A stretch of DNA of 64,000 nt, taken from Spinacia oleracea. Lineage: Eukaryota; Streptophyta; Magnoliopsida; Caryophyllales; Amaranthaceae. Of the stretch, positions 1-64,000 are shown in pieces. Below the pieces are notes generated by a model. It had not been told where the DNA came from. It ran no database searches and saw only the letters and a list, made by a program, of their open reading frames with translations. Numbering within the stretch: position 1 is the stretch's first letter; every line of letters begins with the position of its first letter. The DNA lies in the NCBI RefSeq assembly GCF_020520425.1, contig NC_079492.1:1178001-1242000 (forward strand). Reading direction: 5' to 3'. The translations under genes were made by a program, and so were the position numbers.

Positions 1-1679
1 ATGGGGTTTTTTGGCCTTTTGCTCAGCTAAAGTGCATTGTCTTTACTGGATGAGGCCTGAACTTATTGGATCATAATTGAAACTTACTGAGTGTTGTATC
101 GGAGCCTCAGATGGAAATTTCCTCCCATAATATTAGAAATTGTTTGGGACTCTTACATATGTGGATTCATGGGTGTGGATGATGATTTTGAAAGAAAACT
201 CATGACAAAAATGATATGAAATTAACAAAACAATAGAAAAACTACAATAAATAGTCAGAAAAGGGGTTTTTATAAGCAAACAATAAGCAACGGCTAATTT
301 TCAAACATAAAAACTAGCCGCTGAGCATCAAAATGGGTAATTTTAAGTTATGTGTATTTGGTGAATTAAGTTTCAGAATAGGGGTATTATATGAAATAAG
401 TTATAAAATAGGGGTATTTGGTGAATTTAAAAATTAGGCTAACGGAGGACTAACGGCGCGTCATTAGTAAGAGTATTTTGGGTATTAAGTCATTTGTGAG
501 GGGCATTTGGTGAATTTCTGAAAGTCGAGGGGCATTTGGTGAATTACGCCATAATTCGGGGGTATTTCATGAAAAATCCGTAAATTTAAATTCTCAAATA
601 CTTTGTACTAAAACTAAATGGGGGAAAAAACCAGGGCACAACTCAACGCATGAAACACAATTTCAGAACATTTGATTTGGCTTCCCTATTCTGGTCTTGG
701 TGCACATTCAACCTCAATCAAGCGCAATGAAACAAAACTTCCACACACAAAACAAACTAAATATTAGCATACTACTATTATTCAGAAACAAATACATCAA
801 CACTAATCAACTGAACTGGTAAACCTAAATAGGAAAAAGCTAGGAGCCCAAAAAAGGTACCTGTATCGGTCTAGCTCACGTTCATAGCAAAACTGTCGTC
901 GTACCTACTATGTTAAATAGGGTAAGAATTGGATTTAGAGATGAGAGCCGAAATATCAGCGACCGTTTGTGTTTACATAGTGTAACCGACATAATTTACT
1001 CAATTATTAATGATTTTGGGAGGAATTGATCTATAAATGGAAGCTCATAAAGAAGATGGTGGATCAATTGAAGAGTTTTTACAATTTATGGCAAGATCAA
1101 GAGATTCTCATTCCAATTGAAGATGAAATAGGAAATGGATGAGATTAAAGATCATAAAAGAATTAATAGAGAGATTTATATCTTGTAACTGCTAATGAAA
1201 TTGAAGGATGATAAATGGAGAAGTGATTGTCATAGAAATTTAGTAAATGGGGATGTCAATGGGGGAAGTTGTGGAAGACGGGAAGTTGGGGAAGGATGGT
1301 GGGTTTTGTTTGTTTTTTTTCTAAATGGCACTAATTAGGAAGTGGTAGGATGGACACGTGGCAATAGGTTTGGTTTCCTTTTTTAAATACTAGGTATAGA
1401 TTGGTAATTTGGGAAAGTGTTTCTATGATAATTGATCTGCAATATACTCCGTACTAGTTTGGTGTTCTGTGAAGGTTGTGGAGTTTCTGAGAATTGGTTT
1501 TGTACACAGTTCACGAGTTTTTAAGCCATACCTTATAGTATGTAGTATGTAGTACGTAGTATAATTTGTTGTTAGTCATATATATGTGGAAATTTAATTC
1601 CTTTTAGCTTATATGATGTGCTTATACTTAATGTGCAAAATATTCTGCAATTTGTTTGTTAAGCAGGCTAGGCTAAGGC
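1..1679. other. Upstream intergenic region with a dispersed motif repeat
   Basis: I see no convincing coding sequence here. Between about 351 and 580 the phrase TTTGGTGAATT, usually preceded by GGGGTA or GGGGCA, recurs four times (near 356, 416, 505 and 535) with a diverged fifth copy near 562. This looks like part of a repetitive element rather than gene sequence. The last few hundred bases presumably hold the promoter and 5' leader of the S10 gene at 1680. A possible 3' splice site (AAGCAG) lies just before that start codon, so a 5'-UTR intron is possible but unproven. Confidence 0.4.
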
Positions 1680-2009
1680 ATGAGTACGAAGATTCGTGTG
1701 GTGGTTACCTCTTTTGGTCGGCCATTTTTGGAAAGCCTTCCAGCTCATACACGGAAGATTACAATGCCTGAAACAAGAGTATTATACACTGTTCTTCGAT
1801 CACCTCACATTGACAAAAAGTCTAGAGAACAATTCGAGACGAGGACCCAGAAATGCGTACTGGATATTAAAGCGGAGAGACATGAGTTGCGTCAGAAGTT
1901 GTTTTGGTTAAAACGTCATCGTATGTTTGGTGGTCAAATGGAAGTCCAAGTGTTTTCCAAGACTCGTCTAGACCCTAAACTTTTGCCTCTCCCGCAGAGA
2001 AAGCCTTAG
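1680..2009 (+). CDS. RPS10: Mitochondrial ribosomal protein S10 (uS10m), nuclear copy
   Basis: The 109-residue ORF is recognisable as plant mitochondrial-type small-subunit protein S10, which acts in the mitoribosome head. The strongest segment is residues 32-51, [20 protein letters not shown], followed by the basic stretch [14 protein letters not shown] and a C-terminal KTRLD. The protein begins almost directly with the conserved domain ([17 protein letters not shown]), so no obvious cleavable mitochondrial presequence is present. It is also intronless, whereas the mitochondrial rps10 gene of many angiosperms has a group II intron; this fits RNA-mediated transfer to the nucleus. Compared with what I remember of homologues, a few residues seem to be missing between PFLE and the LP that precedes HTRK. 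A donor-like GTACGT overlaps the stop codon, so an alternative C-terminus by splicing to about 2336 cannot be excluded. A silent nuclear insertion of mitochondrial DNA is the alternative, but the intact frame argues against it. Confidence 0.85.
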
Positions 2010-2335
2010 TACGTCTTCTGCAGCCACCTCAATGTTTGGAGCTCCCAATTTTGTTGGTTATATTGCTCAGTTACAGATCTCTTTGAAGCTTTTGTTAAGA
2101 CCTGATTGATCCATACTTTGTCAGATACATGTGTTCTTGTGGAAGCAATATTGTAATGAATGGATATCAGAATTATGTACATCAGCTTAGTTCAATTACT
2201 AGCAGAAGCTAAAGTATTTCCAGATTGATGTATTAACATAAGATTTTGATTATGCATTAACTTATCTTTTTCTGCGTTAAAAATGATGGATCATGCAATT
2301 AAGTCTTGGTGCTTAAGATACTTTTTCTTCTTCAG

Positions 2336-2458
2336 TTCACCAATTTTTGGGCGTCGACTTTGTTGAACACTCGTGGTTCCATGATAGAGACAATGGAAGC
2401 TATTTCAGATGCTGGAGTTTTTGCTCCTTCGACGTGGATCGAAGATCGGCACATGTGA
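2336..2458 (+). other. Possible orphan exon (40 codons, open to TGA)
   Basis: A pyrimidine-rich tract ending in TTCTTCAG is followed by 40 open codons with protein-like composition (it includes LNTRGSMIETMEAISDAGVF and TWIEDRH) and then TGA. I do not recognise the peptide. It may be a 3' exon or 3' UTR exon of the S10 transcript, or a leftover of another gene. Splicing from the GTACGT at 2009 would read it in a different frame and end after about ten codons. No start codon or donor tying the open frame to another exon was found. Confidence 0.25.
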
Positions 2459-3038
2459 ATCATGGGCTACATAATGCTTCGTACGGAGTATGTTTTTTAG
2501 TTTTTGTTTTTTTAAAATGAACGAGTACAAAGCATTTTACTCGGCTCACAGACTACTCTCTCCATCCCTTCTTGTTTGCCCTACAGTTAAAATTCACACT
2601 TTATTAAGAATTGGGTGTACGATTTGCAGATGGGTTGATAGAAGAGTGGGTATACAAGGAGAAAGATAAAGAGAGGAAATTTTACCATTTAAGGTATGCA
2701 GCAATATCAAAAGGGACACCCTAAATAGTAAAATAGGGCAATTAAAACAGTAAAATGGGGCAAATACAGTGAAATTGAAGTAAACAGCGGCACTTTTCCA
2801 TAATAATGCCCCTAAATTTAATTTCCGCGTCTCCTCTTTGTCACTTTCTCATTTCAAAATTTTGAATCACACTGGAAATCTGGAAATTCCTCAAATCTGC
2901 AAAAAAAATTGTTTGTCTTTCGCTTACGTTTTCCATTTATTCAATTCTTCTCACTTCATTTTTGCAGAATATAAATACTCCGGTAAAACAAAAAAAATCG
3001 TTGCAGATTTTTTAAAAGCAAAATAAACAAAAAAAAAA

Positions 3039-6000
3039 ATGGAGATATCTACTGGCCCGATTTCTTCATGTTCGAAAGAACACCAGAAAATTTATCAGCA
3101 ATGGTTTCCAGTTGCAGATTCAGGTATGTTTTTATTTATTTTTATTTTTCAGAACTTTGAATTTGGGTTTTATTGTTTTGCAATATTACTAGTAATTTAC
3201 TGTGATTATTTCGTCTTTTATGAGTAGATGGAGATGGTCGGATTACTGGAAATGATGCAACAAAGTTCTTTTCTATGTCCAATTTATCTCGATCTGACCT
3301 TAAACAGGTTAATTTACGCTTTGGCTCACTCTTTTATGTTTCTTTTGTTTTCTCCATTTCTAGGGTTCTTATTAGTTATTTCAGTTGAATTTTTAAATTG
3401 AACTTTTATACACTGGCAAGTGGCAACACTATATACGCAGTACAGTATAAATAAAGAACATATTTACGACAAATTGGGTATTTCGGGATATGGCTTAATG
3501 CTTTATTTGTTGGAATTAGTGTAGTATTTCTAGTTCTTACAACAAGTGGAATTTTTCAATGCAAAGCTAAATTCATAAAATATGAACATATTGGTTAAAC
3601 TTTATTTGATGATTGAAACTTGGAGACACCCAATGTTATACTGTCCGTTAGTTCATTCCGTTGGTGGGAGAGAGATCGTTCCAATCTCGACGTTGCGTAT
3701 TGGTGTTGCTGTTTTGTTGTGCATGTACTCAACATTCTTTCTCTCGTTTTGACTGGTGAACATTCTAATGATCAAAGGGTATTAAGTTAGGAAAATCAGC
3801 TAGATGAAGCTTAATGAGTGTTCATGTGATTGGATATTTTAATCTCATAATATTATGTGGTGTAAACTCTCATGTTGTGGCATCTTTACAAGGATTTCCA
3901 CTTTTCTGATCATCTTTTTCCTAATGCTCAAAACTCTCACCCGCAATAGTGTATGATTATCAAGTTATAATACATTAGGTCTTATTGTGACATTGTGTTG
4001 ATCAAATTATTGTCTAAATTTTAAGAATCAAGCAAGTCATTCTTTTAGATTTTGAAAATCTTTGTGTTCAACTCCTTCATCAATCACTTCATAATTAGCA
4101 AGCAAGTACTTATTGACATGGTTTAAAAAATATTCTTTTTAAGGTATGGGCATTTGCAGATACCAAGAGACAAGGTTATTTGGGCTTTAAAGAGTTTGTT
4201 GCTGCGATGCAGGTTGGTATATATTGGTTGAAGTCATTGGTTATTTTGTGGTATGTGATTTAAGTCATAGATGCAATTCATAGAAGATGCCACATAGATT
4301 ATTAATTTTTATTTCATCTTTACAGCTTATTTCTTTGGCTCAAGCTGGAAATGAGCTGACTTCTGATCTTCTTAGTAATGCAGGTAAATCTTTTGTTTTT
4401 TTCCCATTCAATTGTAGATTTATCCTACAAGCCATGGCATGACAAAATATTATCACTCTTTTCTACCTAGGACTTGTTTTCTTTGCCCCCTCCCTTTTCT
4501 TGATCAAGATGTTATGCATTTTGGCTTATTTCTGTGAGAAAGTTAATGGCTTTAGGAATTGACGGAATTGCAAATACCATTACAAGCCTGATTTTGTTGC
4601 ATCATGTCACTTATTAAACCATGTCTATATGTATTTACAGATTGGTTGGCATTAATATTTTTTTTAAATAGTTTTCACTTTCTTGTTGCAACATATAATT
4701 TTTATTAGAGTTGTAGACATAAAAGAGTAGCAGACAATGAAACCTTAAAATTACAGAAGTAACAGAACTATATACATGGATTTTAATCGCTTCTTGACTG
4801 CTAAGGAACCATCTATGTTTAGTGCATTTCTTGTTCAAAACTATCACCCAGAGCCCCACACCTGGATGGGTTAGCTGCCCTTTGAAAAAAATGCTCAACG
4901 GTTTCGGGAACATGATATGTGCAACTATTATAGATAAGAAGGGTCCTCTCACAACTCTATTGTTCATTGGTAGTAGATTAGTAGCGGGCCTGTTCACTTT
5001 TCCTATTTACTTATAAAAGAATTATGCATGAAATATTAAGGGCATGTTGCTTGCAGTAGGAACTTAGTTTATTCACGATATAGTCACCCATTGCTCTCGT
5101 ATAAAAACAAGGCATTATGAAGAGAACAACCTTTGCACTTCTTTTGTAACAATGTTTGCTTAATAAATTGCAAACTTGTATGCTCTTCTATCATAATTTA
5201 TTTTCCTACTATATGACTATTTAACTATTTTATTTTTTGGGTGGTATGTTTTAGTTATGGAGGACATTCAACTCCCTGTAATGGAAGGGCTCGATGTGTT
5301 ACTAGCTGTGAGTATTATCTCTTAAAGTTATGGCTGATTTAAATCTTTCTACTATTAATTAGAATATAACTATATACTTGTCCTTTTAGAAGAAGAAGAA
5401 GACCATGGCAACATATGTCGAACCTGAAATAAACGGTTAGCACTGTTCATTTGGCACAAGTTGTAAAAAGTATCTGGCCATCTTCGTTATTACTAATCAA
5501 TTTATTGTGAATGCTGAAGGATCTCCTCAACAGTCACCGCCTACATCAAGTTGGTTTAGTTCAAAGTCTTCAAAGAAGGTAATGGCATGCTTGCTTGTAG
5601 TAAAAAATTCACTTGTCCCTCTCTGTTTACCCCCTTCAGTTGCTTAAGTCTTGTAATAAAATTGCTTGTCAAATTTTGCAATTTCTACCAGGAATATTTT
5701 GTTTTCTAGTTATAGTTTTCTGTTTTGTTGCTCTTTACTCTTATTTTCCTCAGATTACCCACAAGTTTTGTTTTGCCTAGTGTTCTCAGTATCACTTAGG
5801 ATTTTTTTTTACATTTCCAGGATATTAACTTTTTTATACAATTGTTTCCTGGATATTCTTTGTTACATATTCAGTGGAATGGTCAGAAATGATTTTTTGT
5901 ACTCCCTCCATTCTCAAATGATAGTCCTAGTTTTCCATAGTTTCAACTCAATTTTTAAACGTAAATATCTCCAAATACGTATGTCAAAAAAGTATTAAAT

Positions 6001-8278
6001 GTGAAACTATACATCAAGACGAATAAAACAATGTCCCATATGAATATGTTTTGAAACATATGTTTGAAAGATTAGAATATTCTCTTCCAAGATTCTAACA
6101 GGACCAACATTCGAGAACGGAGGGAGTAATAGGTTTTTTCTCTTGATATTTTTCGTGTTGGTTATCTGTTGTTTGGTATGCAATGCAGTTGTATTTTTGC
6201 CTTCTATTTATTTATTACATACATATTCTGTATAAGCTAAAGTATATATCTTGATTGTTTCATTGGTGTGTGCCTAGATACCCCTTAGTGCTGTGACTTC
6301 TATAGTTGATGGTTTGAAAAGGTTGTACCTAGAAAAGTTGAAGCCACTGGAGACTACCTATCGCTTTCATGACTTTGTATCACCTGCACTGGTGAGCCTC
6401 AACTAAGTTTTTTTGTTTTAACTTTATTGAAGTATTATACTTTTTATTAATTTTTTAAGCTGGCATACTACGTTTGCTAGTGTCGTGATATAAGCTGTAA
6501 TTTTCTCTATTTTGCAGGCAAACAGTGACTTTGATGCCAAACCGATGGTTATGCTGTTGGGACAATATTCCACTGGGAAAACGACATTTATAAAGCATTT
6601 GCTGAAATGTGAATATCCAGGTCGTTTACGTTGCTTACATGTATATCCTGTTGGGTACAGGTCTATTTTTGACTATTTTGGTTAACTGGTTCCTTTTGCG
6701 GTGTGACATCCAACAGGAGCTCATATTGGACCGGAGCCTACAACAGATCGCTTTGTTGTCGTCATGGTATAATTCAGTTTGTACTGTATTTTTACTTGAC
6801 CCTGGATCTTGCTGGAAAAAAATTTATCCATTTTGGTTCATTATTTCTTCTTCCTTTTGGATTAGTAAGTTCTGTTGTTTTCTTAGTCCGGACCTGATGA
6901 GAGGAGCATTCCTGGGAACACAATTGCTGTCCAAGCGGACATGCCATTCAGTGGCCTCACAAACTTTGGCGGGGCATTCTTATCAAAATTCCAGTGTTCA
7001 CAAATGCCACATCCTGTAAGAAACTACTCGTATTTCCTTTTTCATTGTCAGGCATTCAACCTGTTTGTTTTCATCTCGCTAATTTCAACAAATGTTGGTC
7101 TTTTCATCAGCTGTTGGAGCACATTACTTTTGTTGACACACCTGGAGTTCTGTCTGGGGAGAAGCAGAGAACTCAAAGAAGCTACGACTTTACTGGAGTT
7201 ATATCATGGTTTGCTGCAAAGTGTGACCTCATCCTTCTTTTGTTTGATCCTCACAAACTTGACATCAGTGATGAATTCAAACGTGTCATTTCATCTCTGC
7301 GCGGTCATGATGACAAGATCCGTGTTGTTCTGAATAAATCTGATCAAGTTGATACCCAGCAGGTAATGTCTTGATTTACAAACACATAGAAGGAAACATC
7401 AATACTTAAGTCTTGAAGGAAGTTTCAAACAGAATTTAATGATTACCTGGCCTAATGTATTTATTGCAGTTAATGAGAGTATATGGTGCGTTAATGTGGT
7501 CTCTTGGGAAAGTCCTAAATACCCCTGAGGTTTCTCGTGTTTATATTGGGTAGGTATTGCTTTATGGTGATGTTTAACTTATTGGCTAAATAGATTTGCG
7601 TGTTTATATTACCATATGAGTCATGGTATTCATTCTTTGCAGTTCATTTAACGACAAGCCTATCGACACAGAAGTAATTGGTCCCATGGGAAGAGATCTT
7701 TTTGAGAAAGAACAGAATGATCTTCTTAATGATCTGAAGGATATCCCAAAGAAAGCTTGTGATAGACGAGTACGCACCTCATTTTCTTTATTATTCGCGC
7801 TTACCTTTTTCCCCTCTCTTGATTGGAGACTAATTTTACTGTCAAACATTACACAGATAAATGAATTTGTGAAACGGGCCAGAGCAGCTAAGATTCACGC
7901 TTACATAATTAGTCACCTGAAGAAGGAGATGCCTTCAATGATGGGGAAGAGTAAAGCTCAACAACGATTAATTGATAACCTTGAAGATGAATTTCTTAAG
8001 GTTCGTGTTCTCACCTGCCTGTCCTTTTTTTCACCGTTGTCCGTTTCAATCCTCTCACATATGTTATATGTATGATCAACTTTGCGAAACAGGTTCAAAG
8101 GGAATTCCATTTACCGGCAGGTGATTTTCCATATGTGGAGCATTTTAGGGAAGTTCTAGGTGGTTATAGTATTGATAAATTTGAGAAGTTGAAACCTAAG
8201 ATGATCCAGGCTGTCGATGATATGCTCGGCTATGATATTCCAGAGTTACTCAAGAATTTCAGAAACCCGTATGAGTGA
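3039..8278 (+). CDS. EHD1: EH domain-containing dynamin-like ATPase (EHD1/EHD2 type)
   Basis: Sixteen exons can be placed: 3039-3123, 3228-3307, 4144-4212, 4326-4383, 5255-5307, 5390-5435, 5520-5578, 6278-6391, 6518-6620, 6717-6766, 6887-7015, 7111-7362, 7470-7549, 7643-7769, 7857-8000 and 8093-8278. They give 1635 nt, or 544 residues, the usual plant EHD length. The N-terminal EH domain has a canonical EF-hand loop at residues 27-38 (D27, D29, D31, D38). The dynamin-type nucleotide-binding domain has the P-loop GQYSTGKTT (203-211), DTPG (291-294) and NKSD (357-360). A helical region with KKACDRRINEF and a C-terminus ending NPYE follow. Members tubulate membranes and act in endocytosis and recycling. 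Plant EHDs carry the EH domain at the N-terminus, unlike animal EHDs. All introns are GT/AG, and intron 7 hosts a Stowaway MITE. Arabidopsis EHD1 and EHD2 are close paralogues, so the exact orthologue is not settled. Confidence 0.95.
5902..6126. mobile_element. Stowaway-type MITE in intron 7 of the EHD gene
   Basis: The 225-bp element has terminal inverted repeats of about 25 bp: the left end starts CTCCCTCCATTCTCAAATG and the right end is CATTCGAGAACGGAGGGAG. TA dinucleotides flank it at 5900-5901 and 6127-6128. Size, TIR and TA target fit the Tc1/mariner-derived Stowaway group. It lies within an intron and does not disturb the splice sites. Confidence 0.85.
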
Positions 8279-11133
8279 ATATGAATAAAATCGCACAATC
8301 TCAGAGAAACAAACTTCATGAGCTTTGGTAGATAGTTTTGTGGTATGCTTAAATCGCCATTTTTGGTCTTTGTGAGGTGGAAATCCCTACCTAATTTTTC
8401 CCTCAAAAAAAAAGGTTGGAAATCCACTGCTATTCTATTGAGATTGATGAACAAAATGCTTGGTGATTTTGATGAAGTTATTTGTCTTATCCATATGGGA
8501 ATACTTGACTTTGGACTTCAATGCTTATACATAGAGGAGGTTATTATTTCAGGATTAGTTAGTACTTAGTAATCATTTTACAAAGTCTAGCATTATGCAA
8601 GAACTTAATCTGCCGGAAGGAGACAATGCTCGATGTATATAGTACTTTGTCAAAGCATATTGCTAGCTATTCACTTAATCACATTCGATCCTATTTAGCA
8701 GGTAATAATATCCTCAAACTTTGGGGAATGTTCCTTGTAGTCATATAAACGAAGTTTGCTAAAAAATAACCAACTTATTGGGCTTAAGGCCCCGGAATGA
8801 CCTTGATTTGAAGTGTGTTTTGGAATGTTGGCTGAAATGACATTTAAGAGGCCAAGGGGATGGTTCTAAGCACCCAGTAGACCTTCGGGGACTCATGGGG
8901 TATGTGATAACCGCGCGAACCTCTAATGTTTTCGGTTTCCAAAAATTTCCAAGTCTCTAATTTTGGCAAATTTGGACATACTCAGAAATCGAAGACGTTA
9001 GAGGTCCTGGAGATATATATATTTTTTTTTATCTTTTTTTGATAAGGTAAAAAATTAGGCTAACCCAGTAACCCCCTTGATAGGGCAAACCTAACAAAAA
9101 ATGAAGCCCGCAAAAAAGAGTTTGATTTTTTTTCATTTTAGGCCATTGAACAAAAATTAAGCTTTACCCCTGACCCACTGCGCATTCACTTGACTGTCCG
9201 CTTATGATCATCTCTACCGGCCAAAAGCATAGCGTTAGATAGAACATCCCACTATAAACAATACGAAACTCGGTTTGGTAGTTCGCTCAAACTCAAACAC
9301 ATGTGAAACAGAATTTTAGAGTTATGGGCAACTTTGAATCAACAAATTGGATATATTTCTTGAGGAGTCCTACTATGTTTATACCTTGTAGGAGCTTTAT
9401 GATCAAATTCTCCAGCCTACTCAGCTTTTACGATCAATATAATTTCATAATAATTAAACCCTACTTTTCTCACCACCACCGGCGAATTATACTACTACCG
9501 GAGAACTACACTACCACCGGCGACTGTACTGTATTATCACCGGCGACCTCACTACCACCGCTAGCGAACTACAAATTTAGGTTTTTGTTCTCATCACTCT
9601 CTTGTTTTTGTGGCTTTTTTCCGATTTTCGGTTTCAATTTGTAATTTCTGCTTTTAGTTTTTTTTCTAATTTCAATTTCTGTTTAAAAAGTAAACTGTTA
9701 AACTGTCATTAAATTGTCATTACATTTCATTACATCTATTTATAATCTAGGTATAACTACTGTATGAGTATGCTAATTAAGTTTCTTGTAAGCCACTAGT
9801 GAATGGAGGACTTGTTGATACTTATTGCTAAGGTTGTTGCATGACATATTGGCCCTCTAACCTAAGTATTAGAAATCACATTTCATTGAATTGAGAATGA
9901 AAATAGCTTGGAAGTTCTGTGAGAATCTGGATAGTTCATGGAAATTAACTATACATTGGTACATCACATGTAAAGAAACAGGAAAATTCTGGATAAGAAC
10001 CATCTTTCAACACCTACTATACTTTTAAGTCTGTATTGAGACCAAACTTTGGCAGTATATTAAGCTTACCAAGAGGGTCTTTCTGATAGATTTTCCTGGT
10101 GTCGTATATCAGAATAGTGACTAGGAGACAGAATAGTTTTAACTTCAGACAATATTCTTTTTTTTTTTGTTTCTATGTAACAGCAAGTCTTAGACAAGCC
10201 TAAAGGACCTCTTTAGGCACTTCAGCCTCAGCTGCAGGTATTTGTCAATCTGTCTCACCTCGTGAAATCCTTTCTTTTTCTTGTCTGAACTCTTGTCGTA
10301 GCAATTTAAATGATTACGTGGTTCACAGTTGTTAGGTGTACCTACTTATCTTTCGCGGTACCTTGAGGATTTTTAGCTAGTTCTTATGCGGTACCTGAGG
10401 ACCTTGAGCCAATTCCTTGTGGTACTCTAAGGACCTCAAGCCATATTTTGACCATCAAATTTTGTATCATGGACACCAATCTACCAGGATCATTAATTAA
10501 AAACAAATAGGATGATCTATTCATCCTTACAAGTGAAAAGAAATGTATCTTTTATAACTCTGTTTTATGTGTGTTTTACAACACATTAAGTGTTAACTAT
10601 GTTAGTTATCTTCTTACTTTATCAAGCGCTTTGTCATAATTTGTTTCTTTGAAACAAACATCTACCAACCAATTGAATACCTTGCACTGTGTTTACCCAA
10701 CCATTTACTTATTCGCATAAAAGGAAATATGTAAATGGTTGGGTAAACAAAAAAAAAAGTAAGTAAAATAGATAAAAGGAAATATTACTTATTCGCATAA
10801 AAGGAAATATGGGAAATCATGCTACATTAGTTTGGTGGAAGTCAGAATGAAAAATGGGACTTGTGGGAGTACTAAATACCCAAACTAAAAGACAAGCAGA
10901 AATTTGAAGCATTTATGAAAAGTATTTTATGTATTTGTCATATCTTTTATTTTCTTAACGGGTTATTAAGGGTCCTTTCTTTATCGTTTTTGTTTTCTCC
11001 TAAGTTAGTGTGAAAGAGTTGAAATTAACCTATATTTTAGTTTTATATGCTGGTCTTCTACCTTCCATTAAAGTTTCTATTATATTTTGCTTATATTTGT
11101 TCGTAGGTGTGGAGAACATAAAAAAAAGACGCA
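8279..11133. other. Intergenic region between the EHD and DNA glycosylase genes
   Basis: I see no gene. The first few hundred bases should be the EHD 3' UTR. At about 9470-9565 a short imperfect repeat of ACTACCACCGGCGA-like units occurs. At 10658-10740 an inverted pair (CCAACCATTTAC and GTAAATGGTTGGG) brackets the phrase TTATTCGCATAAAAGGAAAT, which recurs at about 10788. The final part should contain the promoter and leader of the glycosylase gene. An acceptor-like TTCGTAG at about 11106 leaves room for an upstream non-coding or coding exon. Confidence 0.4.
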
Positions 11134-14100
11134 ATGGTTTTGAAGAAGAAGCCTGAGGAGAAAAAGAAACCCAAATACTTTTGGCCAAAAATTAAAGATC
11201 CATGGGCGCAGACTCCTAAGCCTAAAACTCCTAAGCCTAAAACTCCTAAGCCTAAAACTCCTAAGCCTAAAACTCCTAAGCCTAAAACTCCTAAGCCTAA
11301 GACTCCTAAGCCTAAAACTCCTAAGCCTAAAACTCCTAAGCCGGTAAGGAAAAGAGTGACTAAGAAAGATATTGAATTATCTAAAATACTTGAATGTATT
11401 CTTCCTGAAAAAGAAACAGAAGAGGCTAACGTATCTGAAATACTTGAAAATATTCCTGAAGTTTCAAGCTGCAAAAGGGCATTAAATTTTGTGAACATTA
11501 GTGTTGGTGAGTTTGAGAATGTAGGTATCAAAGATGTTGAAAAGAAAAGTTTAAATGATTCATCTTGTGATGTTGGTAATCAGATCGAAAAGTCTGGGAA
11601 AGATCAACGAACTTGGAAAGTCTATCGAAGGAGGCATAATAGTAAATGTTTGGATGAATGTAGAAAAATCGGGATTAATTTTCTTGAAAGGTTTAAGAAG
11701 AAAAGAAAAGGGGTGAATAACTTATTCACCAAAGGTAGTAGAATGATGTTATTACCAATGCAACTGAAGATCGATGGAGATTCATTCGATTGTATATTTA
11801 GTTTATTGTTTTCACGAATGAAGTTCATCAAGAAGAAAAAGAGATCGGCAAAGAAATTGGCATCGGTTAGAGATGTTGCGAAACAAACGGGTGACTTAGA
11901 AACAATATCTTTATCAAAGACATGTAAGTTTAATTTAATATTTTTTTATAGAACGATAAATTTTTTTCTTATTTAATTAATGATTAGGTTTATACGCATA
12001 TTTTATTACAGGTTTAGAGAGAAATGAGGTGCGTGTAAATTTGGACCAAGGTGAAATTGGAAGTGATAGAAGTTTACCGCTTGCTCTTTGTTCGGTTTTA
12101 GAAAGTAAAGAAAGTGAAACAAATTCTTCTAGCTCGACTTCAAAGTTAGCGAAAGAGAAGCTGCCAAACCAAAGTGAAAGTGGGAGTGATAGAAGTTTAC
12201 AGCTTGCTCTCTGTTCGGTTTTAGAAAGTAAAGAAAGTGAAACAAATTCTTCTTGCTCGACTTCAAAGTTAGCAAAAGAGAAGTTGCCAAAGGGTCCTAC
12301 TAAACGCAAGGAGAAGCAAAAGATACGCCAGGAAAAGCAAAAGCTTAAGAGTTGTTTGAAGAAGCTTAAAGGTAATGTTGTGAATTTGTATAAGTTTGTC
12401 AAAATGGTATAAAAACACGGACCACGATAGTTTGGTTGTTAATATGTTATATTACTATAGTGATTATAATTTAAACATTTTTATGTAGCTTGGAATGGTA
12501 ATGGGAATAAGGAATCAATGGAGCAGATTATGGATCACATTGTTGAATACTTTAAATATTTGTCATTCTATGAAGACCTAGATTCGATTGAAAGACTGAG
12601 TATAATGGTAAGGGGAGAAAATAATTTAGCCCTTGTTGCTCAAAGACCAAATGAAGAAGGTGATGCTGAAAAACCATTTGAAGAGACCGAAGAATTTTGT
12701 GAAGAAAGGGAAATTCTACAAGCAAAGATGAATAGATTCTATATGATAATGACCAATTTACAAGGTATTTTCATTTGCTTTTTATAGTCTTTTCTATGTA
12801 GTACGTACCCAGCCCTCCCCGACTATGTACAGTTATCCTTTCATTATTCGGGTTCATTAGAACACTAACTCATTGTATATTGTTCCATCAGTAGATAAAA
12901 ATCCACTATAAAAGTTGTCCAGAGTTGTCTTAGAAATTTATGTGCGGAATACGGTATATATAAATGTTATGTGCTCTAGATTCTTCTACTGCTCTCATTT
13001 ATCTAGATTATTCTAGATAATAATTGATAATCATATATTTCTTGATTTTTCTACATTAATACATTTCACTACTAGATTTTACAAGCATATTATCTAGATT
13101 TTTCTAGATTAATATTTTAACAAGTTGGTATTAAAGTGCAGATACATTTTATGTTTAGTTGATTATTGTAATTTGGCATTATTGAAACATCTTGATCCTC
13201 TGTCTCTAAGCATGCTAGTGTCTCAGTTGTAAATTGACTTGATGATCTAACAGGCAACTGTAAAGATGGGCCTTGTTACGGTATTATAGTTTAGCTTAAT
13301 TGAAACTTTACAGTTATTTAGTACTATGCATGTTGAATTGTTGATGTAGGAGAAATTCGAGGAAACAAGAGCTGGGTAAATGAAATTTTACAAAGAAAAA
13401 CTTAGCTCCAACTCCAAGTTTTGATTCTTCAGTTGAGTTTTGTTTGAATGATTTCTATGGTTGTGGTTACTTGTAGGTCTTAACCTTTCGGAATTATATT
13501 ATCGGTTTTCCCTAATTAGGTGTAATGTTTTGTATATGTGCACCTGATTAGGTCTTAACCTCTAAATCGCCAATATTGCAGGGCCTAAGGATTTTGTCAA
13601 GTGGAATGGTTCTGTTTTAGACTCGGTCGTTGGAGTCTTTCTTACGCAGAATGTGTCAGATGTCCTCTCTAGGTATGTTTTAAGTTCAAAACTTTAAAAT
13701 TTTAGTTTCAAGTAAATAATTTACTCGGCACTATAGTTGAGTTCTTTCACATTGTATCAAAGTAGTCCAGACGGTTTTGAAATCTTGGGAGGCCAATTTG
13801 CATTTGAGTTTGTCTCATTGCATATTTAATTTTATGATTTGTGCAGTAACGCGTACATGGAAGTGGCATCTCGATATCCTATTAAACCACAAACCAATGA
13901 AAATGAGGATTGTGGTATAGATTCAGATATCTCAAGCAGCCAAGGGAGTACTGTGAGCACTTCATGCAGTACGAATGGCCCAATCATCGAGTATCCTGAG
14001 GAAGAAGAAGTAGAAGAAAAAGATGAAGAAACTAAAGCAAGAGAGAAAGAATATGATACTGCTTTAAAGGATATGATAGCATCCTTGCCTAATTTACAGG

Positions 14101-17100
14101 GACCGGGAAAAGAAAAGAAAGGCGAAGATGTAAAAGAGTTCGATTGGGAACCCATACGACTTTATTTTCTAGGGAAGAATACTGAAAGGAGTCCAGACAC
14201 CCAAGATTCTGTAGATTGGGAAGCAGTAAGGAAAGCACCAGTTAAGGACATTGCTAAAGCCATTGAGCAAAGGGGCCAACATCGGATTATTGCTGCAAAA
14301 ATACAGGTACGAACCATATTTTGTACAAGTATGAAATATTTTATTGTTTGGAAAATTTTGATTCCGCTTCAGCAAAAAATCTGATGATTGTTGATAAATA
14401 CAGAGAACTCTGAATCGACTAGTCGATAAACATGGAACTATGGATCTTGAATGGCTACGTCAAGCCCCATTTGAAGTAGCAAAGTAAGTTTAGAATATCC
14501 CCTTAATTTTTTCTTTTTGCAATTCTATACATTTTTTTTTAAGATTAAAATTTTAATTTCCTTTGATTTTCAGGGCATATTTACTAAGCTTCTATGGACT
14601 TGGCATGAAAAGCGTTGAATGCTTGCGACTCTTAACACTTGGCCATGATGCCTTCCCCGTAAGATTCTAGATTTGCACCTTTTTTTTGTGGCAAATAAGG
14701 TATTATTAAACCAAAAAGAGAGGAATACAAGCTCAACAGAGCAGACCACCAGGGCAAAGCTACTGCTAACAAAGCAGAGCAGCAAAAGAAAAACAAAGCT
14801 AGCACAAGCTAGAGCAGCAAAAGAAAAACCAACTAGCACAAGCTAGAAATGACACTGAGCACTAAATTATACAGCTTCCCACGTTTTCAGAGCTTCTACA
14901 TGAGACTTTAAACACAATTTCATTAAAAATAATATCAGCATCCCTGTACCTTTGCTTGATTAGCACTATTTTATTTCTAGCAAGTAGGTTTCAACATATA
15001 TTTTCGAGTATTAAGGTACATTTTTTTCAAAGAATGTTTTAAAGTTGAGATCTTTATGGGAAAAAAAAGTTAAAAAAATCATCTAGTTTAATAACCTTAT
15101 AATTTCAATATCAATTGCATCATTGATTCTAATCCTTCTCACCTATTCTAACTTTTACATACCAGGTTGATGTAAATATCAGTCGAGTTGCGGTACGTTT
15201 AGGTTGGATTCCCCTCGGAACATTGCCTAAAGATATTCCCTTTCATCTTCTTGAAAAGTAATGTATACTCAACCATTGTGTTTCATAATTTGGATGGAAG
15301 GACTAGCTGAAGATTTCCTAACTTTGATAGTCAATTCGTGTAGGTACCCGTTAGAAGACGCTATTCAGGAGTTTCTTTGGTCAAGAATATGCAATATGGA
15401 GCGGAAAAAATTGTATAGTCTCAACTTATATCTAATTGTCAGTACTTATCAAATAATTGATTTTATATATCTTATGCAATAACTCCGATGTTTATTTGGT
15501 TACAGGTATAAAATTCATTATCAATTGATCACATTCGGAAAGGTACTTTCTTTCGGAATTATATTTTTACCGTACAACCAATGATATTTTTTTTATTGTT
15601 TGCAAGTTACAAGCACATGTACAAAGAAATAATGTTGGTTGCTAGAAAATTACCCTTTTTGTGTGTGTGTGTTGGGGGGGGTGGGGGACTCTTTATATTT
15701 AGACATTTCTATTAATAAATTTCTGAAAACTTTGAGTTTGAATTTTTTACTGTATTAACCATATAATTACAAAATGTTACTGTGTTTTAGATTTTTTGCA
15801 CGAAGAAAAATCCCAATTGTAGAGCATGTCCATTCAAGAACGAATGCAAATACTATCAAAGTGTTGAAGAGAGGTTAGTGGCATGCCTAATACTACCCCG
15901 TAGAACTTTTTCCTTTATGTGAATTTTTTTGCTTATAAATCTATTTTTTTAGATAAGAAAACATGATGACGGTCCATTCCCGATGGAGCCAAAGATTCAT
16001 TTGTTCTTTTGGCTGTGGGATGTAATGGACTAAATCAAAATGGCTCTTAAAACCTATTTCGCTTCCTTTCCATGAAGTAGAAGATGGTCGTCCCATTGTC
16101 GTCCCGTTATCGCTTTTGGGTCAATTGGAAACAACCTCTTTGCAATTGCAGGGGTAAGGTTGCGTACACCCGACCCCCCCTTACCCCGCTTCTTGCGGGA
16201 GCCTCTTTTAGGCAATGGGGTAATGATAATGAATGATGAATAAGAAAACATGATGAAATCCCACATAGTTTAATATAACCACTGATAAAATAAAAATGAT
16301 AATGGTGATGATGATGATGATGTAGAGTGCAGTAGTAATGGCGCAGACGGCGGTTATAGGTGTGGTCACGGTGATTTGTGTGACGGGGATAGGAGAGCAG
16401 TATCATCTGTGTCAGTAGCTTTAATAATTTTTATCATCGTTAATGTTATCAGTTGCATTGTATTCTTCCTCAAGAAATGGGGTTTATATGTCTCGTTTAT
16501 AAAGTAGTCTTAAAATTAGCATTATATGTTGTCTGTATTTAACATTGTTTTATTTATTTATTTATTTTATGAATGCAGTGCAAGAATGAAACATCCTCGG
16601 TTGACGTGGACTCAAAATAAAGAGACTTTAAGGTTGAAGAAGGGTTCTAAAAACAATAAGAACATCCAAAATCCATTTGACGTCAAGAAAGAGTCTTCTA
16701 GACCTTTGTTTCTAGCATCTAGTTCTAATTCATCGCCGGATATGTCAATATCTTTCCCGGTGTTAAATCGGACCTTCTCTCAAAAACGTGATCGTAGCCC
16801 TATCGTTGAGTTTCCGGCCTCTCCAAAGAGGGTTGAAGAACCCGAGCTACTTGACATTGAAGATTTGTTAAACAATACTAATGAGGCCGATGAGGAAATT
16901 ATAGAAGTTGATATTTGTACTCAAGAGTTCAAGCAAACAGTGAGGGATCAAATTGAAAGGGAAAGTGTGACACCACCTCATAGTGATGATCTCTCAAGGC
17001 TAGCTTTAGCTATCACATCTGAAGACGATTATATTCCTCTACCAAAGCACATTAATCCTATTCGATTGAGGACGGAACATCAAGTGTAAGTTTCATCCTT

Positions 17101-18505
17101 TTATTTATGACTACAATAATATAAAATTAAGCTAGTTAATAAAATGATTTGTAATTATTATTGAAGATCGATAATTTGTATTTATACTCTGCTGCAGGTA
17201 TGAGTTGCCTCATAATCATCCTCTCTTAAAAGATGTATGTAATTTCTTTACTAGTCCATTATCTTATAACACCATTCCTAACTTGGAAAAGACTTTAATA
17301 AGAGACTCATTAATAATTACGAAGTACTTCGTATTGTTATATATTTATTGTATTGATTTATATTATTGTTGCAGTTTGAGCCACAACGAGGGATAATACC
17401 CTATCTTCTCGCCATATGGACGACACCAGGTAATAAATTACATAGTACTCCCTCCGTGTTTTCTTAGGAGCTACGTATTAAGAATTGTGAAGTTATGATG
17501 AAATGTGTTATATTAATTTATTTTCCAATTCATTGTGAATTATATCATCTATACTCCGTATAACGTTACATGCGTTATTGATAAGAGGCAAAACGATGGT
17601 CATACGAAGTGTGTTATTTTTAATAATATAACTTAGATTTGCTATCTAAGAATTAGATTTATTTATCCAACCTCATCATTTAACAGATTCAGATGAAAGG
17701 AATGGTGATAGTTTGGAAGGATGTTCTGAAAAAGTTCCAGGTGAATCTTTGACCGTCAAAGGAACATTTTTGGTAAGTATTCTAAACGGAAAAAGAAAAA
17801 AAAAAAAATTATCTTATTTTTGTAAAATAATTAAAATTTGCAAATTAAATTTGTTTTACAGATACCCGTTCGAACCGCCATGAAGGAATCTTTTCCACTC
17901 AATGGTACCTATTTTCAAGTTAATGAGGTAAGTAAAATATAAAAATAATTAAGAGTGCGTACTAGGTTAGCAGACTTAGCACAGAAGTTGTGTTTAATTA
18001 TTTTAGCGGGTTTTTGTTTTTGTAATAGTTATTCATCAAGGGTTTATTACAGGTTTTTGCTGATTATCAAACTAGTGAATGTCCAGTTGATGTGCTTACA
18101 AGTTCTATATGGATGCTACCGAAACGAACTTTATACTGTGGGTATAGCACATCGTCAATATGTAAAGGTAAGGAAAATAGTTGTACTGTCTGAAAAAATA
18201 TTTTATACGTAGAATGTAACGGTATTGTAATAAAAGTTTGTATTATGTGTAAAATTAGGTTTAACAACGGCGGAAATTCAACGTTGTTGTTGGCAAGGTA
18301 TGTTATTATTTTGTTTTATATATAATTATTTATAATAACGATATTGTATTGGTTTTACATATTTTTTGCTTTTACATGGTATGATTTAGGTTATGTATGT
18401 ACAAGGGCTTTCGATCGTAAAAGCCGTGCACCAAAGCCACTGTCGTCTAGATTCCATAACCGTCCTAAGGTGAAGGGGAAATCGCAAGAGGAAGAGGAAG
18501 AATAG
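11134..18505 (+). CDS. DML: DEMETER/ROS1-like 5-methylcytosine DNA glycosylase
   Basis: Nineteen exons assemble in frame: 11134-11923, 12012-12371, 12489-12764, 13582-13672, 13847-14306, 14404-14483, 14574-14658, 15166-15257, 15344-15412, 15506-15542, 15791-15873, 16579-17085, 17198-17234, 17375-17429, 17687-17772, 17862-17927, 18053-18167, 18259-18297 and 18390-18505 (3444 nt, 1147 aa). Family members excise 5-methylcytosine in the nucleus to start active DNA demethylation. The N-terminus is lysine-rich with TPKPK repeats (about residues 27-70). Domain A (near 476-520) contains GSVLDSVVGVFLTQNVSD. The helix-hairpin-helix glycosylase has the expected lysine K698 (GMKSVECLRLL) and aspartate D716 (VDVN), spaced 18 apart as in DME and ROS1. 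An Fe-S site follows: C783-x6-C790-x2-C793-x5-C799. The C-terminal part has YFQVNEVFAD and an RRM-like end (CTRAFDRK). At 1147 aa it is nearer to DML2/DML3 than to DME. The 37-nt exon 10 is needed to keep the frame. The N-terminal WTPxTP-type motif was not found, so an upstream exon may be missing. Confidence 0.93.
11212..11342 (+). repeat. 15-bp coding minisatellite (TPKPK repeats)
   Basis: Eight full and one partial copy of a 15-bp unit (ACTCCTAAGCCTAAA) lie in exon 1 of the glycosylase gene, in frame, giving eight TPKPK units and a final TPKP. Copies are nearly identical at the DNA level (one has AAG for AAA), so the expansion is recent. The encoded (S/T)PK-rich tract resembles basic minor-groove-binding tails of histone H1-like proteins, so a DNA-affinity role is a reasonable inference. 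Confidence 0.9.
12062..12290 (+). repeat. Internal 123-bp in-frame duplication in glycosylase exon 2
   Basis: Two adjacent copies offset by 123 bp (41 codons) begin at 12062 and 12185. Each encodes SDRSL(P/Q)LALCSVLESKESE and then a TNSS-rich segment ending KLAKEKLP. Only a few substitutions separate them. The segment lies in the non-catalytic N-terminal linker, which is poorly conserved in the family. Confidence 0.85.
15970..16239 (+). mobile_element. Au-like SINE in intron 11 of the glycosylase gene
   Basis: The roughly 270-bp insert is flanked by a perfect 17-bp direct repeat (ATAAGAAAACATGATGA at 15953-15969 and 16240-16256). Its 3' half has the Au-SINE-like succession GGAAACAACCTCTTTGCAA, GGGGTAAGGTTGCGTACA, a C-rich run and GGGAGCCTCTTTTAGGCAA, ending in GGGGTAATGATAATG. 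The 5' tRNA-related part is degenerate and I could not place clear A and B boxes. A (GAT)n tract follows at about 16298-16323. Confidence 0.75.
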
Positions 18506-20183
18506 ATATGCGTTTGGATTGGCATGATGATTGATGGTGTATTTTTTTTAGAGCTTGTTATGTTCATATTCAACGTTATTGGTTGCATTTTTTTTCCTTT
18601 TACAGAGTACTCCAATTTATTAGTGTTCTATTCTTTGTTGTATAAAAGATTGATTTTTGTATTAATTTTGGAATGAGAGGAAGGGAATTTTGATTTATAG
18701 GAAAAAAATATGATCTTCTATAATTCTTCGATTGATACAATAGTTGTTCTTACTAACTACATTTGAGAGAGTCCAACTCCCAACTTATGCACATACAACA
18801 TATTTATAGTTGTTGTATCATAGTTTCTAGATTTCTCTATACTTGTCTAATACTTCGTATTACCTATTTTCACATCACATGTCTAATATATTTCTAGATA
18901 TTTTTCTAGGGTAATTCTCTAATAAATACGTAGTAGTAGTTATTTCAGCATTGCAAGTATGAAGGATAAGGGCAGTTTTCAAGCCTGCAATCAGTTTTCA
19001 GATTGCCTGATTTTAACCTCCAGAGTTGACCTTCAAACCTGTATGTATGTATGTATCACATAATTTTCAGAAGTTAAATGCTTCATACTTCCCTTTCTTG
19101 AATTCCTTTCCTCACACCGCCCTTTTCTACTCTTGGTACGTGTAGTCTTGTAGACAGTAGAGTATCACTCATTAAACTCAAATCCTTTATTCCAAGGCAA
19201 CTGCCTATATTTTTAGCAAGCAACGTAACAATATCTTGGCTTAGTGGAAAGGATTGTACCTTCCACCCAAAAAGTTGAGATTTCAATCCCATATCTAATA
19301 CCGGACGTCATTAAAACAAAAAACAAAAAACAAAAACGAGTGTTTTTGATCGAGTGGCATTGCTTTGGTTATGCGACTATTTCACTTTAGCTTCTCCTCT
19401 TGGGGTTTACCTTGAGGATCAATGCTTGCTTAACAACGCCACTATTGCTAGAAATAGTATCTTCTTCATCACTAGTTTTGTTGCTTCCAATCCTCATCCC
19501 AATCCCAATCCCAATCCCAATCCCAATTAGGAAATTGATCCCAAGATGAATTTACCATCAACTCCTTTATTCTATCAATATAAATAAGACTTGGTGGATC
19601 CTTCTTGGGCCACATTTGTGTGGGCTGATTGAGATTCCTTTGGGCTTAGGGTGTCATACCTTGGTTCAATCGCTACAGCGCGCATGCGTATGACCCATGG
19701 CCGGTGCGTGTGTGGCCGTGTGGGTGTTAGCTTCAAGACATATCTAGCTATGAAAAATAACAATCACCTCGTTTGAGCTTGTAACTCTAGTTATACTAGA
19801 CCTTTTGGTTAAGCAATGTAGAAAAGATGTAAACTCTTATTATGCGAGACTCCTTTTAACTCAAGTCCCTGGCTTGAGTTAATTTGTACAGTACCTCGTG
19901 TGTTCTTGTTTTTTGGGTGTAGAGAGAGTCGCAAAGGGCAATGAGATAAATGATATAGACGTGATTTAATCTCAGGTCTTAGGTACCATCTTCAAGACTT
20001 TACTAACTAAACTAGTTCACATAGTCGGTTGGGTGCAAATCATTTTAAAAAGAGACGCAAAATGGCATTTATGTAAAGTTGGTAAATGTAATCATCAATC
20101 CACACCACGATAATTTATCAAAATATACCAAAAGCAAGAAGTGTATATTGTTAAGTATTTAGATTCTACAAAACAAAGTATAA
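18506..20183. other. Intergenic region with short repeats and a SINE-like tRNA-related stretch
   Basis: I see no gene. The start is the glycosylase 3' UTR. A TGTA microsatellite lies near 19041. At 19225-19338 a tRNA-like segment (A-box-like TGGCTTAGTGGAAAG, T-loop-like GAGATTTCAATCCC) is followed by a CAAAAA-rich tail, which could be a SINE; no target duplication was seen. At about 19493-19527 the hexamer CCCAAT is repeated about six times. The sequence around 19610-19740 is more GC-rich than its surroundings but unassigned. Confidence 0.4.
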
Positions 20184-20256
20184 GCCCGTCTAGCTCAGTT
20201 GGTAGAGCGCAAGGCTCTTAACCTTGTGGTCGTGGGTTCGAGCCCCACGGTTTGTG
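20184..20256 (+). tRNA. tRNA-Lys (CTT), possibly a pseudogene
   Basis: The cloverleaf folds by eye. The D stem is GCTC/GAGC, the anticodon stem CAAGG/CCTTG with loop CTCTTAA (anticodon CTT, lysine), and the T stem GTGGG/CCCAC with loop TTCGAGC. No intron is present. T-rich runs downstream from about 20259 could act as the RNA polymerase III terminator. The 3' acceptor strand is GGTTTGT where GGTGGGC would pair with the 5' GCCCGTC. Pairs 3-70 and 4-69 are therefore C-T mismatches and 1-72 is G-T. The body is otherwise perfect, so this is either a recently damaged gene or a copy that inserted without its native 3' end. Confidence 0.8.
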
Positions 20257-20562
20257 ATTTATTTTTTTAATTTTTTTTTGGAGTAAAATAGAAGGAACCT
20301 ACTAAACCAACATCTATTTCATGTTAGACAGCTACGTATTACGTATGTCAAAAACGCTTGACCCACTTCCAAGCATTTTGTGTTAGTTAAAGGATATTAT
20401 GTGGATTTGAGATTCCAAAGTATAAGTTATAACTTATAACACACCGCATCATCTCCTACTTTTTTACACATATTGTTAAGAGTGTAATCTACATGTAAGT
20501 ACTCCGTATTAGATTAGTTATCTCTTATTTCGTATTAAAGAAATAGAGAGAGATTGAATAAC

Positions 20563-21859
20563 GGACTTTTTACCAAACTGACTACTTTTACAATTATATT
20601 TACTAAAATGGCTACTTTTGAATTCTATTTCCCAAACTAGCTACTCCCTCCGTCTCTTTTTGTTTTTTACGTTTGGTATTTTTCACGCGTTTTAACGAAT
20701 AATTAATTTGCATTGAAATCCCTCAATTTTTTTTATTTAAACGAGATAAATTACGTTTATTTATAATGTTTTCACTTTTATCAAAATTCTGATATTGGGA
20801 AATGAGAAAAATTTAATGTCCCAATGGAAAAGTGTGAGATATTAAATGACCCAATGAATTTGATTGGTTAAAATAATGATTGGACACAAATTTTGATAGA
20901 ATATTAAGTTATTTATGTGATAACATAAAATGAAATGTAAAGAACATTTTGAAATACCCAAAAAGGAAAACGTAAAAAATAAAAAGAGACGGATGGAGTA
21001 CTATTTATTTACCAAAGTGACTATTTTGATTTTGAGTAAAAAAAACATTAAACTAGTTTGGTTTGGGTTTTTTTTTTACTCCGTAATATATAGTGAACCA
21101 ATGTTTTTGTTTTTTTTTATATTTATTTGTTATTTTTTTTTACTAAAATGTAAGTAATTTGTATTTTCTTGAATTTATTTTTTAGATGAACCATTCCCCT
21201 TTTTATCAAAAAACAAAAATGAACCATTTACTTTGCTAATAGCCGCAAAGTATACTCAAATATAATCAATCCAAAACATAAATCACAAACCAAAGAACAA
21301 TTACTTCGTACTTTATTTTTAAAGAAATAATAACTTATACTCCATATTTTACATTAGAAAAAACTATAGTACAAACATAAGGAAACAAAATTAACATGCA
21401 TTTGAAGTAGAATATAACATCTGAAACAAAATACATTCAATTAAAAGTTCCTTATATTGTACGGAGTACTTAAGAGTTTCGATTTCTTATTAGATTGAAA
21501 CCAAAATTACAGAACATTGAAGATAATGAAATATAATTGAGTCTCAAATATGCATGAAAAATAAATCAGTTGAGGAAATTGAAAAACGCCAGGCTCCAGT
21601 GATATCAAATTAAATATTAGAACGATAAAAAGAACCCAAACTTTATATATAAAAATTTGGCCCCCTAAAAAAACCACATCAGTTCACTATTTAAAAAAAT
21701 AATTCAAACAAAACCGGTTCACTAAAATAAATAAAAACTCAAACCGGTTCATTGATTTTTACTTCAAAGTCAAAATAGTAGCTAGTTTGGGAAATAGAAT
21801 TAAAAAATAGCCATTTTGGTAAATAAAATTGTAGAAGTAGCTAGTTTGGTAAAAGATCC
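20563..21859. mobile_element. Mutator-like foldback element, MITE inserted in its left TIR
   Basis: The ends are inverted: the left starts GGACTTTTTACCAAACTG and the right end read in reverse starts GGATCTTTTACCAAACTAG. Similarity continues for about 80 bp and resumes after an inserted MITE, for roughly 120-130 bp of TIR in all. The 9-bp flanks TTGAATAAC (20554-20562) and TTAAATAAC (21860-21868) match at eight positions, as expected of Mutator-like target duplications. No transposase ORF is visible, so it is non-autonomous. Confidence 0.7.
20644..20998. mobile_element. Stowaway-type MITE nested in the Mutator-like element
   Basis: The 355-bp element has ends CTCCCTCCGTCTCTTTTTG and AAAAAGAGACGGATGGAG, with TA at 20642-20643 and 20999-21000. 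Removing it joins the left TIR of the surrounding element at an AGCTA/CTATT position that matches the right TIR. This shows it inserted later. Confidence 0.85.
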
Positions 21860-22530
21860 TTAAATAACATATTAGATAAGTGGCTTACTCCACGTATCAA
21901 CAATAGATTTTACTTTTATGATGAAACTTCGTCATACTTACATGTGGTCAATAGCTTTTCTTATTTGAGTTCGTTTTGTCACCGAAAGTAGTTTTTAATG
22001 AAATGAGAAATTAAAGAACTTTGTCTGTGGCCTCGTACATTTTTACTTGGGATCCATTCTCCATCCTTGAGACAATAATCTAGGAAGTCCTTTGCGTGTT
22101 AAAGCAACTTGATGGGTCGTTGTTCATCGAATCCAATAAGAACATACATTTCATCTTCCATAAAAATATAATTGAAACAAAAATAGGAAAACACAAAGTT
22201 CAAAGAAGATTATATATAATATAGATTATAGTCTACTGAAAAAAGTTAATATTATCTATCAGAAGAATGCAACTTCCTTTTCTTCTTTTCACACATTTTT
22301 GTACTATTTGATTAGCCTCTATTGGTTTGGACATACTCTACACTTTTAGTTTGACTCTTTTCCATAGACTTTTAAATAGTAATGTCACCATTAAAATTAG
22401 CGCCTTATCATGAAACTATTAGTCCATACTATGCATAGACATTAGAGAGTATGGAGTATCATGTAAATTTTCCCCTTAAAATTTGTATTTAGTCAATGTG
22501 AAAATGGGGATTAGAAAGTGAATAATTTAT

Positions 22531-22745
22531 GTGAAGTTGTGAATCAATAATTTATGTGAAGTTGTGAATCAATAATCTATATTAATATATGTAAAGTTGT
22601 GAACCAATAATCTATAGTAACATATGTGAAGTTGTGAACCAATAATCTATTGTAAGATTTGTAACATATATGAAGTTGTTAACCAATAATCTATAGTAAC
22701 ATATGTGAAGTTGTGAACCAATAATTTATAGTAACATATGTGAAG
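22531..22745. repeat. Tandem repeat, about 35-bp unit (left part)
   Basis: About seven imperfect copies of a unit built on CATATGTGAAGTTGTGAA followed by CCAATAATCTATAGTAA. The array is interrupted by an insertion and resumes at about 23482-23555 with two further copies. Confidence 0.8.
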
Positions 22746-23481
22746 CTTTTTTGTTTTTTAGTTTTTTATTTATATAGGCTAAATATACATTAATGAAAGT
22801 GGTTTACACCATATAATAAACTACTACGAGAGCTTTACTAGCTCTTACAGACCATATTAAATAGAAAACTTTTAAAACAGCAAAGGTAGTGAATGCTTTA
22901 ATTGTTGGCCCTTCACTGATGACGTCCCTTTGATTACTGCAACGCGCAATACTCTGTGCGTCAAAATATTCTACACATATACTTTCCACATTCTCATTTT
23001 CATTTGGCTCGAAGCAAGCTTGTAGTCTATTGAAAACCCTTAAAAAACTTGTGATACTTGAACGACAAAGAAATGCACAAAAGGATAGATAATCCACTAA
23101 TTGGATGAACCAACGTTGTAAGCAGGGTGAAATGCTCACAAACAACATGAGACAGTGACGGAATACCTTCATGAAAAGGTACATGGAGTTTCTCCTAGAA
23201 CGGGAGAAACTCAACCTAATTGACATGCTATGAATCCCCAAAAAACTGTGGAGCAGTATTCGGATAAGAAATTTTGAATGCAATGGGAACACCTCTCGTC
23301 GCAAACCTAAACCAAACCACCCAATTTTGTGGACACCAACACCCCCCTTCCACAATCACCCATACCATCTCCTTTCATCTTAATTATAACCTGGCACCCT
23401 ACCACTAGAGGTAGTATGAACACCCAAGACAAGACCACTAACAAGATTATCTGACTCGTTTCCAAATAGAATCGGAGCAAA
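22746..23481 (-). mobile_element. Retroposed insertion (truncated LINE or retrosequence) in the tandem repeat
   Basis: A segment of about 735 bp interrupts the 35-bp array between AACATATGTGAAG at its left and the same 13 bp at its right. That would be a target duplication, although the repeat unit itself also supplies this word. Read on the minus strand the insert ends in an A-rich tail (CTAAAAAACAAAAAAG), as for a non-LTR retroelement. A 183-codon minus-strand frame (22804-23355) is present. I do not recognise its product and do not claim that it is coding. Confidence 0.5.
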
Positions 23482-23555
23482 CATATGTGAAGTTGTGAAC
23501 CAATAGTTTATAATAACATATGTGAAGGTGTGAACCAATAATCTATTTCTTAATA
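23482..23555. repeat. Tandem repeat, about 35-bp unit (right part)
   Basis: Two more copies of the array seen at 22531-22745, on the far side of the insertion. The sequence from here to the MITE at 24808 contains no recognisable gene. Confidence 0.75.
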
Positions 23556-24807
23556 TGGTATGAACTGTTTTCCTGTAGAAAGTTGTTTATCACTATGTAC
23601 CTTATATTACCAGAGAATGCAATAGAATACTCCAATTAGTGTGTTAGTGAATCAATATCAAAATAAGCCATGTTAATTTACTCTTTTAGAAGTATAAGTC
23701 TAAGCAATATGGGTACTCGTCCAAGGCAAGCACAGTGTACACCTATTCAGAATATCACTCTCATTTACTCGAAAATGAATGGTTTGAATTTTTTTGCCAT
23801 TTGTACATTTATATTTCTCTCCGCACAGTTGATAAATGTTGTAAATCAATGTCAACCTCCAAAAATAACGAGGAACAAGATGAAAGTTTTCTTTTGCAAA
23901 GGAATTTGGAGGTGGGTCCCAATATAGTAATGGCATAAAATGTTGGTTTTAGCCAACACATGGCTCATCATTTTGCCACCAAACAAATTCCAAATTGACA
24001 AAAATCACAACTTTTAATCAATTTCTCTTCATCACTTCCTATTTCCTCGTCCCCACGAGTACACACCAATCTTGTTTTTTTCTTGTTTTTAAAATTCTCC
24101 AATTATCTTGTAACCCATACTTTGATATTTTTATTTATAACTCCTTAAGTAGTCTCATTTATCGATTTTACGTGTATCAGGGCACACCTAGCTAATATGT
24201 TATACGTGTGCACTTATTAATAAATCTTATCACATTTTCCCCTCATATGCTCTGTGAATACGAGAAGATACGCTTTAAATTTTCTCATTTTCCTCGTAAA
24301 TCTAAATACAATCTGTCATTTTTGGCATCTTTCGTGCAATTTTTAGGATAATTTAATTATTGAATTATTTTATTTAATTTTGATGAATCCAACCGTGCAA
24401 GTTTTGCTTTTACATTATACAAGTATACATTGAGGATTCGAGACGAGACAGCTAAATTATTATTAGGTGGGATTATTCTTTTTCCATAATAATATATATT
24501 TTAATTTCCAAGGTTGGACCTTTAAATTAGCAATTTATGGCAATAATAATAGTAAAGTTTTATGATCAAGCACGTATGTGTAACAACGACAGTGATGACA
24601 TTCGTATTGTATTGTTTGGTTTTTACTGATTTTTATTAATGGGAAATTGGCTTCATATACTTGGATCATTAGCTAAGGACCTATTTTAATTGAAACTTCC
24701 TACATGTGATTGGCTATCATAATTTTAAGTTGAGTCATTATTTTCCCATCTTATGAGTTATGATATCATGTGGTTATCTATACAGGGATCATGGATGATA
24801 ACTTATA

Positions 24808-25067
24808 CTCCCTCCGTCCCTTAATACTTGACCTGTTTTGATCGGACATGCTTGTCAATGCACAACTTTGACCACCAATTTCTTTACCTACATATTATAA
24901 AAACTTATAAAAATATTAATATTTTGAAAATATATATTAAGATGAAGCCAACAATATATTATATACTAACATTTGTTTTCATATATTAGAAATAAAATAG
25001 GGTCAAAGTGAATTATGTGAATAGTGCAAAAAGTCAAAACGGGTCGAGTATTAAGGGATGGAGGGAG
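24808..25067. mobile_element. Stowaway-type MITE
   Basis: The 260-bp element has ends CTCCCTCCGTCCCTTAATA and TATTAAGGGATGGAGGGAG and TA at 24806-24807 and 25068-25069. Inner halves also pair (GACCTGTTTTGA with TCAAAACGGGTC), so the whole element can fold back. Confidence 0.85.
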
Positions 25068-25069
25068 TA

Positions 25070-27529
25070 CTACATCCGTTCTCTAATATGTATAACGTTA
25101 GTATGGATATAGAGATTAAGAAAAGAAGAAAATAGTGAATTCGAGACTTTTGTTCTCACGTGGATTTTTGTTACCTTATCCATATTTTATTATATTCAAC
25201 CAACTTTTTTACTTCTGTCTTAATATTACTTGAACCTTTATACATGCATAAGTTGTATATTGTATACCGATTGATCACCTGAGTTAAAAAAAAAAAAAAA
25301 AAAAAAATTCTATACTTTCCTGATCATTGTATTGAAAATTCATCTTATCAATTGCATTATTAATTGACACTTGACAGTCTAGTCACTTCCATGAGTACTA
25401 ACAAGTCAATAATGTACACAACAATGTACATACACAAAACTTGTGATCCTACATACTTCAATTGGTTAATTGTATGTTATTCATATTTGGTCAAATACCT
25501 CTAGTTAAATGAATGCAATTATAAAGTAAGTGTATTATTGTACCTTTGTACTTGATTAGTATCCATCATTTGACTATATAATGAGAGACAAGTTACGTTG
25601 AAATTGACGTAAAAAAAGACTTGCGAAATCCCTCAAAAAAAAAGAAAAAAGAAAGAAAGACTTGCGAAATGATACTAGTTTATAAATTATTGGTGACATT
25701 GATAACGTAGTTTATGTAATGGCACGTTCCTTTTGTTTGTAGCAAACATTTGAATAACTCGATTTTGATAGCTTGAAACAAAAAAAAACGACTCTTATAA
25801 TTAATTATATAGATATACACAATATATGATTTTGGAGAATCTCAACATCCTGATTGGAGCTAAAGGTGTTATCCTTTTGATATTAGGCGTGTTAACATAA
25901 TGTTTTATATAAATATCTTCTCATCCACTAGCTCAAGTTGAAACTAATTAGGTGTTAACTTGGTAACCATTGAAATTAATTAGGTTCTCACTCATCCTCA
26001 CATTATTATGTACCTTGTTGCTCAGTGCTCACTGTCATTCTTTAAACTGCAAATTGGGTAGTTCTCCAAGAAAATGCGATGTTATAAAGCAACGTTTGTA
26101 AAAACAAAATCAATGCAATAACAGGACAAGAAAACAAAACATAGGTACTCCAAACGCCGAAATAACTTATGATCGTGTAGATGGTGAGACTCAAACTTGT
26201 CATCTCTACCAATTAAGCCCCTTTGGTTTACTTAAAACTTATAATTGAGCAATATTAATACCACTATACTACTCCTTATATGAATCTGATGTAAATAAAG
26301 CAAAAAGATAGAGGCCGGTGTAGCATGTTTGTTTCATTCCCAAAGTGCAAGGAAGACAAGGCTAACTTGAAGTAGTGGGAGACATCCTTAGATTTGCAGA
26401 TTTCTAAACCAATAAAGTTTCAAATTTTACACACTTACACATAATATTTGCACCACAAACTGAGATAAAATATTTGCTCATTTCATGGAATTGCACATCA
26501 TTTCAAATTAAACTTTAAAATACATAATAAGTAAAATGATTTTATTTTTCTATGTTATATTAATTGACAATTGATGGATCTCAAAAAAAATAAAAATTAC
26601 TTGACTTCAAAACGAGAAATACCTCACCTTAACATCACTTGTCCAAACGGATTGATTTAAAATTGAGATGGAAACTAAAACCTCTTCCTTCGTAATAATG
26701 GGTATGTAATACGGAGTAGTATAAATTAAAATGTTACCAATTTATTATTACTCGGAGCAATTTGTACCATATGTTTCCTCTATTATTCAATACATACATT
26801 ATTCTAACTAAATATTTTTTCTATGCGTAATTTTGAGCATTGTTATTATTATGTATTACAGTGAAGATATAAATTGAGATTTACCGAACAACGATTCACG
26901 TGATAACATTTATTTTTACATATTAGGGACTAACAATTAAATGAAACCGAATTTACTACTGAACGAGTGAGAAACTATATTCCAATCTCAGGCCAAAATA
27001 AGTTTAAAAATGTTACTCGTAAGTTCAAAAATGTTTTCGTAAGTTCAAAAATGTTCTCGTAAGTTCAAAAATGATACTCATAAACTCAAAAATGGTATTC
27101 AGTAGTTAAAAAATAGTGTTCATTTATCAAATATGATACTAAAAAGTTTTCAAAATAATGGTGCAATTACCATTATGCTTTCCGATATGTGTTTAGAGGC
27201 ACATATCTGATATGGAATTCTCCGCCCTCATGGACAAATAGGATGAAGTAGTAAAATAAAAAGTCAAAATGATACATTTATAGCGAAACAGAATGGAGTA
27301 AATAAGTAATACTCCACCAGTATATGGTCCATAGTTCCATTGACTTACATAAGATATGCATATGGTTGTATGATCCTATACTACACCCACCTCATTTACT
27401 CCACCTTTCACTTTCTCTCCATTCCCTCATTTAACTCCTCTTTTCCTTCCACTCTTTTATTGCATTTGCATTTGCATTTATACTTCAACCCACTTTTTCA
27501 AACATTTTCATTCTCTCTCTAAAACCCAA
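25070..27529. other. AT-rich intergenic region upstream of the FEF-motif gene
   Basis: I see no gene. A run of about 23 A's lies near 25286-25309. At about 27000-27110, five or six copies of a 20-21-bp unit (TAAGTTCAAAAATGTTCTCG) form a small tandem array. The last 200 bp are pyrimidine-rich (CTTTCACTTTCTCTCCATTC and similar), as in plant 5' leaders, and should hold the core promoter of the gene at 27530. Confidence 0.45.
27000..27110. repeat. 20-21-bp tandem repeat
   Basis: Five to six units of TAAGTTCAAAAATGTTCTCG, decaying towards the right (TAAACTCAAAAATGGTATTC, then TAGTTAAAAAATAGTGTTC). It lies about 420 bp upstream of the next start codon. Confidence 0.8.
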
Positions 27530-28453
27530 ATGGAGTCTCCTTCAAGAACTCTTACTCTCTTACCACCACCTCATTCTCCGTCGTCCTCCACCACCTACAG
27601 GCGCCGCCGCAGCAGCAGTGACTCAGCGAACTCACCCGAGTTCGAGTTCTCCAATATCGGTTGCGATCCACAAACCACTCTTCTTTCCGCTGATGAGCTC
27701 TTCTCTGATGGCTTCCTCCTCCCCCTTCACCACCTTCATCCTCACCGATTACCAGAAGTTGAACCGGATATCGCTCAAAATGAGCCGGAAACCGGTCCAT
27801 CTGAACCCTCGGCTTTGATCACTTCCTCATCCTCCAGTAACTCGATATTAAGCGCTTCGAAGCGGTGGAGAGAGATCTTCAAACGAGCTGATAAAAAACC
27901 GGAAATCAATTCAGAAGATAAACCGGAAAAGCTTGAGAAGAGGAGAGAGAAAGAGAAGAAGAACGGTTTCAGTGGTCATGGAAATAGTTCAGCCGAGCTA
28001 AATATTAACATTTGGCCGTTTTCAAGAAGCCGGTCAGCGGGGAATAACTCAGGACGGTCTAGACCGGTGGCTCAATCTAATCGGAAAGTGAGCAGTGCGC
28101 CTTGTTCCAGAAGCAATTCTTCAGGTGAGTCCAAATCACGGAAATCTTGGCCCGTGAGTAGTCCGGGTCGGGCTGGGGTTCATTTGGGCCGAACCAGCCC
28201 CGTTTGGCAAGTTAGAAAAACGGGTTCAGTAAACAGAGCGCCCAATGGTGGCAGTTCAAGTAAAGGCCGGGTTTTAAAGCTGAACGTTCCGGTTTGTATC
28301 CCGTATCGACAGAATTTGAGTTGTCGAAGCGATGAAAGTGGCGGCGACGGTGGCGGAAATGGTCTCGTAAGTGGTGGTGGCGGTGGTAGTGGTGGTAATT
28401 TGTTTAGTTTGCGTGGGTTGTTTAGTAAGAAAAGTACCGTTTTAACGGTTTAA
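27530..28453 (+). CDS. Plant-specific Ser-rich protein with FEF/SADELF motifs (BKI1/MAKR-like?)
   Basis: A single-exon gene of 307 residues. I recognise the family pattern but not a certain name. After a Ser/Pro-rich start with YRRRRSSS, there is FEF at 38-40 and SADELFSDGFLLPLHHL at 53-69. A FEF segment followed by an ADELF...G.LLPLHL block is the N-terminal signature of BKI1/MAKR-type membrane-associated kinase regulators. The middle has SKRWREIFKRADKK and a highly charged EKLEKRREKEKKN segment. Next comes NINIWPFSRSRSAG, then SAPCSRSNSSGESKSRKSWP, AGVHLGRTSPVWQVRKTG, LKLNVPVCIPYRQNLSCRSD, a Gly-rich linker and a C-terminal LFSLRGLFSKK. Basic clusters among serines suggest peripheral plasma-membrane association regulated by phosphorylation; that is inference. 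The codon bias is GC-richer than the flanks. The start is the first ATG after a pyrimidine-rich leader. Confidence 0.8.
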   Translation: MESPSRTLTLLPPPHSPSSSTTYRRRRSSSDSANSPEFEFSNIGCDPQTTLLSADELFSDGFLLPLHHLHPHRLPEVEPDIAQNEPETGPSEPSALITSSSSSNSILSASKRWREIFKRADKKPEINSEDKPEKLEKRREKEKKNGFSGHGNSSAELNINIWPFSRSRSAGNNSGRSRPVAQSNRKVSSAPCSRSNSSGESKSRKSWPVSSPGRAGVHLGRTSPVWQVRKTGSVNRAPNGGSSSKGRVLKLNVPVCIPYRQNLSCRSDESGGDGGGNGLVSGGGGGSGGNLFSLRGLFSKKSTVLTV

Positions 28454-28742
28454 ATTTAACTACCATTTTAACTGTTTTTTTACCTAGTAAATCCATAGCT
28501 TTTTACAGTGCTAGAGTACTAGGTCAGCGAGGTCAGGGGAGTACAGCTTATTGGATTAAGATTTTTATTTTTTTACTTTTGTAAATATTATTACGCGTAC
28601 GATTTATTGTTGTTGAATATAGAGGTTAATTATATGTACGAGTACAACTTTGTACCCCAAAAAAATTACTATGCCATTTTTATTAATTATTTAATTATTA
28701 TTACTATGGAATAGTTGATTGTTCTTCTCATATTGCATAATA
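28454..28742. other. 3' flank of the FEF-motif gene
   Basis: Presumed 3' UTR and downstream spacer. A T-rich stretch lies at about 28560-28580. I see no gene or further element before the MITE. Confidence 0.5.
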
Positions 28743-29152
28743 CTCCCTCAGTTTCTTTTTGTTGTATCCGTTTCCATTTTAAACGTTTTATATTGTTGTA
28801 TCCATTTAGAATCTATTCTCTTTTTGGACATACATTTTATTCTAAAATACCCTTACATTTCTATCTAATTACCAAAATACCTAAAGATTCTACCCATATT
28901 CCCACCTAATTTTCCCCACCCATAATATTTAATTCTTTTTCCTTCCCCATGTACCCACCCTCTCACCTCCTTTATCACCCATCATTATCACTCCTCTCTC
29001 TTACCTTATTTCTTTATTATTTTTTCACTCCTTTATTTATTATAATATCTTACACCCTATCATTACACTTATATCCATACAAACCAATATTCCAATTTTC
29101 TTAAAAACAACACCAGATTTCAAATGGATACATCAAAAAGAAATGGAGGGAG
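28743..29152. mobile_element. Stowaway-type MITE
   Basis: The 410-bp element has ends CTCCCTCAGTTTCTTTTTG and CAAAAAGAAATGGAGGGAG with TA at 28741-28742 and 29153-29154. The inner part is C/T-rich and carries no coding sequence. Confidence 0.85.
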
Positions 29153-29154
29153 TA

Positions 29155-29986
29155 CTTGGTATGTTTGATTGTTTGAGTTTCAAATTAGATCATAATCAAT
29201 TATTGATTTGTATAGTCACATAAGTGAGAATATTTGTAGTCGTTCTAGTTAAACGATAATTTTAACATTAGTTTAAATAATACTTCGTATATCATTAGTA
29301 ACTCTCAAGTTTTTGCTTGACTTTATTCAAACGGGATTTTGCTTGACTTTGTTAAGAACAAGATATCCTTTGACTTTGTAAAAACTCATTTCTTTGATTG
29401 ACTAGGGATTCTAGAAGTGTGTTTGACACAAGCTAATTAAAATGATAAGCTAAGAAAGAGTATTTAGTTTGAAGTTCCTTAAGTTATTAATATTCCGTTG
29501 TACTTTTAACTAGCTTTTCAACGAAGTTGTCTCTAATGTTTGTGACTATTGAGTATTGAGTTATTGACTATAGCCACTACAAGTATACACAGTAAAATAT
29601 TTACTATTATTATTCAAATTTAACATATATGGGTCACTTATCGAATTATCGATGATCATTTTTCTTCACTAATAATTAATGAGGGTCCACAAAATATGAG
29701 ATCCAAACATAGCATTAATAAGGAGAATGAAAAACATACCTTTGGTCCTTTGCGTCGGTTTAGCTTTAGTATATTGTTAAAATTATATTTGTGGACTAAA
29801 ACTAATTAACCTTGCATGTACATAATGACACAAAAAATGAAAATTTAAATTTACTACTCGTAGCATTCATGGTTGTAGACTTGTAGTTGGTGATGTGGTC
29901 CTTGTGGACACAACTCCGAAATGGTTTGGCTATTTGTGAGGGGTTGAAAAAGCACGAGGCTAATGCGTGACCTTGTCCCTCGTGGG
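29155..29986. other. Intergenic spacer before the gypsy LTR
   Basis: I see no coding sequence or structured element in this 0.8-kb stretch. It separates the gene-bearing part of the window from the retrotransposon block. Confidence 0.4.
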
Positions 29987-31387
29987 TGTGACGTTTCTTT
30001 TTGTCAAATCAAGTGTAATTGGATTTCCTGTGAGTTTACACCCAATTGACTAGTAATATAGGAGTCGCCATTCAGTTTTTAACGACAATGAGAAAAACTG
30101 TCAAAACCCGGTTAACGTGACATAAAGGGAGTGCAATTATGTTTGACCACGACGGCCGTAGGTTCCCTTGTGATCCCTGGTGTGGGGATCTCTCAACATA
30201 CACCCGCAAGGTAGAGATTGAGGGTTCGGGGGACTGTAACTACCGAGAGGAGTACTCGCTCTTCGATAACTCCAGAGGCAGGATATCCTTACTAGCTCAG
30301 CATAAATAATTGAAGGGACATGTGTTAACTATTAAACTAATCTGAGTTGATTTTAACAATATGCAACATATAGTACTAGATCGAGCGCGATTATCTGATT
30401 TAGATTGTAATAAGGGACCTAGCATGATAATCCAATTTTCCAAAAATATCATATTTATTAGGCGTGATAGAACAATCAGATTTAATTAGTTTAACAGTTC
30501 ATGAAAGGGCGAGGAAAGCAATTAAACCATGGAAAAGGGACACATTACGACGCACCCTGGAGAGGTGCGTCACGGTTCTCAGAAAACTAACCACTTTGAC
30601 TTTGCTATTTCTCCTTTTATTTAACGAATCTCAAGTTATGGGACAGAATACGTTCTGTTCGATTTATGGATCGATTGCGACAGAACGCGCGATCAGTTTT
30701 TGCAGCGTGAGCCTTAGGCTTAGGGGTTTAGAGTCAATACTCAGAATAATAATTGTGTGTTCTCCTTTCACGTCGAACTTAAGGCCCTATTTATAGAAAA
30801 GAGTTCGTGGAAAGATAGAATTGTAGAACTCTAATCCACGAGGAATTAGGAAAGAATACGTCCCAGGTAATTTCAGCGCCCAGGCTTGGGCGCCGAAGAT
30901 TTCGGCGCCCAGAGCCAGGCGTTGAAAATAGGATCTGGGCTGTTTTCTCAGCCAGATTCGGATTCCTAGAATCCGGAGTTTTTGAGACTTAATCGACTCT
31001 TTTAGTGCTTATTAACCTTGTGACGGAATGCGTCTGGGCCCGTTACGAACTCTAGGCTCGTTAGGATTTTAATTAATACGTGACTCTTATTTTCGAATCA
31101 TATTAGGAATAGGATTCTCTCATAATCTCTATCTCATTTAGGATTTATGTTGGAGTGCAACACCTAATTCTGACAGGTTTCTGTCTTTTATGACTTGCCA
31201 CTTTTAACAACTACCCATTACGACAGTTACTATTTTTAGCATGTTTCCATAAATAGCAGGTTTCGGGTGAAATGAAAAGGGGAATTGAGATTCGTTATTT
31301 TATAGGAGATGCGTTGTCAAGTGGAGATTTATGCTTTCATCATCGAACCTTCCCTTTCGGGAATGGGGACAAAAGTAGGTGTCTACA
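29987..31387 (-). mobile_element. Ty3/gypsy 3' LTR (minus strand)
   Basis: Read on the minus strand the LTR begins TGTAGACACCTACTTTTGTC at 31387 and probably ends GAAACGTCACA at 29987. A minus-strand TATA box (CTATAAATAGGGC, near 30785-30798) sits inside. The left boundary is judged from the CA end and is less sure than the right. The purine-rich AAAGTGGGGGCTAAC immediately upstream on the minus strand is a good polypurine tract, which makes this the 3' LTR. A paired-hairpin module lies inside at 30871-30929. Confidence 0.75.
30871..30929. repeat. Paired-hairpin module 1 (in gypsy LTR)
   Basis: Two adjacent inverted motifs: TTTCAGCGCCCAGGCTTGGG followed by CGCCGAA, then TTCGGCGCCCAGAGCCAGGC followed by GTTGAAAA. 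Each is a GC-rich stem with a tiny loop, framed by TTTC/GAAA. Confidence 0.85.
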
Positions 31388-31402
31388 GTTAGCCCCCACT
31401 TT
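31388..31402 (-). other. Polypurine tract of the gypsy element
   Basis: On the minus strand AAAGTGGGGGCTAAC directly precedes the TGTAGACACC start of the LTR. This is the expected primer site for plus-strand DNA synthesis. Confidence 0.7.
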
Positions 31403-31627
31403 GACTGAGTCTTGGAGTAAGACGATGGTCAAAGTATTAGACGGAGTGCACCACACAAGTCATGGTGACCTGCTTTTGCGAGGGTCTCACGAGCCCCCGA
31501 GTGATAACATTTGACTTAAGGGTCATCACTTGAAGTGTCGACATATCCCTCACGTGTCATTGGGATTTGTCAACGGATAGTATAGAAACTCCCTCACTTT
31601 GTCATTGGAAGTATCTAAAGAGGCGTA

Positions 31628-34441
31628 TGTTAGGTTATGATACATATGACAATTCATAAATCATGCGGAAAAAACCATTAAGCCAGGAATACATATTATT
31701 TACACATAATCATATAGCATAATTTAGATGCATACTCTTTGTTGCGTGCCTTCCCTAGCTGCGCCCGAACCGAACAAGAACAAGTCTTTAGGACTCCAAG
31801 TGTCGTCCCTCCGTAGATAGTCCACAGCACGTCCGGATCCGCCTTAAGATTGACCAACTAGAATCGCCCTTAAGGTACTAAAGATTTTCGGCACTTTTAG
31901 GCAAGGAATGTGTCTGAATTTTCTCTCAAAAACTCACTTTGAATACTTGAATAATCTATGAAAATATGTGACCCTAGGCACCTATTTATAGAGTTATGGA
32001 AAGGGTTTTGGAATCCTATTAGGATACTAATTTATTTAATTATAACCCTACTAGGACTCTAATTAAATAATCATTATCTAATAGTTTTAGGATTTAATCA
32101 CACTTCGAATCCCGATTGCTTCAGGATTCCCGCACAAGCATTGTACGAGCACCGTACACCCGCGCAAGCCTTGCGGCCCACGCTAGGTGTTAGGTTATGA
32201 TACATATGATATTACATAAATCATGCGGAAACAACCATTAACCCAGGAATACATATTATTTACACATAATCATATAGCATAATTTAGATGCATACTCTTT
32301 GTTGCGTGCCCTCCCTAGCTGCGCCCGAACCGAACAAGAACAAGTCTTTAGGACTCCAAGTGTCGTCCCTCCGTAGATAGTCCACAGCACGTCCGGATCC
32401 GCCTTAAGATTGACCAACTAGAATCTCCCTTAAGGTACTAGAATTTTCGGCACTTTTGAGCAAGATGTGTGACTGAATTTTTCTCTCAAAAACTCACTTT
32501 GAATACTTTGAAACTCGTTATAAATTGTGAACCCAGGCCACATATTTATAGGGTTATGGAAAGGGAATTGGAATCCTATTTAGATACAAATTAGTTAAAC
32601 CTAGAATCCTACAAGAACTCTAATTTAATTAATTTATCAAATAGAATTAGGAATTTAATCATTAACCGAACTCTGCACGTTTTAGGAAACGTGCACGAAC
32701 ACAAACACTTACGCACACACACACGGCAGCCACGATGGGCCGCCCATGCGTGCGTGCAAGCAGCAGCCCACGCAGCGAGGCCTGCGCGAGCCACAAGCCC
32801 ACGCAAGCACCCGCGCGCGCTGCGCGCGCTGTGCGCGCTGCCACGGCCTGCTGGGCCTGGCCTTGCGCTGGGCCTGGCGTGGCTGTTTGTGTGGCGCGCT
32901 TGGCTTGCTGGGCGATGGCCTGGCTTCGTGCTGGGCCCACGTCCGGCAGGCCTCGTCTGATGCTTATTCGTACGATGCGCTTCCGATTAAATTTCCGATT
33001 CCGGAATTCATTTCCGATACGAACAATATTTAACATTTCCGATTCCGGAATTAATTTCCGTTTCGAACAAATATTTAATATTTCCGTTTCCGGAATTATT
33101 TTCCGATTCCGGTAATATTTCCGATTCTGACAATATTTTCGTTTCCGGCAATATTTCCGATTCTGGTAATATTTCCATTTCCGATAATATTTTCCGATAC
33201 GTACCATGTTTCCGTTTCCGGCAACATCTACGACTTGGATAATATTTATATTTCCGATACGATCCATATTTCCGTTTCCGGTAATATCATCGTTTCCGGA
33301 GTATTCATTTCTTGCCTGTGACGATCTCAGCTCCCACTGAAACCAAGATCCGTCGATTCCGAATATCCATAGATAGAGTATTTAATGCCATTAAATAATT
33401 GATCCGTTTACGTACTATTTGTGTGACCCTACGGGTTCAGTCAAGAGTAAGCTGTGGATTAATATCATTAATTCCACTTGAACTGAAGCGGCCTCTAGCT
33501 AGGCATTCAGCTCACTTGATCTCACTGAATTATTAACTTGTTAATTAATACTGAACCGCATTTATTAGACTTATCATAGAATGCATACTTGGACCAAGGG
33601 CATTATTTCCTTCACTAGGCGCACAGCGCTCGGCCCATTGTTGTGCCCTTGCGCGCGCGCCCAAGGCCTTGGCTGGGCCTGGCCTTGCGCTGGGCCTGGT
33701 CGAGGCTTGGCGTGCGATGGTGCGCGTTGGCTCGCTGGGTGACGGTCTGGCTTCGTGCTGGGCCTTCGTCTAGCGGGCCTCGTCCGATGCTAATTCGTAC
33801 GATACGCTTCCGATTAAATTCCCGATTCCGGAATTCATTTCCGATACGAACAATATTTAATATTTCCGATTCCGGAATCAATTTCCGTTTCGAACAAATA
33901 TTTAATATTTCCGTTTCCGGAATTATTTTCCGATTCCGATAATATTTCCGATTCTGACAATATTTCCGTTTCCGGCAATATTTCCGATTCTGGCAATATT
34001 TCCATTTCCGATAATATTTTCCGATACGTACCATGTTTCCGTTTCCGGCAACATCTACGACTTGGATAATGTTTATATTTCCGATACGATCCATATTTCT
34101 GTTTCCGGCAATATCATCGTTTCCGGAGTATTCATTTCTTGCCTGTGACGATCTCAGCTCCCACTGAAACCAAGATCCGTCGATTCCGAATATCCATAGA
34201 TGGAGTATTTAATGCCATTAAATACTTGATCCGTTTACGTACTATTTGTGTGACCCTACGGGTTCAGTTAAGAGTAAGCTGTGGATTAATATCATTAATT
34301 CCACTTGAACTGAAGCGGCCTCTAGCTAGGCATTCAGCTCACTTGATCTCACTGAATTATTAACTTGTTAATTAATACTGAACCGCATTTATTAGACTTA
34401 ACATAGAATGCATACTTGGACCAAGGGCATTATTTCCTTCA
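31628..34441 (-). mobile_element. Outer solo LTR of the copia family, interrupted by a second solo LTR
   Basis: The outer LTR consists of 31628-32187 and 33620-34441. It starts TGTTAGGTTATGAT and ends TTATTTCCTTCA, which is the reverse complement of the LTR at 46679. The flanks carry a perfect 5-bp duplication GCGTA at 31623-31627 and 34442-34446. No internal region is present, so this is a solo LTR left by LTR-LTR recombination within the gypsy 3' region. A second LTR with its own duplication sits inside it. Confidence 0.9.
32188..33614 (-). mobile_element. Inner solo LTR of the same copia family
   Basis: A complete 1427-bp LTR in minus orientation, flanked by the perfect 5-bp duplication CTAGG at 32183-32187 and 33615-33619. 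It landed inside the GC-rich part of an older LTR of its own family. The ORFs in its GC-rich part (for example 32662-33267 on the minus strand) are composition artefacts. Confidence 0.92.
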
Positions 34442-34633
34442 GCGTAGAAACTCCCTCACTTTGTCATTGGGAGTAGCTACAGATGTTTTCGAAATCAAAG
34501 CTATATAGTGTAATTGGGCCTGGCCAAGCCCAATCACGAGGTAAAAATGTTTTTAAAGATTCTCATTTTCAGGGTTAGCTAAACGAGAAAACCCCCTTGT
34601 TTTTATGGGACGTAAAACGAAGGAAAATCCAGC

Positions 34634-34985
34634 ACATCGTTCTTTTTGGAAAAAACGGAAAACCATTCTTTTAAATTTTGGAAAAAAGGGAAAGCTACTC
34701 ACATCGTTCTTTTTTGGAAAAAACGGAAAACCATTCTTTTAAATTTTGGAAAAAAGGGAAAGCTACTCACATCGTTCTTTTTTGGAAAAACGGAAAACCA
34801 ATCTTTGGAAAAAGGGGAAGCTACTCACATCGTTCTTTTTTAGGAAAAACGGAAAACCAATCTTTGGAAAAAAAGGGAAGCTACTCACATCGTTCTTTTT
34901 TTGGAAAAAACGGAAAACCAATCTTTGGAAAAAGGGGAAGCTACTCACATCGTTCTTTTTTGGAAAAAACGGAAAACCAGAAAAA
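34634..34985. repeat. Tandem array of 58-68-bp units in the gypsy 3' region
   Basis: Six copies begin with ACATCGTTCTTTTT at 34634, 34701, 34769, 34827, 34887 and 34947. Each continues with GGAAAAAACGGAAAACCA and an A-rich stretch ending AGCTACTC. The first units are longer because they keep TTCTTTTAAATTTTGG. Apparent ORFs across this array simply follow the repeat. Confidence 0.9.
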
Positions 34986-35003
34986 GTTATCGCTGCAGTG
35001 ATT

Positions 35004-35425
35004 AAGGACCTGCGCGGTTAGTGACGCAGACCCCGCCGGCTAAAGATGGCGAGCCTGTCCGCTAAGGGTGGACACCCCGTCCGATAGAAGTGGACGAATC
35101 TGTTTTTGAAATTTGAAAATAAGGACCTACGCGGTTTTGTGACGTAGACCCCGCCGGCTAAAGATGGCGAACCTGTCCGCTAAGGGTGGACACCCCGTCC
35201 GATAGAAGTGGATGAATCTATTTTGAAATTTGTTTTGTGTTTATTTTTTGAAAATGAGGACCTACGTGGTTTGCGCCGTAGACCCCGCCGGCTGAAGATG
35301 GCGAGCCTGTTTCATTTTGAATTTTGAAAATTTTATTTTTGGAAAACTGAGGATCTGCGCGGCTAGTGACGCAGACCCCGCCCGCTGAGGGTGGGCGAAC
35401 CCTGTCCGCTGAGGGTGGACGTCCC
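35004..35425. repeat. Tandem array of about 93-135-bp units made of short hairpins
   Basis: Four units start at about 35004, 35121, 35256 and 35349 with (A/T)(A/G)AGGACCTGCGCGG-like sequence. Within a unit, short inverted motifs follow each other: GCCGGCTAAAGATGGC, GTCCGCTAAGGGTGGAC and GTCCGATAGAAGTGGAC. Each is a 3-4-bp stem closing a loop. The third and fourth units are shortened and diverged. Confidence 0.85.
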
Positions 35426-36325
35426 TGAATTCGTTTTTCGTTTTGGAACTCGCGTGGTTCGTGACGTGATCTTACCAATTGAGATGGGCAAGTTTCCTAT
35501 TTTTTCATCGTGATTTCTTTTTTTTTGAGTATTTCTTTTGTTCATTCTTGCAAGAGCGAATTCTTTCGAGGGATGCTCGAATTTAGTTGTAACCTGAACG
35601 TGGGTTGACAATGAGTTTAGACGGACCTTTGTCTTGCGACCGTCTGCTTTCGTGGTTTTGAGCTAGTCTTTATGGCTCGATTTTTGCCACCACTTGGTCT
35701 TTGATCAGAGGACCATGTACAAGTGTCAATGACGACCCTTTTCTGAGGTCGAACCTGTTCTTTTGAGATCATCCAAACATGGGACGGCGTATAGCGTAGT
35801 CCGGGAATGTGATTTCGATTGCGCACTCTTTGTTGGAGTATACTTTTCGCGAGCCCTTAAGCACTTGGGCTTTTGTTGGTCATTTTTCGCATACTTCATA
35901 ACGTCTTTTTATCATGTTTGGGGTCGTGCTCGTATGTGCGAGCGACCTTTCATAGTGGTGTGTTATTTTGGCGAAGTCATGGGGTGCGACTTCAGTCTTG
36001 GGGCGACAAGGTTTAATATCATCCGGTTTAGCCTGGCCTGGATTAATCTTTTGACAGACAAACATTTTTATTTGAGAAACCAACGACTTAACAACATTTT
36101 TTGGTGTTTCGAAGAATGACCTTGATATTTCATATTTGTTTTGAAAAGTGTACATATATGTTCCTTGAGACAAGTCTAAGTTTCGACCAAGTTTTACCAT
36201 TGCTATTTGGGAGCTTAAAGGTGCTTTTGGGCTTGATCTTAATTGCAATAGGGCCTCGTGTCTAGCAACACGGTTTTAAGTCTTTTCCTGTTCCGCGTTT
36301 TGTGAAATCTGGGCCTTGGGCTGCA

Positions 36326-36384
36326 TTTTCGGCGCCCAAGACTGGGCGTTAATTATTTCAGCGCCCAGCTTCGGGCGCTAAAAG
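36326..36384. repeat. Paired-hairpin module 2
   Basis: TTTTCGGCGCCCAAGACTGG continuing GCGTTAA, then TTTCAGCGCCCAGCTTCGGG continuing CGCTAAAA. Same layout as module 1, upstream of the antisense ORF. Confidence 0.85.
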
Positions 36385-36463
36385 TCCTTTCCTGGCGAAT
36401 TTTGACTTTCGGATTTCTTAACGCGTTTCCGAATGGGATCAGGGTGTCACTTGATGCGTTTAG

Positions 36464-36471
36464 CTATATAT
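36464..36471 (+). promoter_or_regulatory. Possible TATA box for the antisense ORF
   Basis: The AGCTATATATAGGGGCTAG context lies about 85 bp upstream of the ATG at 36553, on the strand opposite to gag. Spacing and sequence suit a plant core promoter with a short C/T-rich leader. There is no expression evidence. Confidence 0.45.
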
Positions 36472-36552
36472 AGGGGCTAGATACGTCCCTATTTTCCATC
36501 ACTCTCAATTTCCTTTTTCTTTGCCGCGTTTTAGTTACTCCTTGCTTTCGTC

Positions 36553-38360
36553 ATGTCGATTCCCACTTTCTCACTCCAACGGGCTGTTAGGCGTTGGCTA
36601 CGGGCCCTTACTCCTACAGAAAAGGCTTTGTTGAAAGAATACCACTTAGAGGCACTTTTAGGCTTACAACAAATTAACATTGAGTATAATTTTCTGCACG
36701 CAGCCCTAAGCTTTTGGGATTCCGATCATCATGTTTTTGTCTTTCGGGGCAACGAAATATGTCCTTTGCCAGATGAATTTGCTGCGATCCTTGGTTATCC
36801 TACTAATGCTACCCCTGCCACTCCTGGCACTATTGAAGAGAGTAAAACAACCATAGGGGCTTTCCTAGGACTAGATGCTAACATGCTTGCTGAAATTGTC
36901 GTAGGTGATGAGGTTAATTTGGCAAAACTTGTAAAACACCACTTTAGGCCTAGTAAGAATATGACCGAACAGAAATTGAATATTCGAGCCCTTGTATTTT
37001 GCTTGTTGAATCATTATTTGCTGTCGAATAACAATGGTGAGTTCGGTGACATAAGGTTGATCCCCTTGATTAGCCAGATGGAAAGCTGCTATTCTATTAT
37101 GCCGTTGGTTGTTGCCGAGACTTTGCTGAGTGCGGATGAGCTGAAGAAGGACGCCAAATCTGAATATTTTAAGGGAAGCCCCCTATTACTGCAGGTAATC
37201 GATTTTTTTTCTTTGCGCACGTATACGTTTTTTTTTTGCATATATATTTTTTATTCGTCCTGCCTTGGGGCTGAGTTTCAGCGCCTAGGGCTGGGCGCTA
37301 GAATTATCGGCGCCTGGTCCTGGGCGTTGAAACTGCGCCCCAGGAACCGTTTTATTTTTTTATTTTTTATCGTACCCGTTTTTTGAAGATTTGGCTCGTG
37401 GAACGGCTTAGGCTCTTGGAAACTCCTGCCGATCCTAAACATTATCGCCCTATAGCCTTGGGTAACCGAAAATATTTGCACCGAGGCCAGGACGAGGCCG
37501 AGTGGGCCTCCTTTTTTACTCATGGTATCTGTTCTATTAAGTGGGTGGTACCGTGGTGGGGTTTGACTACTATGACGGGGGGTTCTGATGTATCGGTTTA
37601 TGTTTCCTTGTTGGGGCTATCTCGGCCCACTTATATTTTCCCTTACCGAGTCATGCGTCAATACGGTTTAAGGCAGACTATCCCCTTTTCTGATACGGTA
37701 CCACCTAAAGTAGCGGCCTTTTCACAAGCACGGGTTCAAGCGTGGGCTAAGTATTATGATGGTCTCCCGCATTGGGCCGTAGCTACAAATGTCTTTGTGG
37801 GTCTTTCTGAAAACTACAAGTTGTGGATGAGCTCCGATGATAAGGCTGTGAGGACCGAGGCTCGAAATGGGGAGCCGGCTGAGCTTTTGATACCTCGCAT
37901 TTGGGTCAGATATGAGGGCCGTGATTCTGCCAATCCTCGCACCCATGGTATTAAGACTGTGAAAGCTCGTCCTGATCGAAAACGGAAGGAAGTTCCTCCC
38001 TGTTCCAGTTCTAGGCCTAAAAAGGTGCCTAACATGAAGGGGCCTGCTGTTGTTAAAAGAAGTGCAGGCTCTCGCGGAGATCGTCGCCGGAACAATGTAT
38101 GGGTTAGGAAGGCTCAGCCGCCTGTAGAAACAGTGGCTAGTCTAGTTGATGATAATAATTCTTCTCCCACCATTGTCTGTGCCCTTGAGGCTGAGCGGGC
38201 TATAACCGAGAATGTTTCTGAAGCCTTGGCATCTTTGGAAGTTAGTGTCCAGGAGCCGGTTCTTATGGTAATTGATATAGGGGCGGCGCAGAAGACTGTG
38301 GGGGTGGATCCTGCGAAATTGCCCTCTACAAGACTTTATTTGATGATCTGGAAGAACTAG
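36553..38360 (+). CDS. Antisense extra ORF of the gypsy element (DUF7745/plant mobile domain-like)
   Basis: Two exons, 36553-37194 and 37389-38360, join in frame (LLLQ/IWLVERL) across a 194-bp GT/AG intron. They give 537 codons. The N-terminal part, with a segment like FLHAALSFWDSDHHVFVFRG and then CPLPDEFAAILGYP, fits the plant-mobile-domain/DUF7745 type of transposon-derived proteins. The second exon continues the domain (PADPKHYRPIALG, then VVPWWGL and RPTYIFPYRVMRQYG) and ends in a basic, low-complexity tail (RPDRKRKEVPPCSS). It lies on the strand opposite gag, between the protease ORF and the 3' LTR; extra ORFs at this place are known in Tat-clade gypsy elements. Function is unknown. The intron contains a paired-hairpin module at 37276-37332. 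No disabling stop was found in the spliced frame. Confidence 0.65.
37276..37332. repeat. Paired-hairpin module 3 (inside the antisense ORF intron)
   Basis: TTTCAGCGCCTAGGGCTGGG continuing CGCTAGAA, then ATCGGCGCCTGGTCCTGGGC continuing GTTGAAA. It lies wholly within the 194-bp intron. Confidence 0.85.
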
Positions 38361-39700
38361 AGCAGTGTAGTTCTTGCTAGGGTGTAGGTGCCCTTTATTT
38401 ATTTCAGTTGTGTTTGTTTTTTCATTTCTTAGCACTTTGTTTTCCTTCTTATTATTTTTCAATAAAGGCGTATTTTATTTTTCATTTTCATTTTTTGTTT
38501 CTCCTCTTTTTTATATTTTCATATGTCTAACACTTTTTGCACAATTTATATATGTTTTTTTTTATTGGACCGAATCCTTGGTAAAGATTGCCTACGTATC
38601 TTGTCAGAATCAGGTCGCGCGTAGTTCTAGCTAGAATAAATTCTATGATGCCGGATTTTAATAGATATGCCCTGAGGTGGAAGCATATTACTTAACCGGT
38701 CAAATAAGTGAAGTATTATCATTATTTTCGTCTGCCGTTTTTTTGCTGTGAGTCGCATAAAAAATGAAATTCGACTACTAATTTTTGGTGAGCCTATTTG
38801 GATACGTGTTGTACCCCCCAAGTGTTCGTTATTTTTCCGTTATGTGCGGATAAAATGACGAGCACTTCTAAAAAAATTTAGGCAGGCAGAGAGTTTCAAC
38901 GCCCAGGCTGGGGCGTCAAAGATTTCGGCGCCCAGCCCTGGGCGCTGAAAATGATTTCTGGCGGTCGTTTTTGACGCTTTGCTTCACGTGTTCTTGCATT
39001 TATTTCCTTTTCTTCGTTTTAGTGCTTTACTTTTTACTTGTATAAAAATTGATTTTAAGGCTATTTCGGAGGCTTTTTGACTGTTAGCGTGAGACGCATT
39101 TTTGTCCGGATTAATTTTTTCTATTCGTGACTCGAAACGATTTTGAAAATGGGGTTAGGGTGCGGGAGTTATGAAGATCTTTGTGTAGGCTTTTGAGGTG
39201 GGTTGAGGTGCGTGTCGTTTTTGAAGGGTATGGTGGGGTTACATTTTATTAATTCCCTTTTTAAGCAACATTTGCATTTGTTTTAGATTTTGATTTCCTT
39301 CGATTTCTTTGGGTTGCATGGATTGACTTTTATGATGACACTGGTTGACCTTTATGTTTTGGGGATATGAAGGGGATGGTGCGGTTTATTTTGTGGGTTT
39401 CGGGAATTGGTTCCCATGGCACTATTTCAAGACCGAGTGGGCCTTGTTTGTTGGGCCTAGAGTGGGCCGCCTCTTTATTTTTGTATTTTGCAAGTACATT
39501 TGGTGCTTACTTAGTGTTAGAATAAAATTTTTAGGAGAAATATTACGCCTTTATTAATTTGGAAAGTAAGGAAAACACACTGAGATCAAATTGACCTATA
39601 TTCTAAGGGGTCTTAGGACCATCTAAAGTCTTTTTTTTTATTTTTTTTTTACCAATCTAAAGAACTACTAGGCGCTTCTTACTACGGTGCTCTATGTGGC
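38361..39700. other. Gypsy region where reverse transcriptase would be expected, but none is seen
   Basis: Between the antisense ORF and the protease ORF there are 1.3 kb of T-rich sequence with no RT, RNase H or integrase motif in any frame I could check. A paired-hairpin module lies at 38894-38952. Confidence 0.55.
38894..38952. repeat. Paired-hairpin module 4
   Basis: TTTCAACGCCCAGGCTGGGG continuing CGTCAAA, then TTTCGGCGCCCAGCCCTGGG continuing CGCTGAAAAT. It lies between the antisense ORF and the protease ORF. Confidence 0.85.
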
Positions 39701-40744
39701 TTAAGCCTTGGGTCTAGTCTCGTAAAACTTTGGTCCTTCACCGGTACTCATCTTGAATTCTATTCCTTTTGCATTGACCCACTGATATGTCTTCACCCAT
39801 CCGTTCTCGATCTCTTCTAGTGTTGATGCAGGAGAAATTAACCGGGTTGGATCGAAACCTTCATCTTGTAAAGCTAGGTTAGTCATCACAGTCTCGTCCT
39901 CCATAGGCCTCGATTCGTTAAACAATGTCCATAGAGCCTGGTCGTCCAATATTTCAGCTGTTTTAGTCTTGGTGAGGTGGGGTGCCTCATCCAAGGTGTG
40001 GCAGTCATGGAAGATACCAAATCCTGGTTTTAGCAAGCCATCCTGAACGAAGGGTTCAGGGAAATCACAGCATGGGTGTCCTTCTCCTTCCCGAACGAAC
40101 ATTCCGTTAAGGGTTCTTTGATACAGGGGAAGGAGGGTGGTTTGTTTGGCCTTGTTAAGGCGTAGCCTAGACAGGCGGTCAGCAATATCTTCCTCCGTTG
40201 GTTCATAGCCTAAGCCAAAGGGAGTAGATTTGTTGGGTAAAGGATGGAATGTGCATTCCTTCTTCCTTATGCCCAATGGGGTTCCAGGGAAATAACCTTG
40301 AGCTAACATCATTCTAGGGATGTCTCGGGATGCGTGCAGGTCTAGGAATGCTGGATCATAGTTTTCGATGAACTGGATTGCTTCTTCCATTTGAAACCCG
40401 TAAAGGTCGTCTGCAGTTTCGGCCGTTCCAACCATAGTACAACTGACGTCGAGAGGAGGGGCGCGGATTTCTAGTATTACCCCGTTATGGTTAAGTTTAA
40501 CCATTTGGTGCAAGGTAGAAGCCACACCTCCTAAGTCATGGAGCCAAGGTCGCCCCAAGAGGAGGTTGAAAGTAGGCTTGATGTCGATTATTTGAAACTC
40601 CGTGGTGCGTGCCACAGGCCCGGTTTGTATGGTAAGATTGATTTTTCCCAACACAGGCCTTCGGGAGTTATCATAAGCTCGTACCCCTTGCGTGGAGGTT
40701 TGGAAGTCATCGTTTCCTAGCCCCAAGCAATGGGCGGTTCGCAA
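39701..40744 (-). pseudogene. Gypsy protease-region ORF (3' part of gag-pro)
   Basis: 347 codons on the minus strand. The retropepsin active-site motif, DNGSAVNV, is encoded just upstream of the listed ATG in the same frame (near 40760-40790). The flap and C-terminal region follow with a typical ILLGRPWL-like motif (NLLLGRPWLHDLGG). The frame ends before any RT domain. Upstream continuity with gag is broken by a one-base shift near 40817, so the methionine start at 40744 is only formal. The domain would cleave the gag polyprotein. Confidence 0.8.
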
Positions 40745-40769
40745 TGGGCAAACATTAACCGCCGAACCG

Positions 40770-42674
40770 TTATCTACGAGCGCTAGGGGGATGTTTTGTC
40801 CTTTGCATCCAACTACTTAGATAGAGGGCTTTATTGTGAGCACCCCCCTCTTTGGGCAAGTCTTTGTCAGTGAAAACTATTGCCTTTTCTCCGGCATCTC
40901 TCGTGACATGGCTAACCAACGAGTCAGGTGTGATATCTGTAGGTACTGAGATGAGGTCGAGTGAGCGAATAAGCTTTTCGCGATGTTCCTTTGAAGTACA
41001 CATGAGATCCCAGATGGTAATTTCGGCTTTGGTTCTTTTTAGTTGTTTCAAGAGAGGATTTTCAATGACTTCCGCGACGGTGGTGTGCCGTCCATTCTCA
41101 GGAGTTTGCCTAACTGGGATATCGTCCATAGGAGGTGGGCGAATATCCGATTGGTATATTCTTCCGGATTGGGTGAGGTTGTCGACCTCGGGCTCCTGAG
41201 GGGTGGTGTCAATAAGAGCATACCCGGGCCAAGTTTCAGTAAAGAGGTCCTGGCCCGACACATGAGATAGGTAAATATCTTCAGCCTCATCATCCCACAC
41301 ACCGCACACTTCTCTCTCGATTCGATCCACATGGACCACAGCGAGTGGTGCACCTTGTGGTGTAATGTACACCGTAGGGTCAAAGTTCTCATTTTCTGGT
41401 TGGTCGAGAGAGATGTGACAAGAGACGAGTGGGCTCTTGTTGTTGTTGGGTTTGCCAACGTTAGGGAGAGGTATCACTTCATCCTCTATCATGTCCTGGA
41501 TTGTATTTTTTAGGTTCCAGCAGTTTTCAGTGTCATGTCCATTTCCTTGATGGAATTTGCAATAAGTACCTTCGACCCAATATTTTCTCTTGACAGGAGG
41601 GTCACGGGTGGGGCCTATAGGTCTCAACTTTCCTTGATTGGTTAGTCTTTCGAAGGCTTGTACCAAAGTCGACCCGAGTGGGGCAAACTTTCGGTCTCGG
41701 ACCCATCTTCCAGGGCTTCTTTGGGCGGGAGTCTCCTCTACGGCATGGACTTCTTGGGCTTGGGATGTGTTGCCCCTTTTGTAGGTGTTGCTTTTGTATG
41801 CGGGTTTACTTTGTATTGTTTTTGCGAGATCTTCCTCGATCTTTATTCCCACATCATAAACTCTTTTGAAAGTGTCAAGTCCCAGGTACCTAAGGTGTTG
41901 TCTGTAAGCCGGGTCCAGGTTGTCAATGAATTTTTGGACCAATTCTGTTTCGGGAGGCCTATTGATTAGTTGGGCCGCCTGATCCCTCCATCTAGCAAAG
42001 TAGGTTGTGAAACCCTCATTTTTCTTTTGGAAGAGAACTTCCAGCTCGCGCATGGTGACTTGAAAATCCATGTTCGACGAGTATTGCTTGATGAAGACAT
42101 TGACAAAGTCTTCCCAAGTGGGGAAGAGCTTAGGGTCCTGGTGATAGTACCATTTGAGCGGCACAGGTTCCAAGGACAAAGGAAAGGTAGTTAAATACAT
42201 GGACTTGTCCACGCCTTTCAAGTTCATGGCATTCACAAAGCTCAATAGATGATCACGGGGATTGTCCGTGGCTTTAAACTTTGGTAAGTCAGATGAAATA
42301 AACTTTTCTGGTAGTTTGCCAGGAAAAGGTTCAGGATCGAGGGAGAAGTACTTTCTCCCCATGGTTTGCTGTAGGACCATTTTTTCAATCCTCTTCTCGT
42401 TATCGAGGTGATTTTTGGCTTGTGCAGCCGCTAAGGCTTCGTTTTCCATTTTCAGTTGGCCCATGAGTTGGGTCATTTGAGCCATCTGGTCTCGCAATTC
42501 TTCGATGGACATGTTTGAGGGTGCAAATCGAGGTTGGGGAAGCGGAGATCCTTGAAACGAGGGATGACGGACGGAGCTTGGAGTCACTAAACCTGGTGTT
42601 GGCGATGTATCTTCAAGACGCACTAACCGTTGATTTCCTGATCGGCACCAAGTGGCAGGACCAGTCCTATGCAT
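40770..42674 (-). CDS. gag: Gypsy gag protein
   Basis: 634 codons on the minus strand. An N-terminal coiled-coil-like stretch (about residues 55-95, LRDQMAQMTQLMGQLKMENE) precedes a retrotransposon gag domain containing WEDFVNVFIKQYSSNMDF and a conserved ELEVLFQKKNEGFTTYFARW. A CCHC-like knuckle (CKFHQGNGHDTENC) follows. Gag forms the virus-like particle. The C-terminal amino acids after NKALYL are out of frame relative to the protease, indicating a frameshift. A second, partial copy of this gag lies at 62395-62952. Confidence 0.88.
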   Translation of the reverse strand: MHRTGPATWCRSGNQRLVRLEDTSPTPGLVTPSSVRHPSFQGSPLPQPRFAPSNMSIEELRDQMAQMTQLMGQLKMENEALAAAQAKNHLDNEKRIEKMVLQQTMGRKYFSLDPEPFPGKLPEKFISSDLPKFKATDNPRDHLLSFVNAMNLKGVDKSMYLTTFPLSLEPVPLKWYYHQDPKLFPTWEDFVNVFIKQYSSNMDFQVTMRELEVLFQKKNEGFTTYFARWRDQAAQLINRPPETELVQKFIDNLDPAYRQHLRYLGLDTFKRVYDVGIKIEEDLAKTIQSKPAYKSNTYKRGNTSQAQEVHAVEETPAQRSPGRWVRDRKFAPLGSTLVQAFERLTNQGKLRPIGPTRDPPVKRKYWVEGTYCKFHQGNGHDTENCWNLKNTIQDMIEDEVIPLPNVGKPNNNKSPLVSCHISLDQPENENFDPTVYITPQGAPLAVVHVDRIEREVCGVWDDEAEDIYLSHVSGQDLFTETWPGYALIDTTPQEPEVDNLTQSGRIYQSDIRPPPMDDIPVRQTPENGRHTTVAEVIENPLLKQLKRTKAEITIWDLMCTSKEHREKLIRSLDLISVPTDITPDSLVSHVTRDAGEKAIVFTDKDLPKEGGAHNKALYLSSWMQRTKHPPSARR

Positions 42675-43409
42675 AAGATAAGCTAAAGTTTAGGCCCCAA
42701 AGTTTCGAGTATTACTTATTCTAGACTTCGACTCTCTCTATTGGTTTTTCACTCTTTCTTTTGTTGGTACACTTTTAGTTCTTTCTTTTGGTCATTCTTT
42801 GGATTTTCGAAACACTTGCCCGTGTGACATTCATAATTATTAGCATGTTCGGCTTTGGTGCCGAGAATTGTCGTCGTAGGAGGCCTAACAACGACGCAAA
42901 GAGTTATTCTTTTTATGAGTCGCTTTTAGAATCGAGTGCTTTTCTTACGCCCTCGCGGCAATTTTTTTTACGAACGGTTTTTTTGCTACGTGTTTTCTTT
43001 TTCGCGGGCACAGAGGCTGCTGCGCCTGACCAGAAGGCCAAGCAGCAACTTCAGCGCCCATCGTAGGGCGTGAGAAATTCTGGCGCCCAGCCAGGGGCGT
43101 TGAAAATGCGTCCCTGGCTGGTTCTCGTTTTCTGTTTGCGTCTACTTTTGTTTATGCGACTTCGATTTTGCGTTCTTGCCCAATAACGTCCTTTACGCGT
43201 TGTGCAGCGTTTGTGGGATTCGTTACAGGCCATCCCTAGCGTCGCTTATTTTTGTGGCGATCGTTCGGGTTTGCGGAACACGTATTTCGGTATAACTCTT
43301 TGGCAAATTGGTTTATGAATGTTTGGGCGATTTTTAAGGTCGTTGGTTTTTCTAGGATAGTTTGTCGCACACAATCATATATTTCGCTACACATAACTAA
43401 CATTACATC
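42675..43409 (-). other. Gypsy 5' leader, cut by the copia insertion
   Basis: Non-coding sequence upstream of gag on the minus strand, with a paired-hairpin module at 43050-43107. It stops at the copia LTR at 43410. The gypsy 5' LTR is not in the window and may lie beyond the right end. Confidence 0.55.
43050..43107. repeat. Paired-hairpin module 5 (gypsy 5' leader)
   Basis: TTCAGCGCCCATCGTAGGGC continuing GTGAGAAA, then TTCTGGCGCCCAGCCAGGGG continuing CGTTGAAAAT. The first stem has decayed most. Confidence 0.8.
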
Positions 43410-44789
43410 TGATAGGTTATGATACATATGACAAAACATAAATCATGCGGAAAAACCTTAATGCCAGGAAACATATTATTTACACATAATCATTTAGCAT
43501 AATTTAGGAGCATACACTTTGTAGCGTGCCCTCCCTAGCTGCGCCCGAACCGAACAAGAACAAGCCTTTAGGACTCCAAATGTCGTCCCTCCGTAGATAG
43601 TCCACAGTACGTCCGGATCCGCCTCAAGTTAGACCAACTAGAATCGCCCTTAAGGTTACTAGGAAATTCGGTTAAGTGTTTGCAAGTGTTTGGCTTATTT
43701 TTCTTTCAAAACTTACCCTTAGAATACTTCAATCCCATGTCCATAAATTATGACCCTAGGCCCTTATTTATAGAGGTTTGGAAAGGGAATTGGAATCCTA
43801 GTAGGATACGATTTAATTAAACTTAGAATCCTACAAGGACTCTAATTAATTAAATAATCCTTTTAGGAATAGGAATTTAATCATACACCAAATCCTAATA
43901 GATTTAGGAATTGTGCATGGACACAAACACACACACGCACGAAGCCACGAGGGCGCCCACGCGTGCGTGCGCTTGGCCCACGCTACGCAGCCCACGCTAC
44001 GCAGCCACGCCTTGGCGCGCTGGGCCTGCCTTGCGGTGGGCCTGGCGCTGCCATGGGCTGTGCGTGTTGGCGTGCGTCTTGCTTGCTGGGCGATGGCCTG
44101 GCTTCGTGCTGGGCCTTCGTCCGGCAGGCCTCGTCCGATGCTAATTCGTACGATACGCTTCCGATTAAATTCCCGGTTCCGGAATTCATTTCCGATACGA
44201 ACAATATTTAATATTTCCGATTCCGGAATTAATTTCCGTTTCGAACAAATATTTAATATTTCCGTTTCCGGAATTATTTTCCGATTCCGATAATATTTCC
44301 GATTCTGACAATATTTCCGTTTCCGGCAATATTTCCGATTCCGGCAATATTTTCATTTCCGATAATATTTTTCGATACGTACCATGTTTCCGTTTCCGGC
44401 AACATCTACGACTTGGATAATATTTATATTTCCGATGCGATCCATATTTCCGTTTCCGGCAATATCATCGTTTCCGGAGTATTCACTTGCTTGTGACGAT
44501 CTCAGCTCCCACTGAAACCAAGATCCGTCGATTCCGAATATCCATAGATAGAGTATTTAATGCCATTAAATACTTGATCCGTTTACGTACTATTTGTGTG
44601 ACCCTACGGGTTCAGTCAAGAGTAAGCTGTGGATTAATATCATTAATTCCACTTGAACTGAAGCGGCCTCTAGCTAGGCATTCAGCTCACCTGATCTCAC
44701 TGAATTATTAACTTGTTAATTAATACTGAACCGCATTTATTAGACTTATCATTGAATGCATATTTGGACCAAGGGCATTATTTCCTTCA
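43410..44789 (-). mobile_element. 3' LTR of the older minus-strand copia element
   Basis: A 1380-bp LTR that starts TGATAGGTTATGAT (a variant of TGTTAGG) and ends TTATTTCCTTCA. Directly to its right the reverse complement of a polypurine tract (GTCTCCCACTTGTCC) shows that the internal region extends rightwards and that this is the 3' LTR. The five bases on its left are ACATC; the matching duplication should lie beyond the window. Confidence 0.88.
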
Positions 44790-46678
44790 GTCTCCCACTT
44801 GTCCTTAGGGACAAGTGTGCATTACCTAATTCCTTTGTCGCTCGATGCTTGCTCTTGAACATAAGGTAAGAGTTGTCATCCTTATTATGTCCAGAGGTGT
44901 TTCTCGGTTTCAGAGTTCAACTGATCAAATAATCAGATAATCATAGCCTATGATTCATCTGAGCACGGCCATGCATTTTACAGTTTCTAGCTCTCCGAGT
45001 GGCCTTGTACAACTTTTAGCATCTCATCCCGATTTATGGGAGGACAATCCCAATCTTGCGATCTTGAGATTAGACTTCGTTTGATAGGTGATTACCTGAG
45101 CGTTGCCTTTATTGTCTCCTTTTACGGTGCGGCGGTTGGTCAACGTCAAAGCAACCAGTTCTCAAACAAGTAATCTCAAATCACTCAGGTATTGAGGACT
45201 TAGTGTTTAATAATTTTAATGAAATTTACTTATGACATATTTTCATCTCTTACACTAAAGTTTCATAGGTCTGTCCAATACTAGTCTTCCCAAAGTAAGT
45301 ATCTATTCAAATGATTATGACATTGCCATGTCCACATAGTTCAAGAAACAGAACTACTAGTCATCTTGCATTTCAGTCGTCTAACGTTTTCTATACGTCC
45401 ATCTTTATAGAAAACTCCGACCAGGGACCATTTTCAACTTTTGACATTCAAGTTCACTTGATAGACATTTCTTAGTCACATGACTGGTCTTGACAGTCTA
45501 TCTTGAATATATCGTCAAATTGAAGGGACTCATCATTTAATAATAAACCAAGATTAAATGGAATATGAAAATACATTTCATATATGATAAATGTTCAACC
45601 CCTAATGTTTTACAACCATGGGCCTCGAACCCATCTTTAAAACAACTAGTGGAATTCAAAACTATGCTTTGATTTCCAGTGCCACAATGTGAGTGTTGTT
45701 TCTCACTTGTCGCATATGTTTAGTTATCATGCTTTGCCAATCTTAATATCCTTTTCATCGAATGTTCTTCGAGATAGATGATAAGATCTTTTGAGTATGT
45801 TTATTTTGTGATCTAGTCTTTTTTGCTACATTAGTGGTTCTACGCATTTTGCAATGAAGAACCATTAAGTCAACAGACATGTGATCTTCCCAAGTTCAAT
45901 GAAGAACTCATTAATATAAACAACTCTGTTTTATTGCTTCTTAGGCAATAAGTAATTTTACTTCAACTGTATAGGTTGCTAGTGATGCTTTGTTTGGATT
46001 TGCTTATCCAAGCAGTCCATAGATATGTGGAAGACTTTCCATCTGTATCTTAGAACATAGAAATTATTATTTTAATTTCCCACGCAACAACTCATGGTCT
46101 CCAATCCATGTTGCCATTTTCAAAATACGATGCTCTATAGCTCGTCCTTGCCAATGGTTAACTCCAAGGGAATCTTGATTGATCCTTTGCCAGTGTTTAT
46201 GCGTGTAGCATCAATATATAGCATATCTTTATTTCCTTGAATCAAGAACTGTTCCTATGTACCTTTTCAAGTACCATAGGTTTTTCTTGATCTCAATCTA
46301 GTTGATCTTCACTTAGATCAATAGAGACTGGTATATGTTCGTCATGCCTAAAGCCATACGATACGTTTTTGGCGATCCTCATATTATATCATACATGATA
46401 AATTCTTTTGCAGAATAATTCCCAATTGAATTCTATTCATGTAATTTTAGCTCATCTAGTTTCAGTAGATACTAAATCCAGCTAAATTCTTTGACATATA
46501 ATATAGGTTAAGAATCTTATTTAGATCTTTTGATGTTTAACTTAGTAAATGCTTATACATAGTTCAAACATCCTTTACTTAGATTTATTCATATGGGTCA
46601 AATGTCTCCAATGGAGACTTTCGTGTTTGATTTAGTAAATGCCATTACTTAATCCAAAACAATATCATAAGATCTTTG
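44790..46678 (-). pseudogene. 3' internal part of the older copia element (decayed)
   Basis: Reading on the minus strand, the stretch next to the LTR matches the 3' non-coding region of the young element (for example GACAGTCTATCTTGAATATA here in reverse relation to 55030-55080). Beyond about 45560 should lie the RNase H/RT end, but I see only stop-filled, AT-rich sequence. It is cut at the CTTTG target site (46674-46678) by the young element and continues at 57154. Confidence 0.7.
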
Positions 46679-48056
46679 TGAAGGAAATAATGCCCTTGGT
46701 CCAAGTATGCATTCTATGTTAAGTCTAATAAATGCGGTTCAGTATTAATTAACAAGTTAATAATTCAGTGAGATCAAGTGAGCTGAATGCCTAGCTAGAG
46801 GCCGCTTCAGTTCAAGTGGAATTAATGATATTAATCCACAGCTTACTCTTGACTGAACCCGTAGGGTCACACAAATAGTACGTAAACGGATCAAGTATTT
46901 AATGGCATTAAATACTCCATCTATGAATATTCGGAACCGACGGATCTTGGTTTCAGTGGGAGCTAAGATCGTCACAGGCAAGAAATGAATACTCCGGAAA
47001 CGATGATATTGCCGGAAACGGAAATATGGATCGTATCGGAAATATGAATATTATCCAAGTCGTAGATGTTGCCGGAAACGGAAACATGGTACGTATCGGA
47101 AAATATTATCGGAAATGGAAATATTACCAGAATCGGAAATATTGCCGGAAACGGAAATATTGTCAGAATCGGAAATATTATCGGAATCGGAAAATAATTC
47201 CGGAAACGGAAATATTAAATATTTGTTCGAAACGGAAATTGATTCCGGAATCGGAAATATTAAATATTGTTCGTATCGGAAATGAATTCCGGAACCGGGA
47301 ATTTAATCGGAAGCGTATCGTACGAATTAGCATCGGACGAGGCCTGCCGGACGAAGGCCCAGCACGAAGCCGGGCCATCGCCCAGCAAGCACGCGCGCCA
47401 CAAGCCCAGCCAAGGCAGCGCCCAGGCCTACCGCAAGGCAGGCCCAGCGCGCGCCAAGGCCACGGATGCGTGGGCCGCGCTGCGTGGGCTGCTGCTCGCA
47501 CGCGCATGGGCAGCCCTTGTGGCTGCCGTGTGTGTGTGAGTTTGTGCTCATGCGTGATTCCTAAATCTACAAGAGTTAGTGTATGATTAAATTCCTATTC
47601 CTAATTGGATAAATTAATTAAATAGAATTCATGTAGGATTCTAATTTCAATTAATTCGTATCCTACTAGGATTACGATTCCTTTTCCATAACTCTATAAA
47701 TAAAGGCCTAGGGGTCATTATTTATACACAAGTTTTAAGTATTCAAAACTAAGATTTTTAAGCAGAAAAATCAGCCAATATTCTTGCCTACCTAACCGAA
47801 AATATTAGAACCTTAAGGGCGATTCTAGTTGGTCAATCTTAAGGCGGATCCGGACGTGCTGTGGACTATCTACGGAGGGACGACACTTGGAGTCCTAAAG
47901 ACTTGTTCTTGTTCGGTTCGGGCGCAGCTAGGGAAGGCACGCAACAAAGAGTATGCATCTAAACTATGCTAAATGATTATGTGTAAATAATATGTTTCCT
48001 GGCTTTATGGTTTTTCCGCATGATTTATGAACTGTCATATGAATCATAACCTAACA
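46679..48056 (+). repeat. 5' LTR of the young copia element
   Basis: U3 contains an array of CGGAAA-type motifs (46993-47310), then a GC-rich stretch (47330-47520), then a TATA box. The apparent 186-codon ORF at 47026-47586 follows the repeat and also occurs in the 3' LTR. I regard it as non-coding. Confidence 0.93.
47695..47702 (+). promoter_or_regulatory. TATA box of the copia 5' LTR
   Basis: TATAAATA in the context ACTCTATAAATAAAGGCC. The same context recurs in the 3' LTR (56792-56799) and, in reverse, as CTATTTATAG in the minus-strand LTRs. It sets the start of the R region about 30 bp downstream. Confidence 0.75.
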
Positions 48057-48057
48057 G

Positions 48058-48070
48058 TGGTATCACGAGC
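48058..48070 (+). other. Primer-binding site (initiator tRNA-Met type)
   Basis: TGGTATCACGAGC lies one base after the LTR. It resembles the usual copia site TGGTATCAGAGC, complementary to the initiator tRNA-Met 3' end, with one extra base. Confidence 0.85.
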
Positions 48071-50924
48071 CCCTTATTATTTTCATAATCTTAATTGCAT
48101 GAACATGGTTAAATATTACAAATTTGCAAGAATTAAAAGGGGTGATTAATTTTCGTAATTGTTAATTAATTGCAAATTGCGTTTATTTAATTATACGTAC
48201 GCAGTTTTTCGGCAGTTTCTTCGTTACTCATCCAAATCGAGTGATTTTTGTGTCAATTCCGCATGTAAAAGGCATTCTAAAATTTTGACAAAAAAAGTAT
48301 TTTTTTGCCGAACCCAGAATTCTCAAATTCGAAGCCTAACTATGACTTTTCGAAGGTTTTAGTTTTTCGAATGCAAAATTTCGTAAATTTAAGATGTTAA
48401 ATTAAATATTTGCGATTCTTGTTGATAAATCTTGAATTTTTGATTGACCTACTGCATATGTTTAACAAGTTTGAATGCCTAGTCTTGTTAATTATGCAAT
48501 CTAATTATTAATTATGATTAATTTGTTGAAAATTAGAATAATTTAGAATTAATTTGATTTTCATAATTAATTGTAATTTAATTAGAAACCTATGATTAAA
48601 AACCACCATAAAAATTGTAAATTTACGATAAATTTTAAATTTTTATGACCTAAACTTGAATCCATATCAATCGGAAATCAATTGGATAATAAATTTTCGA
48701 TTTTTTCGCCCTAAAATTATGAAATTAATATTATTTATTAATTTGTCATTAATTTTAAATATAAATTTTAAATTTTATGCGATTCGTTCATAAAACTTGC
48801 ACGCACGAAGCAATGGACGCTTCGTGTTACCCTTAAGGGGTGTTGTATAATGCGGGCATGCGACGACGAGCAAGGGAGCTCGTCGCCCGTGCGGCACGAA
48901 TGCAATGAGCAAGGGCGTAGTGCACGAGCACAAGGCAGCAGCCCTGCCTTGTGTCGTGTGCCACGAGCAATGAACGAATGGGCATGGGCGAAGGGCGAGC
49001 CAAGGCAGTCGCGTGTGGGCAGCAAGCGAGCTGCGCCACAACGCGCGCTGCCTCGCACAAGAGCGCGCAGCCTCGCGCGCAGCGAGCGCAAGCTCGCGTG
49101 CCACGAGCGCTGCGCCCAGCATTACTCGCGCGCACAGCGCGCGATGTCGCCCGCCCAGCGAGCGATTTCGCGCCCCAGCGAGCGATGGCTCGCGCGCACA
49201 GCGAGCGATGTCGCGCGCCCAGCGAGCGATGTCGCGCGCCCAGCGAGCGATGGCTCGCGCGCCAAGCGAGCGATGTCGCGCGCCCAGCGAGCGATGTCGC
49301 GCGCGCGCACTGCGAGCGATAGCTCGCGTGCGATGAGCGCTGGCGCGCGCAGCGAGCACCAATGCGTGCGGAGGCTTGCGATAGGGAAGCGGCCGCTATG
49401 CGACGAGCGCATGGGCTGCGCGCACATGGCCAGCAATGGCTGTGTGCGTACGGTCCATGGGCGTGCAACGCGTAGGGTGTTTGCGTTACGATTAGATCGT
49501 TTTGAATGTTTAATTTGAAAATTTCAGTTCACGTAATTTTAATTAATTTTAAAATTAATAATTTGAATTATTTTCTTGGATTTTAATTTTGAATATTATA
49601 ATTATAATAAATGTTATTTATTCTAATTATTTTACTAAAATTAAAATCATGAATTAATTTAAATACGACTGAAATTAAATTAAATTTTTGGATTCAATTA
49701 TAAATTGATATGAGCTTTAAATTTTAATTAAATTTGTATGTTTCCGGTTAGACTAGAAATACATTTTTATGTTTAAAATTGGTAAAGCATATGAATTTAT
49801 TGGTTTAAGTGGGAGCGCTTTTTAGTCATAAACTCTTGATTAGGTCTACAAATCCTTAAGGTTAAAACAACTTGATTAGAATTAATAAGGACTGAATAAT
49901 TGGTAGATTATTGGTGCCCTTGATTAATTGCTGCAAATGTTTACGTGATGCATAATGTGTTTTACTAACCAGCTACGTGGGCCATTCATGATAATGAATG
50001 GGTGAATGGTATATATTGTATATGTACTGTTTTGCAGGTTATGAAGTGACTAGTATGGCCCAAATAGGATAGAAAATATGGTCTGCGTACCATTAATTTG
50101 AATGTAATTGGTCTAAAGTACCAAAGTTATTTTTCAATTCAAATATGGTCTGCGAACCATCAAATAGTTGTAATTAGTTATAGCTTATCCTATTTGAAGA
50201 AAATGGTGCCTCCCACGGAGATTTTCAAGACGGACTTTGAAGTCAAAGCTTCAAGATGAAGTCGGGCCATACTAGATCACAAATATCTTATGCATGTTTT
50301 AAGTTATTTATTGTTTTAAATATGTCTTAAAATGCATGAGATCAAAAGCTTGATTATGTTGCATGATTAAGGATTTTAGTTCACTTAAAATCTAACCAAC
50401 ATAGTAAGAGCCTTAAGTTCCAAACTTAAAAATTGAGTTAAAAGGTGCCATGCCAAAATATACACTTGCTTGGATATCCTTTACATCAATCTAGTAATAG
50501 TTTTCGCTCAGCGAGGTGTTACTTATTGGTCCTAAAGGGGCAAGGTACACAAATAATTGTGAGTACATGTTAGTTTTGGTGAAACTCAACGATATAAGTA
50601 AGGAGTCCTTTTATGTCGTGGCAAATTCGATAGGTTTACCTAATAAGTTCTTAGACGTACCTATCAACCAAGAATAGTTTCTAGACTATTAGCAAAAGGC
50701 TTTTGCTTACCTAAGATGTTCTAGGATTAAGTCGACAAACTGTGCTTAGTTCTTCAATGATTTTAGGATCTTGGAATCATTTTATTCACACCTGCCGGAA
50801 CACATAATTTGAATAAAATGCTTAATAAACACTGAATTATGCATGTATGCTAGAATTTAAGTTTATTAAGAGAAACTGTGAATAGTTATTTATTTGTTTA
50901 TTCTTTTCAATTGTAGTTTTTAAT
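48071..50924 (+). other. Long, structured 5' leader of the copia element
   Basis: 2.85 kb without a credible ORF. Flanking AT-rich parts enclose a GC-rich core (about 48780-49480) with palindromes such as CCCTTAAGGG and GACGAGC...GCTCGTC and a minisatellite (49120-49330). The same order is present in the older minus-strand copy (about 60120-62394 in reverse), so the layout is a property of the family. Confidence 0.75.
49120..49330. repeat. GC-rich minisatellite in the copia leader
   Basis: About nine imperfect copies of a 20-24-bp unit, AGCGAGCGATGTCGCGCGCC, alternating with GCGAGCGATGGCTCGC palindromes. Long ORFs on both strands here arise from the lack of AT. Confidence 0.85.
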
Positions 50925-53900
50925 ATGGCAAACAACAATCAAAACATCATCATGGGTTCTGAGCTTATGGTCAAGCTGAACCTGACAAATTTTCTTGAAT
51001 GGGAAGCTAAGCTAGTTGAAATAGTCAAACTCAATGGACTTGAGTATGTACTGTCACATCCCATGCCAAGCTACTATGCCAGAGACATGACCCCTGAGAG
51101 ATTTTACGCCTGGGATGCGGATCTCAAAAAGGTTATGAGTCTCATGCTGAACAATATCCCTGATGATTGGGCTAGAAGGTTTGTAGCCTATGAACCTTTT
51201 ACGCTCATCAAGAATCTGAGGGATATCTGTCGTGGAAGTACGGAGGACAGGGACCTGAACGTCCATGAGTTGATTGAATCAATGTCTGGTCTAAAGGTTA
51301 GTTCTCCCAACAGGTGTTATAGGATGGAGGTCCAAGAAACACATGTTCAGCTCCTTCGCACTAAACAGAGGGTAGGCGTCCCACTGAGGTTCCATGTGGA
51401 TCTTATGTGTTCATATTTTGATCGCCTAAGTCTACTAGGAACACCAATAAGCGAAAGGATGGCAGTCTCTGTCTTGCTCAATTCACAACACAGTGGGTTT
51501 GGTCGCTTCAAGCAACTATACCTAAGTGAACCAAGAGAAGAAACAGTTGCAGAATTTATTCACCTTGTCAGAAAGGCTGAAATAGTACTGGACTGTGAAG
51601 CCAAAGATTTACTCAAGGCTAGAAAGAGACCATTCAAGAAAGGTGGAAAGTCCAAGGGCAATGCTAAATCAAAGCAGGACAAGTCCACATCAAGCTGTCT
51701 TTATTGTGATGGAATAGGCCATTACAAAAGAGAATGTCCAAAGCTAAAGGAAGATCAGAAGAACGGAACAGTCGTTCCATCTTCAGGTATTTTCGTTATA
51801 GACTGTATACTTGCTAATTCAACTTCTTGGGTATTAGATACAGGTTGTGGCTCACACTTATGTTCCAATCCACAGGGACTAAGAAGAAGTAGAAAGTTAA
51901 GCAAGGGTGAAGTCGACCTACGAGTGGGAAATGGAGCACGGATTGCTGCATTAGCTGTAGGAACTTACTATTTGTCGTTGCCCTCCGGGCTAGTTTTGGA
52001 ACTGGAAGAATGTTTCCATGTTCCAAGTCTTACTAAAAACATCATTTCAGTTTCTTGCTTAGATGCTAAGGGATTTTCCTTTATAATAAAAGACAATAGT
52101 TGTTCGTTTTATTTTAAAGAGATGTTTTATGGATCTGCTAGATTAGTCAATGGACTTTATTTATTAGATCACGACAAACAAGTATATAACATAAATACCA
52201 AAAAGGCCAAAAAGGATGATTCAGATCTCACCTATCTGTGGCATTGTCGATTAGGCCATATAAACTTGAAACGCTTAGAAAGACTTCAAAGGGAAGGAAT
52301 TCTAGAACCATTTGACTTAGAGGATTATGGTAAATGCGAATCATGTTTACTTGGCAAAATGACAAAGCAACCTTTCTCTAAAGTTGGAGAAAGAGCAAAT
52401 GAACTATTGGGTTTAATCCATACAGATGTATGTGGACCAATGAGTACAAATGCTAGAGGTGGTTTCAGCTACTTTATCACTTTCACTGATGACTTCAGTA
52501 GGTATGGTTATGTCTACCTAATGAAGCATAAGTCTGAATCCTTTGACAAATTCAAGGAATTTCAGAGTGAAGTAGAGAATCAATTAGGCAAGAAGATCAA
52601 GGCACTGCGGTCTGATAGAGGCGGTGAATATCTGAGCTATGAATTTGATGACCATCTGAAAGAATGTGGAATTCTATCAGAATTGACTCCTCCTGGAACA
52701 CCACAATGGAACGGTGTGTCAGAACGGAGGAACAGAACCTTGCTAGACATGGTCAGGTCAATGATGGGTCAGGCCGAACTTCCATTAGAATTTTGGGGAC
52801 ATGCACTAAATACAGCTGCACTCACTATAAATAGAGCTCCGTCTAAAGCTGTCGAAAAGACTCCATACGAATTATGGTTTGGAAAGCCTCCAAATGTGTC
52901 TTTTCTTAAGATTTGGGGATGTGAAGTATACGTCAAACGATTAATTTCAGACAAACTTCATCCAAAATCTGACAAATGTATCCTTGTGGGCTATCCAAAG
53001 GAAACAAAGGGGTATTACTTCTACAATACATCTGAGAACAAAGTGCTTGTTGCTCGAGATGGTGTCTTTTTGGAGAAGGATCACATTTCCAAAATGACAA
53101 GTGGGAGAAAAGTAGACCTCGAAGAAATTCGAGTCGAACAACAAACTCTAGAGAATGCTCAAGATGACATTCAAGATGAAACTCAGAGATCTTTAGAAGA
53201 ATCTGGTGAGAATCATGGTCAATCTAGAAATGTTACCCCGCGTAGATCGCAAAGATATAGATCTCAACCGGAAAGGTACTTGGGTATTTTGACGAACGAG
53301 AGCTATGACGTTCTATTACTTGAAAGTGATGAACCTGCGACTTACAAGCAAGCTATGACGAGCCCTAGCTCCAAGGAATGGCAAGAAGCCATGCAATCTG
53401 AATTAGACTCCATGTCTGAAAACCAAGTATGGGATTTGGTCGATTTGCCAGATGGCTACCAAGCCATTGGAAGCAAATGGGTTTTCAAACTGAAAAAGGA
53501 CAAGGATGGGAAACTTGAAGTTTTCAAAGCTAGATTGGTTGCAAAAGGTTACAGGCAAGTCCACGGTGTGGATTACGATGAAACCTTTTCACCAGTTGCA
53601 ATGCTAAAGTCTATTCGAATAATGATAGCAATCGCTGCATATTACGATTACGAAATATGGCAGATGGATGTCAAAACTGCTTTCTTAAACGGCGTTTTAA
53701 CAGAAACTGTGTTTATGACACAGCCTGAAGGTTTTGAGGATCCAAAGAATGCTAAAAAGGTATGCAAGCTAAAGAAGTCAATCTACGGATTGAAGCAGGC
53801 ATCCAGGAGCTGGAATATACGTTTTGATGAAGCAGTCAGTGACTTTGGTTTCATCAAGAACGCGGACGAATCTTGTGTATACAAGAAGGTCAGTGGGAGC

Positions 53901-54911
53901 AAAATTGCTTTCCTAGTATTATATGTCGACGACATATTGCTTATCGGAAATGACATTCCTATGTTGAACTCTGTCAAGATTTGGCTTGGGAAATGTTTTT
54001 CGATGAAGGATCTAGGAGAAGCACAGTACATATTGGGCATCAAGATTTACAGAGATAGATCTAAAAAGATGATTGGACTTAGTCAAAGCACTTATATCAA
54101 TAAGGTGCTTGATAGGTTCAAGATGGCGGACTCCAAGCGAGGCTACCTACCCATGTCTCATGGAATGACTCTAAGCAAGACTCAGTGCCCAAAAACACTT
54201 GATGATCGTAGACGAATGAATGGGATTCCATATGCATCATTGATTGGTTCAATAATGTATGCTATGATATGTACACGCCCGGATGTTGCGTACGCACTCA
54301 GTGCTACGAGCAGATACCAGTCAGACCCAGGAGAGGCGCATTGGACTGCTGCCAAGAACATTCTGAAGTACCTGAAAAGGCACAAAGATGACTTCCTGGT
54401 CTATGGTGGAGATGATGAATTAATTGTTAAAGGCTATACGGACGCAAGTTTCCAAACCGACAAAGATGATTTCAGATCACAGTCTGGGTTTGTCTTCTGC
54501 CTCAACGGAGGAGCAGTAAGCTGGAAAAGTGCTAAGCAAAGCACCATTGCGGATTCTACAACTGAAGCGGAGTACATTGCTGCACATGAAGCAGCAAAGG
54601 AAGCTATATGGCTAAGGAAGTTCATAGGAGAACTAGGTGTAGTCCCCTCCATTAAAGGACCAATATCCCTGTATTGTGATAATAACGGAGCTATTGCACA
54701 GGCAAAAGAGCCTAGACACCACCAGAGAGTCAAGCATGTACTTCGTAGATTTCACCTTCTACGAGAGTTCGTTGAAAGAAAAGAAGTCGAGATAAGCAAA
54801 ATTGGAACTGATGACAACATATCAGATCCATTAACTAAACCTCTGCCGCAAGCGAAGCACAACTCGCACACTGCAGCTATGGGAATCAAGCATATTGGAG
54901 AATGGCTTTGA
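50925..54911 (+). CDS. Copia gag-pol polyprotein
   Basis: A single intact ORF of 1328 residues. Gag occupies about 1-250, with a CX2CX4HX4C zinc knuckle at 258-271. The protease has the catalytic DTG at 305-307 (WVLDTGCGSHL). The integrase starts with an HHCC region near 440-475, followed by a DDE core with HTDVCGP, RSDRGGEY and SERRNRT. The reverse transcriptase has KARLVAKGYRQVHGVDY, QMDVKTAFLNG and the catalytic YVDD at 1000-1003. RNase H closes the protein (YTDASFQTDKDD, then STTEAEYIAAHEA). The order PR-INT-RT-RH defines Ty1/copia. Length is normal for plant copia elements and no stop or frameshift is present, so the protein may be functional. Confidence 0.97.
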   Translation: MANNNQNIIMGSELMVKLNLTNFLEWEAKLVEIVKLNGLEYVLSHPMPSYYARDMTPERFYAWDADLKKVMSLMLNNIPDDWARRFVAYEPFTLIKNLRDICRGSTEDRDLNVHELIESMSGLKVSSPNRCYRMEVQETHVQLLRTKQRVGVPLRFHVDLMCSYFDRLSLLGTPISERMAVSVLLNSQHSGFGRFKQLYLSEPREETVAEFIHLVRKAEIVLDCEAKDLLKARKRPFKKGGKSKGNAKSKQDKSTSSCLYCDGIGHYKRECPKLKEDQKNGTVVPSSGIFVIDCILANSTSWVLDTGCGSHLCSNPQGLRRSRKLSKGEVDLRVGNGARIAALAVGTYYLSLPSGLVLELEECFHVPSLTKNIISVSCLDAKGFSFIIKDNSCSFYFKEMFYGSARLVNGLYLLDHDKQVYNINTKKAKKDDSDLTYLWHCRLGHINLKRLERLQREGILEPFDLEDYGKCESCLLGKMTKQPFSKVGERANELLGLIHTDVCGPMSTNARGGFSYFITFTDDFSRYGYVYLMKHKSESFDKFKEFQSEVENQLGKKIKALRSDRGGEYLSYEFDDHLKECGILSELTPPGTPQWNGVSERRNRTLLDMVRSMMGQAELPLEFWGHALNTAALTINRAPSKAVEKTPYELWFGKPPNVSFLKIWGCEVYVKRLISDKLHPKSDKCILVGYPKETKGYYFYNTSENKVLVARDGVFLEKDHISKMTSGRKVDLEEIRVEQQTLENAQDDIQDETQRSLEESGENHGQSRNVTPRRSQRYRSQPERYLGILTNESYDVLLLESDEPATYKQAMTSPSSKEWQEAMQSELDSMSENQVWDLVDLPDGYQAIGSKWVFKLKKDKDGKLEVFKARLVAKGYRQVHGVDYDETFSPVAMLKSIRIMIAIAAYYDYEIWQMDVKTAFLNGVLTETVFMTQPEGFEDPKNAKKVCKLKKSIYGLKQASRSWNIRFDEAVSDFGFIKNADESCVYKKVSGSKIAFLVLYVDDILLIGNDIPMLNSVKIWLGKCFSMKDLGEAQYILGIKIYRDRSKKMIGLSQSTYINKVLDRFKMADSKRGYLPMSHGMTLSKTQCPKTLDDRRRMNGIPYASLIGSIMYAMICTRPDVAYALSATSRYQSDPGEAHWTAAKNILKYLKRHKDDFLVYGGDDELIVKGYTDASFQTDKDDFRSQSGFVFCLNGGAVSWKSAKQSTIADSTTEAEYIAAHEAAKEAIWLRKFIGELGVVPSIKGPISLYCDNNGAIAQAKEPRHHQRVKHVLRRFHLLREFVERKEVEISKIGTDDNISDPLTKPLPQAKHNSHTAAMGIKHIGEWL

Positions 54912-55775
54912 TGTCTCTGTTTAATGTTTTAAAGTTTTAGAGTTTAAATCTTTGTAAAACATTATTGGTTAATCATTCACAATAAATGAAAGGAATTCAT
55001 TTTTCCATTTAATTTGTGGTTTATTAAATGATGAGTCCCTTCAACTTGACGATATATTCAAGATAGACTGTCAGGACCAGTCCTGTGACTAAGAAATGTC
55101 TATCAAGTGAACTTGAATGTCAAAGGTTGAAAATGGTCCCTAATCGGAGTTTTCTATAAAATTGGACGCATAGAAAACGTTAGACGATTAGAATGCAAGA
55201 TGACTAGTAGTTCTGTTTCTTGAACTATGTGGACATGGCAATGTCATAATCATTTGCATAGATACTTACTTTGGGAAGACTAGTATCGGACAAGACCTAT
55301 GAAACTTTACTGTAAGAGATGAAAGTCTGTCATAAGTAAATTTCATTAAATTATTAGACACTAAATCCTCAATACCTGAGTGATTTGAGATTACTTGTTT
55401 GAGAACTGGTTGCTTTGACGTTGACCAACCGTCGCACCGTAAAAGGAGGCTGTAAAGGCAACGCTCAGGTAATCACCTATCAAACGAAGTCTAATCTCAA
55501 GATCGCAAGATTGGGATTGTCCTCCCATAAATCGGGATGAGATGCTTAAAAGTTGTACAAGGCCACTCGGAGAGCTAGAAACTGTGAAATGCATGGCCGT
55601 GCTCGGATGAATCATAGGCTATGATTATCTGTTTATTTGATCAGTTGAACTCTGAAACCGAGGAACGCCTCTGGACATAATAAGGATGACAACTCTTACC
55701 TTATGTTCAAGAGCAAGCATCGAGCGACAAAGGAATTAGGAAATGCACACTTGTCCCTAAGGACAAGTGGGAGAC
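54912..55775 (+). other. 3' non-coding region and polypurine tract of the copia element
   Basis: 864 bp between the pol stop and the 3' LTR. The last bases, TAAGGACAAGTGGGAGAC, form the polypurine tract, within a small palindrome (TTGTCCCTAAGGACAA). The region recurs inverted at 44790-45560 in the older element. Confidence 0.8.
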
Positions 55776-57153
55776 TGAAGGAAATAATGCCCTTGGTCCA
55801 AGTATGCATTCTATGTTAAGTCTAATAAATGCGGTTCAGTATTAATTAACAAGTTAATAATTCAGTGAGATCAAGTGAGCTGAATGCCTAGCTAGAGGCC
55901 GCTTCAGTTCAAGTGGAATTAATGATATTAATCCACAGCTTACTCTTGACTGAACCCGTAGGGTCACACAAATAGTACGTAAACGGATCAAGTATTTAAT
56001 GGCATTAAATACTCCATCTATGAATATTCGGAACCGACGGATCTTGGTTTCAGTGGGAGCTAAGATCGTCACAGGCAAGAAATGAATACTCCGGAAACGA
56101 TGATATTGCCGGAAACGGAAATATGGATCGTATCGGAAATATGAATATTATCCAAGTCGTAGATGTTGCCGGAAACGGAAACATGGTACGTATCGGAAAA
56201 TATTATCGGAAATGGAAATATTACCAGAATCGGAAATATTGCCGGAAACGGAAATATTGTCAGAATCGGAAATATTATCGGAATCGGAAAATAATTCCGG
56301 AAACGGAAATATTAAATATTTGTTCGAAACGGAAATTGATTCCGGAATCGGAAATATTAAATATTGTTCGTATCGGAAATGAATTCCGGAACCGGGAATT
56401 TAATAGGAAGCGTATCGTACGAATTAGCATCGGACGAGGCCTGCCGGACGAAGGCCCAGCACGAAGCCGGGCCATCGCCCAGCAAGCACGCGCGCCACAA
56501 GCCCAGCCAAGGCAGCGCCCAGGCCTACCGCAAGGCAGGCCCAGCGCGCGCCAAGGCCACGGATGCGTGGGCCGCGCTGCGTGGGCTGCTGCTCGCACGC
56601 GCATGGGCAGCCCTTGTGGTTGCCGTGTGTGTGTGAGTTTGTGCTCATGCGTGATTCCTAAATCTACAAGAGTTAGTGTATGATTAAATTCCTATTCCTA
56701 ATTGGATAAATTAATTAAATAGAATTCATGTAGGATTCTAATTTCAATTAATTCGTATCCTACTAGGATTACGATTCCTTTTCCATAACTCTATAAATAA
56801 AGGCCTAGGGGTCATTATTTATACACAAGTTTTAAGTATTCAAAACTAAGATTTTTAAGCAGAAAAATCAGCCAATATTCTTGCCTACCTAACCGAAAAT
56901 ATTAGAACCTTAAGGGCGATTCTAGTTGGTCAATCTTAAGGCGGATCCGGACGTGCTGTGGACTATCTACGGAGGGACGACACTTGGAGTCCTAAAGACT
57001 TGTTCTTGTTCGGTTCGGGCGCAGCTAGGGAAGGCACGCAACAAAGAGTATGCATCTAAACTATGCTAAATGATTATGTGTAAATAATATGTTTCCTGGC
57101 TTTATGGTTTTTCCGCATGATTTATGAACTGTCATATGAATCATAACCTAACA
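55776..57153 (+). repeat. 3' LTR of the young copia element
   Basis: 1378 bp, the same length as the 5' LTR, with two substitutions noticed by eye. It ends CTAACA and is followed by the target duplication CTTTG. Confidence 0.93.
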
Positions 57154-57158
57154 CTTTG

Positions 57159-60119
57159 TAAATAGATCTTAATACCCAGTATGTACTAAGTTTCGCCTTG
57201 GTCCATCATTGATGAATAATTTCAAATCTAAGTCATTAGCATTTGAATGTTATTTCACAATAGAGAGATATGTGTGTGATACACATAGGACCAATTAAGT
57301 TTTATGTACTCCCACTAAACTTCTTATATATCTATAAGAATCATGTACATTTTATGAAACTAAAGTACTTATTAGCTTCACTAAAATACATTTCTAATTC
57401 CCAATTGCTTGCTTAAATCTGTACTTAGATTTTATAAGCCAGCTTTCCTTTTCAAGCATTTATTTGGATCCACAAATCCTATGACATACCATGTACATAG
57501 TTTATTCCAACATTTTATTGAGGAATTATTTTGTCATCCAATTGCCATATGTACCAATATGCAATCATTGCTTGATTTATAGACTTGAGCATTACGATTA
57601 TGCATGAGGTTTCAACACAATCCACGCCGTGAATTTGCTTGTAACCTTTAGCAACTAATCTAGCTTTGTGTGTGAACACAATTTCATGTTTCATGGTTTT
57701 TATCCTTAAAACAAACTTGCAACCAATAGGTGTGAAACTATTCTTGCAAATCAACAAAATTTCAATTTTGTCATCAAAACACTGAGTATGTTTTATGGCC
57801 TCTAACCATTTAAAACATTTGAGTCTATATATGGCCTCTAACCATTTTAGGGAATCTGGGTTTCGTCATAGCTTTCTTACAGGTCACAAACTCATTAATC
57901 TACATAATAATAGTTTGACTGCAAGTTGTAGGTTTCTTCACTATCTAATAGAAGAATTGCATAGTTTCAGTGACCTGAACTCCATGTTTCTTCACTATCT
58001 AATAGAAGAATCTCATAGTTTCAGTGATTTGAACTCTATGCCTACTTGGGTATAGAACATCAAACAATAGAATATCAATAGCCACTTGAAAGTCCTTTGA
58101 ATATTCTGTTCTCCTTGAAGCACTTGTAAAGTCTTCTAAGAGATGTCTATTCTTTAAAGCCACTTCTAAAGTCCTTAAAGAATAAGTTCGGATTTTCTGA
58201 AGCACTTCGAAAAGCCTCCGGAATGTCCGTTTATGTTTGTTGTTCGCCTCGAAAACTTTCGAGGTCTATTTTCTCCCACTTGTCATTTTGGAAACAAATC
58301 CCCAAAAGGACATTATTTCGAGCAAACAAACATTATGTTCTCAAAAATTTGTGGTAGAAACAATACCCTTGTGTCTCATCACAATGAAACATATACTATA
58401 CTTGGGACTTAGTTTGTTGAATAACAAACACTAAGCTCCCACTGAGTTTAAGAACTCTTTAGATATATTATGAAAATATATACTGAAATTACTTTTCAAT
58501 AGCTTTGACGAATTTGGTTTAGTTTGGTGGTAGTTGAGCATTTTGTTTTTAGAAATTATAGGAAAGTTCTTTATGATTCATCATTGATCGAATCAAGTAC
58601 TAATTGACTTCGATCATTCCAACTTAGATATGCCATATCTTATGGAGCTAGATCGTGAAATTACAACACACAATCATTGATGATCATATTTGGTCTTAAA
58701 GTAATCATCGACATGATCTAACTTAGATCTTTATGATTTCTTGCCAAGTGGATTTTATACTTCTGAATCTTTGAACTAGCCAAACAGATTCAAACTTATA
58801 TCACATTTGAGTAAATAAACCTATATTCACTCAAATCTATGTGAAATAATAAAGTCATAAAACCTTTCTTTAGCTTTGAACTCTATGTCTAGGCGTTCTA
58901 ACAATAGTTCATATCTTTTGTTACTTTTAACAAGTAAGACTAGCTTGTCTTGAATTGATCTAGAAATCAATCAACTTTCAAAAGTCCATCAAAATAGAGC
59001 TTTTGAATGTTAACTTGTTGATATGGTCTAAGCAACAATGCCAAAGATTAGTGGAACTCAAATCAAGGGGTTGATTTGAACCTAGTAAAGTTCTTATTGT
59101 TAAAGATTTTTTTGTTTTAATCAAGCATATTGACTCAACCCGTAATTGACCATTTCATTCAAATAAACAAACAAACATTGTTTTTGTTTTTCTTGAATGT
59201 GAGTCTTTCTGTGTTCGAAGCAGAAATTTAGGTATGTTGATTATGTAACAAAATAGCCATTAAGTTCCAGCCTCTAAAAGGACTTAAAAGCAACCAAATG
59301 ATCCTACAACTAATGTAGCATTTCCATGCTTCATTTCCCACTTGTAGGTCATTATTGTAGCCTAGTTTCCATTGTTTGAGTTATTACCGAAGTAAGAACC
59401 ACAAGCGGTATATGATACCAAGGAAGTATGATTGCTAGGACACTATTCTTTAAACATAAACTTATAGGTAGAAACGAAATCGTAAAATTTCTTTCATTTG
59501 TTCCTTTGTTTTCCTATTTCTTGTACCCTTTCTTATAGTCTTAAGAATTGAATTCCTAGTGTTGACTTTTATACTTTGTTTAGACATGTCCAATGTCACC
59601 CCAACAAAGTTCTTACCATTTATGTTGAATATTCTGTTTCAACTAGATGATCTTACCAGAAGCTTCTAAAGTTCTCTAAGCATCGATCTATTCGAATGTC
59701 TAAGTACTAGACTCATTCGAGAATGAAATGGACAAAGATATTAGGTTGTTAACCATTGGTAAAGCTGAGCGTTTAAAATCAATGCTTTATGATCTCAAAA
59801 CTACATTGTATTTTGAATCCACAAGCACCAATCGGTTCGCCATTCGATTTTGATATTCGAAAAAACCATAAAAGTCGATATAAGAAACGTGCATTTTAAA
59901 TTGCTCACTTTCTCTCTTTTCCGTGAATCGTTCTTGGATTCACTACCAATCGAGGAAATTTACTGTTACCTTTCTAAAAGGATTTACTGCAGTGCAAGAT
60001 ATTTAAATAATTAAAACATACATTGAAGCATGCAAAGTCTAAACATTTATCATGAGTAATAACTTGAAAATTAAAGCAATCATGCAATTTTAACAAGTTA
60101 TTGGCATTTTATTCGAATT
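57159..60119 (-). pseudogene. Decayed gag-pol of the older minus-strand copia element
   Basis: Stop-filled remnant continuing from 46673 across the young insertion. Reverse transcriptase is recognisable near 57515-57700 on the minus strand (KARLVAKGYKQIHGVDC, then MLKSI and IWQLDDK). The segment around 58230-58300 corresponds to the integrase-RT linker of the intact element (53080-53130). Spacing agrees with a nearly full-length but heavily mutated coding region ending, at its gag start, near 60000. Confidence 0.7.
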
Positions 60120-62394
60120 TATTGTTCCGGCAGGTGTGAATAAAATGATTCCAAGACCCTAAAATCATTGAAGAATTAAGCACATTATGTATTTTGACTC
60201 AATTCTAAAATATTCTAGGTAAGCAAAAGCCTTTTGCTAATAGTCTAGAAACTACTCTTGGTTGATAGGTACGTCTAAGAACTTATTAGGTAAACCTATC
60301 GATTTTGCCACGACATAAAAGGACTCCTTACTTATATCGTTGAGTTTCACCAAAACTAACATGTACTCAATTATTTGTGTACCTTACCCCTTTAGTATCG
60401 ATAAGTAACACCTCGCTATGGCGGAAAACTATTACTAAGATCGATGTAAAGGATATCCAAGTAAGTGTTATTTTGGCATGGCACCTTTTAACTCAATTTT
60501 TAAGTTTGGAACTTAAGGCTCTTACTATGTTGGTTAGATTTTAAGTGAACTAAAATCCTTAATCATGCAACATAAGCAAGCTTTGATCTCATGCATATTT
60601 AAGACATATTTAAAAGTAATAAATAACTTAAAACATGCATAAGATAAATGTGATCTAGTATGGCCCGATTTCAACTTGAAGCTTCAACTTTAAAGTCCGT
60701 CTTGAAAATCTCCGTGGGAGGCGCCATTTTCTTCAAATCGGATAAGCTATAATTAAACTAATTACAACTATTTGATGGTACGCAGACCATATTTGAATTG
60801 AAAAACAGTTTTGGTACTTTAGACCAATTACATTCAAATTAATGATACGCATACCATATTTTCTATCCTATTTGGGCCATACTAGTCACTTCATAACCTG
60901 CAAAATAGTACATATACAATATATACCATTCATCCATTCATTATCATGAATGGCCCACATAGCTGGTTAGTAAAACACGTTATGCATCACATAAATATTT
61001 GCAGCAATTAATTAAGGGCACCAATAATCTACCAATTATTCAGTCCTTATTAATTCTAATCAAGTTGTTTAACCTTAAAGGATTTGTAGACCTAATCAAG
61101 AGTTTATGACTAAAAATTCTCCCACTTAAACCAATAAATTCATATGCTTTACTAATTTTAAACATAAAAATGTATTTCTAGTCTAACCGGAAAAATACAA
61201 ATTTAATTAAAATTTAAAGCTCATATAAATTTATAATCGAATCCATTAATTTAATTTATTTCAGTTTAATTAAACGAATTTAAATTAATTCAAGATTTAA
61301 TTTTAGTAAAATAATTAGTATAAATAAAATTTATAATAATTATAATATTCAAAATTAAAATCCAAGAAAACAATTTAAATTACGAATTTTAAAATTAATT
61401 AAAATCGTTTCCGAACTGAAAATTAAAATTAAATTCAAAGCGCATCAATCGAGCCAAGACGAGGACATGGGCTTGCGTCCATGACCCGTCGAGTCCTCGA
61501 GGCAGCATCGCCCCACGAGTGATCGCACGGCAAGGCTCGAGCAGCTGCCACGCGCAAACGCAGCAAGCCGAGCCACACTTGCGCGCAGCATCGCTCGTTG
61601 CTTCGTAGCGCAGCAGCTGCTTGGCGAGGCTGGGCGAGGCAGCCCTCGTGTTGCGAGGCACTGCTCGCTGCCCGCGCGCGCGCCTGCCTTCTCGCTCGCC
61701 TTGCTTCTTCGCCCATCCGCCCATGCATCATCGCAGCACTCGACGCAAGGCAGGGCTGCTGCCTTGTGCTCGCGTGCTACTCGCCTTGCTCGCTGCATTC
61801 GTACCGCATGGGCGACGAGCTCCCTTGCTCGTCGTTGCATGCCTGCACTATACAACACCCCTTAAGGGTAACACGTAGCGTCCATTGCTTTGTGCGTGCA
61901 AGTTTTATGAGCGAATTGCAAAAAAATTAAAAATTTTATTTTCAAAATTAATGACAAATTAATAAATCATTTTAATTTCATAATTTTAGGGCGAAAAATC
62001 GAAAATTTATTAATTAATTGATTTCCGATTAACATGGATTCAAGTCTAGGTCATAAAAATTTAAAACTTAACACAAATTTACAATTTTTATGGTGGTTTT
62101 TAATCATAGGTATCTAATTAAATTATTAATTAATTATGAAAATCAAATTAATTCTAAATTATTCCAATTTTCAACAAATTAATCATAATTACAAATTAGA
62201 TTGCATAATTAACAAGGCTAGGCATTCAAACTTGTTAAACATATACAGTAGGTCAATCAAAAATTCAAGATTTATCAACAAGAATCGCAAATATTTAATT
62301 TAACATCTTAAATTTACAAACTTTTGCGTTCGAAAAACTAAAACCTTCGAAAAGTCATAGTTAGGCTTCGAATTTGGAAATTCTGGTTTCGGCG
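60120..62394 (-). other. 5' leader of the older copia element
   Basis: Colinear in reverse with 48307-50800 of the young element, including the GC-rich core (61440-61860) and the CCCTTAAGGG palindrome at about 61858-61868. It stops abruptly at 62394, where the young element has 250 bp more up to its primer-binding site. ORFs in the GC-rich part are artefacts. Confidence 0.75.
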
Positions 62395-62952
62395 TGTTGC
62401 TTTTGTATGCGGGTTTAGGTTGTATTGTTTTTGCGAGATCATCCTCGATCTTTATTCCCACATCATAAACTCTTTTGAAAGTGTCAAGTCCCAGGTACCT
62501 AAGGTGTTGTCTGTAAGCCGGGTCCAGGTTGTCAATGAATTTTTGGACCAATTCTGTTTCGGGAGGCCTATTGATTAGTTGGGCCGCCTGATCCCTCCAT
62601 CTAGAAAAGTAGGTTGTCAAACCCTCATTTTTCTTTTGGAAGAGAACTTCCAGCTCGCGCATGGTGACTTGAAAATCCATGTTCGACGAGTATTGCTTGA
62701 TGAAGACATTGACAAAGTCTTCCCAAGAGGGGAAGAGCTTAGGGTCCTGGTGATAGTACCGTTTGAGCGGCACAGGTTCCAAGGACAAAGGAAAGGCAGG
62801 TAAATACATGGACTTGTCCACGCCTTTCAAGTTCATGGTATTCACAAAGCTCAATAGATGATCACGGGGATTGTCCGTGGCTTTAAACTTTGGTAAGTCA
62901 GATGAAATAAAATTTTCTGGTAGTTTGCCAGGAAAAGGTTCAGGATCGAGGG
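62395..62952 (-). pseudogene. Gypsy gag fragment fused to the copia leader
   Basis: 558 bp matching 41786-42343 of the gypsy gag gene without any length change and with about a dozen substitutions seen (roughly 98% identity by eye). It encodes the middle of gag (from about NAMNLKGVDKSMYL to DLAKTIQ). The join to copia leader at 62394/62395 is blunt, with little or no shared sequence. The right end abuts a copia LTR. The primer-binding site expected here is absent. Confidence 0.85.
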
Positions 62953-64000
62953 TGTTAGGTTATGATACATATGACATTACATAGATCATGCGGAAACAAC
63001 CATTAACCCAGGACAACATATTATTTACACATAATCATATAGCATAATTTAGATGCATACTCTTTGTTGCGTGCCCTCCCTAGCTGCGCCCGAACCGAAC
63101 AAGAACAAGTCTTTAGGACTCCAAGTGTCGTCCCTCCGTAGATAGTCCACAGCACGTCCGGATCCGCCTTAAGATTGACCAACTAGAATCGCCCTTAAGG
63201 TACTAGAAAATTTCGGCACTTTTATGAGCAAGATGTGTGTTTTAATTTTCTCTCAAAAAAAAACTCGCTTTTGAATACTTTGAAACTCCTTATAAATTGT
63301 GAGCCCTAGCCTCATATTTATAGGGGTATGGAAAGGGAATCGAAATCCTATTCAGATACAAATTAATTAAACCTAGAATCCTACAAGAACTCTAATTTAA
63401 TTAATTTATCAAATAGAATTAGGAATTTAATCATTAACCGAACTCTGCATGTTTTAGGAAACGTGCACGAACACAAACACTTGCACACACACGCACGGCA
63501 GCCACGATGGGCCCCATGCGTGTGCGCGAGCAGCAGCCCACGCAGCGCCCGCTCGCGCTGCGCGCTGCGCGTGCTGTGCGCGCTGCGCAGCCTGCTGGGC
63601 CTGGCCTTGCGCTGGGCCTGGCGTGGCTGTTTGTGTGGCGCGCTTGGCTTGCTGGGCGATGGCCTGGCTTCGTGCTGGGCCTCGTCCGGCACGCCTCGTC
63701 CGATGCTTATTCGTACGATGCGCTTCCGATTAAATTTTCCGATTCCGGAATTCATTTCCGATACGAACAATATTTAATATTTCCGATTCCGGAATTAATT
63801 TCCGTTTTGAACAAATATTTAATATTTCCGTTTCCGGAATTATTTTCCGATTCCGGTAATATTTCCGATTCTGACAATATTTCCGTTTCCGACAATATTT
63901 CCGATTCTGGCAATATTTCCATTTCCGATAATATTTTCCGATACGTACCATGTTTCCGTTTCCGGCAACATCTACGACTTGGATAATATTTATATTTCCG
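62953..64000 (-). mobile_element. Copia-family LTR, cut by the window end
   Basis: It starts TGTTAGGTTATGATACATAT and follows the LTR through its GC-rich part (63480-63710) and into the TTTCCG-type array, about 1050 of 1380-1430 bp. It could be the 5' LTR of the older minus-strand element or a separate solo LTR inserted in gypsy gag sequence. Confidence 0.88.

Follow-up and report, generated by a model that had tools for sequence, protein, structure and literature searches.

Why a single retrotransposon of Spinacia oleracea should carry the same pair of GC-rich palindromes at five separate places is the question raised by the 64,000-nucleotide stretch of DNA analysed here (the window). The five modules proposed in an earlier sequence-only reading were all found where it had placed them, each 57 bp long and composed of two 18-bp inverted repeats (Table 1). 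The intron that had been drawn around module c3 is putative: the module is present, but the first reading frame stays open across it (36553-37386).

Table 1. Paired-palindrome modules and features of the host element in the window
Feature	Position	Strand	Remark
module c1	30871..30927	+	within LTR; TATA box of minus-strand LTR promoter lies downstream
module c2	36327..36383	+	TATA box of plus-strand antisense ORF lies downstream
module c3	37276..37332	+	putative intron of antisense ORF
module c4	38894..38950	+	flanked by 3' ends of antisense ORF and gag-protease ORFs
module c5	43049..43105	+	leader, upstream of gag
LTR	29935..31387	-	TG...CA, 1453 bp; sole copy in window
TATA-box match, LTR promoter	30788..30796	-	
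TATA-box match preceding antisense ORF	36464..36472	+	
antisense ORF, first exon region	36553..37209	+	DUF7745 2.5e-6 (above cut-off); PMD weak, 0.011
antisense ORF, second exon region	37383..38360	+	PMD weak, 0.0058, later part of profile
protease-region ORF	39701..40744	-	protease reading by eye; no Pfam match
gag ORF	40770..42674	-	Retrotrans_gag above cut-off

No second LTR copy was found within the window, and pol was absent from the open reading frames of this copy. The gag ORF also gave a Ty3_capsid match below the cut-off. A diverged relative (L224/L227) has an antisense ORF of the PMD type (PMD 1.2e-11) between pol and the 3' LTR, together with an integrase match. Its protease match is followed by RT/RNaseH-like frames, recognised by eye, and then by the integrase match, which is the Ty3/gypsy order. 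Judged from the gag profile matches and the domain order of the relative, the host element is not a Ty1/copia Sirevirus.

Each module contains four half-sites with the core CGCC/GGCG, and the centres of its two hairpins lie 29.0 bp apart in 5/5 window modules; the 29-bp spacing was also found in a three-hairpin relative. The window holds 21 matches to the hairpin pattern with at most 3 mismatches (0.57 expected), 17 of them inside the modules, and the flanks of the five sites share little sequence beyond the module. Folding of the five modules on both strands gave z-scores of -3.5 to -8.1 in the ten folds. The minimum-energy fold was a single long hairpin spanning the whole module, because the module halves form a nearly identical palindrome, and pair counts do not discriminate between two hairpins and one long hairpin (paired cells 0.840 vs 0.838).

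Exact copies of one hairpin form numbered 13,656 in the genome, with 0 for the reversed control. In viral contigs the gag search gave no match, and at least 120 stretches there that matched the pattern were taken as chance. The abundance of exact hairpins in the genome, together with five sites that have the module but little flank in common, would suit the sequence-only proposal of repeated insertion of a tiny mobile hairpin, which would be a palindrome of REPIN or MITE kind. We regard this as very improbable. The first 35 listed of the 13,656 places all lie in this one retrotransposon family, one of them assigned with the help of wider sequence context, the placed module rows face the same way in 148/148 cases, and no clean empty sites were seen among the LTR and internal copies compared. 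As judged by eye, short direct repeats bound eight of ten LTR deletions, and extra module copies were either tandem with a 73-bp spacing or contained in a longer duplicated c4-like block. In bacterial REPINs two hairpins form one unit. The spinach modules resemble them in this pairing and differ in showing no dispersal beyond one element family in the sample, a single orientation among placed rows and no visible helper transposase.

Loss between direct repeats in the LTR, the 73-bp tandem unit and the longer c4-like block indicate that copying of the duplication type does occur, and the module copies probably arose in this way. The further proposal that the modules are functionless leftovers of tandem or segmental duplication, produced by template switching of reverse transcriptase, is unlikely in our estimation. 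It is compatible with the lack of constraint on c1 relative to its flanks (see below), but it predicts neither the depletion of shared variants in the arms, nor the persistence of modules past alignable flanks, nor the retention at internal sites. In copies chosen without using the module, the four internal sites kept it in 70/70 informative places, 4 of them with small indels. The c4 module was kept in 20/20 anchor-chosen copies and c5 in 19/19 informative copies, one of the 20 c5 regions having ended short of the module; among 20 c2-c3 regions four were without the element (three matched other transposon sequence, one had no match) and one more stopped before c3. In the LTR the module was lost, halved or interrupted in 12/40 copies, and therefore it is not strictly needed there.

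The suggestion that the modules are under selection was borne out for the arms and for c4, and did not hold for the LTR site taken alone. The arms held 5 shared variants at 100 site-positions and the rest of the module 42 at 185 (P 8e-5). Singletons at the same site-positions (25 and 59, respectively) showed no depletion in the arms, and the shared-to-singleton contrast between arms and rest gave P 0.016. This comparison used rows from L164 on, L224 excluded; most were chosen blind to the module, L225, L226 and L227 adjoin places initially found with the hairpin pattern, and the c1 rows contain second copies of tandem pairs. At c4, 2 shared variants fell in 57 module positions compared to 69 in 328 flank positions (P 0.0007), with 14 and 96 singletons, respectively. 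For c1 alone no constraint relative to the flanks was seen (12 shared variants in 57 positions vs 99 in 398, P 0.62), in a sample of 24 of the 40 LTR copies plus the window, 16 copies having been dropped for loss, halving, doubling or interruption of the module.

The sequence-only reading had also held that differences between copies often keep the pairing, and here the counts disagree. The 152 module rows take in loci picked by the exact hairpin pattern (L129-L163) and three places taken twice; five rows with indels were excluded from the pair counts. Across 106 unique rows the ten core stem pairs contained one two-sided paired cell. Pair-keeping variation lies at the outer stem edges (6-23, 35-52, 5-24) and beside the loops. 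The example offered for it, CGCCTAG, is private to the c3 copy: that site has 18 gap-free rows, and all 17 others have C at position 11. In the core arms it is the letters that are conserved rather than the pairs, and the letters adjoining GCCCA are likewise conserved. These counts bear on the idea that the hairpins act in the gag-sense genomic RNA, in dimerisation, packaging or export, for which the odds are low. The predicted folds are strong on both strands, and c2 to c5 and a 3' LTR copy would presumably sit in the genomic RNA. Two-sided paired cells do occur beyond the core: the two-hairpin form has 21, of which pair 5-24 accounts for 12, and the one-hairpin form has 34 in all, both tallied without a shuffled control. 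Against a role in RNA stand the single two-sided cell of the core and the commonest non-Watson-Crick state at pairs 6-23 and 35-52, which is G.T on the plus strand (110/212 cells, A.C in 1) and corresponds to A.C in RNA of the gag sense; part of this pattern may be due to shared descent.

Pairwise retention of CpG was higher in the module than in the compared sequence, 0.89 vs 0.67 for c1 and 0.89 vs 0.70 for c4. Decay of CpG in singletons was alike in module and flanks (2/105 vs 6/314 for c4, 1/150 vs 8/374 for c1), in a comparison of low power. Since retention is high and singleton decay not clearly different, the pattern is read as constraint before insertion. Local hypomethylation or protection of CpG at the modules, of which this low-power test of singleton decay gave no sign, was not adopted.

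In the relative L224/L227 modules were present in the LTRs, in the leader and on both sides of the antisense ORF, upstream of it and past its 3' end, even though tblastn found no match between this ORF and that of the window. The module upstream of the antisense ORF scores higher in the opposite orientation (46.4 vs 43.8), and no TATA[AT]A was found in the 1.2 kb scanned. Another copy retains modules without any match to the gag, protease and antisense-ORF queries, its longest stop-free frame being at most 137 aa. Retention of the motif extends from a relative that encodes pol to a copy without matches to the coding queries used.

The reading that we favour, with a probability of about 0.6, is that the module is a cis-acting cluster of candidate protein-binding sites in a Ty3/gypsy element with an antisense PMD-type gene. 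A sequence-specific protein would dock at the half-sites, arranged as two 18-bp inverted repeats with the 29-bp centre spacing, and would control how the element is transcribed or silenced, from positions before the TATA boxes that belong to the LTR promoter and the antisense gene as well as from the leader, the putative intron and the intergenic spacer. Protein binding, the identity of the binder and the effect of binding are what we infer from the sequence; the likeliest binder would be the antisense PMD-type protein of the element or a host transcription factor. Going by the pattern of conservation, the modules look less like tiny jumping hairpins than like places where a DNA-binding protein docks. 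Counting for binding sites are the letter-level constraint on the arms, the contrast of c4 with its flanks, the uniform orientation, the 29-bp spacing in a relative, and the modules kept in the integrase-bearing relative and in the copy without coding-query matches. Counting against are the unconstrained c1, the 12/40 LTR copies without an intact module, the TATA spacing not kept in the relative, the lack of a nearby downstream TATA at c3-c5 and the absence of a hypomethylation sign; the relative's module that scores better reversed counts against a strict orientation rule.

The binder could be a host factor only, for example a TCP protein that would read the GCCCA half-sites and promote expression of the element in dividing cells, with no part for the antisense protein. 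This alternative overlaps with the favoured one, the difference being which protein reads the module, and we hold it to be possible but doubtful. GCCCA is compatible with GCCCR, the core consensus of TCP20. The distances from c1 and c2 to the TATA matches downstream of them are 75 and 81 bp, but c3, c4 and c5, in the putative intron, the intergenic spacer and the leader, are not close to a promoter (no TATA match was found close downstream of any of the three in the window scan), and conservation extends to the letters beside GCCCA. The fixed TATA spacing was dropped as independent evidence because it is inherited in LTR copies and missing in the relative.

The sequence-only reading knew of no standard feature with this layout, yet a close precedent is provided by the palindromic boxes of Ty1/copia Sireviruses. 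In the part of the source available, these RM boxes are described as GC-rich palindromes with a CG-bearing core, present several times per element, conserved amid diverging flanks, and located both before the TATA box of the LTR and on the 5' side of an extra gene (PMC2829016). The spinach element likewise has an LTR module preceding the TATA box (c1) and a further one 5' of its extra gene (c2). It differs from that account in the pairing of palindromes at 29-bp spacing, in the core (CGCC/GGCG, not CGG-CCG), in the modules in the putative intron, leader and intergenic spacer, and in fewer modules per LTR. The likeness suggests that Sirevirus-like palindromic boxes may extend beyond Ty1/copia elements. 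Their position upstream of TATA would also agree with a host factor, and the sites to which the original study matched them are mainly those of stress factors, as far as the available part goes (PMC2829016).

Among Ty3/gypsy elements, those of the Retand/Grande type have, according to the portions of the sources at hand, an antisense extra ORF preceding the 3' LTR, tandem repeats close to that LTR, and defective members (PMC11963269, PMC7264820); the spinach family has all three features as well. The relative L224/L227 shares with Retand an antisense ORF between pol and the 3' LTR. The extra ORF of the spinach element is DUF7745/PMD, that of Retand TRP28 (PMC11963269); the TRP28 domain (PF04195) had no match in the antisense ORFs of the window and L224. 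A comparable module is not mentioned for such elements in those portions (PMC11963269, PMC7264820). A 2020 review, in the part available, gives the functions of antisense extra ORFs in plant LTR retrotransposons as unknown (PMC7264820), and a conserved non-coding motif of fixed spacing in an element with such an ORF is a concrete candidate target for binding tests.

By analogy with VANC and VANDAL transposons, the module may be bound by the antisense PMD-type protein that the element itself encodes, in anti-silencing or self-regulation, a tentative and rather unlikely proposal. The plant PMD proteins MAIN and MAIL1 have roles in silencing and in the expression of genes with a promoter DNA motif, and they would follow the same logic if the proposal were true. 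In Arabidopsis, VANC binds VANDAL elements through a 9-bp motif that recurs in their non-coding parts, introns and upstream regions among them, and is subject to tandem-repeat dynamics, and DUF1985 is the domain shown for VANC, as stated in the sections available (PMC5735166, PMC10398659). Next to those sections the likeness is one of layout, a short motif repeated across the non-coding regions of an element; here the element is a retrotransposon and the candidate target is a 57-bp palindromic module. The window antisense ORF had no DUF1985 match in the profile search, and one antisense exon of L224 combined a PMD match above the cut-off with a sub-threshold match to DUF1985 (5.4e-5, 23.6 bits, cut-off 35.1).

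The genome searched comprised 894 Mb in 242 contigs. One exact form of the hairpin was present at 13,656 places in comparison to 0 for the reversed control, an LTR anchor (up to 2 mismatches) gave 14,766 matches versus 19 for its control, and a c4 anchor (up to 3 mismatches) gave 2,438 versus 0. The first 35 exact-hairpin places listed, all on contig C1 (15 fetched as 3-kb loci and 20 as 0.7-kb stretches), lay without exception within this gypsy family, one (L158) being recognised as a member only through its wider context. In eight 3-kb loci retrieved with an unrelated pattern, no module was found at E 1e-3.

Each module contains two 18-bp inverted repeats with a centre-to-centre distance of 29.0 bp. 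The segments TTC, CGCCCA, GGGCG, TT, GGCGCC, GGCG and TGAAA showed about 94 % conservation or more (mean over sites), and the sites differ from one another in the loops and much of the spacer. The LTR TATA match lies 75 bp from the end of c1, and the TATA match preceding the antisense ORF 81 bp from the end of c2.

Modules and coding regions of the gypsy element
Feature	Strand	Position	Remarks
Gypsy element	minus	LTR 29935-31387	TG...CA ends
gag and protease-region ORFs	minus (element strand)	42674-39701	
Antisense ORF	plus		two exon regions
c1, LTR		start 30871	57 bp
c2, upstream of antisense ORF		start 36327	57 bp
c3, putative intron of antisense ORF		start 37276	57 bp
c4, between antisense and gag-protease ORFs		start 38894	57 bp
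c5, leader upstream of gag		start 43049	57 bp

Constraint was assessed on variants shared by at least two copies, in comparison to singletons, which are mostly post-insertion changes. Over the five sites, shared variants numbered 5 in 100 arm positions versus 42 in 185 positions of the rest of the module (P 8e-5), with 25 and 59 singletons, respectively (shared versus singleton contrast, P 0.016). Set against its own flanks, c4 had shared variants at 2/57 versus 69/328 positions (P 0.0007), and for c1 the difference was not significant (12/57 versus 99/398). In five loci of other subfamilies, four picked by the hairpin pattern at the c4 site and the fifth, L129, with a module that was not, identity to the window is 86 to 93 % over the alignment block with most of the c4 module and 32 to 55 % over the downstream flank block; the upstream flank is 79 to 92 % identical in four loci and 32 to 45 % in L129. 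The module is real, constrained and cis-acting.

Retention was determined in module-blind samples, selected on flanks or position and biased toward young, intact copies. c4 was kept in 20 of 20 copies, c5 in 19 of 19 informative copies (20 regions fetched), and c2 and c3 in 16 of 16 and 15 of 15 informative copies (again 20 regions fetched); indels of 1 to 4 bases occurred in four of the 70 kept internal modules. Among 40 LTR copies classed by eye, 24 carried one full module, four a tandem pair, seven a single hairpin, all from an identical 29-bp deletion between direct repeats, and one another partial form, and in four the module was lost or interrupted. Loss, halving or interruption affected 12/40 LTR modules versus 0/70 internal ones (P 1.6e-6).

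Modules were gained by tandem 73-bp units in an LTR and, as judged by eye, within a duplication of a longer block at a c4-like site, and eight of ten LTR deletions lie between short direct repeats (by eye; the other two are unclassified). These tandem units, duplicated block and direct-repeat deletions point to copying by template switching or slippage and away from the repeated insertion of a tiny mobile hairpin, which the sequence-only reading offered as an alternative to selection.

Stem changes that preserve pairing, also noted there, were not borne out in the core, where ten stem pairs in 106 unique gap-free rows held one two-sided paired cell. The remaining pairs of the two hairpins held 21, including 12 at pair 5-24 and four at the loop-side pair 13-16. 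Pair 6-23 was GT in 51 rows, GC in 31, AT in 20 and AC in 1, and pair 35-52 was GT in 59, GC in 42, AT in 4 and AC in 0; the G.T cells at both pairs read A.C in the gag-sense strand. Common ancestry may account for part of this pattern. All 148 site-assigned rows (two places counted twice) have the orientation of the element, and one unplaced row, the module upstream of the ORF of the pol-encoding relative, scores better reversed (46.4 versus 43.8). Jointly, these observations favour DNA recognition over RNA folding. From sequence comparison, the module is most likely a protein-binding cluster, with a putative reader protein and a presumed effect.

In Sireviruses, palindromic boxes are found ahead of the TATA box of the LTR and also close to the envelope gene (PMC2829016), VANC21 binds a 9-bp motif repeated in VANDAL21 non-coding regions (PMC5735166), gypsy elements encode PMD-A clades of the plant mobile domain, and MAIL1 and MAIN have a role in silencing (both PMC5418596), and a promoter DNA motif is partly enriched in genes with reduced expression in the main and mail1 mutants (PMC7156037). 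No description of such a module was found in the accessible literature, which is weak evidence because most subscription journals are outside its coverage.

In the pol-encoding relative (C1, about 1.552-1.565 Mb), an integrase match is accompanied by further frames that are interrupted and, by eye, pol-like. Its antisense ORF, on the plus strand, matches PMD (1.2e-11) and, below the threshold, DUF1985 (5.4e-5). This ORF gave no tblastn match to that of the window at E 0.01, and local alignment of the two gave a short PMD-like match. Modules are present upstream of the ORF, in the leader and once per LTR, and three hairpins at 29-bp spacing lie past the ORF 3' end. The window (38545-38632) and the relative (L224, 4475-4563) share a block of about 90 bp with 92 % identity, located past the antisense ORF on its downstream side, with no other window match around it among the first 14 matches listed. 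A derivative (L225, 585-1470) has c4- and c5-like modules and frames of 145 aa (1036-1470) and 151 aa, the latter crossing the c4-like module, without Pfam matches. Queries with gag, protease and the antisense ORF found no match in another copy (L165/L268/L146/L269/L147), which has no stop-free frame above 137 aa in L268 and L269 and bears modules at LTR, internal, c4 and leader positions.

The window copy looks non-autonomous, since inspection by eye of ORFs of at least 150 aa between gag-protease and the LTR revealed no reverse transcriptase or integrase. No second LTR copy was found within the window, and the match to the element ends near 43409, at the start of a nested repeat, copia-like by eye. 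The first exon region of the antisense ORF matched DUF7745 (2.5e-6, above the cut-off) and weakly PMD, and the second weakly matched a later part of PMD; an intron probably separates them, and the first frame is open right across c3.

Another gag fragment of the family lies at 62303-62854; over 62394-62952 the sequence matches 41785-42343 at 98 % identity, up to the start of a copia-like LTR. A copia-like element was recognised by eye at 46679-57154 (repeats 46679-48056 and 55776-57153, 99.9 % identical), and the gypsy element contains related nested repeats, one at 31628-34442 and one starting at 43410. About 25 bp before c4 lies a further conserved inverted repeat (38821-38868, arms near AAGTGTTCGT / ACGAGCACTT), and a stem resembling it, but with another loop, lies ahead of the c4-like hairpins in L224. 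A tandem array near the LTR (35003-35420) contains several short hairpins, and the arms of its units differ yet still pair (CTGCG/CGCAG, CTACG/CGTAG).
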